A stretch of 64,000 nucleotides of DNA, taken from assembly GCF_030463535.1 (NCBI RefSeq), contig NC_132893.1:29638782-29702781 (forward strand), given 5' to 3'. The first letter of the stretch is position 1; the number at the start of each line of letters is the position of its first letter. This document shows positions 1 to 64,000 of this stretch, one piece after another. The position numbers were made by a program, and so were the translations under genes. Source of the DNA: Salminus brasiliensis. Its lineage: Eukaryota > Chordata > Actinopteri > Characiformes > Bryconidae. The notes below the pieces were generated by a model. That model searched no databases. It was not told where the DNA came from and saw nothing but the letters and a program-made list of their open reading frames with translations.

Positions 1-149
1 TGCAGGAACTCTATCCATGGTGTGTCCTCCGGGCTTCAAACCATGCATGGATGGAAGCGAGTGTATCCTCTATAGGCACGTGTGTGATGGAGAGAAGGAC
101 TGCGTGGATGGGTCTGACGAGAAGAATTGTGAACGCAGATGTAATAAAG
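1..149 (+). CDS. lrp13: lrp13 exon (partial): one LDLa repeat, C2 type
   Basis: The first visible exon is cut by the window edge. It reads through a complete LDLa ([16 protein letters not shown], then HVCDGEKDC and DGSDEKNC) and ends in phase 1 at a GTAAG donor after position 149. It closely matches the exon at 7920-8087 ([27 protein letters not shown]), including the Ala-Gly-Ser/Thr-rich lead-in, so it is the same module type. The exon's acceptor must lie just upstream of the window. Confidence 0.85.
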
Positions 150-3100
150 GTAAGATTAGCACAGAATATGCTTAAATCTCATTTGGACAATTTGGAGCTT
201 GTTGTTGGTGCTAGTAGTACGGGTGTACTACCCCCTAACTTGTGTATATTTTTGAATAGTCAAATTAACACAGTAGGCTAATATGGTGGATTTATATTTG
301 AAGAGCTTTTCAAAGACAGCGCTGTTGCATAGTAGAAGCCATCTACTTATGGTGTCCATACTTTCCCCTGAAGGTTGTTTTGATTCTTGCATTTGAAAAT
401 CAGGGTGCTTTGTAAGCAGGTTTATGGGCTCTATTAGAAACTAGACCAATTACAGTGATTTTTACCATCTCAGATCCCACTAAAACCAACTTGATGCCAT
501 TGCACTACAGATTGAATTGAATCTGTACTTACAGACTGCATTAGGTATACCACATTGTCAATATCCTTTTGTGCTTCTAACAAAAACGTATATACAGTGC
601 CCTCCATAATTATTGGCACCCCTGGTTAAGATGTGTTCTTTAGCTTCTATTATTTAGAGTTTTTTTCTAAATAATATAGGACCACGATGGAAAAAAAGAG
701 TAAAATCCAACCTTTAACTCAAATGAATTTTAAGGGAAAAAAATATCCCTGACTAAGAAATAATTATTCTTCATAAAATCACCTGTTCTACAATTATTGG
801 CACCCCTAACATTTCTTAGGAAATAAATGTAATTAAAGTATTTCTGTCAATTCTACAGTAGTTTACGAAGTTGATCAGAGTATGTAGAAACATTTAATTA
901 ATTCCCTGGGGTATAAATATGACGTGACACAGAGGCCATTTCTCTTCAACATGGGAAAGACAAAGAAACATACCATTCGAGTAAGGCAGATGTGTGTTGA
1001 CCTCCACAAGTCAGGCAATGGTTACAAGAAAATAGCCACTCACCTACACCTGTCCATATCTACTGTCAGAGGAATTATTAAGAAGTTTAAAACAACTGGA
1101 ACAGTGGTAAACAAGTCTGGACGAGGATGCAAGTTTATTTTGCCACCCCACACAGTGAGGAGGATGAATAAAAAGGTCTCCAAAGCTCACTGTTACAGAA
1201 TTACAACAAATGGTAGCTTCTTGGCGCTATCTGCATGCCAACAAGCTGTTTTGGAGGCCTGCACAGAAAAAACCTTTTCTCACTCACAATCATAAACGCA
1301 AACGTTTGGAGTTTGCTAAGCAGTACTGGAACTTCAACTGGGACCGTGTGCTTTGGTCAGACGAAACTAAGATAGAGCTTTTTGGCAACAAATGCTCTAA
1401 GTGGGTCTGGCGTAACGCAAGAGCTGAGTATGCAAAAAAGCACCTCATGCCCACTGTGAAATGTGGGGGAGGATCAGTGATGCTGTGGGCCTGTTTCTCT
1501 TCCAAAGGCCCTGGGAGCCTTGTTAGGGTGCATGGCATCATGAATGCTTTGAAATAACAGGACGTTTTAAAACAAAATCTGGTGGCTTCTGCCCAAAAGC
1601 TGAAGATGGGTCGTCACTAGGTCTTTCAGCAAGATAATGACCCAAAACATATGGCCAAATCTACACAGAAATGGTTCACCACACACAAAATCAAGCTCCT
1701 CCCATGGCCATCTCAGTCCCCAGACCTCAACCCTATTGAAAACCTGTGGGGTGAGCTGAAGAGGAGAGTGCAGAGGAGAGGACACAGGTCGCTGGATGAT
1801 TTAGAGAGATTGTGCAAAGAGGAATGGTCAAAGATTCCTCTATCTGTATTCTCCCATCTTGTGAAACATTATAAGAGAAGATTAGGTGCTGTTTTGTTGG
1901 CAAAAGGAGGTTGTACAAAGTATTAACATCAGGGGTGCCAATAATTGTGGTACACATGATTTGATGTTAAACAATTATTTCTTAATGTGGGATTTTTTCC
2001 TACTGAATAAATTCACTTGAGTTAAAGGTTGGATTTTACTCTTTTTTTCCATCGTGGTCCTATATTATTTAGAAAAAAACTCAATTCATTAGAAGCTAAA
2101 GAACACATCTTAACCAGGGGTGCCTATAATTATGGAGGGCACTGTGTATTAGTGAACCCATAGCTATCTATCAGGGATCCCTGGAGGACCCAGTATACCC
2201 TGTAAACCATTTTTATATTTAGCAGTTGCATTGCCCAGTTTATGATTTTCACTGAACCTGTTTTCTTTTAATCAGGCCAATTTCAGTGTGCCAACGGGAA
2301 GCTGTGCATACACAGGAAGCAGGTGTGTGATGGAACTGCTCACTGTCCGGATCGCTCGGATGAAGTGGATTGCTGTGGCAGTCACTGTGATGAGACTCGC
2401 TGCATTCCAGAAAAATTCCTGTGTGATGGAGAGAGAGACTGTGTAGATGGCACTGATGAAGCGGACTGCTGTGAGTTCTAGGATTTTACACTTTAGCTTT
2501 TTTTATTTTGTTTAAATAAACAGATTTGCTTCTTTTGCTCTATCTATGAAACATTCATTTAAATTCATTTAAATATTGTTGGCAAAATAATTCAAACAGC
2601 AAATATCTAATAATTCAACTTTACTCTCTTATTGTCCTTCTGGGTGTCTTTACAGCAAAAGATAATGAAAGTATTATGGCAAAAGCATCTTCCAAAGATG
2701 TGTCCACACTCTTATCAGCTTGGGCTCCAGTATGTACAAGTCCCTCTGTGCTGTGTAAAGGCACGCTGTTGTGCATTTCCCAGAGTCAGCTCTGTGATGG
2801 CAAGCCTGACTGTCCTGATGGCTCTGATGAGAACTCCTGTATAGGTTCATGTACAAATCTAGGTAACTTGCTTCAACCCTGGTCATTCAGAACTTATATT
2901 GGTGTATATTAGGCCTTAGGTCTGTCAACAGGTTCTGTGTTTTTATTCTGTTTATTTTTAGGCGACTTCCAGTGTAAGGACGGTAGAAAATGTGTTGAGA
3001 GGTACCTAGTCTGCAATGGACGCTTTGACTGCATTGATGGGTCTGATGAGGCAGGTTGCCCCACTGTTGCTGCAGAGGCTGCAGACAAAGCTCTGTTAAG

Positions 3101-6100
3101 GTGCCGTTTGGGTTCAAGGCTTTGTAAGGACGGCACTGACTGCGTCCTGCTTAGTCATGTGTGTGATGGGGAAAAGGACTGTAAGGACGGGTCTGATGAA
3201 GATGGCTGTGACCTTCAGTGTAGTCCAGGTCAGATATCTATTTTAATTATTTTAAATTGTCCAAATAACTGAGTTCTCCAGATGCTTCATCCATTCTTTA
3301 CATAACCTTTTTATGCTTACAAATTAATGCCATTTTCTACTCAGGCCAGTTTCAGTGCATTCGTGGCAAAAAGTGCATTGAGAGGAAGCAGGTCTGTGAT
3401 GGGACTCCTCAGTGTCAGGATGGCTCTGATGAAGCAAACTGCTGGAAACCTACAAGGAGCTGTGCTCTGCGCTGTGACCAAAACAGCCGCTGTATTCCAG
3501 AGGTCTTTATTTGTAATAGAAGGAAGGATTGCTGGGATGGGTCTGATGAATCTGACTGTGGTAAGTGGTTATTTCAGTCAGTGATTTTAACAGGTATGCA
3601 ATGAGCATGCAAATTTGACCTGGTATAGGGTTCTACTTTCGGGGGGTCCATAAAGCATTTGCTGTTCAGTTTATATTTTACAGTTTTCTACTAGTCAAGA
3701 GCATAAAAATGTTTGCTTTGCTTAACTTTGCTTAACCAGTTAATTTATGTGCCCTCAATATCCACAGGCAATTCTGCTGCTTATTTCCGCTGCAAAAGTC
3801 CATCTGTACCCTGTCTAGGAAGCACGCAGTGCATTTCCCAGCGCCAGCTCTGTGATGGAAGAAAGGATTGTTCGGATGGATCTGACGAGAGGCCGTGTAT
3901 TAAGAAGTGTCCCTATGATGGTAGTGAAATCTTCTGACGTTCCAAACAACATCAAAATTACATACAAGTTGATTTTTAATATAAATTGGCACTTTCTGCT
4001 CTAGGTGACTACCTGTGTCGGGACAGACGGAAATGTGTTGACATGAAACAGGTGTGTGATGGCCGTTTTCACTGCACTGATGGCTCTGATGAGGTGGGGT
4101 GTCCCACTGTGGCTACTGACACCACCACCCCAACAGCCCCCTTGAGATGCCGTTTGGGCTTGAAGCCCTGTAAGGATGGAAGTCAGTGCATCCTGTACAG
4201 TCATATGTGTGATGGAGAGGTAGACTGTAAGGATGGATCTGATGAGGAGGGGTGTGATGTTAATTGCAGAACAGGTATGGTGGAACCAAAATGCAAAATT
4301 GCAGTAAAAAAAAAGATCTCCTTTATCTTTACATATGTTTATGTGATTGTTTTACAGGGCAGTTCCAATGCGCTCATGGCAAGAAATGCATTGATGCTAA
4401 ACTTGTGTGTGATGGTAAGCCACAGTGCCAGGATCGCTCTGATGAAATGGGCTGCTTTACACGCACAAAGAGCTGCAGCCACCACTGTGATGATAAGACC
4501 CGCTGTATTCCGGATACATTCCTGTGTGATGGAGAGACCGACTGCGCAGATGGCAGTGATGAAGCAGACTGTGGTACCTTTTTTTTTATTTTTATTTTCC
4601 ATTGAAATAAAAACAAAAATAGCATAGAGGCAATGCCAACTTGCCCATATGTATACATGAATGGATGTGTGGAACCCTGTGATGGACTGGCACCCTGTTC
4701 AGGGGTATTCCTGCCTTGTAGATTGGTCGATAAGTGTTGACAACAGGTTTATAAGTTATAGTCCTGGAAGAGGGCAACAATTCATAGTCTTATAATAAAA
4801 AAAGACTGTATACTTACTGATGTCCTGACTCTGTGAAGGTGTTCTTTGAATTCTTCATTCTTTAAATGAATTAAATGTATTAAATGCTAACCTCTACATT
4901 TCATATTCTAGGTTACCCCACCCAGGTCAGAAGCTGTGATAGCCCCTCTTTGTTGTGTGGAGGGGGGAAATTGTGCATCCCCAGCACTCAGGTGTGTGAC
5001 GGAAACCGTGACTGCCCAGATGGCTTCGATGAAGAGTCTTGCTTGAAAAGATGTCCAAAGAAAGGTTAGGGGAAGCGGCTGCATGCGCAACATGGGCAAA
5101 ATGCTAGAATTGTGATTGTATTGCAGCATGGGTCATGTGTTTTTGTGATGTGCCGTATTTAAAAGGCGCCCTAGAATGCAGAGTGAGTTGATGTAAACAT
5201 AGTAAGTGTGCGATTTACTATGTTCATATGTCGAGGGGTGATCAGCAACAAGATTTACAAGATTTTTTTATGGAGGATTAATGGAGGGGAAACAACGCAA
5301 CCCATAAGCTCTGCTTTTATTGGCCAAGTTATGACACCTGTGAACATGCTAAACCCAGATATTATAGCATAGTTTTAACACTGTAACAAAAACAATGTTC
5401 ATTGTGCCGTTAGCAAGCTGAAGAAATTGTAGCCTATAACCTTTTAGCCTTGGCCCCACTCACTTCCCCAGATTTGGCTTTCTAAAGATCTTACCAGTGT
5501 AAAAAACATTATAAAAATAATTACTTAAATAATAATAAAAGAAAAGCGCCACCCTATTTTGATTTGTTTTAGCTCCAGTTTGTTTCAGCTAAGGTGGTCT
5601 AGTTTGTTTTCAAGTGAGCAGACAATGGAGAAAAGACATGGTTAAAGTTAGCATTAGCTGTTGGTGTCAATCCCTGTTTGCACCCCCCAGCTTTTGCTTC
5701 CTTGCTTGCAGAGTTTGAAGTCCCCTTCTGTTGACACTGGCAGAAGGAAATCTGTGGGTGGGGTTTATGTAAATTTAAGGACTGTACATTTAACGAGTCA
5801 AGACTGTTGCATAACAGTTTCGGTGTTTTATAGGGTGAACATGATCTCTCCACAGATGCAGGTGGCTTTTATAATAACTAGTTTTGTTTGTTTGTTTTTT
5901 TGCTCCCTTATTAAATGCAGGTCAGTTCCTGTGCAAGGACAGGAGAAGGTGCATTGAGAAGTACCAAGTCTGTGACGGACGCTCTGACTGTGCTGATGCC
6001 TCTGATGAGGGGCGTTGCCCCACTGTTGCTGTAACAACCAGCACGGCAGCTCCCTTGAGGTGCCGTTTGGGCTCGAAGCTCTGTAAGGATGGCAGTGAAT

Positions 6101-6798
6101 GCATTTTGCTTAGTCATGTGTGTGATGGAGAGGTGGACTGTAAGGACGGATCCGATGAAGAGGAATGTGAACGTCAGTGCAAAGCCCGTAAGTAGTACAG
6201 CTATGTGGTTTCTAATGAAATCCAGTTCTTCGGATGTGTGACGTTTTTAATGTTTCTTCAGATCAGTTCCACTGTGCTCATGGGAGGATGTGCATAGACA
6301 AGAAGCTGGTCTGTGATGGGACTCCTCAGTGTCAGGATCGCTCTGATGAAATGGGCTGCTTTACTACATCTGAAGGCTGCAGCCACCACTGTGACGAGAA
6401 GACCCGCTGTATTCCAGAAAGCTTCCTGTGCGATGGAGAGAGAGACTGTGCGGACGGCACTGATGAAGCAGGCTGCCGTGAGTAGTGTTGAACAGAAGTG
6501 CACAAAATTATGGGAACAGAAGTGTGATCAGTGTGATTAGAAATGGAGACTGCTGCTGTAAATTCATTGATATCAAGCTCTCCCATTACTACTTTTTGGA
6601 CAGGTTTTAGGCAGGCTCTTCATCTAAGCCATCTGGGGAATTTTAAGGCTGTAGTTGAGGGGAGTGCAATAGGGTGTAGCCTTTGAACTAACTTCAATTA
6701 TCAAGTTGATGTTTCCATTATTTTGTCTGTGACTGGTAGATTATTGTTTATTTGTATTTTTTGGTGTTGCTTGCTGCATCCTTCAGTTTTAATAATGC

Positions 6799-6839
<41 letters not shown>

Positions 6840-9800
6840 TTGTAGTTTGTAAGATTTGTTTTAAGGCTTTGGCTCTTAATGATTCTTGAAAATGTTGTTT
6901 TTGTTTGTTTATTTGTTTGTTTGTTTGTCCCCCCAGCTCCTGCCACTAAAGCTCCTTCATACAAGTCCTCCACTGAAGTGTACTGTAAAAGTCCGTCTGT
7001 GCAGTGTGAAGGAACATCCCTGTGCATCAGTCAGTCTCAGCTGTGTGATGGAAAGTTGGACTGTCCTGATGGGTTTGATGAGGTCCGCTGTATACAGGCA
7101 TGCTCAGATCCAGGTACTATATTAATATGGTCGGGGGGGAGGTGTAAATGGGATAAGAACCAAATCAATTTGTCATTGTATCCAGCCACCATAATGGTTA
7201 TATTTCTAGATTTCATGTCTTTTATTGAATTCATATTCAATTATATACACAGTCATATCAGAATATTATGAATGAACTTCTGTTGGCATCTGTTGTGCTG
7301 ATATGAGTGAATCGCCCCCCCCCCCCCCCAATATCTGCTCTGTGGTGGTCCAACTGGGGTTCATGAGCATTGAAAAACAGGGTGAATATAGATGTGGAAA
7401 TCTCTATAGAATAATTTTTTTTTTCTGGTAAAAAAAACTCACAGGAATGCCATCCTCTAGATGGAATTTCAGGATTCGACTATAGATATTCAATGATTGC
7501 TTTACCCTATCATTTAGTCAGGAGAGAAACCAAGAAGGGCGAGTGGCCATATTACACTGGAATGCTTCTTCCTTATAATATCCTGCATCTCAGTTGCCCT
7601 TTCTTCAGATGAAGACTGATTTTCCTTTTCTAGGCCAGTTCCTGTGTAAGAACAGGAGACTGTGTATTGAGATGACTTTGTTGTGTGACGGCAACTCCGA
7701 CTGCCCTGACGGTTCAGATGAGCTGCGGTGTCCTCCTTGTTCTCGCCACTGTGATGATGGGACGATGTGTCTGACCAGCCAGCAGTTCTGTGATGGCAAG
7801 ATGGACTGTAGAGACGGCTCAGATGAAAGAAACTGCTGTATGTTCTGCTCTGAATAAGTGCAGTTTGAAATTAATGATGTTTTATGTATTGATTCCTATT
7901 TTTTGAATGTCTAAATTAGACAACAGCGAAGGCACAGCTGCAGGATCTTCAACCCTGAGATGCAGACTAGGCTTCAAAGCATGCAGGGATGGGAGTGAGT
8001 GTATCCTCTACAGTCATGTATGTGATGGAGAGAAGGACTGCAAGGACGGGTCGGATGAGAAGGACTGTGAACAGCAGTGTAAAAAGGGTAAAGAGATACC
8101 ATTGTATCTAGCCACCATGATGGTTCTATTCCTAGGTTTAATGTCTTTTTATTTATATTTTATAATTATACACACACATCAGAATATTATGAATGAACTT
8201 GCCCCTTTATGTCTGTGCTGGGATGAGTGAATCAGACGCAGCAGTGCTGCTGAAGTTTTTAGACACCTTGGCATCACTGCTGTACTGAGAACAGTCCACC
8301 AACCGGAAATATCCAGCTAACAGCGTTCTGTGGGGAGTGTCCACTGACCACTTATGAAGGACTAGAGGATGACAACACAAAGTTAGAGAAAGAAGCTCAT
8401 CTGTTGCTGCACAGTTTAATAGACACTCTAGCAGTGAGTGGACACTGTGTTTAAACACCTGCTCTGTGGTTGTCCAGGAGCAAGAAGTACCATTTCTTGC
8501 ATAATCCTGCTTTAATAAGGGAATATATATATAGATCAGTCACATTAGGTTAAATAAGTCCTTGTAAAGCGATTTTATTGCAAGTCAGTTTGGCACAATT
8601 TTATTCCATAAATCATAAACATTTCACACAATGTAAAGAACTGCCAGATTTGTCAAAAACTGCAGAAATGGATACACAAGGTTTGTGGGTCTGGGATAGT
8701 TTTATTAATTTACTGTCTTGCTCATGACATGCTAGCATTTGGGTAAAACTAGAGCTTTGTCCAGCAAAAGTCATTTGCTGTCAAAATTACAAGTCAAAAT
8801 TTCTGTTTTAAACCTTGCTAGTGTGCCCCCAAGTTTTTAAATTCAATTCTGTGTCTGTAATTCCCCCTCTATTATGTAGTGGTGGGCATTGATCTTTCAA
8901 ATGTTGCCACATGTCATGACACAAAGTCCTCTGATTGGCTTTGTGTACCCCAACCGCACCTCAGTAAGCCTTTGCACACTTATTGTTAAACCCCTCAAAT
9001 GAGCTGAAACGGTGGGAGGCGGCAGATTTTAATAGGGGATGAAAAGATGTGTGACATTTGAAGATGGCAGGTCATTTGTACCTCTTACAAGTACTTTACA
9101 TAAAAAAATCAAGCCTAGCATAAATTAAAGATTGTGGACGAGATGTTGGATTTTTAACCCAGTGCAAATCTGCAGCATTCATAGGCTTTAAATGTCGAAG
9201 TGTGGAATAAATGGGCATCTGTAATTAACTAAACTCCCTCAGTAATTAGCAGTTCCATTGTAGTCCACCCATTCTAAAGTATTTAAAAAGTCCTGTTAAA
9301 GCACATCTTCATCCCTGCTGTGTTGCATAGCTTTAGCTCTGTCACTTTCAGGCTATGAAAGTATATACTGTTATTTTTGCATATGAATCTGTGCAGAACT
9401 TCTTCATCTGACAGTACCGGAGTCTGTGTAATAAGAGAACGCTCAGGATATGTTTTCCATGCTTGCAGCTTTTTCATGTGTCTTTGTAACCCACCAGGTC
9501 GCTTTCAGTGTGCTCATGGGAAGATGTGTATAGACATGAAGCAGGTATGTGACGGGACTCCTCAGTGTCAAGATCGCTCTGATGAAATAAACTGCTTTAA
9601 ACTGTCGGAGGATTGCCACCATCACTGTGACAACAGAACTCGTTGCCTCCCTGAAAGCTTCGTCTGCGATGGCGAGAGAGACTGCTTTGATGGGACAGAT
9701 GAGGTTGGCTGTGGTGAGTCAGAAAAAGCATAGGATCTGTAGTACACTCTTAACAAAAAGGTGTTTGGACCCTTGAACCCTTTGGGTCAGTGTTGCTCAA

Positions 9801-12800
9801 CCCTCTGGAGTCTATGAATGTGCAAGCATGCCACATGTGATGTTTCTTGAGTAGAGTCCACCAGTGGGGCAGTGGCCGGTCTGCAGTTTTAGCTCTAGGC
9901 TATTGATGACAGGGTTGTGGGTTTGATACACTGGCGCTGCAAACTTCCACTGTTGGGGCCCTTAAGCAAGGCCCTTCACCCTCTCTGCTCCCCGGACGCT
10001 GGAGTTTGCTACCCACCGCTCTGGGTGTGTGTGCAGAGGACACATTTCGCTGTACGTAGTCCAGTGACAAAAACACTCAAAGTCGTCTTGTGCCTCTCGC
10101 CATATTACATACTGTTTTATTCATATGTTCCATTACTTTTGTGAACCTAAGACTCTGGTATAGTCATTTTAGGCACCAAAACAATCCGTCCACATGAGTA
10201 AAGGTTTGTTTTTTACAGGAAATATTGAGAATTTAAGATTGGACTTCAGATTTTCAGGTTTAGTGTCAGACTATCTCTTTACACAGTGCTTTAGGTTACA
10301 TTGGGTCTCATTATAGAGGAAGCTGACATTGTTCTATAATTTTATTTTATATAAAATATGGGTGTTCTCTTATGCACATGCCTTTTAAAAAACAAATTTA
10401 AGATGATATGCGAAAACCTGGACTCCAGAGGGTTATATTTGGGCTTTATCTGTATTTTTTTTATTTTATTTTTTTTCCCTCATAATCCCTCCTGTCATGT
10501 GATTGTTTTAACAACTCCCCCGCCCGACCACTGCCAGTGTTGCATGCAGTTTTAAAAAGATTTGTTAATATTCAGTGTGAAATCCTTACCTTTTTCCTAA
10601 ATTAGCGCCAGAGCCATGTTCAGTTGGGCATTTCCAGTGTGCCAATGGCCAGTGTGTCTCTGCAAAGCTCCACTGCGATGGTCATGCAGACTGCCGAGAT
10701 CATTCTGATGAGAAAGGCTGTCGCAAACCTCCACACTGCCCCCTGGGAAAGCGTTGTCCTCACAGCCATGGGTGTCTGCTGAGCGAGTGGTTCTGTGATG
10801 GGCATAAGGACTGCACCGATGGCTCTGATGAACAGGTGAGGACATGTCTGAATTCTCCCTGCTTAATCTGAGGTTGTGTCTTATTAGCACACATTTAGCT
10901 AGAATTCTGTGCCAGTATTGCCTTGTCAAGGTCTGTGGAAGTTAATTGTAGTCAGACACCAGTGGGTGATTAACTTCAGACACTGCTGAATAACTCCACT
11001 GTGTAATAAATGAGTGATTTTTGCTTTAGAACTGCAAGACCTCTACATTACAATGTGGGGAGTTCCAGTGGTCATGTGCGTCAAAAACTCAGTGCATTCC
11101 CACATCTTGGAGGTGTGATGGCACAAAGGACTGTAAAGACAAGAGTGATGAAGCTGGATGTGAGTGTATCGTCTGTTTCTGCTGTTTACTAAGCTCTGCT
11201 ATAGAATAGACCTGCACAATATGGGCCAAATCATTTATTGCATTCTAGATAGTTAACTTAACAACTCAACCTGCATTATTTTAAAGAATTATTTATATAT
11301 TTGAGAAAAATGTCCTATTCTATATTATAAAAATTCCCATGATATAGCAGCCCTGCTGTAGTGTCCCTAAAAGGTTTCTGTTCTCTGTCTTTCAGGTGCT
11401 AAAGCAAAATGCCCAAGTCACCTATTTCAGTGTGGGAGTGGGGAGTGTGTAAACCCCAGACTGGGATGTAATGGCATCGCTGACTGTGTGGATGGCTCTG
11501 ATGAGGGTCTAGGTTGTCTCAACAATAACTGTTCCAGCTCACGGAAGCAACAGTGTGAACAGTACTGTATCAGAACTCCCCAAGGAGCGGTTAGTGATTA
11601 TGTATTTTTAGAAAATTGCCCCTCTCAGTAATTTCCCAGCTGAAGCTCTGAAATTGCTGTCCTGATTTCTCTCCAGTATGTAATCTTAATCTGAATTCAG
11701 CTCTTGGTATTCAGTGTTTTGTAGCATAATTAGCTTAAGAGAGGTTGTCAGTGTCTCTTTTCTTGTTCTCCACTTTTCTCTCTCAGAGGTGTGGCTGTCG
11801 GGAAGGGTTTCGACTCCAAGCAGACGGTTTGTCCTGTGTGGATATAGACGAGTGTAGTGAGATTCAGCCTCCTATGTGCAGTCATAAGTGCCATAACACG
11901 CATGGCTCTTATGTCTGCCAGTGTCATCTAGGTTTCCTACTAGAGCCAGATGGCAGAACCTGCAAGAGTCCAGGTGTGTGTGTGTTGTGTTGTGTTGTGT
12001 TGTGTTGTGTTGCTAATAAACTTGTGAAAAGGGGAATCCGGTGGGCAGGCGGTGTTATGCACTACACTAAACCAATCACAGTGTGCATTGTTGCATACAG
12101 GTGAATTTCTAATGGCTTTTACTGTTTCTACATTTTGTCTAGAAAAGCCTCACACTGTCACTTACCTGGTTCTGTATTTTTATGCTGCATGCAGAGGAGC
12201 CCCATCTTTTGGCTGCGGTGCAGTATGAGCTGCTATTTAAGGACCTGCGGAGTGGCAACCTCCAATTACTGCTTCCCCCAGGCCAGACACCCATCTTCTC
12301 TCTGGACTATGACCTGATGGAGCAGAAGCTGTTCTGGGTCAGTCTAGCGGAAAAGAGCATCAAATATGCTGTCCATGGAGACCAGGGCAACATCAAGGCA
12401 CTTGTTAAAGGTCGGGCACAAAAAGCAAGCAATGCACACACACAGCTTCTTTAGTCACTGTAGAGCAGTATTTCCAATAGTATAGGACTCTCTGGAGCAG
12501 ATAAACATGAACCTATTGATAACCTGGCTAATGCCAGGCATGGGCTAGAGGGGTATTAGGCCCCCAGCATTGAGCTGTGGAGCAGTGGAACTGTGTTCTC
12601 TGGATGGGATGTGTCAGATATTTGGGATGTGTTGGATGATGTGGGGGTGGGGGTCATCAAACTTCCTGACCTCATTAATATATTTGTTGCTGAATGCAAT
12701 CAAATCCTCACAGAGTTGCTCCGAGTTCTGCCTGTTCTCCACCAAATCAGTCTTGTCCCTGCATAGGTGTGAAGTCTGACTCTATTGCTGTGGACTGGAT

Positions 12801-15800
12801 TGGAAGGAACCTGTACTGGGTGGATGGCGTTGCTGGACAAATACTGGCTGTGAGGCTTGGTAGCAGCGTTGTGAAGCCTCAGAACTACATGGTAATCCTG
12901 GATGAGGACTTGCAGCAGCCTCGTTCGCTGGTGCTCCAGCCTCAGAAAGGGTGAGCGTCAATTTGGGAAAGTTCCAGGCTGATCGCAGGGGATTTGTTAA
13001 TGTGAATGGTCTTGTCTTACTTTTTTATTTTATTTTTTTAAAGAAAATTATGCCTTTTATATGTAAAAGCTGATATCTCTCACCACCCCTTCCTAATTCC
13101 CTGAACTGTTTTATTTAAATTGAGCTTCTGAATGCATTTGATGTTTCAGGATGATGCTGTGGTCAGAGATTGGCAGTGAGCCGCAGATTGAGCGTGCTGG
13201 CATGGACGGCTCACAGAGGAAGGTGGTGCTCAGCCGTAACCTGCGCTGGCCTGTGGCCTTGGCTGTGGACGTTGTGACGGACCGAATATACTGGACCGAC
13301 GAAAAGCTCCAATGCATAGGTTCAGCAACACTAGATGGAGATGACCTCAGGGTAATGAAAATTCTGGCTGCTGTTTTGTGGAGAAGACTTTAAAAACAAC
13401 AAAGAGCAGTAAGGGAACACTTTGACCGTACTAAGGATAAGAATCTCCTGAGCAAGAAGCGTCCTGAATGTGTTGTGTGGAATCAGATTCTGAAGGTGAT
13501 TCAACTGCAGGTTTAGACTTAGAATTGATGTAAAGTGTTCAGTAAGATTATTAGGTTAAGCTTTTTTATTTTTGCCTGTTTTTTAGGTATGTATTTAGTG
13601 TAGAACTGGGCATCGATGACAATATGCTTTTCTAAGCCTATTGAGGAGACTGTTAGTGCTTAATAAACATTGATCAGCTGCAGGTTTCATTAAAAACAGT
13701 ATACTGGTTTAATTAGATGAAGAGCAGCAGATGTGGGGGGGGCACGAGTCAAGTCAGTACAGGAGAGGATCTGAATAGCAGTTTATAAGAATCTGTCGCT
13801 ACTGATGTGTTCAGTCTGTGATTTACATGTATTGTGATAAATATATCGTGGAAAAAGTCTTTCATTATTATCGTGATATAGTATTTTTACCATATCACCC
13901 AGCCCTGATTTAGTGCATTTAATATTTTTTACTTTCCTCTGTAGCTGCTACAGTTGACTGAGACCTCAGCCCCTTTCTCTGTGGCGGTGTTTAATGACGT
14001 GGTATATTGGTCAGACACCCAGAGAAGAACCATTCGGGGAGCTCAGAAAATCACTGGCAAGAACCTTACTGTTATTCTCAAAAGACCTGGTCAACCATTT
14101 GGACTCAAAGTAAGTATTTATCTTCAATTTAAGGTCATGCAGCTATCCTGTATCCAGTTGAAACAGCAATAAGTTGTACAAAATTCTTGCTTATTTTCCA
14201 GAAGTACTATGCATTTTGTCATCTTTATCCAGGTGGTCCATCCACTCATGCAGCCTAAGGTCCCTAACTCTTGTGAAGGCCTCAAATGCTCCCACATGTG
14301 TCTGCTGACTCCAGGATCGCAAGCCGCATGTCGTTGTCCAACAGGGCTGCTGTTGGCTGAGGATAGGTTCACCTGTAGCTCGCCTGGAGAATCAACCTCT
14401 TCCTTCCTCCTACTCCTGTCTCCTTCTGTGATCACTCAGGTACAAACTGGCCTATCTGTCCTGATGTGTAATCCCAGTTTGAGCTGCATTAGTTTGACCG
14501 AGGCGAGGCATGGTATATGATTATGGATGAGGAAGTGATTCTAGATTCATTTTGGCCACCCCCTTTGATGCCATACAGTCTACACTTTGTTGAAATGTTT
14601 GTAGACACCCCTTCTAATGCATTCAACTACTTTAAGATTCACCCATGAGCAGGTGTCCCAATACTTTTGTCCGTACAGTGTATATGAAAAGTGCTATCTT
14701 GTTGGTCTGTGTAGATCTTCACTAGAAGCCTGCGTGCCAAGACTGGATTAAAACAGTGGCCTGACCACCGTGCCATGGCTCTTCCTGGCATAAACGAAGC
14801 TACAGGTCTAGACCTGGTCCTCAGAGACAGATTGCTGTACCTGGCAGATGCCAGCAAGGCCTCTGTGGCTCAGCTAAAAATGGACAACGCCGGTCTTATG
14901 CCCGAGGGTAGTCCCCTGCAGCTGTCGGATGACACGGTGACCGCTCTGGCAGTAGACTGGATCACACACAACCTATACTGGAGCAGCATTAAGAAGCCCC
15001 AGCTCTACGTCTCTTCACCCGGCTGGAAGTACACCACCGTAGTGATACAGGCCAATCTCCAGGACACCATGTCCATCACCCTGCATCCACCCACAGGCAG
15101 GCTGTGCTTTACTACTGTAGAGCTGGGGGGCAGTGAAACCCTGCCCCAGATTTTGTGCGCCTTCATGAATGGAGAGAACCGGATGGTGCTGTGGACAAAG
15201 GCACAGATGCCCATGTTTCTGACCTTCTCCACTCAGGGCACAACACTTTACTGGGCAGACATTGGTGAGTAGCATTCACATGTTTTCCCTTTACCCTAAT
15301 ATTAGTCGATTGTCTAGATCACAGTTGGTGTCTGAGGTTTTGCAGTAGAACTAAATGGTTACTTTTTACCTGCCCTGTAGCTCCAGTGGATAAACAAAAT
15401 AAAATGATGTTGGGCACCAGATATGTTTTGGCCAGTTAACTACATTTGGGGAAACATGGTCTGGATTCACAGATCGTTTGTAATGTTCTTAAATGCAACC
15501 ATGGAAAGCTTAATGTCTTAAATATTCTAAACTGTTTTTCTTTTCTTATTTAGGCCATTTGTAACAGCGTTTTAGGCTGCATTTTACAAATCATCATATA
15601 ATGCATGTTTCATTCTCCAATATTCAGTTAATCTTTTAAAAGATTTCAGTAAACAGTCCTTTAAGAAAAGGTGAATTGGACCTTTATTTGACTAGTTCAG
15701 CTATTTAAACTGGTCATTTTGGAGGCTGACCTTCTGAACAAGATAAACATAAAACTCTTTGTTTTAGAATTAAATATTAGTTATATATATAGTTATATAT

Positions 15801-15804
15801 TGAG

Positions 15805-15896
<92 letters not shown>

Positions 15897-18800
15897 GGGA
15901 GGGGGGGTACGGCATCTAAGTATGTCTTAAGATACTTGTGGGTCTGGCCCCAGTGTTTTTGAATGGCAAGTGGTTATTATCCAGGATTTATTTGGGTTGT
16001 GTGAAGCAGACATTTTTGTTGCTAGATTAGACACTTCTGAAAAATTATTCCTTTCTTGGACACCTTTGTCATCCATAACAGCAGAAGGGGTCAAAATCCA
16101 TTGCAAGACGTGCTCTGATTTGTTTCACTTTGATCATATAAACCAGTAATAAGCATGTTTATTATTAGAAGACACAAGTTGGTCATAAGTCACTGTTTCA
16201 ATCCAGGATTGGAAAAACAAGACGTTTGTCTTTTAAAATTATATTATAGAGTTGGAATTATGAACAAGGACGTAAACTAACTAGGTGCATAAAACCACTA
16301 GAATGGAGATGTAAAATTTGAGCATGTTCTGTATATACATGAGGTTTTCGTTTTAATAACATTTTATGAATTTTATATAAATGTCTTTCCTGGAATTCAC
16401 TGACTCACTGTGATTAAATAAACAGCTAACTGCCATATATGTATTTTCCGGTCTTAAAGTTCCCACCATCTTCAATGTCCTAACTATTTTTCTGTCCAGT
16501 TTCGATATGATGCACCAGCAGCTGCTGGTTATTTACCAGAATTTGTACTCCTTTCTCCTTCTCCTCCAGCTGCTGAGGTTATTGCTTCTGTGGACATTGA
16601 AGGCTCCAATTACAGAGAGTATAAAACCGGACCTCCTTTAATTGTCTCGTTTGCCCAAAGTGACAATATCCTTTTCTGGGTCACCCTTTACAATGGTAAT
16701 TTCTAAAGCACTTGTTATTCATTAAAAGCAGTTTTGTGGTCATACCAGCAGATGGTGCTATACTGTTGTGTTCATTAAACTGATTCTGTGTTCATTCACC
16801 TCTCTTCATTCAACCTTCTGTGGCACTTGTTTTTCTTCTTGAAAAATGTGCTTGAAATTATTTGTGATGTACATTCCTAGTGCTTTACCTCTGTTTGAAT
16901 GCTATTCAAATTCCTTTTAGGCACAACCACAGTATGGTACAGTGATGGCGTCCAGCCCAAACAGATGTGGTTCGAGGTGCGGACCAACATCGTTGCATTA
17001 AAGGCTTACAGCAAACACAGCCAAAAAGGTATCTGTATGGTCCATTGCTCACATCATCTATTATTCCAATCTTTACTGCTCTTTGTTTTTCTTTCAATCC
17101 CTCCCTTTTTGTCCTGTCATTCCTCTGTGGGAGAGGCTTGAAAAGAGGACAGGTGATCTGATGCATGTTGAAAGACCACATTTGGTAGAACAATTTCATG
17201 AAGGCCTCTCCTTTCATTCAGCTGCTCTCACTCTCACCCAGACATCTCTGCATAGCTCCAGCTGTAGAACTAGTTCAGCAACTGAGTGCATATTTTGCAT
17301 ACAACTTGCTATATTTATCTACCATGTTAAAAAAAAAAGGTGTGCCTTATGTATGATCAGATTATGTCCCACCCCTGCTTGAAACTAGGATCTAACGTAT
17401 GTGCTGAGAACAATGGAGGCTGCAGCCAGCTGTGTCTGGCAAAGCCAGGTGGGCGTACATGCCGCTGTGCGCAGGGCTACCTCGTCGTGAACAAGACCCA
17501 ATGTGTGTCCAGCTTGGAGTGTCCAACAGGCAGTAAGCCATGCAAGAATGGACATGAGTGTCTCTCCAACACCAAGTTTTGTGACCACGTCGCAGACTGC
17601 CCAGATGGCTCAGATGAAGAGGATTGTGAGTTTGATTTTGTATGGACATTAAAATGACACCCCTTTAAACCACTATTAATGAGCAGAGCTTTGGTCAGTG
17701 CTAGTTTTTCTTTCACAATAATGAGAAATACCCTCAAGCAGGGTCGAACTGGTTTAACAAAATTTGATGCCTCTGTTAGGCCAGACTATGGAAATCTTCT
17801 TTTTCTTGTATTTTTGCTGGAGGTCCATTAGAATGGATTTAGGTTCCAAAAATTGTTCTTTTTGCATTTTTTTACAACCATTTTTCAACCTCTCTCTGTC
17901 CCTTAGAATTTACTAAACTGTTCCTGTTAATGCACCTTTAAGTCAGTCAAATATGTATCTAAAACCTGGCTTTAAACATCTATAATATCAGTGTACTGAA
18001 TAAATAACTGCCCTGAATACTATCCAAAGAGAAAAAAATACATATATATTAAATACATAAGAAAATTAAATGTAACTGAGGTTGGGCTTATGATCTCATA
18101 CAAATGCATTAATATGTACATGTTACCTTGTGTACATATTACCATATGTACTAACTTAATATTCATTAAAGCAAGGTAAACTCAGTTTTCCACCATATGA
18201 TCGCTGCTTTATGATGTATCTGATTTGTTCCTCATTTCTTATTACATCAGGTGCATACATGAACACCGGTCAAAGCTTCAAACACAAACCTGCCCCTCAG
18301 CCCTCTTCCTCAGACTCTCCTAGTGTTGCTGGCCCGCCTCAGGACAATGAGGTGTTGGTCCGAACACTGAGTGGTCAGTCCTGTGACACTGAGCTGTGTA
18401 ATGGCAGAGGGCAGTGTGTGATGCAAAATGGAGAGCCGAGCTGCAAGTGTTCGCAGGGTTACAGCGGGACATTCTGTCAGGAAGGAGGATCCAGTAGTGC
18501 TCCTGTTGTCCTTTCTGTCCTCTTCATCTTGGGCGTAGTCATCGCGGCTGCTGTGGTTCTGAAGATGAGGTGTAGATACAGTTTCTTACTCAGGCTTGTC
18601 ACATCCTGAACTGGGAAGTTGAAATGGGTCCCAATAGGACATGGTGATGTAAACTATATTAAATGTTTGAGATGTCTGATGTCTTACCTAAATTTCTTGC
18701 CCCTAGAATATTTGGGCAAAATGCTTAATTAATTAATCTTGATTAATTTATATAATAATAATAATCGTAGTAGTAGTAGTAGTAGTAGTAGTAGTACTAG

Positions 18801-19395
18801 TACTAGTAGTAATTAATAATATTTATATTTAGTATTTTTCTTAATTATATTTTGGCACACAAATCTCACATTTTACATGAATTTCTTGCCCCTAAAATAC
18901 TTGGACAAAATGCTTAGTTATTCTCGAATAATTGAGAAGATATATAATATCATATCATTTTTCCCTTTTTAATCAAGAGTCACCAATCATTTTGTCCAAG
19001 TTTTTTTTTTTTTTTTTTTTTTTTTTCCCTTTCATTGAGATTTTGCTTTCTGGTTGTTTGCTTTTTTTATTTTTTTATTAAATGATCTGGTTCATTTATC
19101 CGTTTACAGAAGAGAGAAAGCTGCTCGGCCCATTGACAAGGAGACGCTTATGAAGGACATAGAAGAGCATGAGGAACCTAAAGGATCTGAGGCCCATCCT
19201 CAAAACTTTGTCAATGAACTCTACGACCCTGAAAAGGAGGTACACTTACTTTCCCCAGAATACCATACTGATTATACTGACTCTGACTAAGCAAAATGTA
19301 AATAAGAAAAGCTGTGAAGTGATCTGTTTCATCGTTGTTGTCTCTCACTAACTTCTTCTCTTCCACAGGAACAAGCAACTGAATCTGTGAACTGA
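1..19395 (+). CDS. lrp13: Giant LDL-receptor-family endocytic receptor, Lrp13-like (5' end outside window)
   Basis: Type I membrane receptor built from about 31 exons with GT-AG sites and consistent phases. Order: 29 LDLa repeats (1-11589), EGF_CA (11787-11973), YWTD propeller (12195-14109), EGF (14233-14439), second propeller (14715-17028), EGF plus LDLa 30 (17389-17625), Ser/Pro linker, EGF and TM helix (18251-18569), cytoplasmic tail (19110-19290, or spliced to 19369-19395). LDLa repeats carry the CDGxxDC and DGSDE calcium-cage residues. LDLR family members bind lipoprotein at the cell surface, are taken up by coated pits and release cargo at low pH through the propeller. Fish Lrp13 is described as an ovarian vitellogenin receptor; assignment to lrp13 rather than another large LRP is from the architecture (many LDLa, two propellers, one terminal LDLa, one EGF, short tail), not from alignment. 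The N-terminus and signal peptide are missing from the window. Confidence 0.8.
595..2144 (+). mobile_element. Tc1/mariner DNA transposon in an lrp13 intron
   Basis: Element of about 1.55 kb flanked by TA. The ends are inverted repeats: CAGTGCCCTCCATAATTATT opens it and its near-complement, ATTATGGAGGGCACTG, closes it. The arms continue for about 150 bases (TTAAAGGTTGGATTTTACTC near the 3' end mirrors the 5' side). It sits in the sense direction in the intron between the first two visible lrp13 exons. Confidence 0.92.
951..1926 (+). pseudogene. Broken Tc1-like transposase
   Basis: Starts [15 protein letters not shown] with a helix-turn-helix region ([20 protein letters not shown]). The catalytic triad is recognisable: WSDETK, then FQQDNDPKH, then [14 protein letters not shown], i.e. 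D, D and E spaced as in Tc1 DD34E enzymes. Reading is interrupted by at least one frameshift near 1200-1290 and by in-frame stops near 1555 and 1617, so no active enzyme is made. Confidence 0.88.
2276..3228 (+). CDS. lrp13: lrp13 LDLa triplet 1 (exons A, B, C; five LDLa repeats)
   Basis: Exon A 2276-2470 encodes two LDLa ([10 protein letters not shown]... and [17 protein letters not shown]). Exon B 2656-2862 encodes one LDLa ([19 protein letters not shown]) with an unusually long Ser/Lys-rich lead-in of about 27 residues. Exon C 2962-3228 encodes two ([18 protein letters not shown] and [16 protein letters not shown]) joined by an Ala-rich spacer. All three exons begin and end in phase 1. In exon C the first repeat has CNG in place of CDG. 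Confidence 0.88.
3345..4274 (+). CDS. lrp13: lrp13 LDLa triplet 2 (exons A, B, C; five LDLa repeats)
   Basis: Exon A 3345-3560 ([19 protein letters not shown] plus [19 protein letters not shown]), exon B 3768-3920 ([19 protein letters not shown]) and exon C 4005-4274 ([18 protein letters not shown], a Thr/Pro spacer, then [18 protein letters not shown]). All are phase 1-1 and match the preceding triplet position by position. The second repeat of exon A has CNRRKDC where CDGExDC is usual, so one calcium-ligand Asp is Asn; this repeat may bind calcium weakly. Confidence 0.88.
4358..6187 (+). CDS. lrp13: lrp13 LDLa triplet 3 (exons A, B, C; five LDLa repeats)
   Basis: Exon A 4358-4573 ([19 protein letters not shown] and [18 protein letters not shown]), exon B 4912-5064 ([25 protein letters not shown] instead of SDExxC) and exon C 5921-6187 ([19 protein letters not shown], Thr/Ala spacer, [18 protein letters not shown]). 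Phase 1-1 throughout. In exon C the first repeat reads DASDE rather than DGSDE. B and C are separated by an 856-bp intron, longer than the equivalent introns of triplets 1 and 2. Confidence 0.88.
5065..5920. other. lrp13 intron, no gene seen
   Basis: 856-bp intron between exons B and C of triplet 3. It contains AT-rich sequence and a pyrimidine/TTTG-rich acceptor approach. No dispersed element was recognised. Confidence 0.5.
6262..8087 (+). CDS. lrp13: lrp13 LDLa unit 4 (A, B, then split C; six LDLa repeats)
   Basis: Exon A 6262-6477 ([37 protein letters not shown]) and exon B 6937-7113 ([19 protein letters not shown]) match earlier triplets. The C position differs: exon 7634-7837 joins a C1-like repeat ([18 protein letters not shown]) to a repeat resembling the second half of an A exon ([19 protein letters not shown]), and the C2 repeat ([18 protein letters not shown]) stands in its own exon, 7920-8087. 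All are phase 1-1. Exon B has FDEVRC instead of SDExxC. Confidence 0.88.
6798..6840. repeat. (ATT)n microsatellite
   Basis: About 14 ATT units in the intron before lrp13 exon B of unit 4. A TTTG-rich run at about 6895-6928 precedes the exon acceptor. Confidence 0.9.
7165..7400. repeat. Dispersed repeat block in lrp13 intron, copy 1
   Basis: This stretch (GCCACCATAATGGTTATATT ... CAGAATATTATGAATGAAC) is similar by eye to 8098-8230 in the same orientation. Both then run into the same fish dispersed element (TGCTGATATGAGTGAATC ... GCTCTGTGGTGGTCC). In this copy the middle of the element is replaced by a run of about 18 C at 7314-7331. Confidence 0.6.
8098..8490. repeat. Dispersed repeat block in lrp13 intron, copy 2
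   Basis: Counterpart of 7165-7400. From about 8215 it carries the fuller dispersed element (GAATCAGACGCAGCAGTGCT, GTCCACCAACCGGAAATATC, GTGAGTGGACACTGTGTTTA). I know this element as widespread in ostariophysan fish genomes, from memory. Confidence 0.6.
8491..9497. other. lrp13 intron remainder, no gene
   Basis: AT-rich sequence between the repeat block and the A-type exon at 9498. I see no exon with supported splice sites here; short open frames lack them. Confidence 0.5.
9498..11589 (+). CDS. lrp13: lrp13 last LDLa exons before the EGF (six LDLa repeats)
   Basis: 9498-9713 is another A-type exon ([37 protein letters not shown]). The next three exons are not part of the triplet series: 10606-10835 has two LDLa ([17 protein letters not shown] and [15 protein letters not shown], phase 1 to 0), 11030-11159 one ([18 protein letters not shown], phase 0 to 1) and 11396-11589 one ([21 protein letters not shown] for CDG) followed by a Cys-rich segment ([16 protein letters not shown]) that starts the EGF region. 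These exons look like the conserved, older end of the ligand-binding domain. Confidence 0.87.
9850..10085 (+). mobile_element. tRNA-derived SINE in lrp13 intron
   Basis: The head has an A-box-like stretch (TTTTAGCTCTAGGCTATTGA) and a B-box-like GGGTTGTGGGTTTGATACA, followed by the body CTTAAGCAAGGCCCTTCACC and CTCTGCTCCCCGGACGCTG. This pattern is typical of fish tRNA SINEs. The copy is diverged and shows no clear target-site duplication by eye. Confidence 0.6.
11787..11973 (+). CDS. lrp13: lrp13 calcium-binding EGF exon
   Basis: The exon finishes one EGF ([16 protein letters not shown]) and encodes a full EGF_CA module opened by DIDECSE, with the six cysteines in order through [16 protein letters not shown]. 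The DIDEC start is the usual calcium-binding signature. It lies exactly where LDLR-family receptors place the EGF pair between the LDLa cluster and the first beta-propeller. Entry is phase 0 and exit phase 1 at a GTGTG donor that runs into a (TGTTG)n repeat. Confidence 0.88.
12195..14109 (+). CDS. lrp13: lrp13 first YWTD beta-propeller (four exons)
   Basis: Exons 12195-12410, 12767-12950, 13150-13351 and 13945-14109. YWTD-type blades are visible as [61 protein letters not shown] and [15 protein letters not shown]. In LDLR-family receptors this six-bladed propeller drives acid-dependent ligand release in endosomes. Splice phases agree across all four exons. Intron 12411-12766 holds a dispersed repeat that runs close to the acceptor of the second exon. 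Confidence 0.85.
12430..12750 (-). mobile_element. Tc1-like non-autonomous repeat, family R1, copy 1
   Basis: Shares the family landmarks GACTCTCTGGAGCAGAT, GAGCTGTGGAGCAGTGGAA and TTGCTGAATGCAATCAAAT. It lies in the lrp13 intron just before the acceptor of the second propeller exon. Confidence 0.75.
13352..13944. other. lrp13 intron with possible hAT-like remnant
   Basis: The end of this intron (ATTGTGATAAATATATCGTG ... CATATCACCCAGCCCTG) resembles terminal sequence often seen on fish hAT-derived repeats, from memory. No coding signal. Confidence 0.3.
14233..14439 (+). CDS. lrp13: lrp13 EGF exon between the two propellers
   Basis: Encodes an EGF with [14 protein letters not shown], then [16 protein letters not shown], the usual post-propeller EGF form. 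The exon then adds a hydrophobic, Ser-rich run ([16 protein letters not shown]) before its donor. Both ends are phase 0. The Leu-rich run is odd for an extracellular linker, but it is too short for a membrane segment. Confidence 0.8.
14571..14690 (-). mobile_element. R1 repeat, copy 2, end-to-end remnant
   Basis: Only the two family ends remain, joined directly: CACCCCTTCTAATGCATTCA on one side and AGGTGTCCCAATACTTTTGT on the other. The 300-400 bp middle found in other copies is missing. Confidence 0.7.
14715..17028 (+). CDS. lrp13: lrp13 second, degenerate YWTD propeller (three exons)
   Basis: Exons 14715-15264 (the longest in the window), 16570-16695 and 16921-17028. Blade signatures are weaker than in the first propeller: [47 protein letters not shown] and TTVWYSDG. 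Phases fit (0 to 1, then 1-1, 1-1). The 1.3-kb intron 15265-16569 holds an 85-bp (TA)n run. The acceptor at 16569 follows a CTCCTTCTCCTCCAG tract. Confidence 0.82.
15808..15892. repeat. (TA)n microsatellite, about 85 bp
   Basis: Uninterrupted TA dinucleotides in the intron inside the second propeller, followed by a G-rich stretch. It may form a cruciform and is likely length-variable. Confidence 0.95.
17389..17625 (+). CDS. lrp13: lrp13 EGF plus terminal LDLa exon
   Basis: Encodes an EGF ([17 protein letters not shown], then [15 protein letters not shown]) followed by one isolated LDLa ([31 protein letters not shown]). A single LDLa placed after the last propeller, close to the membrane, is unlike LDLR and VLDLR and is one reason to favour an Lrp13-type receptor. 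Phase 1 at both ends. Confidence 0.85.
18251..18569 (+). CDS. lrp13: lrp13 linker, EGF and transmembrane exon
   Basis: Begins with a Ser/Pro-rich linker of about 40 residues ([17 protein letters not shown]), probably O-glycosylated, followed by an EGF with cysteines at [12 protein letters not shown] and [12 protein letters not shown]. The transmembrane helix [20 protein letters not shown] follows, ending in the stop-transfer residues KMR. The exon exits in phase 2. The whole stalk-EGF-TM unit is one exon. Confidence 0.87.
18766..18810. repeat. (TAG)n microsatellite
   Basis: About 15 TAG/TAC units in the intron between the TM and tail exons of lrp13. A T-run lies at 19001-19026 in the same intron. 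Confidence 0.9.
19110..19290 (+). CDS. lrp13: lrp13 cytoplasmic tail exon with two possible ends
   Basis: After the acceptor at 19109 the tail reads [20 protein letters not shown], an acidic stretch, then [17 protein letters not shown] fits the FxNxxY sorting signal seen as FDNPVY in LDLR, but has Glu where Pro is usual. At 19240 there is a GTACAC donor, so splicing to 19369-19395 would end the protein EQATESVN. Read-through of the donor stays open and ends [16 protein letters not shown] at 19290. Confidence 0.8.
19369..19395 (+). CDS. lrp13: lrp13 alternative last coding exon
   Basis: A TTCTCTTCCACAG acceptor at 19368 leads to codons EQATESVN and a TGA. It joins in phase 0 to the donor at 19239/19240. 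It is only eight codons long, and the upstream read-through form makes it optional. Confidence 0.6.
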   Translation, partial: EQATESVN

Positions 19396-19409
19396 ATTAC
19401 AGATTCTTA

Positions 19410-19415
19410 AATAAA
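19410..19415 (+). terminator. lrp13 poly(A) signal
   Basis: AATAAA lies 15 bases after the TGA of the last coding exon and serves either tail isoform. GT-rich sequence (TTTGGTGTGATGTG) follows about 20 bases later, as expected downstream of a cleavage site. Confidence 0.65.
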
Positions 19416-19419
19416 GGAA

Positions 19420-22400
19420 ATGACCAGGGCAGAAACTTTGGTGTGATGTGTATTTATTTGTACCACTGATTACACACCAGATATTATTACCTTATTTGTG
19501 AATTTGTGGATTGCAAAGTTGACTTTGGGGCCCCTAAACCCATTTTTTTTGTTTAATATTATTCAGTAACTGTTATACATTTTCAGCTACTACAATGTAT
19601 TCATTAACTGCTATGCAACTTATGTCTTTTGAGGATGAGGAATTGAGTTTTTGGGCATTTAGGGTTTGAAGGGAGAAGGTAGGGTGAGCTGAAGAAAGTT
19701 ACAGTAACTTCTGCTGAAGACATTTAATGGCCGCTATGCATTTAGAGTAGTGACTCACATGGCTCCTGCCACTAGTGTAAGTTTTTGTCCAGTAGCTTTG
19801 GAAGTATTTACTCAGGGCTGATAAGAGAATATGAGGCAAGGTGAACACTAGCATATTACCTGCTGCTGCTGACTAGGAAGTGATTCAAGGCTGAAGGTGA
19901 TTTGCTGTAGGAGACACTCCTCCATGAAGTAATACATCTGTAAATTACAGTAATGGTTACTTATCAAACCACTGAATTGTAGTTTTATCACCAGCAGCAG
20001 AGCCCACAATCTTTCTGGTGCACTTTTGACCCACTTGCGGCAGGTACGAGTACACAGCTAGTTTCACTTGCAGCATTTGTGTGGTTTTATGTTCCAGAAA
20101 GGTCATAATTAATTTACTCAACCTTTTTCTATATTGTTTATCCCTGATTAAATGGTTGTTTCTGTGCCTTTACAAAACAAGATAAATGCGCTCTGTTCTG
20201 ATTGGCTCTTTATTGCGCCTCTTTTTTAAAGGTCCTTAAAGCTCAAACAATGTTGAGAACTGTCATTTTAAGGGGGTGGAGCTAAAGTGTGGTATGCAGA
20301 ATGTAGAGATATGTAAATGATGGCCGCATAGGTTCTGATTTTAAGTAGTTTGAGGTTAATCTTTAAAAAAAAGAATTTTAAAAAATGTTTTACAGATTAG
20401 TATAATATTAAATAATGTAATCTAAATAATATAATAGTAAATAATGTGGCAAAGTGTGCCTGTTCTCAAAAACGGTCATAAACCCAACTCTATTGCCCCA
20501 TAGTCTTATGCAAGCTATGCTTTGCTATGTGAAACTGTAAACAGTGTAGTACAAATCAGTTACAGCAGGGTTGTCCAACTACTGCTCAGAGCCATAAGAG
20601 TCATAACACTAACACTTACCTAACATCAGTGCTCAGACTCAGTACACACTTAAGCATTGCTTGCTGTGTTAAGCCTGAGCTTCATCTTGTCTAACCTTTT
20701 TAGAGTGCAGTGTTTTACAGAAACAGGTCTTGTCCGGTCATGCAAAGCTGTAACTCCACAGTCACAGCAGTGGTGCCCAACCCCCCCTGCCAGGCTGGCA
20801 CGTGGGCTGAAGCGTGGGGAGCTACCTGTGTGGATAATAATTACATTCACTGTTCCTGATCCTGAGGTGTGCATGTGTTTAAGACCTTCCCATTGTGGCT
20901 TCTGGCCAAATGGTCACCTGACATGTTTTTTTTTTCCCTCTGTAAATGACTGTTCTGTTCTTCTTCAACTTCTGCTAAGTTTGAAGGGTGAGCTTTAGTA
21001 CACCATGTATTAAGTGTTGCATAAAGCCTGCACAACTGTAACGCAACTCTGCAGAGAAGGCCCCAGTTTGCAGAATGCAGGTGTTGAATGCTGTACCCAG
21101 GAGTCCAGATCTTGGAGAAAGCTGAGGAGTACAGAAGTATCGAGTGCCAGGCAGTACAGATGAACATTAGCCTGTAGTCTAATCATTTTCCCAGTCTAAT
21201 TTGTGAATAAATGAAAAATAAAACGAAACAGAAATGCATTGGATAGTTGTGAAGGAAATAGTTTCATGCAAAACAATGAGTGAAAATACATACAAGTTGA
21301 ATAGTGAGTTTGATTCAAAGCATGTGGTGTACCGGGCCTCTGCTGGCTTGCTAGACCACTATTATGCAGAACTGTTCCGGTAACAGTGTCCCACTGTCCA
21401 CCCACACAAATTCTTTATGTTTCATGAAAACAAAAAATGGTTTTACCGCCGGAGACTAAACTACAAACTATGATAATCATAAAGAGTAAACTTATTAAAC
21501 AGGAAAACTTCTTTTTTAAGCACTTCCTCTATTAGATAAGGTTTCAGAGATGCCAGCTGCAGAGTCTTTGCATCCTTTAGCCACTGTTGTACAGGCTTAT
21601 ATAGCCAACATGCTCCAGTGTGGCTCACATGGGTGGAACATAAGCTAGGTGAGTTTGTACATGCATTTTTTTTTTTTTTTTACTGGGACTCAGTTGAGCT
21701 TCCCAAATGAGCCCTATCGTAACAGCCCACCTTAATATCACATTCACAGTGTACAACCCAGATGAAGCCCATGTTTAACCCTTCCTGATCCCATCACTGA
21801 CCCTGGGAGGCATCCACATTTGGGGTCAATGTGGAACTTGAGCACCCAAGTTGGGCTACCAATTCAGGCATGAGATTCACCACATGGACCTGTAGTAATG
21901 TTACCCATCTGGCTTTTTCACATTTTAAGCATTTCCACCCCACCTTTCTTTAAACTGGAAACCATCACTGCGGCACTAATGTAGGTTGTGAAATTGGGTA
22001 TACTGGGCATATTTACCCAGGGTTCCCCTTGTTGTCCCCCCAAAAAACAACACACTGACCCTACATGTGGTAGCTTTGTCTAGCTCAGAGGCTCACCTAC
22101 GACTGCAGGTATGTTGGGTGGGTCCCTGCCTGCCCCACAGCGATGAAATGAGATGGTTTTTCCCACTAGAATTCAGACCAGCCCCGCCTCCCTGCGCTGA
22201 GGTTAGCAAGTAGTATCACGTCTCCTATTGCATGATCGCCACCAGCACGGTGGACCGCGGCTGAGGATCACCATCTAGCCAATCCTATCGCAGGACGAGG
22301 GATACGATCAGCCAATTGTAGCTCAGTTGCCGCAATACGGGTGTGGAAAAAAGGCCAAACAACAAGGCCGCTGGAACAGGGAGGGGAGCTCTGGCTGTGG

Positions 22401-22520
22401 AGTCTTCCTGCTCAGAGTTGTTCACAGCTATTCAAGACTTGGCTTGTTCTCTGACTCTTGTTCTCTCTTGTGTTTTACCTGCTTTCTGTTTCCTCACTCT
22501 TTCCTTCTTTCTTTCTTCAT
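19420..22520. other. Spacer after lrp13
   Basis: Mostly unassigned AT-rich sequence. I see one member of the R3 dispersed repeat (about 21605-21900), a T-run at 21667-21682 and no exon set I can support. Open frames at 20650-21170 have no splice or family support. Confidence 0.4.
21605..21900. repeat. R3 dispersed repeat, copy 1
   Basis: Family marked by GGGTGGAACATAAGCTAGGT, CCTATCGTAACAGCCCA, CCCATGTTTAACCCTTCCTG and ATCACTGACCCTGGGAGGC. The other copies are at 56533-56850 and 63413-63632. The unit is internally repetitive. Confidence 0.65.
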
Positions 22521-22536
22521 GCCTCTTTGCTCAGTT

Positions 22537-22640
22537 CAAGCAGGATCTGGAAAACCTGCTGTTCACCAGCTTCCACCTGGACTTTTCCCTGGTAGTTTGG
22601 AGGCAGTCCTGGCCCTACACCCTACACTTTGAGGACTGGT
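22537..22640 (+). other. Possible orphan exon
   Basis: A long pyrimidine tract ending TTTGCTCAG leads to an open segment (FKQDLENLLFTSFHLDF, then VVWRQSWPYTLHFEDW) and a GTGAGT donor. I do not recognise the peptide. Its phase-2 exit does not fit the phase-0 or phase-1 entry of the EGF-TM exon 600 bases downstream. Either an exon between them is missed, or this is not coding. Confidence 0.3.
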
Positions 22641-23240
22641 GAGTATAGCATGTTGGCATGTTTATAGTGTACCTGCCGTGTACTTCACTTGCACCTTTGG
22701 GAGCTTGGTCTCCCCTTGCTGAACCTGATTGACCAGTTGATGATTGTATAGGTATTAAGTGTGCAATTCAAAGCACATTCAAGCCAATGCTTTTATAAGG
22801 TTTGGCCTCAAGTTTGTTTCATGGTTGATTTATGCTTGATTTATGCTGGCGCCATAGTTTCAGACCAAGGGATATTGAGGGACACTGAAGGTATGTTGAT
22901 GTTCGCAGTAAGATTGAGGGTAGCTGTTTGAACTTTTTGTTTTTTTGCTGTGTCATGAAGTAGGCCAATGTGATTTATCTAGAATCATGACTAAGGTGCA
23001 GGTTGACCGTGTGTTGATCTGACCGAGATTGCCAGATTGTGATTTAGATGTAGATCTAGTTTTGAGAATGAAATGCAGTCCTGTAATGGTCGCAGATGTG
23101 ATATGTAATTGTCCGTCTCTTTGAGAAAGCCCTGGTTTGGTTGCGAATCTGTTCCCGCTCATGGATTTCCAGCTGAAATGTAAGTGAAAGTAAATGCTGC
23201 TTCTTTCTGAACGTCCTAACGTGACTTTGTCTCCTTGTAG

Positions 23241-23554
23241 AGCTTTCAGTGGGCTGTAGGAAGAAAGTGGGACATGTCTGGCCTTGCTAACTCCGACCCT
23301 CTGAAGGACAGATGGGGTCAGAGCGTGATGGACTGCAGTGCTCAGCGGTGCAATAGCCATGGGGACTGTGTGACGGTGAATGGGTTGCCAGCGTGTGAAT
23401 GTCTGCTTGGATACACGGGGGACACCTGCAGGGAGACCGTCAATGGTGGCCTGTCCGTTCCACTCACATTGGGGTGCCTGGGGGTCCTTTGTGGCCTCAT
23501 CATCCTGGCCTTCCTGTTTGCATATTTTCGACAAAAGAGAAAAGCCAAAAGAAG
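23241..23554 (+). CDS. Orphan EGF-transmembrane exon, second receptor or lrp13-like remnant
   Basis: After a CTCCTTGTAG acceptor the frame encodes a linker, one EGF with six cysteines (CSAQRCNSHGDC, CECLLGYTGDTC) and a transmembrane helix (LTLGCLGVLCGLIILAFLFA) with a basic stop-transfer run (RQKRKAKRR). It exits in phase 2 at GTGTGA, exactly as the lrp13 EGF-TM exon does, and the EGF layout is the same. It cannot simply replace the lrp13 exon: the phase-1 acceptor option would create TGA with the preceding lrp13 exon. It is therefore the end of another receptor-type gene or a decayed tandem copy. I found no LDLa or propeller exons for it. Confidence 0.55.
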
Positions 23555-23559
23555 GTGTG

Positions 23560-23960
23560 ATCCTCTTTCTGCCTCTGTCTGTCTGCCTCTGTCTGTCTGT
23601 ATGTCTCTCTGTATCTATTTTTGTCTGTCTTTCTCTACCTACCTACTTCTCTCACTCTCTCTGTTTGTCTGCCTGTCTGTCTGTCTATCGCACTCTCTAA
23701 CAGTCTGCCTGTGTCTGCCTCTCTCTCCTCTGTCTCTCTGCCTGTGTGCCTGCCTGTCTGTCTGTCTATCGCACTCTATCAGACACCGAGAGAGGCAGAC
23801 ACAGGCAGGCAGGTACACAGGCAGAGAGAGAGAGAGAGACAGACCGAGAGGCAGACACAGAGAGAGGCAGACACAGGCAGACTATCAGTCTGTCTCTCTC
23901 TCTCCTCTGTCTCTCTGCTTGTGTGCCTGCCTGCCTGTCTGTCTGCCTCTGCTCCTCATA
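23560..23960. repeat. Strand-flipping (CTGT/CTGC)n microsatellite
   Basis: Pyrimidine-rich CTGTCTGTCTGCCT repeats to about 23780, then purine-rich GGCAGACACAGGCAGG and (GA)n to about 23885, then pyrimidine-rich again to about 23955. The middle is complementary to both flanks, so the region can fold into large hairpins. It begins directly after the donor of the EGF-TM exon. Confidence 0.85.
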
Positions 23961-24506
23961 GTGAAACTGGGCAGAATGCCTTGTTTGGGGTTGCTTGTCT
24001 AACTCCTGCACAATCTGGGCAAATTCGCTGAACCCAACATGCTTCTTACTGACGGTAAATGTGCTATGATTACAGAAAAGCACCTAAAGGCATAATAAAC
24101 ATGAAATGAACAAACATGCAGGTGCAAATGCTTGAATTTAGCCACAAGAACCTCGTTTGGCTGCTACCCAGAGTTTCCCGCCGCCCCTGTCTGCATAAAC
24201 AAGCCCCAGCTAGAGGCAGGCAACGATGCTCTACCATTGAACTAATACTTTAAAGTCCATTCACACTCCAAACAGCCCTTTTTGGCTGCGTTATTTTGAA
24301 GACTGTAGAAAAAAACCTTTCATTGAAATGGAGCTTTAACTCCTTTAACTAATCCAGGAGGATTTTCAGAAATGATTCATTAAGAAACCATGCATTGGAA
24401 GGTTTTTTGGGACCCAAAATTGTCCCAAAAAGGAGTGCAAGAGCATCGTACCATTAGTATGATGAAGCGTAATAGTTTTAACCCCTAATTTCAACTACAT
24501 TCACAG

Positions 24507-24580
24507 GAACCGGGGAGATGATGCCAAGGACTCGTTGAAAAAGAACGGAGACTTCATTTCTTTTCCACATGGTGAAACGG
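24507..24580 (+). CDS. Tail exon of the orphan EGF-TM gene
   Basis: Acceptor CATTCACAG, phase-2 entry matching the EGF-TM exon. It encodes RNRGDDAKDSLKKNGDFISF, then PHGET, and ends phase 1 at GTTAGT. The charged, soluble composition fits a cytoplasmic tail. There is no NPxY-type motif. Confidence 0.45.
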
Positions 24581-25139
24581 GTTAGTTGGTGCTCAGTAAC
24601 TTCTTCTTCTTCTTTCAAATATTTCAGAAGATATCAAACCAGTACGTCTGCACTTGTGATGACGTACTCTATGACTGTAATCGGTGACAGCGTGGGCATA
24701 TTTGGTGCCCTAGGCAAAACTTTTACATGCAGACTCACTACATGAAATCAGGCGCATGTATGTAGCACAGTGTGCCGGTGCTGCCCTAGCAATTGCCTGT
24801 GTTTTAGGGGTGTGACCATACAGAGATTCCACATTGTGATGCATTTCGATACATATTCGTTTTGCTCTTTTTTTTTTTTTTTTCACAGATGTCTAATTGC
24901 CAAAACAAGACCTCCATGCTCCATGGTGAAGGCTTAACACAAACAAACCATTGTCTTAGAAGAAATTTAAATACACACACAGTCTGCAGTGTTTCAGGGT
25001 TTTGTCTTACTTTGGTGGTTCTCTTTTAGAAATATGGGATGTTTTTGTAATAGAACAGTTGGAATCATTGCAATTTTGGTCAGTATGTCTGATATCATTT
25101 TAGTTATGCAAACAAATATATACAAAAATGAAATAGCAA

Positions 25140-25960
25140 GTGAACTACTCTTAATTCTAGTATAAATCTCTGATATTCCTCGTTGTTGGATTGTTGAAAC
25201 CCTATTATAGGGTTATTTAACTTTTCTACATATGTTTACTTGTTTTACTTTTGTTTTTATATTATATTTTTATCTACTAGGTGTCTTATTCCACTAACAG
25301 ACTATTTTAGCTTGGCATTTTATGACAGAAGCAGAAATTCTATTATCTATTCTTTCTTAAATTAAGCAAATAAGCAAAATTGTCTGCTAGTGGAATAAAA
25401 CACTTCCAGTAGGTTAAACTACATAAAACAAGTAAAAATAAGTAGAAACTAGTTGAATTATCTTTTGTAAATATTTTAACAATCTAACAATAATGAAAAT
25501 AACAAATACTAGATTTGGAGGAATTCACTTACTAAGATATAATGTATGTATATAAGTTTATCTTAGCAAGTGAATTTCTCTTAAATCTAGTTTAAATATC
25601 CAATATGTCTAAATTTGAGATTATTATAGAAATACTGTAAAAGTAATTAACACTTTCTATATTTAGTTTACTTGTTTTAAATGGTTTTATCTACTGAAAG
25701 AGTCATAAGGCAGGTCATTTTGCTTAATTTAGGGATTCATTTAAGGATTAAAGATGTTTTTGTTATTATCATAAAATGACAAGCATATTTGTCTCCCAGT
25801 GAAATAAGGTACTTGGTTGATAAAACTGCTTAAAACAAGTCAGAATAAGTGGAAACCAGTTGAATAATCCTATATTTTTTTTCAGAAATCTAATATCTGA
25901 GAAATATCAGATACTTATATTAGATTTCAGAGGATTTGACTTGCTAAGATATATTTTGTG
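25140..25960. repeat. Array of four alternating inverted repeat units
   Basis: Units of about 180 bp at about 25140-25330 (+), 25370-25555 (-), 25555-25740 (+) and 25780-25960 (-). Shared landmarks are AAGTGAATTTCTCTTAAATC with its complement GATTTGGAGGAATTCACTT, and GTTTACTTGTTTTA with its complement TAAAACAAGTAAAAATAAG. Confidence 0.7.
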
Positions 25961-26084
25961 CAGTGTAGAATAAAACCAGTAGGTGATTATACAGTGTGTT
26001 TTGTCTTAGTCTTATATATCTGTCATATACAGATATCATTATTTTTTACTTAATTGAGATCTTTTTCATTATCTCTCACAACAG

Positions 26085-26110
26085 GACACAAGGGCCCAAA
26101 AGTATAAAGC
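26085..26110 (+). CDS. Possible last coding exon of the orphan gene
   Basis: Acceptor TCTCACAACAG followed, in the required phase, by HKGPKV and a TAA. A closer alternative acceptor at about 24627 would give EDIKPVRLHL and a stop. I prefer the distal one because poly(A) signals follow it. Confidence 0.35.
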
Positions 26111-26538
26111 ATCTCCGCCTCAACAAACTGGATCATTGCATGTGATTGGAAGCACACATGATACTGATAAACTCACCATGTGGCACGATGTGGGAAGGAG
26201 ACAAATGTGATGCATTTACAGAGACTAGTCCCTTACAATTGCCAAGTATTTCAGTGATGTGCTTTGTCCTTTATATAGCTTCAAACCTGACTGGCCAGTT
26301 CAAAAGACTCATGTTGTTTGACTTCTTGGAATGATGAACACGTACCATCTTTGGAACGTAGTAAATATAACTTTACTTTGGTTCATCTGTAATTAAAGCA
26401 ACTTAAAATGCATGTGAATGGCATGGTTCTCTGTATTCAAGTTTGATGCTTTGAGCAGAATTGGTCAGGAAAGAAGCCAGTGAGGGTTGGATTGGAACAT
26501 ATTTGATCTATTTTTTTCATTATTGCGGTGTTCTTTTC

Positions 26539-26586
26539 TTAATAAACACCTTTATTATATGGCTTGGTTCTTTACTTGTCAATAAA
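26539..26586 (+). terminator. Poly(A) signals for the orphan gene
   Basis: Two AATAAA motifs lie in about 45 bases (CTTAATAAACACC and GTCAATAAAGGGC). They follow about 450 bases of non-repetitive sequence suited to a 3' UTR. Confidence 0.45.
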
Positions 26587-26767
26587 GGGCAAAAGCAGTC
26601 ACATCAATAAGGACATGTTGATATAAATCTTGGTATTTTTCATATCTGAACACTTTCAGCAAGGCTGGTAAATCAAATTGATGTAAGGTCCAACACCTTG
26701 ATACTGTTCACAAGTTTGGAATCAAAAAGTTATCCTAATGTGTAATGTAGGAAATTACTCTGATATA

Positions 26768-28346
26768 CAGTGGGGGAAAAAAGTATTTAGTCAGTCAACA
26801 ATTGTGCAAGTTCTCCCACTTAAAAAGATGAGAGAGGCCTGTAATTGACATCATAGGTAGACCTCAACTATGAGAGACAAAATGAGAAAAAAAATTCTGA
26901 AAATCACATTGTCTGATTTTTAAAGAATTTATTTGCAAATAATGGTGGAAAATAAGTATTTGGTCACCTACAAACAAGCAAGATTTCTGGCTGTCGCAGA
27001 CCTGTAACTTCTCCTTTAAGAGACTTCTCTGTCCTCCACTCATTACCTGTATTAATGGCACCTGTTTGAACTCGTTAACAGTATAAAAGACACCTGCCCA
27101 AAACCTCAAATAGTCACACTCCAAACACCACTATGGTGAAGACCAAAGAGCTGTCGAAGGACACCAGAAACTAAATTGTAGACCTGCACCAGGCTGGGAA
27201 GACTGAATCTGCAATAGGCAGCAGCTTGGTGTGAAGAAATCTACTGTGGGAGCAATAATCAGAAAATGGGAGACCTACAAGACCACTGCTAATCTCCCTC
27301 GATCAGGGGCTCCACGCAAGATCTCAGCCCGTGGGATCAAAATGATTACAAGACCGGTGAGCAAAAATCCCAGAACCACATGGGGGGACCTAGTGAATGA
27401 CCTGCAGAAAGCTGGGACCAATGTTATAAAGGCTACCGTCAGTAACACACTCCGCCGCCAGGGACTCAGATCTTGCAGTGCCAGACGTGTTCCCCTGCTT
27501 AAGCCAGTACATATCCGGGCGCGTCTGAAGTTTGCTAGAGAGCATTTGGATGTTCCGGAAGAGTATTGGGAGAATGTCTTATGGTCAGATGAAACCAAAT
27601 TAGGTTTGGCACAAACACAACTCGTTGTGTTTGGAGGAGAGTGAATGCTGAGTTGCATCCAAAGAACACCATACCAACTGTGAAGCATGGGGGTGGCAAC
27701 ATCATGCTTTGGGGCTGTTTCTCTGCAAAGGGACTAGAACGACTGGTCCGTGTACATGAAAGAATGAGTGGGGCCATGTATTGTAAGATTTTGAGTGCAA
27801 ACCTCCTTCCATCAGCAAGGGCATTGAAGATGAAACGTGGCTGGGTCTTTCAGCATGACAATGATCCCAAGCACACTGCCAGGGCAACAAAGGAGTGGCT
27901 TCGTAAGTAGCATTTCAAGGTCCTGGAGTGGTCTAGCTAGTCTCCAGATCTCAACCACATAGAAAACCTTTGGAGGGAGTTGAAAGTCTGTGTTGCCCGC
28001 TGACAGCCCCAAAACATCACTGCTCTAGAGGAGATCTGCATGGAGGAATGGGGCCAACCTTGTGAAGACTTACAGAAAATGTTTGACCTCTGTCATTGCC
28101 AACAAAGGATATATAACATATAAGTACTGAGATGAACTTTTGTTATTGACCAAATACTTATTTTCCACCATTATTTGCAAATAAATTCTTTAAAAATCAG
28201 ATGATGTGATTTTCAGTTTTTTTTTTTTCTTTTGTCTCTCATAGTTGAGGTCTACCTATGATGTCAATTATAGACCTCTCTCATCTTTTTAAGTGGGAGA
28301 ACTTGCACAATTGGTGACTGACTAAATACTTTTTTTTCCCCCACTG
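26768..28346 (+). mobile_element. Tc1-like transposon with about 200-bp inverted repeats
   Basis: Begins CAGTGGGGGAAAAAAGTATT and ends with the matching CTTTTTTTTCCCCCACTG, flanked by TA on both sides. Terminal inverted repeats are about 190-200 bp and still well matched (AAGTGGGAGAACTTGCACAA at the 3' side). I remember this family as widespread in teleosts. Length 1579 bp, the usual full size. Confidence 0.95.
27133..28140 (+). pseudogene. Broken Tc1-like transposase
   Basis: Starts MVKTKELSKDTRN and hits a stop at once. Later segments carry [42 protein letters not shown] and PDLNHIENLWRELK, giving the D, D and E of a DD34E enzyme. Breaks include stops near 27172 and 27229, a frameshift near 27620-27645 and stops near 27908 and 28001. 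It is inactive, although the inverted repeats look intact enough for mobilisation in trans. Confidence 0.9.
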
Positions 28347-28499
28347 TACTAGTCTTTGGCATGTTCATCACAGATAATTATGCCATCACAGATAATTAGC
28401 TGATGATGAATAGAGCTGAATGTGACTGTAAAATGATGGACATCATAATAAAAGCAATATGCAAAATGTATTCATATATATGTTAATGTGTAGAGTAGA

Positions 28500-28858
28500 T
28501 CCATTTATATGTATCCGTAAAACACTCTTGAAGCTGGACAACTGGGTCATAGCATCAAAATGGGAGGTCTTACTGGGTTTTTGTGGTGTGCAGTGGTAAG
28601 TACCTTCCTATCTGCGACAGGGTCATGGTCACCTAAGGCTCATTGGTGTGATCCATGTAAGCCCCACCTCACAGCTTACAGCACCTAAAGGGTCTGCTTT
28701 TAACTTCTAGGTGGCAGATATCACAGGACGCCTCTTCAGAGGTCTTGTGGAGTTCGTGTTTCGACGGGTCAGTGCTGTTTTGGCTTCACGAGGAGGGGCT
28801 GTATAATGTTTGGCAGGTGATTTTAATATAATGGTTGATCAGTGTAATGTGTGACAGT
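28500..28858 (-). mobile_element. Tc1-like non-autonomous repeat, family R2, copy 1
   Basis: Reverse orientation of the R2 family. The 3' end GGTTGATCAGTG and body GAGGTGGGGCTTACATGG (complement) match copies at 33108-33545 and 42168-42460. R2 looks like an internally deleted form of the fish Tc1 element beginning ACACCGATCAGCCATAACAT. Confidence 0.7.
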
Positions 28859-28987
28859 AAATCAAGATTAACACCTTCTTAACATGTGATATGTTTACAA
28901 TGTCAACACTGTATTGCCTGTGGTGAATTTGAGAAGTGTTTGAGCGACTCCCAGGGTTTATATACACCAACAGTAACTGTAAATCTG

Positions 28988-29475
28988 TGCCTGTAGATTG
29001 CTGTGCATATACAGTCTCACTTTAAACCATTTATCCATTCATTTTATGGAAAAAAAAATCAAAGGTATTGATAAAGAGTTTCCTGCTTTTATTGGAGTAA
29101 CCGTTTCTACTATCCAGGGAAGGCTTTCTACTAGATTTGGGAGAATTACTGTCAGAATCTGGTTGCATTTAGGACAGTGTCAGGACAGTTAGTGAGTTCA
29201 GGATGTTGGACGATCACCACCCCACCTCATCCCCAACTCTCCAACTCATCCTAAAAGTATTGGATGGAGCACCATCCATCTTTCCAGAGAACACAGTTCA
29301 ATGCTCAATTTCTGGGAGGCTTTATAACCCTCTAGCCCACACCTGGCATTAGACATGATGCCAATAGGTTCATGTTTATCTGCTCCAGAGAGTCCTACTC
29401 TACTGCCAGTACTTCTCTACAGGGACTAGACAAGCTGTCGGTGTGTCCACAGACATTTGAACACATAGCATATCT
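28988..29475 (+). mobile_element. R1 repeat, copy 3
   Basis: Near full-length copy in forward orientation: GGGAAGGCTTTCTACTAG, GATCACCACCCCACCTCATC, CTCCAGAGAGTCCTACTCTA, CTTCTCTACAGGGACTAGAC. Confidence 0.8.
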
Positions 29476-31660
29476 TTAGTCAAATCACACATTCAGTAAC
29501 ATGGAACAATCTACAAGCTGACTCCAATTGCCAGTCAACAGGCCAAAACCGCCGTCAAGTTCTGTGTTTGCACAACTTGGGCATACTTTCCTCAGTACTC
29601 AAGGTACACACCAACAGGACCAGCCAAACCTGTCGCCCTGGATTCACCACGTCGAATGGTTCCTGCTCCTTTTCTTGTCTTGAGCAACACTAATCCCCTG
29701 AAATCACACTGCAACATCTCTCCACATGAACTAGAATGAAAAGCCAAATGCATGTTATGGTTTAATATTTGTATTTACAGTGTAAAACATGAATATACAG
29801 AGATGAGGGTTTGTCCAAGTGGCTCAAAATTTTAAAACATATATTTACAAAGTTCAAACTTCAAGCATCACAGGAATGCCGCAAAGTCACCCAGTGTTAA
29901 ACATCATGTGATCTTGGCATTACAGACGAAACCAGGTCAATAACAGCAACTGGTCTCAGATTTGGTCACAGCTAAGTCTACCAGATGTTCCTTCTCAGTG
30001 AGGCACAAATGATACAAATACAAGCACATAAATACAGTAGAATTACTCCCTGATTAAGAGGCTGTTATACTTCATCTGTAAAGAGAGGCTCATTTGATTC
30101 TTTTACAAAATAAATAACAAGAATCTGATTCGATAGTCCAGGTTCTCAAATGAACAGACTCCAAGACTCTACTGTGGTTGGAATTCACTGATGTCCTTCA
30201 CAGCATGACCTTTCAGTCCTTCATACTGGCCACTGTTGGAGTCCCTTCTTCAAACCGTCAGTGCAGGAGGAGAGCTGCTGGTCGAGCAGCTGTAAACAGT
30301 CATTCAGGTTTAACAGATCATCTAAGGAACCTTCAGATTAAGGGTTTAGCAGTTCGATGGGACATGCACACATGACAGTGGTGTTTAGGGAGGCAGTATG
30401 GCAGAGGTGGACAGTGATTAGTTCACCCACTCAGGTCCATTTAATTCAGTATGGTTTTGACGCCATTTCCTTTTACTGCTGCTCAAGCAGATTTAGGAAC
30501 CTACTTTGTTCCTAATTTTGATTTAGCCTTTCACACTGGGTTCAGATTCATGCTGATTAAAGCTCTGCTGGAGAAGATGGTGACGGTTCTCTTGGGTCTA
30601 TATTTGATCGATTTTGCATGGCGTCTTTATCTCTCCAGTACATCTTACCCCTCTTATTATTTACACTATAATAAAAAGGTGTTCTTTGAGAAACTAGACC
30701 TAGACGACATTTCACATGATCCTGTATGAATTTTATTACAGCTGTCTGAGAAGCTGATTCACACCTGAGTTAATACATGCTGATTATATACAATTAAATG
30801 TGATGGAGCGTGATCACGTTCTTCACAGAGTGACATAATATGAGCTTGATGCAATCAGGTCTGTTTCAGCACGTCACAATCTGAAATCGGACACGGGAGG
30901 AGTGTAACAGCGAATAAAAAAACATCCTGTGTCAAATTTAAATGGGCAGAAGCTAAAATTACAGCCTGTATGAAAACACCAGGTGTGGAAATAACGAAGT
31001 GTCTACAGAATATCTCAAGTGTTATCCACATGGGAAAGAACACCTTTTACTTTTTGGTATATTTAAACAATAAAAGGTGCTACAAGGGGTTCTTTGAGTG
31101 ATGCCACAGAGGAACCACTTTTGTAAAAGAGCATATAGAAGATATAGCTCCTCATAAATCCGCAAGTAGTTCTTCTATGGCATCACTCAAAGCTACCTGG
31201 ATTGGCTAACGTGGCTAACTTCATTATATTAGGTCAGATGCTGCATTTAAACCATGCAAATCCATGCAACAGGTTGAGGCCAGAGGTGCTGCCAGGGATT
31301 TTAGGCTCCATGGAAAGATAATGGTGATATATTTTAGAGCCCCTGTCAGTCAGAGGCCTCTTAGAATCTCTTAACCCCCCTAAGCACCCGATACGACACC
31401 CCTGATGCCCAAAACCATTGTACAGTACTGAATATGTGCGAGGAACCTGCTTTTTCCTACTAGCTCCCTTCTTCATATCTAATTCCCAACAACTTTCACT
31501 GGGTTTAAAGGTTTCTGTTGGTTCCTGAGGGGTTTGTAATGGTGTCTGGTTTTTAAGCCAGGTCCCACTAACAAGAAAACCATCAGGTTCTAGTAGGTCA
31601 CTTCTCTACCCACCTCTGCACCTCGCCACACACACTCCACATACACCCCGTCCGTGCGTC
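29476..31660. other. Spacer or 3' UTR downstream of the claudin gene
   Basis: On the minus strand this follows the stop of the GC-rich claudin and could hold its 3' UTR. TTTATT near 30732 would be an AATAAA on that strand. A palindromic element is at 31072-31198. I see no other supported gene. Confidence 0.4.
31072..31198. repeat. Palindromic MITE-like repeat
   Basis: Arms GGTTCTTTGAGTGATGCCAC (near 31087) and TGGCATCACTCAAAG (near 31178) are inverted copies about 90 bases apart. Related sequence occurs at 54750-54930 and in a short piece near 50065-50110 (GGCATTGCTCAAAGAACCAC). Confidence 0.65.
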
Positions 31661-32482
31661 TCACAGATCAGCGTCGTAGGGTCTGGCGTTGAAGGAGGGG
31701 TTCACAGACCCTTTGTCGCGGGCCTTTGCTCTGGGGAAGTCGTCCAGGTCGTCGTCGAGCGAGCGTCTGGAGTACGGCGCGCTGGAGCTGCTGCGGGTGG
31801 AGACGCTCGGCACGTTGACGCGCGGGTAGGGTCTCGGCGCTGGCCTTGTGGTTGTGGTGGTGGGTCTGGCCAGTGCGGCGGAGTTGGGCTTCTCCCCGCG
31901 GTTCTTCCCACCGCAGCACCTGCAGACGCCCACGAAGAGCACGACGCCGGCCAGCACCTCCATGATGCCCCCGATGTAGCCCAGCACGATGCAGTAGCCC
32001 ACGGTGATGCTCGGGCTCTGCGGGTTGGAGAAGGTCGTGGTCGTGTTGAGCGAGGGCAGCACATGCGTGTACCACGCAATGGGGATGATGGTCAGCACGC
32101 CCGAGCAGAAGATCAGCACGCCCCCAAAGGACGTGAGGGGCCAGCGGGGCGGGCGGTCTCGCCAGCAGCGCGCCCCGGGGGTGACCACCGCGAGGCCGAT
32201 CAGGGTCACGATGAGCGAGGCGACCATCATGCCCTGCGCGACGGGGATGATCTGGTTGCTGAAGTAAACGTTGTCCGTGGAGCGCAGGTTGCACGTCACC
32301 GAGCTGGACGTGGTGAAGCTCTTGCAGATGTCCCAGATGCCCTGGTTGAGCACCGTGTCGCTCGACTGGCCGGCCAGGTTGGCCAGGGTGCGCCAGTTGG
32401 GCGCCACCGTGCTGGTCAGGTCCAGGATCCAGCCGCACGGAGCCAGAACCAGGCCGAAGATGATGATGCCCGGGGTGCGCAT
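31661..32482 (-). CDS. Claudin-23-like tight-junction protein, GC-rich copy
   Basis: Intronless 273-residue tetraspan protein. The start at 32482 is chosen because MRTPGIIIFGLVLAPCGWIL matches the start of its neighbour; an in-frame ATG 13 codons upstream has no counterpart there. TM1 covers residues 6-25. The first extracellular loop has the claudin signature W...GIWDIC...C (GLW changed to GIW). TM2, TM3 and TM4 follow, TM4 as YCIVLGYIGGIMEVLAGVVL. A long basic, Ser-rich C-tail ends PYDADL. Claudins seal the paracellular route between epithelial cells. The WRT motif, CRCCGG after TM4 and acidic-Leu end resemble claudin-23. Codon third positions are mostly G or C, unlike the rest of the window. 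Confidence 0.88.
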   Translation of the reverse strand: MRTPGIIIFGLVLAPCGWILDLTSTVAPNWRTLANLAGQSSDTVLNQGIWDICKSFTTSSSVTCNLRSTDNVYFSNQIIPVAQGMMVASLIVTLIGLAVVTPGARCWRDRPPRWPLTSFGGVLIFCSGVLTIIPIAWYTHVLPSLNTTTTFSNPQSPSITVGYCIVLGYIGGIMEVLAGVVLFVGVCRCCGGKNRGEKPNSAALARPTTTTTRPAPRPYPRVNVPSVSTRSSSSAPYSRRSLDDDLDDFPRAKARDKGSVNPSFNARPYDADL

Positions 32483-32650
32483 TGCTCTGGAGCTCAGCTC
32501 AGGCTCGTAGGCTTTAGGCACACAGAAGAAAACAGGAGGAAGCGAGAAGCGTCCCGCGCAGGTGGTTTTAAGTCAACACGAGGCAGAAACTTGGGGAGGA
32601 TCCTTGCGCAGGGAGGGTGGGGGTGTGGCGCGTAATAGCCAAATACTCTC
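32483..32650 (-). promoter_or_regulatory. Possible promoter / 5' UTR of the GC-rich claudin
   Basis: Directly upstream of the claudin start. On the minus strand it contains CGCGCCACACCCCCACCCTC, a run of CACCC boxes of the kind bound by KLF/Sp factors. No TATA box is evident. This is inferred from position and composition only. Confidence 0.35.
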
Positions 32651-33107
32651 AGCGCGCAGTTTCGACAGCTGGGTTGGAGGTCCACCACTGGCCATTCAGC
32701 TCTGTTCTCTGTCTCTTTCCGAAAAACAAGGAAAAGCATTTTCTCAAGAGCTTCCAGAGCGCTGACCTGGAGGAGGATCACCCAGTTCTGTTTTACAGCT
32801 CTTTCATAACAGCAGCAGAAGCAAAGCAATAAAACACCTCCACACTTTCGGTTTGTTGTCACTTTAATGATGCTATCTCACTGCCTGTGTCCACAAACCA
32901 GTAGTGCCACACTAAGCTCCATGCCAAGTTACAAAACCAAGCTCCAAACCAGGCTGTGCGTCAAAACGCAGGATGGCGTGAGGCCCAAACTACACATGGA
33001 TTCATACAGAGCCCCTAAAGTCTCATGGTGGATGTTTTTAATAGGACATGTCCACAAGATAATATATTGAGGCCACAAAGGAAGTTTCTAGTGGCCATAA
33101 TAGAATA

Positions 33108-33545
33108 TACACCGATCACCCATAACATTAGGACCACCTGCCTAATATTGAGTAGGTCTCCTTCGGGCTTCCACAACAGGTCAGACCATTCTACAAGACC
33201 TGTAAAGGAGTCCTGAGGGATCTGGCTTTAAGATGTTAGCAGCAGGTCCTTCAAGTTAGTTCTGGACGTTGTGAGGTGGGGCCTCCATGATTTGCATCGA
33301 TTAGCTTAGCACAGGTTGTCCTTTCTTGGGCCACGTTTGTTAGGTACTGACCACTGCATAGCACAAAAAACACAAGACCTGCCTGATGTTTTGGTTATCT
33401 AGCCATATCTAGCTTGGTGCTTGTCAGATTCTCATGCTTGCTTATTTATCCTCACCTTTTGACAGATGATAGATGTAGAGGATTATCAATATTTTTCACG
33501 TCAGCTGTCAGTGGTGCTAATGTCATGGCTGATGTTCATATATTA
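33108..33545 (+). mobile_element. R2 repeat, copy 2
   Basis: Starts ACACCGATCACCCATAACAT and ends near GTCATGGCTGATGTTCAT, an imperfect inverted pair. It contains GGGGCCTCCATGATTTGCAT and GGTACTGACCACTGCATAGC. An internally deleted Tc1-like element with no open transposase. Confidence 0.75.
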
Positions 33546-34139
33546 TCCTATAGCCACTAGTGGCCTGAATGTATCTTGTGGACCCATTCTTCCATTACAG
33601 AAACGTAATTAAGGGAAAGTCCACGAGCAAGTGAAGGCCTTTATTTTCTCGTTCTTCAGTTCAGTAGAAGGAAAATGGGTGAAATCTGAAATTTTCTCAG
33701 TTAGGAGAGTGCTGGATTGTACACTGAGTTGAACACTAATGCTGCGTTCACCAACCTGTACCATCACATTAAATTACACTAAACTAAGCACAAAGTAGTG
33801 AAGCACAAACTAACCTGGGCTCAAATGTAGCATGGAAATTTGATCTAGTTAAATAGATTCACACAGAGGCCCTAAGGTGACATGGTGAATGTTTTTAATA
33901 GGGCGATCCCACCAGATAATATATTGAGGTCACAAAAAATACACTAAAGGAACAAGATTATATATTAAAGGGAACTAAACTAAATGTAACTACACTACAT
34001 TAAACTGTGTGTCACAGTGGGTGGGAATGAGGCATGAACTAATATATAGGTTAAAATCTTACATGGATATAGTATCTCGTTACATAGGATGTTACATGTG
34101 GAGTGGCCACAAGATAATTTATTGATGACATTAGATAAT

Positions 34140-34667
34140 ACACTACATTTCCAAATGTTTATGGACATGCCTTCAAATGAATGCGTCCAACTACTTTAAG
34201 TTACACCCATTGCTAATTCAGATGTGCAAATGCACACACACACACAGCTTGTCTAGTCCCTGTAGAGAAGTACTGCCAAAACAATAGGACTCTCTGGAGC
34301 AGATGAACCTGAACATGAACCTACTGGCACCATGACTAATGCCAGGCTCTACCATTGAGCTGTGGAGCAGTGGAACTGTGTTTACTGGAATGATGGATGG
34401 TGCTCAGTCGAATATTTCTGGGTTGGGAAGTTGGGGATGAGGTGAGGTGATGATCATCTAACATCCTGACCTTGCTAAAGCCCTTGTCGCTGAATGCAAT
34501 CGAATGCTCACAGCAATGCTCTAAAATCTAGTACAAAGCCTTCTTCCCTGGACAGTCGAGACAGTTACTCCAACAAGAGCAGGAGAAACTCTTTTTAAAT
34601 ATCCTTGATTTCAGAAGAAACAATGATTGAGAAGATGTCCCAATACTTTTGTCCATACAGTGTATCT
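34140..34667 (-). mobile_element. R1 repeat, copy 4
   Basis: Near full-length: CACTACATTTCCAAATGTTT opens it and CAATACTTTTGTCCATACAG closes it. It includes AGCTTGTCTAGTCCCTGTAG, GGACTCTCTGGAGCAGATGA and CCTTCTTCCCTGGACAGTCG. It lies just downstream of the second claudin's 3' end. Confidence 0.8.
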
Positions 34668-34732
34668 TAAAGCCACAAAATAATATAATATCTACTAATA
34701 TTTTACATAATCATTTAAACCTTTCTTCTCAT

Positions 34733-35482
34733 TCATAAATCAGCATAGTGACTATACGATGTGTTGACCCGTCCATTCTCTTGACTCCTTTGTGGAGAGC
34801 TGGCTTCATCCTGGTTGTCCTGGGGTGAATCTCTAGGATATGGATCCCGGTTTGTGCTGCTCCAGTTCCTGTTGACCCCCGGAGCCACGGCTGCCCCAAA
34901 CGAATCCATGCTGCGCTTCTCCCCACGGTTCAGTCCACCACAACATTTACGTATTCCAGCAAACATGGCGCCCCCGCCAAGAACTTCCATGAGACCCCCC
35001 ATGTAGCCCAGCACGATGCAGTAACCAACATGGACATCTGAAGAAGGGGATTTGATCTCGTAAAGCATGTGGGTAAACCAGGCAATGGGGATGAGGGTAA
35101 GAGTCCCTGAGAAGAAAATCAGAAAGCCGCCGATGCCAGTCACAGTCCAGTCTGGTGGTCTATTGCTCCAACACTTTACTCCAGCTGCTACCACAACCAG
35201 ACCCATCATGTTCATGACCAGAGATGTCACCATCAGCTTTTGGCCAGTCGTAACCACTCGGTTGGCAAAGTATTCGCTGTCCTGTTGGTTGCAGTAGATG
35301 TTTCTGGATGTTGTGAAGGTCCTGCATATGTCCCATAATCCTTGTTGCAGCACCAGATCTTGAGGTTGTCCTGTGATATGTTGGACAGTTCGCCAGCTGG
35401 GCGCTACAGTGCTCGTCAGGTCCAAAATCCAACCACAAGGTGCCAAGACCAGTCCAAAAATCAAAACCCCAGGAGTGCGCAT
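34733..35482 (-). CDS. Claudin-23-like tight-junction protein, second tandem copy
   Basis: Intronless, 249 residues, starting MRTPGVLIFGLVLAPCGWIL. The claudin signature is intact: W30-type Trp, GLWDIC and a second Cys (IYC) in loop 1. TM2 (LMVTSLVMNMMGLVVVAAGV), TM3 (GIGGFLIFFSGTLTLIPIAW) and TM4 (YCIVLGYMGGLMEVLGGGAM) are clear. The tail ends SHYADL. The two claudins share nearly the whole first 30 residues and the CCGGLNRGEK / CCGGKNRGEK juxtamembrane stretch, so they are tandem duplicates about 2.3 kb apart on the same strand. This copy has ordinary AT-balanced codons. Naming as claudin-23-like is by resemblance, without alignment. Confidence 0.88.
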   Translation of the reverse strand: MRTPGVLIFGLVLAPCGWILDLTSTVAPSWRTVQHITGQPQDLVLQQGLWDICRTFTTSRNIYCNQQDSEYFANRVVTTGQKLMVTSLVMNMMGLVVVAAGVKCWSNRPPDWTVTGIGGFLIFFSGTLTLIPIAWFTHMLYEIKSPSSDVHVGYCIVLGYMGGLMEVLGGGAMFAGIRKCCGGLNRGEKRSMDSFGAAVAPGVNRNWSSTNRDPYPRDSPQDNQDEASSPQRSQENGRVNTSYSHYADL

Positions 35483-35930
35483 TGGTCAGCTGTGAGAATT
35501 TGCTCACTTACTTGTGGAAGTAAAGCTGTTTCAAAGGAAGAGCAAAAGAGGTAAAAAAAGAAGAGGTAAAAGAGGTGGCGGTGGGATGTAGGTTGGTGGC
35601 GTGACTGGCTTTTCAACCAGGAGAAAAAGTGCCTCTAGTTTCAGCAGCGTTTTATTACAGTCTCATGGGGAACAAGGGCTGGCCTGTAATAGAGTAGCTT
35701 GGAGGGTGATTGGCCCCCACACTGAATGGAGCAGTACTGTACAGACAGAAGGCCTACAAAACAAAACTGCAGCCAAGGGTTCCAGAAATTCAGGCTTGGT
35801 GGATTTACTAGACATTGATTGGACCCATTTTAGGAGAAAGCTTATATAATATCTCATATCATATAATAGCAATAGCTGAATCTAGATGTTTTCAGGTAAA
35901 TGCAGGCCAACCCCTACTGCCTTCTGCCTG

Positions 35931-36664
35931 CTCTATTGCAACTGTGGCCAATAACTGGACAATTCTCAGGATTTGGTCCCACTATAAAAAATAATGGTTT
36001 GATCTTTTTGATATAATTTTTAGGAAGTGACATCATCATCAAACACAAATGATCTTCCCTCTTCTCTATATATTAAAGCATTTTGCATACAGATCAAGTT
36101 TGTTCAATGCTCAGATGTGCAAATGCACACACACAGCTTGTCTAGTCCCTGTAGAGAAGTACCACCAAAACAATAGGACTCTCTGGAGCAGATGAACATA
36201 AACCTATTGGCACCATGTCTAATGCCAGGCCTGGGCTGAAAAGCGCTCTACCATTGAGCTGTGGAGCAGTGGAACTGTGTTTACTGGAATGATAGATGGT
36301 GCCCAATCGAATACTTCTGGGATGAGTTGGGCAGTTGGGGATGAGGTGGGGTGGTAATTGTCCAACATCCTGACCTTACTAAAGCCCTTGTCGCTGAATG
36401 CAATCAAATGCCCACAGCAATGCTCTTAATTATCCTTGATTTCAGAAGAAACAACGATTAAGCAGGTGTCCTCTATTGCTCTCTTGCTACTGTGGCAAAT
36501 TACTGGACAATTCTCAGTATTTGGTCCCATTATAATTAATAATGGATCTTTCTGATATAATTTTTACATCATCTTTGATGTGACATCATCATCAAAGACA
36601 AATGATCTTCCCTCTTCTCTATATATTAAAGCATTTTGCATACAGATCAAGTTTGTTCAATGCT
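35931..36664. repeat. Direct duplication flanking an R1 repeat
   Basis: About 180-190 bp at 35931-36112 recurs at 36473-36664. Both contain AACTGGACAATTCTCAG or a near form, GATCTTCCCTCTTCTCTATA and CATTTTGCATACAGATCAAG. A partial R1 repeat (36111-36475) lies exactly between them. Confidence 0.85.
36111..36475 (-). mobile_element. R1 repeat, copy 5 (partial)
   Basis: Contains ACACAGCTTGTCTAGTCCCT, GGACTCTCTGGAGCAGATGA and CCTTGTCGCTGAATGCAATC. It lacks the terminal piece with the ATTGGGACA-type end seen in other copies. Confidence 0.75.
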
Positions 36665-37849
36665 CAATCAATTACTCAATGTTTTATCCCTTCTTTCTAC
36701 CAACAGTCCATTTCTGAATGGGGGTCGTCAATTCTGATCCTGGTGTCGAGAACAGTTTTGCGATATTTCTGCTCAAACATTCCTACTAACCCTAGTAATT
36801 AACATGTGAGTTGAATTAGGTGTGTTACAACTGTGCTAGACCTCAGTCTGCCTTGACTTGTGTAACTGGCCAATCAGCTTTTCTTCGGAAAAGTGTTCAC
36901 ACGCTTAACAACTTTCACAGGGTGGTCAGCACACATAAATACACAGGGACTCACCATAATGTAATCATTAATAATTGAATCCACAGTGGACATGGGCTTT
37001 TTTTGTATTGAATAGAATTTTTGATAAAAAATGACCTAAAGTCTAATTCTAATCATTATGGCTAGAATGGAAAGTTGCTACAGACACTAGACTAGAATAG
37101 TTGGTTTCAGTTTGGAGATTGAAGATACATGGTCACAGATAAGAACTATGAGGAAAAGTTGTAATACGCCTCGAAACCAACAAGACATGCCTGTCATTTC
37201 ATAGAGAGATTATGCCCTGTGATAATGCTATCATTGAGAATTCCTCCCAGAATAAGGTCTTCTTTCTTCTTAGTTTTGTCACCAACACCAAGTAAATAAT
37301 GACAGCAGAAGAACTTTCACCAAGAAGGTCTTGAACCAGGTTCCATATTTGCACTCTTAGCTGTAGCAGATCTACATTATTTGGTTTTTAGCTCAGGTAT
37401 GTAACTTTAATCGCATGCTTGCTAAATAAAAATTTACTGCACAAGCCCCAAAACCAAGAGTCTGATCATTGAATAGAGCCTGGTTAAAATATAGGAATTT
37501 CAAAGTGTTTTTAAAAGATTAGTTTATTTTATTTATTTTGTATTTGGCTAAATTAGTTATCTTTGTAAAGAACAGCAGAAGACATCAGAAATCGACAGAA
37601 AATCTTCAATGCCTACTATGTGATGTCAAGTGTTAATTGCCTTGTATTTCTCATGTCTGTTCAGCCTGTATAGTGTGGAAAAAAATATTATAATGAGTAT
37701 ACTATGACGTTATACATGTATTTGAATCATTAAATAATGTAGTCAAAAAAATGCACTGGAAAATGTTCTGTAATGTGCAAAAATGCTTACCCAGCTAACA
37801 TGCCAATAGGGGGTATGTATGAATAGCCCAAATGGGAATCAGAAAGTTT

Positions 37850-38297
37850 TGTCCTCAGGTTTCACATTCACCAAGGGCAACCGTGGTAAGGGAAAACTCC
37901 CTCGTAGCTGGAGGAAGAAAGCTTGGGAGGAACCAAGCTCATCCTCTTCTGGTCTGAACTGTTTATAAATACTCTTAATATCATAATATAATAATCAAAA
38001 TAATCCTACCCGCTGTCCTGCTCTGGCGTCTTGCATTGATTCATCCTCACCTCACTGCGTGATTATGCTTCTGACTGTTTACCTGCATGGACTTTATCAT
38101 TCTCACTCACATATTATGATCCGGTGTCAACCTGAGGAGCATGTGTTCCTCTTTTGAGTCTTGGTTCCTCTCAAAGTTACTTCCTCTCGACCTGAGAGAG
38201 TTTTCTCTTGCCACTATTGCCACCAGCTTGCTCAAAAGAGGCTCGGACCCGGATGTTGTAAAAGGTGCTATATAAATAAAATTGAATTGAGTTGAAT
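37850..38297 (+). mobile_element. Retroelement 3' end (SINE or LINE tail)
   Basis: The sequence GTCTTGGTTCCTCTCAAAGT, TTTTCTCTTGCCACTATTGC, TGTAAAAGGTGCTATATAAA ends with AAATTGAATTGAGTTGAA. This is the usual 3' tail of a common fish retroelement. A (TTGAA)-type tail marks the 3' end on the plus strand. Confidence 0.65.
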
Positions 38298-39453
38298 GAT
38301 AATCATAATATAGGATAACTAATATAATTATAGTAGTGATGGTAAAAGTAATGAGAGTAAAGATGGTTAGGCACCTAAGCAAACTGCCTAACAGCATTCC
38401 TCTTGACAATAAAACCACTATACAACACATACGTATGCTACTAAGAAAGACACATAGACTTGGTTGGTTTCACCAGCAGCACTCATGATTGAACTTATTA
38501 ATAACTCAAAAGTATTGCTTAGATAAACCAGGTATTGGATGATCACTGCTCAATAATAGTGGGCTTCCTCAAGGAAAAGTTAAGAAAACCTGTGTGCTTA
38601 AATTTTGCATCACCACTTTTTGTATTGTTTTTTTAAATCATCACACTGATCACACCCTCTGCATCTCTCGTGAATATCATAATGCTGTTGGGAAACTGGC
38701 CCCAGATAAGCAGCTTTTAGAATAAGATTTTAAGTTCCACTTTCTTAGGTGCACTGAATTTTATATATCAGTCTGAACGCCAGTAAACAGCCAATAAAAC
38801 CCTCAATCATTTGCTTGGATCAGTTTTATGAGAGCGCTCTCTTCTTGCTCACAGCACTGAAAAGTTCATCACATCCATCTTCGAGCTCTGAGCCGAATGA
38901 GAGAAAGAATGAAGCACGGAATGAAGATCAGCCTGATTTTTAGCTGTTTCCTTCCCCAGCTTGTGGAATGACGAAGCACTAGGCCTTCAGTTGTGGAACC
39001 TGCTTATTAGCTCGGCATCCAGGTTAGTTTAGTCAGAGCAGCTTTTCTCACATCCAGTTTCAGAGACGTATTGTGCATTTTCACAGCATTTTATTTGCTG
39101 GTTGCTGCTTAATGAGTTACACCTCTAAAGCTGACCTCACTCCTGCAATAACATGGAGATGTTTAGCAAATGCTTCCTTGTATGTTCTTATGTTATTTTG
39201 GACTAGTTGGCAACTCACCAGTAAGAATATGTTACGTAGGGAGACTATCTTTTGATTAATTTTTTAAAAAGAGGACACTGGAGACAAGTGGGCACCCATG
39301 GTGGTTAGGATTTGTGTGGCTGGGGTGCTTCAAGTTGTTGTGCCGTGGCAGTGTAAATGTGTGGGGGCAGGTGAGAGTTAAATATGTTAATATGTCATGT
39401 CAACATTTACTAATTTAAGACTAATGAATAATCTAAGACTAATAAATAGCCAT

Positions 39454-39460
<7 letters not shown>

Positions 39461-39538
<78 letters not shown>
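39461..39538. repeat. (CT)n(TA)n compound microsatellite
   Basis: About 18 CT units followed directly by about 20 TA units, in the spacer 5' of the mucin gene. Confidence 0.95.
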
Positions 39539-39540
<2 letters not shown>

Positions 39541-40266
39541 ATGCAATAAAACATCATGTAAAAACAAACTTTTGTGTTTATTGATATTTGCGTTTAGGCA
39601 TTTTTAGTCTATGGTCAATCAACTGTGGTAGAAAAGAAAACCAAACGCTGTTGACCAAAGGCTGTTGCAGCAACAGGTACTTGTAGACCAATATTGGCAA
39701 ATGAGAAGGCGGGACCTAAGCAGATTTACCAATGTTAGATGTAGCAGCAGGTACATGTAGACCAATGCTGGCAAATGGGAAGGTGGGACCTAAGTAGTTT
39801 GACCAATGGTTGATGTAGATCATGTAAAACTTCATACCCAATTCATACAGAAAAAGCTATATATTATACAAAGCTATATATATATATGTATATATAATAA
39901 TATAATAATATAATTGATCCTGAAGGCCTGGAGTTTGTTGATTTCCCTGCTCTACCACACCTACTAAAACTAGCAATTAAGTGATCCAGTGTGTTTGAGC
40001 AGAAACTCACCACTGAACTTTTTTTTTTTAAATAATCCACAAGTGGGATACCCACTTGAACCCCACAGTCCATCGTAAGGTACTATATACATCCACTGAA
40101 GTGCGAAATTAGCACAGCCAATTCACCAGTCATATGTGTTTGGGAGGTAGGAGGAAACCAGAGCACTTAGCCAAAACCCATGCATACACGAGGAGAACAC
40201 AAGAACACAGCAAGGAATAGTGGATGAACCCGAAACCCCATTTTGAAACTGCCCCTGGAGCAGTGC

Positions 40267-40267
<1 letters not shown>

Positions 40268-40319
<52 letters not shown>
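40268..40319. repeat. (CA)n microsatellite
   Basis: About 25 uninterrupted CA units in the spacer before the mucin gene. Confidence 0.95.
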
Positions 40320-40321
<2 letters not shown>

Positions 40322-42167
40322 CCTGCTGTCTTATTATTTATTCAGCTTTATTTATTCATTTGTTTCTGAATTTATTTAAATCTGACTAAAAGGACTCAAA
40401 CTAAAACTTACATTTTCTCTAAAGATACTTATGATAAATATATATGATATACACATACTGTATCCTCAGCTGAGGGCCCAGGGCCTGGTCCACTTTCCAA
40501 ACTTTTGATACTGTCGCCACCTTGTGGTGATTCTAGTAACGTCAAAGAAACGTTTTACCACTATTAAACATTTGTTGCTGGTAGTGACTGCACTTTACTG
40601 AAACTGCTTTTTAAAAAAGTGGAATACTTTATTGGAGTAATACCATCACATCTCACTTAATATGTAAGATGTGATGGTATAACTCCAGCCCAGTTTAACC
40701 CTTTAGTCTTCTTGAGTAATACGAGATAACCTCCTAACAAAGCTCCTTGTTGGCACACACTCCAGGCCTTTCGCAGATAGCTGAAGTACCTTGTATTTCT
40801 ATCTGGATTTAAACTGTCATATGGTTTTAAGGTATGATAGACTACTTTGCCAGTGTTTTTTGCTGATGTCTTCTGCACAAACTGTGTCTTGTGGTCCTGC
40901 TGTGTGTCATATCAACACTGTATGTGTTTTTTTTGGGTCAGGTCTCCTTTGCAGAAGAGATTGTGACCGGAGGGAACTGACATGGTTTGGTAAAGGCTGA
41001 GTAAATAAATGCTGAAGAGGCTTCATATAAAACACACTGTAATACAAACCTGGCAGAATCAACTTTGGGGGAAATACCATGTTCAGTAAACTGGTTGCTA
41101 AAATGTGCGTCATAAGGAGAGACAGAAAGGGTCACGCCCTCTTCCCCGCATTCCAATAAGCCCCGCCTCTCCTCCTAGATTTGGCCATGAAGTTTATTCC
41201 CAGCTCTTGTTCTAAGGGCTAAAATAATACTGATAATGACGTCATGGCATTTTATTCAAGGCCATTTTCCGTTCAGAGGGTCCATAGGTCGCTGTCCATT
41301 TTTGAGACTTTTACTTTGCCGTACTGATCACGATTAAACAGTGTTTATGTCCATGAGTCTGAAGATAATACTGAAATGTATCAATTTTAAAGTTGAATGT
41401 AGTGCTTCAGTGTTTTTTTAAGCAAACATTTACGTAAACATTTAAAAAGTATTATTAATTTATTGTTTTACAATAATTACTTTATTTTCCAATTAAATCT
41501 ACTTTTCGGCACACCTATTTCTTAACAAAACAACACACAGTTTGTTATTAGTACAAAAAATGTGTATAAAAGTATGAAAATGACATAAGTAATAAAAATG
41601 GATAACATCAATGAAGGTCTTTAAAAAATGTCTTTAACTAAATATCTGAATATATAACTGACGTGCATCACTGAAGTTTATAAAGTATGAACTTGAAGCA
41701 AATCCCTAACCTTGACTTTAACCCAAAACCTAAAACCAACCCTAAAAGGAATAATGTTCGTTTTTGTATATAATCAGAGGACTGTGTCAAATTGGTATTG
41801 TTAGAAATTCATACAAGGTGTATATATACTTTATACTTTCATATTGTAATTATACTTGTTTATAGTCTAATTATACATTCTTATATATATATCTGATGGT
41901 CATTGGTTGCCTATATTACCATATTAGATATTAGTAAGTTGGACTTCTCTTAGGACCTCTCTTGCCATCAGAAAATTTAAGCTTATTGGATCATTTTTTA
42001 TTTGCAGCGCTATCTGGATAAATCACTACAATATCACTGCTGTTCGGCAAAAACCATGTATGGCCGTTTTTCACTTTTTTACATAAAGTGAATGGGCCCA
42101 TAGAAAGGCTCCAAAATGATGGAATAAAATCTATGTATTTCTCATTTTTCTCAAAACTGCACGAATT

Positions 42168-42460
42168 AGCATAACATTAGTACCTCATATTGAGTACATT
42201 CTCTTCGTGCCGCCACAACAGATCTGACCATTTGAGGCATGGACTCCTCAAGACCTCTCAAATGAGAGGCCATTAGCAATAGATCCTTTATGTTCTGTAA
42301 GTTGTGTGTCTGTGTGAGACTCCATGGATCGGACCGCATCAGTGAGCTTTAGGTGCCCATGACCCTGTTACCTGGATCACTGGTTGTCCTTTCCTGGAGC
42401 ACTTTTGGATGGTACTGACCACTGCATAACAGAAAACCCCAGATGACCTGTCTGATGTTT
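42168..42460 (+). mobile_element. R2 repeat, copy 3
   Basis: Contains TCGTGCCGCCACAACAGATC, GAGGCATGGACTCCTCAAGA and GGTACTGACCACTGCATAAC, matching the copy at 33108-33545. The first terminal bases are decayed. Confidence 0.7.
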
Positions 42461-42492
42461 TGGAAACAACACCAACTACAAGAACAACTATG

Positions 42493-42680
<188 letters not shown>

Positions 42681-42737
42681 ACTACAATGTCGTGTACATA
42701 TTGTATATGTATTATTTGTAGATTTAAATTAGATTCT

Positions 42738-42943
42738 TTCACCAGCCAATCAGAGGTCAGGACGCCGGGTCCTATCAGCCAATCCTCGCTGAGAGGGCAG
42801 GTCTTATCTCTGGACGGGTGGGGAGAAAAGAAAGCGAAATCTCCTTCATCACTGACAGTTTCCTCCTCACATCAGCGTGGACTGAACTGCAGTCAGGCAG
42901 CTGTGGAGTAACGAGTATTAGCCAACAGCACTACGAGAGGAAA
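42738..42943 (+). promoter_or_regulatory. Candidate promoter / 5' UTR of the PARM1-like gene
   Basis: Two CCAAT boxes lie about 40 bases apart (CAGCCAATCAGAG near 42744 and CAGCCAATCCTCG near 42777), about 150-200 bases upstream of the ATG. Composition is more GC-rich than the surroundings. No clear TATA box. Spacing and orientation fit an NF-Y-type TATA-less promoter; this is inference. Confidence 0.45.
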
Positions 42944-44154
42944 ATGAGAGACTGTCGTCCAGCAATGAGCTTCTCGCTTCTTGTGTTAGCAGGTAGGTTT
43001 CCGTTTATGTGCGAGATGTTAAAGAACCAACAGGAACAGGTTCAGCTTTAGAGAAGTTAAAGAGTGAACTCTAGGTTACACCAGAGCAACTGCTCTGTGA
43101 CATCTTCCCTGTTTTCAGTGGTGGGCAATATTTCTACAGTTCAATATCATGATATTTTCTAAATAGATTTTAATTAAAAATATATATAAATAAACGTTTA
43201 TTAACGTTTATTAATATGTGCTGATGTTGTGTCCTAAAACATGATTGTTTTGCTTCACAGTTTAATTCAGATTTATCCCCTTAAAACCTTATGTATAGTG
43301 CTGTAATTAAAGGGGGGAGTTTCACACATTTCTGCATAGTCCAGTCACTGGGTCAGTGTGGTGTGTATTTGTAGTGTCATTGTAGAGGAACTGACCGACT
43401 CTGATGTCGTTACAGTGGTTGACTGATTCAGAAGCCCAACATATGGCAATATATATTAAATATATGACACATAACATTTATTAGAATATATGGATTTCCC
43501 TTATATGTAAACTTTTTGTCACATATTGAAAAATAGATGACATATATGCCAACCTGTTTGAAATGTACCATTTTCAAATACAGAGCATAAATCATAGCTA
43601 TAAATCAACATATACAAATATATGATGACATATTTACCAATATGGGATGGACAGTGACAATATGTGTCATATATATTTAGATATTTAACATTTATGGGCT
43701 AGAATTGATACTCACCTGTGCATATATGCATTGTGGATGGACCTAATAATCAGGGATATATGAATGCTCAATACATTATACATATTTATGAAATATATGA
43801 TACTTACATATATGTAAACAATATATATGTGCATCGATGTTAAAATACATGCCCTGTACCTTGTTACATATGTGCATATATGGCTATATATATCCCTATG
43901 GGGATGTTAGGAACTATGGGGATGTTAGGAAGGTGTTGTGATGACTTCAATGTAAATAGCCATTTTATTGACCATCCAAAAAGACCAGTGAACCTACTTG
44001 TGACTTTGTTTATAAGTAATCTAAAAAAGTAAAGTAATAATAAATAAAAAGTCTTTCTTTTGGGCAGATGTTTTGTCTCACATGTTTTGCAGTGCATGTA
44101 TATTTGTGGCCGGAAGTGTACATCAGTCACTTTTTCCTGGTTCAGAATGAGTGT

Positions 44155-44216
<62 letters not shown>

Positions 44217-47200
44217 TTTGTATGAACACAGGGTCAGAATTATATGCACAGGGTTAAAAATATACATACACCCACTTAGTTGACTAATTCTGTGGTTCAA
44301 GTTCTAAGATGTCTTTTAATTTGCCAAGGCCTCTTTAACTTCCTGTTAGTGATCCTGATTGGTGGATTGTCTTTGCCCAGATAGAAAGGGGTTGTTTCAC
44401 AGCACTAATTACAATGGGAGAGTTCAAGGAGCTCAGTGCAGATCTGAGAACAGTGGATGTAGATTTACAGAAGTCAATAATGTCTCTTGGAGCCCTTGTC
44501 TAAACAACTGCAGATTCCAAGATAATCAGTTGAAATAACTGTGTGGAAGTACAAGTTATTCACAGGTGTGGCCGCTTTGCCAAAGCCTGGAAAAAGACCT
44601 AAACCGTCACCCACAGCTGAGAGCAAATTGGTTTGGATAGTCAGGAACAATCTAAGAACAACCAAGGCTTAGGCCTGCCATGGCCTGAAACCTGCTGGAG
44701 CACCAGTGTTACTGGCTAAAGTCAAGTGAGTTTTACATCGCTGAGAGAATGCCATCCAAAAAACGCCCCTCCTCCTAAAGCCTGTGCTACAGGATCTACT
44801 AAAGTTTTAAGCTGACCACATATACAAGCATACTATGTTTGAAGGAGTGAAGGTGAGGCATTGACCCCAAACACATCGTGCCAGCTGCTAAGCATGGTGG
44901 TGGCAGCAGCATGCTGTGGGGCTGTTTTGCTGCCAGTGGAACTGGAACATTGCACAATAATGAATTCTTCAGCCTAACCTCTTCAGACATTCAGCTAGAC
45001 AGCTCAAACTAAGACACAGTTGGGTGTTCCACCTGGGCAGTGACCCCAAACACATATCATACGTGGTTGTGGAATGGATTGCGCAGACTAACATTAAGCT
45101 TAAACTGAAAGGCAATATCACAGTATGTCACAGGATCATGAAATCAAGGTAGACCAGCATATCATCACTGTCCATTAAAAAAACATGTATCTCCAAAATG
45201 GTGACTTTACAGGAGTAGGCAAAAAGTCATCCAGAATTATTTGCACAGTGTGCAGGGCTGCTAGAGGGTTGGGAAACCTTGGAGGAACCATGAAGAAAAC
45301 TAAAAACAGACAAAAATGGAGATACATGTTTTTCATTGGAAAGCAGCAGATGTTTTTTTTAGCATAGAGTACATCATACAGCCCTAGCTTATTGTAAATT
45401 GTCAGAACTAACTCTGTTTGACTTATTTGATTGATAAAGATCAATCAATTTTATTATAATGTTCTAAAAAAGTAAAAAACATGACTTCCAAAGCCTTTGT
45501 GTTAATTTGTCCATTTGTCCATTTTTTAAGGTTTGATGTTCAGTGTGACTGATGCCCTGGACCCGAAAACCTCACCATTGCCTTCATTGTTATCATCATT
45601 ATCATCATCACTATCATCACTAACACCAACCTTTGCTGTTAGCTTGTCTACAGTAACTGCTTCAGTGAAAATAAATGAATCTCATACCAACTCCACACTC
45701 AAGGCCTCGGAACAAACACCTGCCCCTCCCACCAAAGCTACTAATGCAAGTTCTCCACATCAACCATCTGCCTCCACAAGCAACCCAGCTACAGCCTCTA
45801 CGTCTTCAAGTACCATCCTCACTTCAAACATATCAACCAGTGACACGACTACACTATCAAACAACTACACAATCAAAACAACCAGTGAGACGACTACACA
45901 ATCAAAGACCACCCTGGCTATAAATGTGACCACTGCCATGACAACAGCAAGGTCTACGTCACAGAACTCGAACTCCACAACACCTTCTTTTAATTCAACT
46001 AAAAAAGAAATGAGTTCCAGTACTGGAACCCTTATTACCTCAACTACACCTCAGCCCTCCACTTCGGCCATTAAACAGACAACAACAAAGCTGGCAACAA
46101 AATTGCAGAGCACCACAGCAAAACAAGAAAAATCCAAAACTCACATTGGTGACCATCCGCCTGAAGCACTGAGTTCAGGTAAGATTTATAAAATTCTGCA
46201 TATTTTATTGTGGTGTTTCCATATTTTCCATTTTACACAACAAGTACATTCATGTGTGGTTTGATCTAACTGCTCAGTTCACTCTTTTAAACCGTTAATC
46301 TTAATCTTAATTTTCCCATATGTCATCTGAGGCTCACCTGAACAAGGAGTAGTTTTAAATCAATCAGCCTTAATCACTAAAAGTGAGATTTTATCTCCTA
46401 GTTTACCAGATTAATTCTACATTTTTGTCACATGAGACAGTTTATAACAAAACTATAGAAAATACATTATTCAATATAATACAAAATTATTATTCACTTT
46501 AAATTAGATATAATAAATAAAAGATTCATGTGACAATAGCAAGTCTAAGCAAATGGGTACTGTTAAATACCCACCCAAATATTATATATGAAGACAGGGT
46601 ACAGATCTTGGCTGAAATGTGGATGGGATCAACATAGGCGATGTAAACATAGGTTTACCATGTTTACCAAGGTGGCCATGTTCTGTTATAATCAGGATGG
46701 CGTTTTTGCCTAATAGCATTTTTCATTTTCCATTGTCTGTCAGTGAAAGTCTAATCTAGTCTAATCTACATGAAAATCTACATTATAATATTTTTAAAAC
46801 ATACCTTGATAAGAAAGATAAAGATAAGAATAACCAATTGCATGAATCCCCCAAAAATCTGAAACTGAGAGAGATATGGCTCCCATCCTCCCATATCCTA
46901 ATTATACAGTTTCATTACATATTTTGTATCATTTTTGCTTAATTTACTTTATGGAAATGAATGGGTTAATTTTACAAAGGCCACATGACTGCTTCTACCA
47001 TTGCTAGTAAAACTACCACTAATAATAATATATTTTTTTAACACCATTTGCAAGGTCCGCTTTACAACAGCTTACAAAACATCTCTTGCTCAAGAGTGAA
47101 TAAACAGGTCTTCATATTTAAGGAGATTACATTAAAGAGAAGCCACAGATAGCTTGGCGTCCCCATTTTGCTTCTGGGGACCCTCTGGCCTCTAACTCCT

Positions 47201-50200
47201 CAACTTCATTTCTCACCCCAGCATAACTGATCCAGCTCATCAACACGTTATAAATGACGTGATCGGGTGTACTGGGACTGGGAACTGTTGAGCATTGTGC
47301 AAGGTGGTGCATACCTAGAAGCAGGGTAGGGAAACAATGGGATTTCCAGAGAATTTCCGAAGAAGTTTTGGCCCACCAGCTTAGTTCCTGAGGGTGGTAT
47401 GTGTTTGAGCGGATGGTGAGAACAAGTTTCTGGAAACTGTAAAAAGTCGCTTGCCCCAGCTGTTTTAATAAGCCAGTACCCAATGGTATGTATCATGGGG
47501 ATGATTACAGGAAAGTGTAAGAGTTGCTTTCCTGTGAATTGTAAATGACTCTTGTTAAAAAAATAACGGAGGAATTAAGGAGTGTAGTATGTCTGTTCTA
47601 TAGTATCAAAATGTATTTTTACACCAAAACCCATGTAGTCCATATTTACATTCATTCATTCATGGCATTTAGCTGACAAGGTTACTCATATTACAGAGGA
47701 GGGCCAATGCAGTGTTAAGAGTCTGGCCCAAGGACTCTTAATGGTGTAGTGCAGCATAGTCACTCAAACCGGGAATCAAACACCAGTCTCCCACATGGTG
47801 TGGTAGCTCAGTGGCAGGTAGTGGTGTTGTCTGTTGCGCCACACCAACCAACCTGTTGCGCCACACCAACTAACCAGTGCCTAAAAAAAGTTTTCACCCC
47901 CTTTGGATGCACTCTAATTGTGAGAATACTAGCAAACAACTAGAATACAACCAATTCTCTGGACCGCTGTTGAAATAGGTTACTTATTTTACATAATATA
48001 TTTATTTATTTAAAATTAAACGTTTTAATTTATTTTACTTAGAAATCATCCCCTTAACACTACGCACACAACATATTATTCAGTAACTACAGGGACATCT
48101 GTGCAAACTGGTGGGGCTATTCCTCTGTAATTAAAGTGCGTAATAAAACGTTCTTGCCTTTTAAGTGGTAAAAGAGGGGTTTTTTTGTATTGCCATTCGG
48201 CCTACAGCAGTTTGACCCGCCATGGCTCACTAACACTAAAACAAGTTTTTCAGCTTGGTCTGCTTTCTAAATGAGGCACAACACACAAATGCTATATTCT
48301 CTGGTTTCACCAGAGAAGCTGCCAAGGATTGTGGGCCCTATGAAAAAAATTACACTGGCCCTCACAACTCTCAACAATTCTTATATATTGCATTAATACA
48401 TTTTTGTTAGTCACAGGCCCTTAGAATCATCCTAACTCCACCCCACACCCCCTGAACAGAGTGCACAAGGCTGTCATGCAAAAATCTTTAAATATGTAAC
48501 TTTACAGTAGAAAAAATAATTTTAAACTTTCAATGGAAGTTTTATTCAATGTCAAAAATGTTGAAAAATCATATAAAATGGATTATAACACATGAACCCT
48601 TATGAATGTGATGTCCATAAATATGGACCATCAGAGAACAAAAAATAAAATGCAAGACTGTAACATATCAGCCATTTAAACATTTCAGTGCGGCCTAGAT
48701 TCCTTACAGCATTATTCATTAATACTCTGTATGCTGTACTGTCACCTGTTAACTGCTCTGCTAACAAAAATAAGAAACTAGATTACAGAACTGCACTTTG
48801 TCACTTAACAAGCTTAAAATTGTGTCTTAATTTTCAGTTCTCCAGCATAGAACACTACTGGTAATGTATAAAAGCATTTACCAGCGTGTTCCTCCAAAAC
48901 GAACTGTTCTCCAGATGTTAATGATCATTGTATCCTCACAGTGCCAAGTAGGTACTTCGTACTCTTCTCATGGTGACACCAGCAGTTTGATGTAATGGAC
49001 TGTGGTTTAAAGACAGTAGGTCATTTGGTTTGGCCTTATGAAAGAAAACTGGTGATTATTAATTAATTACCAAATAAAAAAAAACATATCTGTCATGATG
49101 ACTCTGGCCCAGGAGCAACCACGCTGTTCTGAGATGTTCCTCACATTTATGCTATTTCTCTACTCACACACTTCTACCTCTGACTCAGCACTGTTGCTTA
49201 ATCCATCTAAGTCACTGTTCTTGACAATGATCACAAAACCTACCAGCCATGTTACATCCTAAGGCCTACACTGTGCAGTCAAGTCAAGTCAAGTCAAGTG
49301 GGTTTTATTGTCATTTCAACTACATACAGAGTACACAGTGAAACGAAACAACGTTCCTCCAGGACCATGGTGCAACATAGACAGTGCATACAAAACACAA
49401 GTGCAACACAAACAAGTGCGGACAGACAACACAACACAGTACAGACAGAGAATAATAAATAACTGGCGGTAGTGTGCAAATTCTGCATTGTGTATAAATA
49501 TTGAGTCCAGTGAGGTTATTAGTGCAAATGCTTTGTGCAAAAAATGCTTCCCATTTTATCTGGGGTAAATGGGTTGGAGAGAGAGAGAGAGAGAGAGTGT
49601 GCATGTAACAGAAAGGACATCAGTTCAGAAGTTGAGTTGGGTTGAGAAGTCTGATGGCTTGGGGGAAGAAGCTATTGCAGAGTCTGGTCGCGTTGGACCG
49701 GATGCTGCGGTACCTTCTTCCTGATGGCAGGAGGGAGAACAGTCTGAGTGAAGGGTGGGTGGAGTCATCCACAATGCTGGTTGCTTTGCGGATGCAGCGG
49801 GCAGTGTAAATGTCCATGACGGAGGGGAGAGAGACTCCGATGATCCTCTCAGCTGTCCTCAAAATGCGTTGGAGGGTCTTGTGGTCAGAGGCTGTGCAGG
49901 TCCCAAACCAGGCAGTGATGCAGCTGCTTAGGATGCCCTCTATGGTCCCTCTATAGAAGAGGGTGAGGATGGGTGGAGGGAGACGGGCCTTTCTCAGCTT
50001 CCGGAGGAAGTAGAGACGCTGCTGGGCTGGTCGTGCAGGTCGGTCTTTAAGGAAATAAAAGTGGGTCGTCTGTGGCATTGCTCAAAGAACCACTAGAAGC
50101 ACCTTTCAGAGTCTACAGGATTGTCATATTCATTGCTTACACTGCATCTACAATCTGCAATCTAAACTGGCTGTTTTTCTTAAGGTGATAGAAACCTGGA

Positions 50201-52197
50201 CCAGGGCCTGGGCTTTTAAAGAGTTGAATTAGAGGTTCACAATTAAGTTAAGTAGATATGGCAATGAGGAAATGAAGGGTGGACTCTCAAACCGATCCAG
50301 GTTATAAAAATAGGGATGCACAATAATATCAGAATTATATCAATATTTAAATCAATTGGTCAATCAATCAACCTTTATTTTTTGTCTGAAGAACACAGAG
50401 GGCTCATTTTCAATGTGGCTGAGCATTTACAATAAACAGGAATTGAAGGAGGAAATAAAAGTGTTCGTTTTTTGACTTAGTAAATCAGCAAAGTAAAAAC
50501 ATAGTTCCCAAGTTCACAAGAAGAACAAAGATAGCATAACTGATATAAAATGATCAAAGTAAGATTTCATTAGTAAAAGAGAAAAATATATAAATAAATA
50601 TAAAACAGAAATATAATAAATTAGCAGAATTAAGAGATAAAAATGACAAATCAGGATTTTAAAACAACCAAGCAAAATTATTGAGAAAAATACTATTAGA
50701 GAATAGAAAAACAATATTTAAACCAATATTGGATAATTGATTTTTCATCTCTGAAAGAGCAGAGAAGTCAGATTTCTCTATAATGCTGGCCCAGTGGGTT
50801 TTAGTCATAGTTTCTACATTTAATAAGTATCGCATCTGAAAAATATGTAGAAGAAACATATCAGGTCTTGGCATAGACCCACAATTCCCATATCATGTTT
50901 TTCTTACGAAAACATGATTCGTCGGTTAAAAGACCTTTCACTCATTAGTGGAGTTCCTCTAACTGCTTGGCAAAGTTCTTGTAAGCAAAAATCTTTCATT
51001 TGACACTAAGTTTCTTGAACCTCACAGTAAGGCGTGATGCTAACCAGAAGTCGTTTGACAAAGCTTTTCTGTGCTTCCTCTACAGCGAGTGTCGCAGGCA
51101 TAGTCATCGGGTTCATTCTCTTTGTGATTCTCATATTTGGAGGAGCTTATTATTTCAAAATGAGGTAAGCGAAGACGGCAGAAAATATGTTCTTAATTTT
51201 AATATGTATTACCTGAATGAGATTTAATGTAAATAACATTGGACCATTCCTAGTGATTACAAAACTTATCAGCCATGTTACATCCTAAGGCCTACATATT
51301 TGCCCTAGCTGTTTGGTGTATGATCTGTAGGATCATCTTTCTGTGTTATTTCACTGGAAACAGCTAAATGTTCCATGGCAGATGATAACGGGAATGTTGC
51401 TGAATGGATCATAAACGGCCACAGAGTTAGCAACAGTGGGCATAATTTCGCAAAGCAAAATACTGACAAAGTTAGGTGCTTACCTGATAGAGCTTGCGAT
51501 GTGGCGGGTGATTAGAGTATGGAGGAATATGTGGAACCCCACTTGTAAGGTGCAGGTGTTTGTCATCCTCCTGTATTATTTCACTTGTCCAATTTTCCAA
51601 AATAAAGTTTAATAAAAAATAAACATATAACAGTGTAGTTATGAGGTATTTATTAGTAGTAGAGTATTTAATCTCTTTTTTTCGGTGAAGTAATAAGTGA
51701 CCTATGCAGAACTTCCTGTTTGTACATGCAATATACTCTGCTATTACAGTTATCCTGCTATCAGCAGTTGGATGAGTCATCCAGTCTTACTCTTATGGCA
51801 GTTTCGTGCCATAAAAAAAAAATACTATGTGCAATACCTCCCCCCACATGTGCAATTAAGAGTCATTTGCAATAACCTGTAGACAATATTGTTATTGCTT
51901 TTTTAATTCTTATTTATATTGTGTATATAGTGTAAATTATTTATCTACATTTTTTGTAACTGTAAGTGTCTTGCTATCCCTTTCTGTTGTGACAGAGAAT
52001 TTCCCCACTGTGGGACTAATAAAGGATTATCTTATCTTATCTTATCTTATCTTATAAAATGTCAATGTACATTAACCCAAAGTCCATGTTCTCCTGTGCT
52101 CTCTGCGCATGACAGGCGACCTTCCTACGGCCGTCTGCTGGACGACTCAGAGTATGGATCTGTGGGAAATATCCTTAACCCCATGTTTGAAGGCTGA
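42944..52197 (+). CDS. parm1: PARM1-like transmembrane mucin (four exons)
   Basis: Exons: 42944-42992, 45531-46178, 51086-51164 and 52116-52197, joined in phases 1, 1 and 2. Exon 1 plus the start of exon 2 make a signal peptide ([18 protein letters not shown]). Exon 2 is a Ser/Thr-rich ectodomain of about 215 residues with many Asn-X-Ser/Thr sites (NES, NAS, NIS, NYT, NVT), so it is densely O- and N-glycosylated. Exon 3 is the membrane helix ([20 protein letters not shown]). Exon 4 is a short tail, [18 protein letters not shown], ending NPMFEG. As I remember it, the GRLLDD...YGS.GN..NP(L/M)(Y/F) tail is the conserved hallmark of PARM1. Mammalian PARM1 is an androgen-responsive mucin-like protein of Golgi, endosome and cell surface. 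The alternative is another small sialomucin. Confidence 0.78.
43430..43900. repeat. Degenerate ATATATG-rich island
   Basis: About 470 bases in which ACATATATG, CATATATGTAAAC and ATATATGTCAT-like motifs recur every 20-40 bases on both strands. It lies in the first intron of the PARM1-like gene. Confidence 0.5.
44157..44214. repeat. (AT)n microsatellite
   Basis: About 27 AT units in the first intron of the PARM1-like gene, just before a decayed Tc1-like element. Confidence 0.95.
44230..45170 (+). mobile_element. Decayed Tc1-like transposon
   Basis: Transposase fragments can be read at several points: GLDSQEQ..NNQG near 44640, and [19 protein letters not shown] followed by [13 protein letters not shown] at 44860-44960, the conserved centre of Tc1 transposases. 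Frames are broken throughout. Boundaries are approximate; the inverted ends are too decayed to place. Confidence 0.6.
45177..45333. repeat. Short palindromic MITE-like element
   Basis: 157 bases bounded by AAAAAAACATGTATCTCCA and its complement TGGAGATACATGTTTTT. The inner sequence (TGGTGACTTTACAGGAGTAG) recalls a common fish repeat. It lies 200 bases upstream of mucin exon 2. Confidence 0.75.
47641..47880 (-). mobile_element. tRNA-derived SINE, copy 1
   Basis: On the minus strand a tRNA-like head (TGGTGTGGCGCAACAGACAA) and B box (GTTTGATTCCCGGTTTG) are followed by CTATGCTGCACTACACCATT and end at CTAAATGCCATGAATG. Same family as 58297-58525. The 3' part here lacks the CTCTGGATAAGAGCATCAG piece. 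Confidence 0.75.
49277..50078 (-). mobile_element. 5'-truncated L2/Rex-like LINE fragment
   Basis: The minus-strand frame from 50078 to 49620 encodes the C-terminal end of a reverse-transcriptase protein ([57 protein letters not shown]). It is followed by a 3' UTR and a (CTTGA)n tail at 49277-49299. The 152-residue frame is intact, so the insertion is fairly recent, but most of the element is missing. Confidence 0.8.
51830..52058 (+). mobile_element. LINE 3' tail with (TTATC)n
   Basis: CCCTTTCTGTTGTGACAGAG, ATTTCCCCACTGTGGGACTA, ATAAAGG and then a (TTATC)n tail. This is the recognisable 3' end of a fish non-LTR retrotransposon, inserted in the last intron of the mucin gene just before exon 4. 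Confidence 0.7.
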
Positions 52198-52497
52198 GTG
52201 AAGAAGTGAAGAAGGCTAAACTGCACCAGTATTTCAGATGTTAGGGTTTGAACTGTTGAGTTACAGCCTCTGCTTTGATTGAGGAGGTGCTGTGTGATCT
52301 CATGATCAGTGCTGTCTGCTGTTTTACCAGTGAATGTGTTGCTGTCTGATTGTGAAATAGGCTCAAAACACTGGGGATGTGATTTGTATTTATCCTTACA
52401 AATAAGTCAAAGTGACAAATGATCAGAAATCTGCTCATAAGATTATTCAGGTATTAGATATTAGATACAACAGTTATGTAAATGAATGTACATTGTT

Positions 52498-52503
52498 AAT
52501 AAA
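52498..52503 (+). terminator. Poly(A) signal of the PARM1-like gene
   Basis: AATAAA about 300 bases after the TGA, in TTGTTAATAAACTG. A second T-rich stretch follows. It fits a short 3' UTR. Confidence 0.6.
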
Positions 52504-53087
52504 CTGTTATTAAAATTATTTTATTGTTACATTTAATAGTCATAGATCATAACTTGCTCCAATCAGAAACTGTTGCAGTTGGAAGGGTGGTTGAAGTTAA
52601 ATTATGAATATATTCATTGAAAAGTGCATTTATCCTGTGTAGAAGCCTCATCAGTTTACTAGAATTTGGTACATACAACACACAAGTATGTTATACAGCC
52701 ACTGGTAATCCCTGAGGTGCTCCGTCCTGACTGCTAGTCTAGCCACTGATGTAAGAGCTAGTGTAACTCTTATCTCAGTCATCAAACAAGATAAGTGTGT
52801 TCTTTATCAAAGACTCAGATCAACTGATGAATACCTGCAGGGTACAGTGTAACTGGATGTGGAATGCTAGGAATGCACAACTGGCAAGAATTGGCTAGAA
52901 CTCTCCACGCTCCCTGTCCAGATACAGCATGACGATCCTTATCTTTCTGAATAACAGAATCTGATAAATATGCAGTGATCTTTTACTGGGTTTCCAATAA
53001 AGAGAAGGGAGCAGCTGTGGTCTAAAGGTTAATAGTTACATATATATAATGTGTGTATATAAAATATATCTATATGTATATATATAT

Positions 53088-53325
53088 ATACTACATGGAC
53101 TAAAGTATTGGGATTCCTGCTCATGCACTGCTTCTTTTGAAATAAAGAGTATATATATATTGTTGGAGTCTCCACTGTCCAGGGAAGGCTTTCTATTAGG
53201 TTTTTGGAGCATTGCTGTGAGAATTTGACTGCATTCCGCCTATTAGGATTTTGGATGATTACCACCTCACCTCATCCCCAACTTCCTGAATTTATTAGAA
53301 GGGGTGTCCACAAACATGTGTGTGT
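53088..53325 (+). mobile_element. R1 repeat, copy 6 (shortened)
   Basis: CTACATGGACTAAAGTATTG, TGTCCAGGGAAGGCTTTCTA, CCTCACCTCATCCCCAACT and AGAAGGGGTGTCCACAAACA are all present, but the middle is deleted and an AT run interrupts the 5' side. Confidence 0.75.
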
Positions 53326-53345
53326 AATATATATCTATTATATAT

Positions 53346-53473
53346 GTTAGTATACATATAACATATATAATTGTATATACTATATACAATATATATATAC
53401 TATATACTATACTATATATATAACACTCTATATATGTAACTACTAACTTTTAGATTATATATAGATATGCCTA

Positions 53474-53519
<46 letters not shown>

Positions 53520-53610
53520 CATATATAGAGTCTTATATGTATAGTATAGTATATAGTATATATATATTGTATGTAGTATATTTAATTATATATGTTATAT
53601 GTATACTAAC
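53346..53610. repeat. Large AT-rich palindrome
   Basis: Left arm 53346-53439 and right arm 53517-53610 are inverted copies of about 94 bases with only a handful of mismatches by eye (GTTAGTATACATATAACATA on the left; its complement TATGTTATATGTATACTAAC ends the right). The loop of about 77 bases includes (AT)n at 53478-53512. Confidence 0.85.
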
Positions 53611-53794
53611 TTTTAGATATATAGATATATAATTAGGCATATCCAGCAAAACAGCACACTTCAGAAAATCAGAAAATAAAAAAGATTCAAACTGACCATG
53701 CTAGCTTTAGCTTTTAGCCTTGTTTGTCCTCCTCATCAACCCAAAAGTGTCTTTCACCTTATGTAATCAGGTTGGGGATTTCCCAGTCTGTAAA

Positions 53795-53798
<4 letters not shown>

Positions 53799-53842
<44 letters not shown>
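53799..53842. repeat. (AT)n microsatellite
   Basis: About 22 AT units downstream of the mucin gene. Confidence 0.95.
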
Positions 53843-53846
<4 letters not shown>

Positions 53847-54749
53847 CATTCTTACTGAAAATTCAGAGCCTCAAACACATGCACCTTCCTATTGTTCCTT
53901 TTCTCGTCATGGCGTCATCATTACAGGGCCATAATCACAGCTCTGTTCCTTCACTTTCACACCCACCATTCATCTATCGGCCCCTGGTACGCACTTAGCA
54001 GTTGGGAATCATTTTTTAAGGCTTTAAAATAATGAACAGAACAGAGTTTTATTTGCTTGTCAATATAATGATAGGGATTAACAGGCAGCGTGCAATTACA
54101 CATGGAAACGGCCAAGGCTGTTATTAGAGACTAAAATAAGCCACTAAGCAAGAGGAGGAGATGGAGTCACAACATCTGGCCATCTGATTGACTCAGTGCT
54201 GGTAGAAACAGCACTGTAGTAGAGACTGTAAATGCTTCCTTGAATTGTGAATTGTGAGGAAGAGGTTAAGCTGTTTATTGACTGTTCCCTTTGGTTACCA
54301 CCGCTTCCTGTTTGAGGTATAACCTCATTTTAAGCAAATGACATAAAAGTCAACAAGTCATGTTTAGTCAACTGCTGAAAATGGTCTAAATAGCAATATG
54401 TGAAGGCTAGTGTGTGTATGAATGTGTAGAAGAAAATTCTACACTACTCTGAACAGAAAAGGTGGGGAGGGGTATAAAGCATTACAGGTTGAACCCCTGC
54501 ACACCCCACAGACTGAAAGCAGTTAGGCAAAGAAAGCTTTTGCTTTCCTGTATGAAAGCACAGCCGTTTCCGTTTTGCGTGGCAACCACAAACCTGCTCT
54601 GGCCTATAGAGCGAAGAGATTTAAGGCTTTACTTCTGGTCAAAAAAACGTCCAGTCATAAACTCACACATGTTTTAAATTAACCCCTTGAATCCCAGGCT
54701 TATTATTTGATCAATATTCTAAAGCCTTATTATTCAATAATTACACTCT

Positions 54750-54930
54750 TAAAAACAGGGGTGCTGCTAAGCAATGCCACAGAGGAACCACTTTTGGTTC
54801 CATAAAGAACCGTGCTTGTATAAAAGATGAAGGGTGTGAAACCTTTTCATCGAGTGAAGGTATTTTAAAGGTTCTTCTTTTAAAAGGTTTTTCATACTCA
54901 AATATCTTCACGGAACCTTTATGAACCACT
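54750..54930. repeat. MITE-like repeat related to 31072-31198
   Basis: AAGCAATGCCACAGAGGAAC, TGGTTCCATAAAGAACCGTG and CTTCACGGAACCTTTATGAA form an imperfect palindrome with the same GGAACCA core as the element downstream of the claudins. Confidence 0.5.
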
Positions 54931-55011
54931 CTGTAACTACAGTAAAACACAGAAATGATTCCCCCTTTACATAGCATGTCATCTTATATATGTATATAGT
55001 AAGTGAACATA

Positions 55012-55490
55012 CACTATTTGTCCAAACCTTTGTGGACAACCCTTCAAATTAATCCATTCAGCTACTTTAGGTTGCACCCATACACAGCTTGTCTAGTCCC
55101 TGTAGAGAAAAAACTGCCTACAGAATAGAAGCAGATAAAAATGCCAGGTGTAGGCTTTAGGGGTATAAAGCCCCCTCATCATTGAGCTGTGCTCTCTGAA
55201 ATGGTGGTTGGTGCTTCATCCAATACTGTTGGGATGAGTTGGAGAGTTGTGTATGAGGTAAAGTGGAGATCATCCAACATCTTGACCTCACTAATGCTCT
55301 GAATGATGCTGGATGCAATCGGATCCTCACAGCAATGCTTCTCCAAAATGTAGTAGAAAGTCTTCTTCCTTGGACAGTAGAGACAGTTACTCCAACAAAA
55401 GCATAATACCCTTTTTTTAATACCCTTGCTTTCAGAAGAAACAATGAATGAGCAGGTGTCCCAATACTTTTGTCCAAATAGTGTATAATG
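55012..55490 (-). mobile_element. R1 repeat, copy 7
   Basis: Both ends are present: ACACTATTTGTCCAAACCTT and CAATACTTTTGTCCAAATAG. The body has AGCTTGTCTAGTCCCTGTAG and GTCTTCTTCCTTGGACAGTA. Confidence 0.8.
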
Positions 55491-55777
55491 TACATTCATA
55501 ATTTTTGACATTACAAAACAGCTATTTTGCAGATGTTTCATTTTAAAAAGGTGAGAAATATTTGAATGAATTTCTATCTTATTTATTCAATACAATTTAA
55601 GGAGTTTAGGGGGTTAAATTAATCTGAGGAACATAGTAATTCTGTTCTCGAGCTGAACTTGAACGTCACCTAGTGATAGGTGCACACAGTAGTAGATGTA
55701 ACCCTGCCTGTAGGGTAAAGTTGCATACAGGCAATTCGTACCACTAATAAAGGGGTGCAGAAGACAGAAGGAGAGAG

Positions 55778-55782
<5 letters not shown>

Positions 55783-55835
<53 letters not shown>

Positions 55836-55846
55836 GGAGAGAGAGC
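55783..55846. repeat. (GA)n microsatellite
   Basis: About 30 GA units with two GGGA interruptions. Confidence 0.95.
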
Positions 55847-56532
55847 CTAATAACCATAATGATGACACGTGGTTGTTCTTCCCCTGACACTGCTGTTCTG
55901 CCTCCTCGCTTCCTCTAGCAGTGTTTGTGTGAAGAGGTAAAACATGATGCAATCTTTCAACAAAGTGTCAAAAGATGAGAGCTACTACAGTGAAGCTGAG
56001 ACGTACTCTGGCCCTATAAGGCGATTAAAGTGTAAATAAGCAAAGTCTTTATTAAATGATTGTAAGATGGTGTAAAAGCACCACAGAACTCTCTGTAGTA
56101 GTCAGTGATACTGGAGCACGATTTATACATGATGTGCTGCTCCTTTAAAAGTCACTACCAGTGTTTAACCAAGAGGTGTCAGCAGTTCCTTTTGAGAACA
56201 GCTTTAAGTGTGTCCCGGTGTGAACTGAGTCATTTCCCTCCCTCCTCTGCTCAGCCCTGCTGTGACGCTCTATGTGCGCAATATAAACCACGAACAGGAG
56301 AGCAGTAATTTGAGATTGGTGAGAATGAGTGAGAAACAATGCTCTTCAAAAACATCCCAATTGCAGGAGAGCTGAGATGGAGAGCGTTGTCCACAGTCTG
56401 CACCTGAGTTTGTCTTTAAGAGACTGTGGAAAGGTAGTAGGTCCATGTAGATGATCTATGTCTTCTCTAAAATATGATAAACCAGTCATAATCGATCTGG
56501 TTCATTGGATAAATTAATGCAGAGCCCAGTGA

Positions 56533-56850
56533 ATATGCTCACGTGGGGCTAACATGGGTGGAACGTGGGCTAGGTGGGTTTCAGTTGGGCATGGGCTCTG
56601 AGTGGGTTTACACATGTGTTGCAAATGGGCCCCATCGTAACAGCCCACTCTAAATTCACATGGGTCCCATCTAGGCCCCATGTGCAGTGTGGAACCCAGT
56701 TGGGCCAATGTTTAACCCCTCCTGGTGAGTTCATCACTGACCCTGGTGGGCATCCAAATTTATGGGGCCAACATGGAACCCGAAGACAAAATGTTCTGGT
56801 TCCCAGTTAGACTACCTATACTGGCCCCACATGAGCATGTTGGCTGGGGA
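56533..56850. repeat. R3 dispersed repeat, copy 2
   Basis: The longest copy: GGTGGAACGTGGGCTAGGTG, CAGTTGGGCATGGGCTCTGA, GCCCCATCGTAACAGCCCA, ATGTTTAACCCCTCCTGG and CATCACTGACCCTGGTGGGC. Confidence 0.7.
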
Positions 56851-57441
56851 GCAATTGCATTGGGGCCTATGGCACAGCAGAACCCATTAAGGCAACAATA
56901 TTGATCATTTTTGCTTTAAAATTACAACTTTGACGCTCCACTGACCTTAAAAGCAGCATTGTTTGAAAATGGGTCTATTTTGCTCTGGGCTCTGGGAGCA
57001 TCAAGGAATGTAGATGGTGGATGGTGTAAGTACATTTAGTATGGCACAAATGTAGTTGATCATGCTGGGTGTATACTGGGCTACATTTGCCTCATAGCTT
57101 CAGTGGAAAACTAAGGAAGCAATTTGGACACAGTTTTGATGTATAAGGCAGTGTAAAATCATAACCAATTAACTGTATTGCAGTTATTTTAATAGAAAAG
57201 CTAGACCACAGCTTACCACACAAGTTTTAGCACTCAATGCTATACCATATGAATAGCAGAAACACTTTTTTACCTATTTTATACTTTAAATTTTTGCTAC
57301 ATTTCTTCCTAATAACCATATTTAATTTAAAGTTTAATTTTAATTTAATTTAAAATTAAAAAGATACAAGAGTAATACATTTATTATGACTATTGTTTAA
57401 TGTTTACTGACAGATAGCAACAGATAAAGTTATAAAGATGT

Positions 57442-57447
57442 TTTATT
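57442..57447 (-). terminator. Poly(A) signal of the minus-strand SCPP-type gene
   Basis: TTTATT on the plus strand is AATAAA on the minus strand, about 95 bases past the stop codon. Confidence 0.6.
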
Positions 57448-57541
57448 CAAAACCCTGCAACAGGTTGCATTGCTAATGGCAATATAGAGGGCCTATAGAG
57501 GGCGCTGTAGCTGCTGAGGTATGCATAGAGAGATTTAAAGG

Positions 57542-59010
57542 TCAGGCAGTCCTCCTTGGCACGCTGATGACAATAGGTGGCAGTGTGTACGCAGGCCCGA
57601 AAGGGTAATTGTAGTTGTAGTTGTAGAATGGGTTGTTGAATGGGTAATTGTAGTAGTTACTGTAAAGTTGGTTTCCAGCGAAAGGCAGTGTAAATTCAGG
57701 TTGAGGAACGGGGAAGTAGATGGTCCTTGAGCCTCCTATGGGAACTATTTGAGCCATTGGTGGAGCAAATGGCATCTGCCCCTAAATATGTCACATACAC
57801 ACATACACACATGTTTATTATCCTTTAATATGCATACTGAGATCACAATTCTGAGGCTGGAGTCACACAAGTCTTCTTAGATTTTTCTTTAAAAAAAAGT
57901 ATTTTTAAGAAGTTTTCTCAGTTTTGTTCTCTTAATAAAATCTCTAAGGACAGTTGATATTCTAAAAAAAGAATAAAGAAGTTTCCTAAGTAAATATTTG
58001 AGAACTTCTTAGTGTTTATCATCACATGTTTTTTTTAAGTTATGGAAAACGTAGCTGAATTTTGCAGGGCACTGCCACAGCCTCACAAGATGGAAAAGGT
58101 CTTCTTTGAGCCAGAAAACACATTAAGTAGAAATGTTTGAATATTTAGTTTTGAAATGGAGCTTTGATGCTAATGTAGCTATCACTAATGCCACTAATAG
58201 CAGCTATACTGCCCTAGCGAGCATCTTGCAAACTTCAAGACTAACACAAATTGTGTTGAGCATCCCAAACAGACCTTTAAAGTAAGTTAGTTTATGTACA
58301 TTTACATTTATGGCATTTAGCTGATGCTCTTATCCAGAGCGACTTACAAGGTTACTCGTATTACAGGGGTGGGCCAACATAGTGTTGGGAGTCTTGCCCA
58401 AGGACTCTTATTGGTGTAGTGCAGCATAGTCACTCAGATCGGGAATCAAACCCCAGTCTCCCACATGGTGTGGTATCTCACTGGCAGGTTGTGGTGTTAT
58501 CTGTTGCGCCACACCAACCACCTTCTGATACTGTATGACTTTCTGTTTTTGCCTTTCAGGCTAAACCTCAGGCAGAAGTCAGGCTGCTAGCAGTAGCTAT
58601 TACAGTCAGCATTATGGTTAGTGCTTTGTCCCAAGTCTATTTGAGATTAGTTAACTTAACAAATATGCGGCAAATGTGTGATGGTTAGCCACATAGCTCC
58701 AATTGTGGGCTGAAAACCTTGGACTCCAAGACACCAGTCACTGCATTAAGCAATGCTTTTGTGAGTGTGTTTGCAGCACCGACTTTCAAAACATGCTCTG
58801 CTCTGGTTTGGTTGCACTTACTGCATCAAACGATGGCACATTTCCTCTCTTGCTGACTTGCTCCACCACCTGAATAAAGAGAAAAGACAGGCTGGATGTC
58901 AGGCTTTGCTACAGAGGCTGCTTCTCAAATGAACTGACCTCGGATTTGAGACTTACAGGTGCAGAGGAACACACGCCCAGAAACACCAACACAACAATAA
59001 ATGCCTTCAT
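57542..59010 (-). CDS. Secreted Asn/Tyr/Pro-rich SCPP-type protein
   Basis: Three coding exons on the minus strand: 59010-58957 (signal peptide, MKAFIVVLVFLGVCSSAP), 58869-58822 (VVEQVSKRGNVPSFDA) and 57781-57542 (GQMPFAPPMAQIVPIG, then a Tyr/Asn/Pro/Phe-rich body ending VISVPRRTA). Total about 113 residues. Both introns are phase 0 and the first cleavage-site exon ends Ser-Ala-Pro, the signature of secretory calcium-binding phosphoprotein genes. The core (LYSNYYNYPFNNPFYNYNYN) is low-complexity and resembles P/Q-rich SCPPs of teeth and scales. No Ser-X-Glu phosphorylation motif is seen. I cannot say which SCPP it is; it may be lineage-specific. Confidence 0.8.
58297..58525 (-). mobile_element. 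tRNA-derived SINE, copy 2
   Basis: Fuller copy of the 47641-47880 family. It includes ATTTAGCTGATGCTCTTATC, CAGAGCGACTTACAAGG and, on the minus strand, a B box (GGGGTTTGATTCCCGATC). It lies in the second intron of the minus-strand SCPP-type gene. Confidence 0.8.
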
Positions 59011-59475
59011 CCTTCAGCTTTGCCCTATAAAAAGTATTCATGTTGCTCATTAACCGGTCCACAATATTCTTCCCCAATAATAATACAGATATTTAAAATA
59101 AAATGTAATTTAAATGGCAGTCTAAAAATAACATACTCAATACTCAAAATAAACACATGCAGGTTTTAATAAAAATGTGTGCAAAATGACATTAAGGAAT
59201 TGTAATTCTAGTATAGTACATATCTAGATACTCTCTTTAGTGCTCATTACTATTACATTTGGTTGCATGTGTATATGTTATTATCTCAAGACCCACATTA
59301 CACTGGTTTACATTCTGTTGGGCAACAAAAAGTTAGATTTGTTTAATTGGTTCCTTCACTATGTAAAACAATGTCAAAGACATATTTCTGAAGCATAATT
59401 TATCAAACTTGGCCCTGAGATTTGTAAATTAGCATATTCCTTTCCTTTGAAAAAGAAACAAAAAATTTAACTTAC

Positions 59476-59510
59476 CATCAAAACAGAAACAGCAGCTTAT
59501 CTCCAATATC
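59476..59510 (-). other. Putative non-coding exon 1 of the minus-strand SCPP-type gene
   Basis: On the minus strand GCTGCTGTTTCTGTTTTGATG precedes a GTAAGT donor at 59475. A TATAC/TATATA run lies just upstream (59519-59537). SCPP genes usually have an untranslated first exon in this position. The start is not defined by the sequence. Confidence 0.45.
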
Positions 59511-59960
59511 TAGGAAACCGTATACATATATATATATCATTCAGGATCAGTGCGTCCAATCAGGTTCTATCACCAGCTCATGATTTGAATGCAATAGACA
59601 GATGGAGTTGCAACATCAGTCCATTAAAGTACGGCAGTATTTAACAAAAGCCGCAAACCATAATGTAAAAGAAGGTGAAAAACAACTCTTAATTTAAATT
59701 AACCATTTAACCAAGATATAATCAGACTGAACATTGTCTCTGCCAGGTTTAGCCTACATTCCTTTTCCCTGACCTCAGTGCAGGTGTGCCCAAATCCTGT
59801 GTGCACCCAGCCTGATCCAGTTCATTAGTAAGTTATCAAGCCCATGGCAAGATAAATGAGTATGTTACAACAGGAAAAGCGGTGCAGTTACGACAGCATC
59901 AGTGTAATGTGGCCAGCCAAATAACCATGCTGACAACTGCTTTGAGACATTCCTATTCCT

Positions 59961-59985
59961 ACACACACACACACACACACACACA
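59961..59985. repeat. (AC)n microsatellite
   Basis: About 12 AC units upstream of the minisatellite, within the shared 5' region of the SCPP-type genes. Confidence 0.9.
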
Positions 59986-60134
59986 GACACACAGCTCCAC
60001 AGCAGGCAGAGGAAATAAAACTCACTAGATCAATGCGGAAGGTCACTTAGCTGGCCCATATTGAGGCCTAAGAGCCGCAAAGCACAGTCGCAATCCACAA
60101 TCCACAGAAAACGTCCCAGCCGAGTTATAAAGTC

Positions 60135-60770
60135 ACTTTGTGTTGGGTCGTGGTCCCATCCAAGCTGAAGTGTAGAGTCACTCCTGTGACAAAACAGGGA
60201 AACATCCAAGTCGGGGTGACCTGGAATACATCAAAGTAGTGTCACTCCAGTGGCAGGCCTGGAAAACCATCATAGCCGCAAAGCAGAATCCCTCCAGTGG
60301 CACACTGTGGAAGCATCCAAACCACCTCTAGACTCTGATGTAGGGTCCTTCCATTGGCCAGCTATGGCAAAATATCCAAGCCCTGATGTAGGGTCACTTC
60401 AGTGGCAGGCTGGGGAAACATCCAAACTGTGGTGTAGGGTCACTTTAGTGGTGGCCCTGGAAAAGCATCCAAGGCGTGAAGCAGATTCACTGTGGTCTAA
60501 AGTCACAAAGTAGAGCCACTCCAGTGTCACACTATGGAAATATCCAAACCGTGGTGTACGGTTACTCCAGTGGTGTCTGTGAAAACATCCATACCCTGAA
60601 GTAGGGTCACTTCTTTGGCCGACTATGGAAAATCATCCAAGCCATGATGTAGGGTCATTCCATTGGCAGGCTGTGGTGTAGGGTCACTCCAGTGTCAGCC
60701 CTGGAAAAACATCCAAGCCATGATGTAAGGTCACTTTGATGGCAGGCCTAAAAAACTCCAGGCGGACTAT
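60135..60770. repeat. Minisatellite of about 50-bp units
   Basis: About a dozen diverged units. The consensus runs GATGTAGGGTCACTCCAGTG, GCAGGCTGTGG, AAAACATCCAAGCC. Unit ends vary, so the period is roughly 45-60 bases. It lies between the two head-to-head SCPP-type genes, in what would be their shared upstream region. Confidence 0.85.
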
Positions 60771-61328
60771 GGACACATCCATGTTGCAATGCAAACGCAA
60801 CTCTGGTGGCAGGCCTGGGAAGACATCAAAGCAGCAGTCTGGGGAATTAAACAGGCCTTAAGTGTCCTTGAAGGTGAAGTTAAAGGACATATGCACGCTG
60901 TTGCACGTCTGATTCTGCCTGTTAGTCTAGTCTTTATGAAAACAAACACACCCGCCACCCAAAAGAACTTTTCCCCCTATATAGCATCACAGGTGCTGAA
61001 TGTTTTGCAATAATAATGAGCATCTAATTTGAGAAACTATGAATTGAAATACATTATTAAAGATGCGTTTCGCTTGGGGCAAAACAGATGGGCTTAGTCC
61101 TAAGCCACAAAGAAGTTACACAGAGAAATTACAGTTATATAAAACACCAATACCTTTTGCATTGCACAATGAACCGTGCACCTTTGCACCTATAAAGCAC
61201 TGAGTTTCAATTCCAGTGAAGTTAATGTGTGTATGAGAACCTCAATTTATGTTCTTCTTCCATCAGAACTATTAATTATGTTGGCAGGTGAGTAGCTGTT
61301 GTGATTGGTTGGGCACAGGAAGACAGCA

Positions 61329-61407
61329 TTTATAGGCAAGCACAAAATGCAGTGTTGCCACACTTGGTCTCTGATTAGAATTTTGTGCATCTTGACGTAG
61401 TTTTGAG
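61329..61407 (+). promoter_or_regulatory. TATA box and non-coding exon 1 of the plus-strand SCPP-type gene
   Basis: CATTTATAGGC at about 61327-61337 is a good TATA box. About 30 bases later a short untranslated exon would run to a GTGAGT donor at 61408 (TTTTGAG|GTGAGT). The next acceptor, CTTCAAACAG, ends at 61530, 28 bases before the start codon. This fits the usual SCPP layout. Confidence 0.55.
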
Positions 61408-61558
61408 GTGAGTTTGAAAAATATATATATATATGTTTTGCAATTACAGACATTTTTAATTAATTTCTTTCGTGCAGTGTCATTTTCTTCACCTAACCAA
61501 TAAAAAGCATTTTTCTGTTTCTTCAAACAGGTTTGTTTATTTATTGTATGTTTTGATC

Positions 61559-63201
61559 ATGAGGACAGCTTTCCTCCTGTTGGTGCTGACAGGCTATAGC
61601 CTCAGTGCTCCAGTATGTATTATGTTTTACTTCATATTTATTCTAAAGTCACTGTCAATACTCCTGCACTGATGCACTGATGCATTTTCTGTTTGTTTGT
61701 TTTTTTAACACAGCTGGACCAAGATGCACAGACTGATGAGGAATATATGAATGTTGGTGTGAGTATATTTTGTATGGCATATAACAGGGGCCAGTAAAAT
61801 GGAGCTGTGCCACACTCAAATCACAATGGTAAAAAGCCAAATTTATCCTGAATATCTGAACAGAACTACAGGACATGCCACACAAATTCACTACATGCAC
61901 TACATTGCCCATAATGCCTCAGGATCTTTCCAAAAGCTTGTACAGCTTATGCTTTCAGTCAATGCCAGTGTAATATACATCCATTAATATATATATATAT
62001 ATATATAAGTCAACAATACAATAGACAAGGCAATAATAGCTCATAGCTATAGGTTTTGGTTAAGGCCACTTAGAACTGTATAACCTACCAAAATACATGT
62101 TAGACCACTAAAGCAAAGACATTAATTAAATTAGCAAAGGCACCAGCTATGTTATGGATTTTTGTTTACTATGTTTATGTAAGTTATTAAAAGGGGCATT
62201 GATAATACAAGCTTGTAAAAATGATCACTGTGATGTAGCCAGTATAACAGCAAACTTTTCTTTAAAAAGCCTGTGTTAGCTACAAAGACAAATCACAGTT
62301 TCACATGTAGTTTAATGCCACAGTGGAAATACTTCATGCATGCATGTGACAGTAATATTACTAATAAACTACTGATAATACAAACACTAATAATAATAAA
62401 AAAGAATATTACTACTAACATTATTAGCTAGTAACTAGTAATATTATTAAACAAGCGGGGGAAATTCTATATGTGCCCCAGTACAAGAAGTAGTAGTAGT
62501 AAAAACACCCCTGGCTTATACACTAGGCTATAAATCATTTATATATATTAAATATGGGCCTATGAGAGTGAATTTGTCCATGCAGTCAGAAATATCCTGT
62601 CATTAGAACAAAAAAAAATACATGCATAAGTACTCACAAATATATTACGTCTTATGCAAAAGTTTGGGCACCCCTGGTCAAAGAAGTGAAAATAAATAAA
62701 TCACATTTTTTATTCATTTACTGAATAATGAATTACTTTTCTAAATAAGTACAGCTAAATCTCATTAACTCCTAAATTAATTGTATATTTTTTAGCTTAA
62801 TTTCTATCTGAAGCATCTGCCTGTTGCCTTCTGTTAATGTACCGTATTTTGCGTTCATGTATCAATGAGCATTTCTTTACTGCCCATGATAACTGACCAT
62901 ATGAGAGATCTCTTTGTTTTCCACTCTGCTGATTCTTCCACAGAGTTTAAGATTCCTTCGGCGGCCGCAGGCTCAGCAAGACACCAGTGGCCTTGGATCG
63001 TACTTCTACCCGTCCCCCCGACTGGAGTATTACAACTTCCTTGACTTTACCTCTCTCGGCATTATGCCTAGCAACAATCCACCCCTCAACCCATTTTATA
63101 GGCCTTACAACCCTTCAAGATCTCAGGTATACACGCATTATCCCTTTTTCAGTGGTGGCCAAGTCACTCCTTTGATCATCAACCTGAAGAACCTGGCTTG
63201 A
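61559..63201 (+). CDS. Secreted Pro/Tyr/Asn-rich SCPP-type protein
   Basis: Coding exons 61559-61612 (signal peptide MRTAFLLLVLTGYSLSAP), 61714-61758 (LDQDAQTDEEYMNVG) and 62944-63201 (SLRFLRRPQAQQDTSG to the C-terminus LIINLKNLA). Total 118 residues with both introns in phase 0. The signal exon is 18 codons ending Ser-Ala-Pro, exactly as in the divergent neighbour. The mature protein has an acidic second exon and a body rich in Pro, Tyr, Asn and Phe (NPPLNPFYRPYNPSRSQ). Its C-terminal hydrophobic block (VTPLIINL) parallels LPPIVISV of the neighbour, so the two are probably old tandem relatives. Function is inferred as a mineralising-tissue or integument matrix protein. The specific SCPP name is not recognised. 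Confidence 0.82.
61988..62008. repeat. Short (AT)n run
   Basis: About ten AT units in the second intron of the plus-strand SCPP-type gene. The rest of that intron (61759-62943) is AT-rich with ATTATTA clusters and no supported element. Confidence 0.8.
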
Positions 63202-63412
63202 TGCTGTCATACAACCTGTGTGACTGCAAATGTATTGGATAATGATATGCAGTGTGACATTGAATTACAATGGCATTGTGGGTTTATTGTTATTAATCAG
63301 AGCTGTATAGTAACTGGGTCAGTTTACTCAGTTCCGTGTGTTTAAGTAACAATTTAGAGTCATTTGTTCTTCTCTAAATATTCAGAATACTTTTACTTCT
63401 ACTGAAGCATAT

Positions 63413-63632
63413 TAGTGGGCTATGTGGGTTTCAGGTAGGGTCCAGGTGGGCATGAGCTCTGAGTTGTTTTGTACCCCACTGTTACAGCCTACCCTCATAT
63501 GGGTCCCATCTAGGTCCTATTTACAGTACAACCCAGATGAGGCCCATGTTTAACCCCTCCTGGTCCCATCATTGACCCACTGACAAAACTAACTAACCAT
63601 ATTGGCACCACATGGACATGTTATCTGGGTTT
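63413..63632. repeat. R3 dispersed repeat, copy 3
   Basis: GTGGGCTATGTGGGTTTCAG, CATGAGCTCTGAGTTG, GGGTCCCATCTAGGTCC, ATGTTTAACCCCTCCTGG and ATCATTGACCCACTGAC match the other two copies. It lies 200 bases after the SCPP stop codon. Confidence 0.65.
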
Positions 63633-64000
63633 TACTTGCATTTTACTATCCTTGTACTGGACCACTGGACCAACTTCTGTGTTTAGGGATGCACTGTATG
63701 TTGTGGGAAGACTACTCCTTTTAAAAGCCTGTGTTATCTAGCAAGACAAAATCGGTTTTATATTAGTTTTGTGACTTTATCATTCACACATGTTCAAATG
63801 TAGTTTTATGTAATGTCAAGTACATGTCACTTTATAGTACTAATGCTAATACTAATTACTAATATAATACTTCTAATAATCATTATAATTATAATTTGAT
63901 GAATCAGTAGAAAAGCAGATTTTTGTGTTACTTTTAAAGTTGTATGCTTGAATCCCACAGGTGAGAGTGAGAGTACCAAATGAGTTTGAATGAGAGTAAT
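63633..64000. other. Window end, no gene seen
   Basis: AT-rich sequence with a short run of ACTAATAxxACTTCTAATAA-like repeats. No supported feature. Confidence 0.5.

Follow-up and report, generated by a model that had tools for sequence, protein, structure and literature searches.

The gene at the start of the window (the whole 64,000-nt stretch of Salminus brasiliensis contig NC_132893.1 analysed here) is, on sequence grounds, most likely teleost lrp13, which encodes an endocytic receptor taking vitellogenin into growing oocytes, and its ligand-binding domain would have grown long ago through tandem duplication of a block of three exons that encodes five LDLa. We put the probability of this explanation as a whole, including the use of the array as an acidic arm making weak contacts, at about 0.7. 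Table 1 shows the layout. The reading frame is open across 31 exons and 2094 residues up to the stop, with 909 residues outside the N-terminal array, and the window holds 24 array LDLa modules, four unique ones and one near the membrane. LDLa repeats of the LDL receptor family type, with six Cys and an acidic DxSDE-type motif, are present: 28 modules were listed, and PF00057 matched 5, 3 and 4 repeats in the three stretches tested with Pfam.

Table 1. Features of the gene and of one intronic insert (window positions).
Feature	Position	Strand	Content
C0b, C-type exon, 3' part	1..149	+	1 LDLa + first Cys of next module
Insert, C0b|A1 intron	590..2149	+	222-nt terminal inverted repeats, 87% alike
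Exon A1	2276..2470	+	2 LDLa
Exon B1	2656..2862	+	1 LDLa, long linker
Exon C1	2962..3228	+	2 LDLa
Exon A2	3345..3560	+	2 LDLa
Exon B2	3768..3920	+	1 LDLa
Exon C2	4005..4274	+	2 LDLa
Exon A3	4358..4573	+	2 LDLa
Exon B3	4912..5064	+	1 LDLa
Exon C3	5921..6187	+	2 LDLa
Exon A4	6262..6477	+	2 LDLa
Exon B4	6937..7113	+	1 LDLa
Exon C4a	7634..7837	+	2 LDLa, junction class A-like
Exon C4b	7920..8087	+	1 LDLa, C-second type, junction class B-like
Exon A5	9498..9713	+	2 LDLa, final repeat-array exon
Exons D1-D3	10606-10835, 11030-11159, 11396-11589	+	4 unique LDLa; EGF part starts
EGF, first YWTD beta-propeller, EGF	11787..14439	+	six exons
Second, degenerate beta-propeller	14715..17028	+	three exons
EGF + single C-terminal '+1' LDLa	17389..17625	+	LDLa from ~17517
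EGF, transmembrane helix (by eye), cytoplasmic tail	18251..19395	+	three exons, stop at 19395

The A-B-C order (2+1+2 LDLa) is present in three intact copies, followed by a fourth in which C is split. The interval 2276..8087 given for it in the original prediction starts exactly with A1 and ends exactly with C4b; since C0b lies upstream and A5 downstream, the array extends beyond it. The order itself was thus described correctly, but the fourth C differs by more than being split, as C4a and C4b hold three LDLa (2 and 1), so that the interval contains 21 modules, not 20, and unit 4 has six, not five. C0b, which is truncated by the window edge, is closest to C4b. As had been claimed for every exon, phase 1-1 was found in 14 out of 14 complete array exons (A1 to A5; only the end of C0b is visible), all with AG/GT sites and a length divisible by three. 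The proposed position fingerprints turned out to be looser: CxSPSxxC is present in 4/4 B exons and LRCRLG in 4/5 C second modules, whereas QFxCxHGKxCI and HCDxxTRCIP occur in 1/5 and 2/5 A exons, CISQxQLCDG in 3/4 B exons and CxDxRxCV in 2/4 C first modules.

Each position nevertheless keeps its own identity. For the 20 out of 28 modules that were typed (the eight modules of C0b, C4a, C4b and D1-D3 being excluded), within-type minus between-type identity is 0.29, a value reached in 0/5000 label shuffles (maximum 0.11), a significance that is overstated because the copies share descent. The A-1 modules (first modules of A) form a clade (97/95). Strict order and clustering by position together support the prediction that a five-module block was copied as the array grew. 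In unit 4, the first C4a module is about equally near the C-first (0.41) and B (0.42) types, and the second has no clear type; the idea that it is a copied A-2 was dropped, its mean identity being 0.30 to A-2 vs 0.35 to C-2 and 0.33 to B. Judging by the junction classes of C4a (A-like) and C4b (B-like), C might derive from the fusion of an older AB pair, but the module identities lend this no support (C-1 to A-1 0.33, C-2 to B 0.33; between-type range 0.18-0.36). A supercassette duplication was also considered, as C0b is 0.81 identical to C4b and its identity to the C-2 modules in C1-C3 averages 0.62, yet A1 and A5 do not back it because A1 is nearest A4.

The exon junctions limit how such an array can change. 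Two out of the three cassette introns (B|C and C|A) lie within an LDLa module, following Cys1, a difference from LDLR/VLDLR, since LDLR introns fall between modules. Cys counts fit this junction model in 14/14 exons and the native junctions agree. Phase 1-1 alone therefore does not make exon loss safe: module register is preserved in 3/14 single-exon deletions (C1, C2 and C3 only) vs 9/12 three-exon deletions, and the tolerated two-exon losses include the four AB pairs. The original prediction that cassettes can be gained or lost without frame damage was right about the phase and mostly right about three-exon blocks, but phase was not a sufficient reason. Both AB (3 LDLa) and C (2 LDLa) form units that are closed in junction class, which is compatible with the two having moved independently while the array grew, or with exchange among units. 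The exon trees lean the same way: the A tree prefers the split 14|23 (65%) and the B and C trees prefer 13|24 (53% and 70%), with A and C each giving the other's favourite 1.2%. The three trees, whose agreement the original prediction had taken as its test, do not all favour one split, but 12|34 is retained in all of them, with 34%, 18% and 29% of the resamplings for A, B and C. As the window moreover shows strict alternation, ABAB and CC both being absent, we consider separately moving units rather unlikely. In the block-copying model, block ends match in reading phase and module cut point, so each insertion would have kept every disulfide, and this match in phase and cysteine register is what would have let the cassette spread.

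Next, we examined charge and ligand-docking residues. Mean charge by position is -0.8 (A-1), -5.8 (A-2), -3.0 (B), -0.75 (C-1) and -6.0 (C-2), an unevenness equalled in 0/10000 shuffles (23 modules, the second C4a module left out; shared descent overstates this significance too), and near-neutral and acidic modules alternate along the array. An aromatic residue occupies the lysine-docking position in 5/24 array modules (A-2 has Phe there; the His of C-2 is not counted), as compared with 10/12 LRP2 modules; the LRP2 set (12 modules, 11 for charge) is not a random sample. Against the same set, no significant difference was found in array mean charge (11 LRP2 modules, p 0.13) or in missing acid at +5 (p 0.08). 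A lysine-pocket rule that includes an acid at +3 is satisfied by 4/29 modules, but it is stricter than the published wording and we relied on the aromatic alone. By eye, the calcium site lacks an acid at +1 or +5 in 8/24 array modules, namely A-1 in 5/5 copies, C1.1, C2.1 and A2.2. The sole neighbouring aromatic pair (Trp-Trp) is in the unique D1-D3 modules; when five aromatics are placed at random in the array, no two are neighbours in 36% of cases, so the signal is the low number of aromatics, not their spacing. Because so few array modules retain the lysine-docking aromatic, the proposal that repeat number tunes affinity appears weakened.

These values suggest that purifying selection would have preserved the character of each position after copying, with A-1 and C-1 near-neutral, A-2 and C-2 acidic and B intermediate; dN is below dS in the 17 whole-exon pairs, out of 19, for which dS was computable (dS was undefined in 2/19 whole-exon pairs and in more half-exon pairs). 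The array may then serve as a long, flexible, periodically acidic arm making many weak contacts to large lysine-rich ligands, with the canonical lysine-docking pair probably placed in the four unique modules beside the EGF part. More tentatively, it is possible that in this fish lineage selection acted on the length and spacing of this composite-repeat arm, with acidic A-2 and C-2 between near-neutral spacers, and not on the number of docking doublets, and that the arm perhaps reaches several sites of one vitellogenin dimer. The gene suggests a route for receptor lengthening by whole three-exon blocks, closed in frame and in disulfides. Since most added modules are without the docking aromatic, whether binding increases with the number of LDLa could also be tested directly on this gene.

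The assignment to Lrp13 follows from layout and length, not from alignment. As in Lrp13, the N-terminal LDLa array precedes EGF and YWTD regions, a single LDLa at the C-terminal end and a transmembrane helix. PF00058 and EGF-type Pfam matches mark the EGF-propeller unit, and the '+1' LDLa (~17517 to 17625) matches PF00057 with E 9.6e-07; the main exon of the second propeller has no Pfam match, and that propeller was recognised solely via LRP2, LRP4 and LRP6 matches. An LDLa array feeding an EGF-propeller unit is common to LDLR/VLDLR (LR7, LR8), which have 7 or 8 modules, and LDLa, EGF and propeller modules are common to LRP2 (megalin), in which LDLa form several clusters and propellers are more numerous. 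In the tail, FVNELY has Glu instead of Pro relative to the FxNPxY-type internalisation motif, which is usual, not universal, in the LDL receptor family. Alternatively, a different fish LRP, a relative of LRP2 or LRP4, could be encoded here: among the matches listed, the best solved relative is LRP2, with LRP4 next for the EGF-propeller part (a ranking by summed scores, which favours long repetitive chains), and Lrp13 is absent from the PDB relatives listed. Its repeat count is also beyond the published range, and our comparison with Lrp13 used layout and length. According to the accessible text of PMC9935665, Lrp13, an oocyte vitellogenin receptor, is characterised by a single LDLa after the propellers, and its N-terminal repeat number, already published as differing between species, is 7 in eel, striped bass, white perch and yellow croaker, 10 in amberjack and 13 in cutthroat trout. 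No count above 13 is given in that text, and the available Lrp13 literature does not state how repeat number changes. With at least 28 N-terminal LDLa (24 from the periodic cassette) this gene would be an outlier if it is Lrp13. As Lrp13, it would be expected to be expressed predominantly in the ovary and to bind vitellogenin. On the other side, two propellers with one LDLa after them, and 909 residues outside the array vs ~950 in eel Lrp13 (our estimate at ~40 per repeat from the 1234 residues and 7+1 repeats reported in the available source), speak against another LRP; eel Lrp13 was itself auto-annotated as Lrp4, with a proLrp1-like record as best match. We regard a different LRP as unlikely and prefer Lrp13, with which an origin from separate AB and C units is compatible as well. 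The rchy1 gene lies upstream of the Lrp13 gene in eel, zebrafish and medaka (PMC9935665, accessible text); the window starts within the gene, and rchy1 would fall outside. Downstream, none of smad2, susd1 and kcnv2b was recognised in the ORF list by eye or by Pfam on three short stretches, which gave no neighbour gene and one below-cut-off match.

The amplification appears to be old. Fourfold-site divergence between copies is ~0.7-1.5 and the introns are unrelated: the array introns share short matches plus one 144-nt, 78% segment (B4|C4a and C4b|A5), which has no further copy within the window and may be a mobile element. Recent tandem cassette amplification that still varies among individuals and tunes ligand size or affinity, as originally predicted, would account for the strict ABC order, phase 1-1 and the sparing of module register in 9/12 three-exon block losses, but it is very unlikely given how little the introns have in common, the 19-33% base difference between A exons and a pooled fourfold-site mismatch of 0.46-0.65 vs 0.75 at saturation. 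With no homologous introns, unequal crossing-over now looks unlikely. Queried with exon C2 and a few flanking intron codons, viral contigs yielded no relatives and genome contigs yielded 20 loci, all bacterial by title, with no fish. The insert upstream of A1, which by eye we take to be Tc1-like, has an interrupted transposase frame with two overlapping ORFs.

We conclude that the window, whose start falls within a large gene on the + strand of a presumed teleost, holds an old and real amplification of LDLa cassettes in a probable gene for Lrp13, a fish oocyte vitellogenin receptor. When splice sites and frames were read from the sequence, 31 exons, with GT/AG ends at every intron, could be joined in a single frame that stays open for 2094 residues between the window edge and the stop codon. 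The array runs C0b, A1 B1 C1, A2 B2 C2, A3 B3 C3, A4 B4 C4a C4b, A5, where C0b is a C-type exon end cut by the window edge and C4a and C4b are the split C of unit 4. It is followed by four unique LDLa modules (exons D1-D3), EGF, a YWTD propeller, EGF, a degenerate propeller, EGF, one LDLa and EGF, then by what looks by eye like a transmembrane helix and by an FVNELY-bearing tail. In the stretches tested, Pfam matched LDLa, EGF and YWTD domains; the second propeller was recognized against solved structures only, with LRP2, LRP4 and LRP6 first. The exon order, coordinates and phase of the original prediction were recovered. Its module number was wrong: C4a, which has 11 cysteines, carries two LDLa, and this raises the interval from A1 to C4b to 21 modules. 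C0b and A5 fall outside that interval and bring the array modules of the window to 24.

The exact fingerprints assigned to each cassette position were present in part of the copies and absent from the rest. Mean identity at variable columns among 20 typed modules was 0.48-0.73 within positions versus 0.18-0.36 between them, a contrast reached by 0 of 5000 label shuffles. In a tree of 28 modules (29 columns), the first module of A exons (A-1) formed one group with support 97/95, and weaker groups were A-2 (91/77) and B with the first module of C4a (83/91); 16 of 25 inner branches stayed open and several end branches were long.

Reading cysteines across exon junctions gave two junction classes: the A-B intron sits between modules, while the B-C and C-A introns cut a module after its first cysteine. 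Cysteine counts were as expected in 14/14 exons and the native junctions agree. The register was kept after 3/14 single-exon losses (C1, C2, C3) and after loss of two (7/13), three (9/12), four (4/11), five (5/10) or six (6/9) exons. Cysteine register is a second constraint on exon loss beyond phase, and the three-exon block is therefore a natural safe unit in any register. AB and C are closed units too, and the data also fit either of them as the moving unit. Trees of cassettes 1-4 (for unit 4, C is the first module of C4a plus C4b) joined units 1+4, 1+2 and 1+3 at 65%, 34% and 1% for A, 29%, 18% and 53% for B, and 1%, 29% and 70% for C.

Exon copies differ at 19-33% (A), 35-47% (B) and 25-28% (C) of bases. 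Pooled fourfold-site mismatch, from pairs that are not independent, was 63/122, 34/52 and 27/59, against the 0.746 that base composition predicts at saturation; Jukes-Cantor distances on the same non-independent pairs were 0.87, 1.54 and 0.71. Intron matches were short (14-46 nt) apart from one 144-nt segment, which may be a mobile element or a trace of old duplication, and no pattern among them followed the cassettes. Teleost silent rates are about a few per billion per year, and on such general rates the divergence points to a rough age on the order of 100 million years. The recent or individually variable amplification previously proposed is therefore unlikely.

The docking position, where LDLa modules carry the lysine-docking aromatic, is H in C-2, Q or L in A-1 and C-1, F in A-2 and Q in B. 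An aromatic occupies it in 5/24 array modules (all Phe in A-2, no Trp) versus 10/12 LRP2 modules compared, which are not a random sample (Fisher p 0.0008). The Trp-Trp of D1.2-D2.1 is the sole neighbouring aromatic pair among 27 pairs in 28 modules. Net charge per module cycles through -0.8 (A-1), -5.8 (A-2), -3.0 (B), -0.75 (C-1) and -6.0 (C-2) (Kruskal p 0.0016). Added cassettes would probably extend reach and supply acidic contacts at intervals, not extra canonical docking pairs.

Both the layout of the gene and the 909 residues that lie outside its array fit Lrp13. Since this identity follows from layout and the comparable length for eel Lrp13 is our own estimate, we put the probability of an old amplification in Lrp13 at about 0.70; that the gene is something other than Lrp13 seems unlikely. 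White perch VtgAa binds mainly Lrp13 (PMC4651544), lrp13 is also listed in a newt with high ovary expression and in two copies in a pufferfish (PMC11772764), and it was not found in a swordfish transcriptome (PMC6517582). Repeat-number variation at species level is already known (PMC9935665). The gene here has at least 28 N-terminal repeats; the portions of the literature on lrp13 and LDLa exon duplication covered, mostly outside subscription papers, contain no count above 13 and no such cassette. What is new from the window is how the cassette is built, its cysteine register and how few docking aromatics the array has.

Other features were recorded in the window (table). The intron between C0b and A1 carries an insert that looks Tc1-like by eye; its inverted repeats are 222 nt long. 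The second EGF and transmembrane ORF may be a remnant or the end of a tandem relative. The mucin-like ORF may be akin to PARM1, which neighbours RCHY1 in human, and the two short ORFs are reminiscent of SCPP matrix genes.

Positions of features in the window
Feature	Position	Strand	Observation
Array, A1 to C4b	2276-8087	+	
Stop codon of array gene	19395	+	
Segment in introns before C4a and after C4b	7174-7313; 8100-8233		144 columns, 78% alike
Second EGF + transmembrane ORF	23241-23552	+	39% identity over 67 residues to EGF-transmembrane end of array gene
Second interrupted transposase-like stretch	27207-28024	+	Tc1-like by eye; 68% similar over 161 nt to C0b-A1 intron insert
Two adjoining claudin-family ORFs	31664-32572; 34736-35485	-	one open frame each
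Mucin-like ORF	45530-46264	+	Ser/Thr-rich, 244 residues; no Pfam match
LINE reverse transcriptase-like fragment	49623-50081	-	by eye
Short ORF	57545-57781	-	rich in Pro/Tyr/Phe; nothing over Pfam cut-off
UnaL2 LINE 3' element	58307-58360	-	
Short ORF	62905-63198	+	rich in Pro/Tyr/Phe; nothing over Pfam cut-off

The C2 exon shows 34-50% identity to stretches in 20 bacterial records, titled mostly as delta-proteobacteria or Myxococcota, and LDLa-like repeats are therefore present in those bacteria too.
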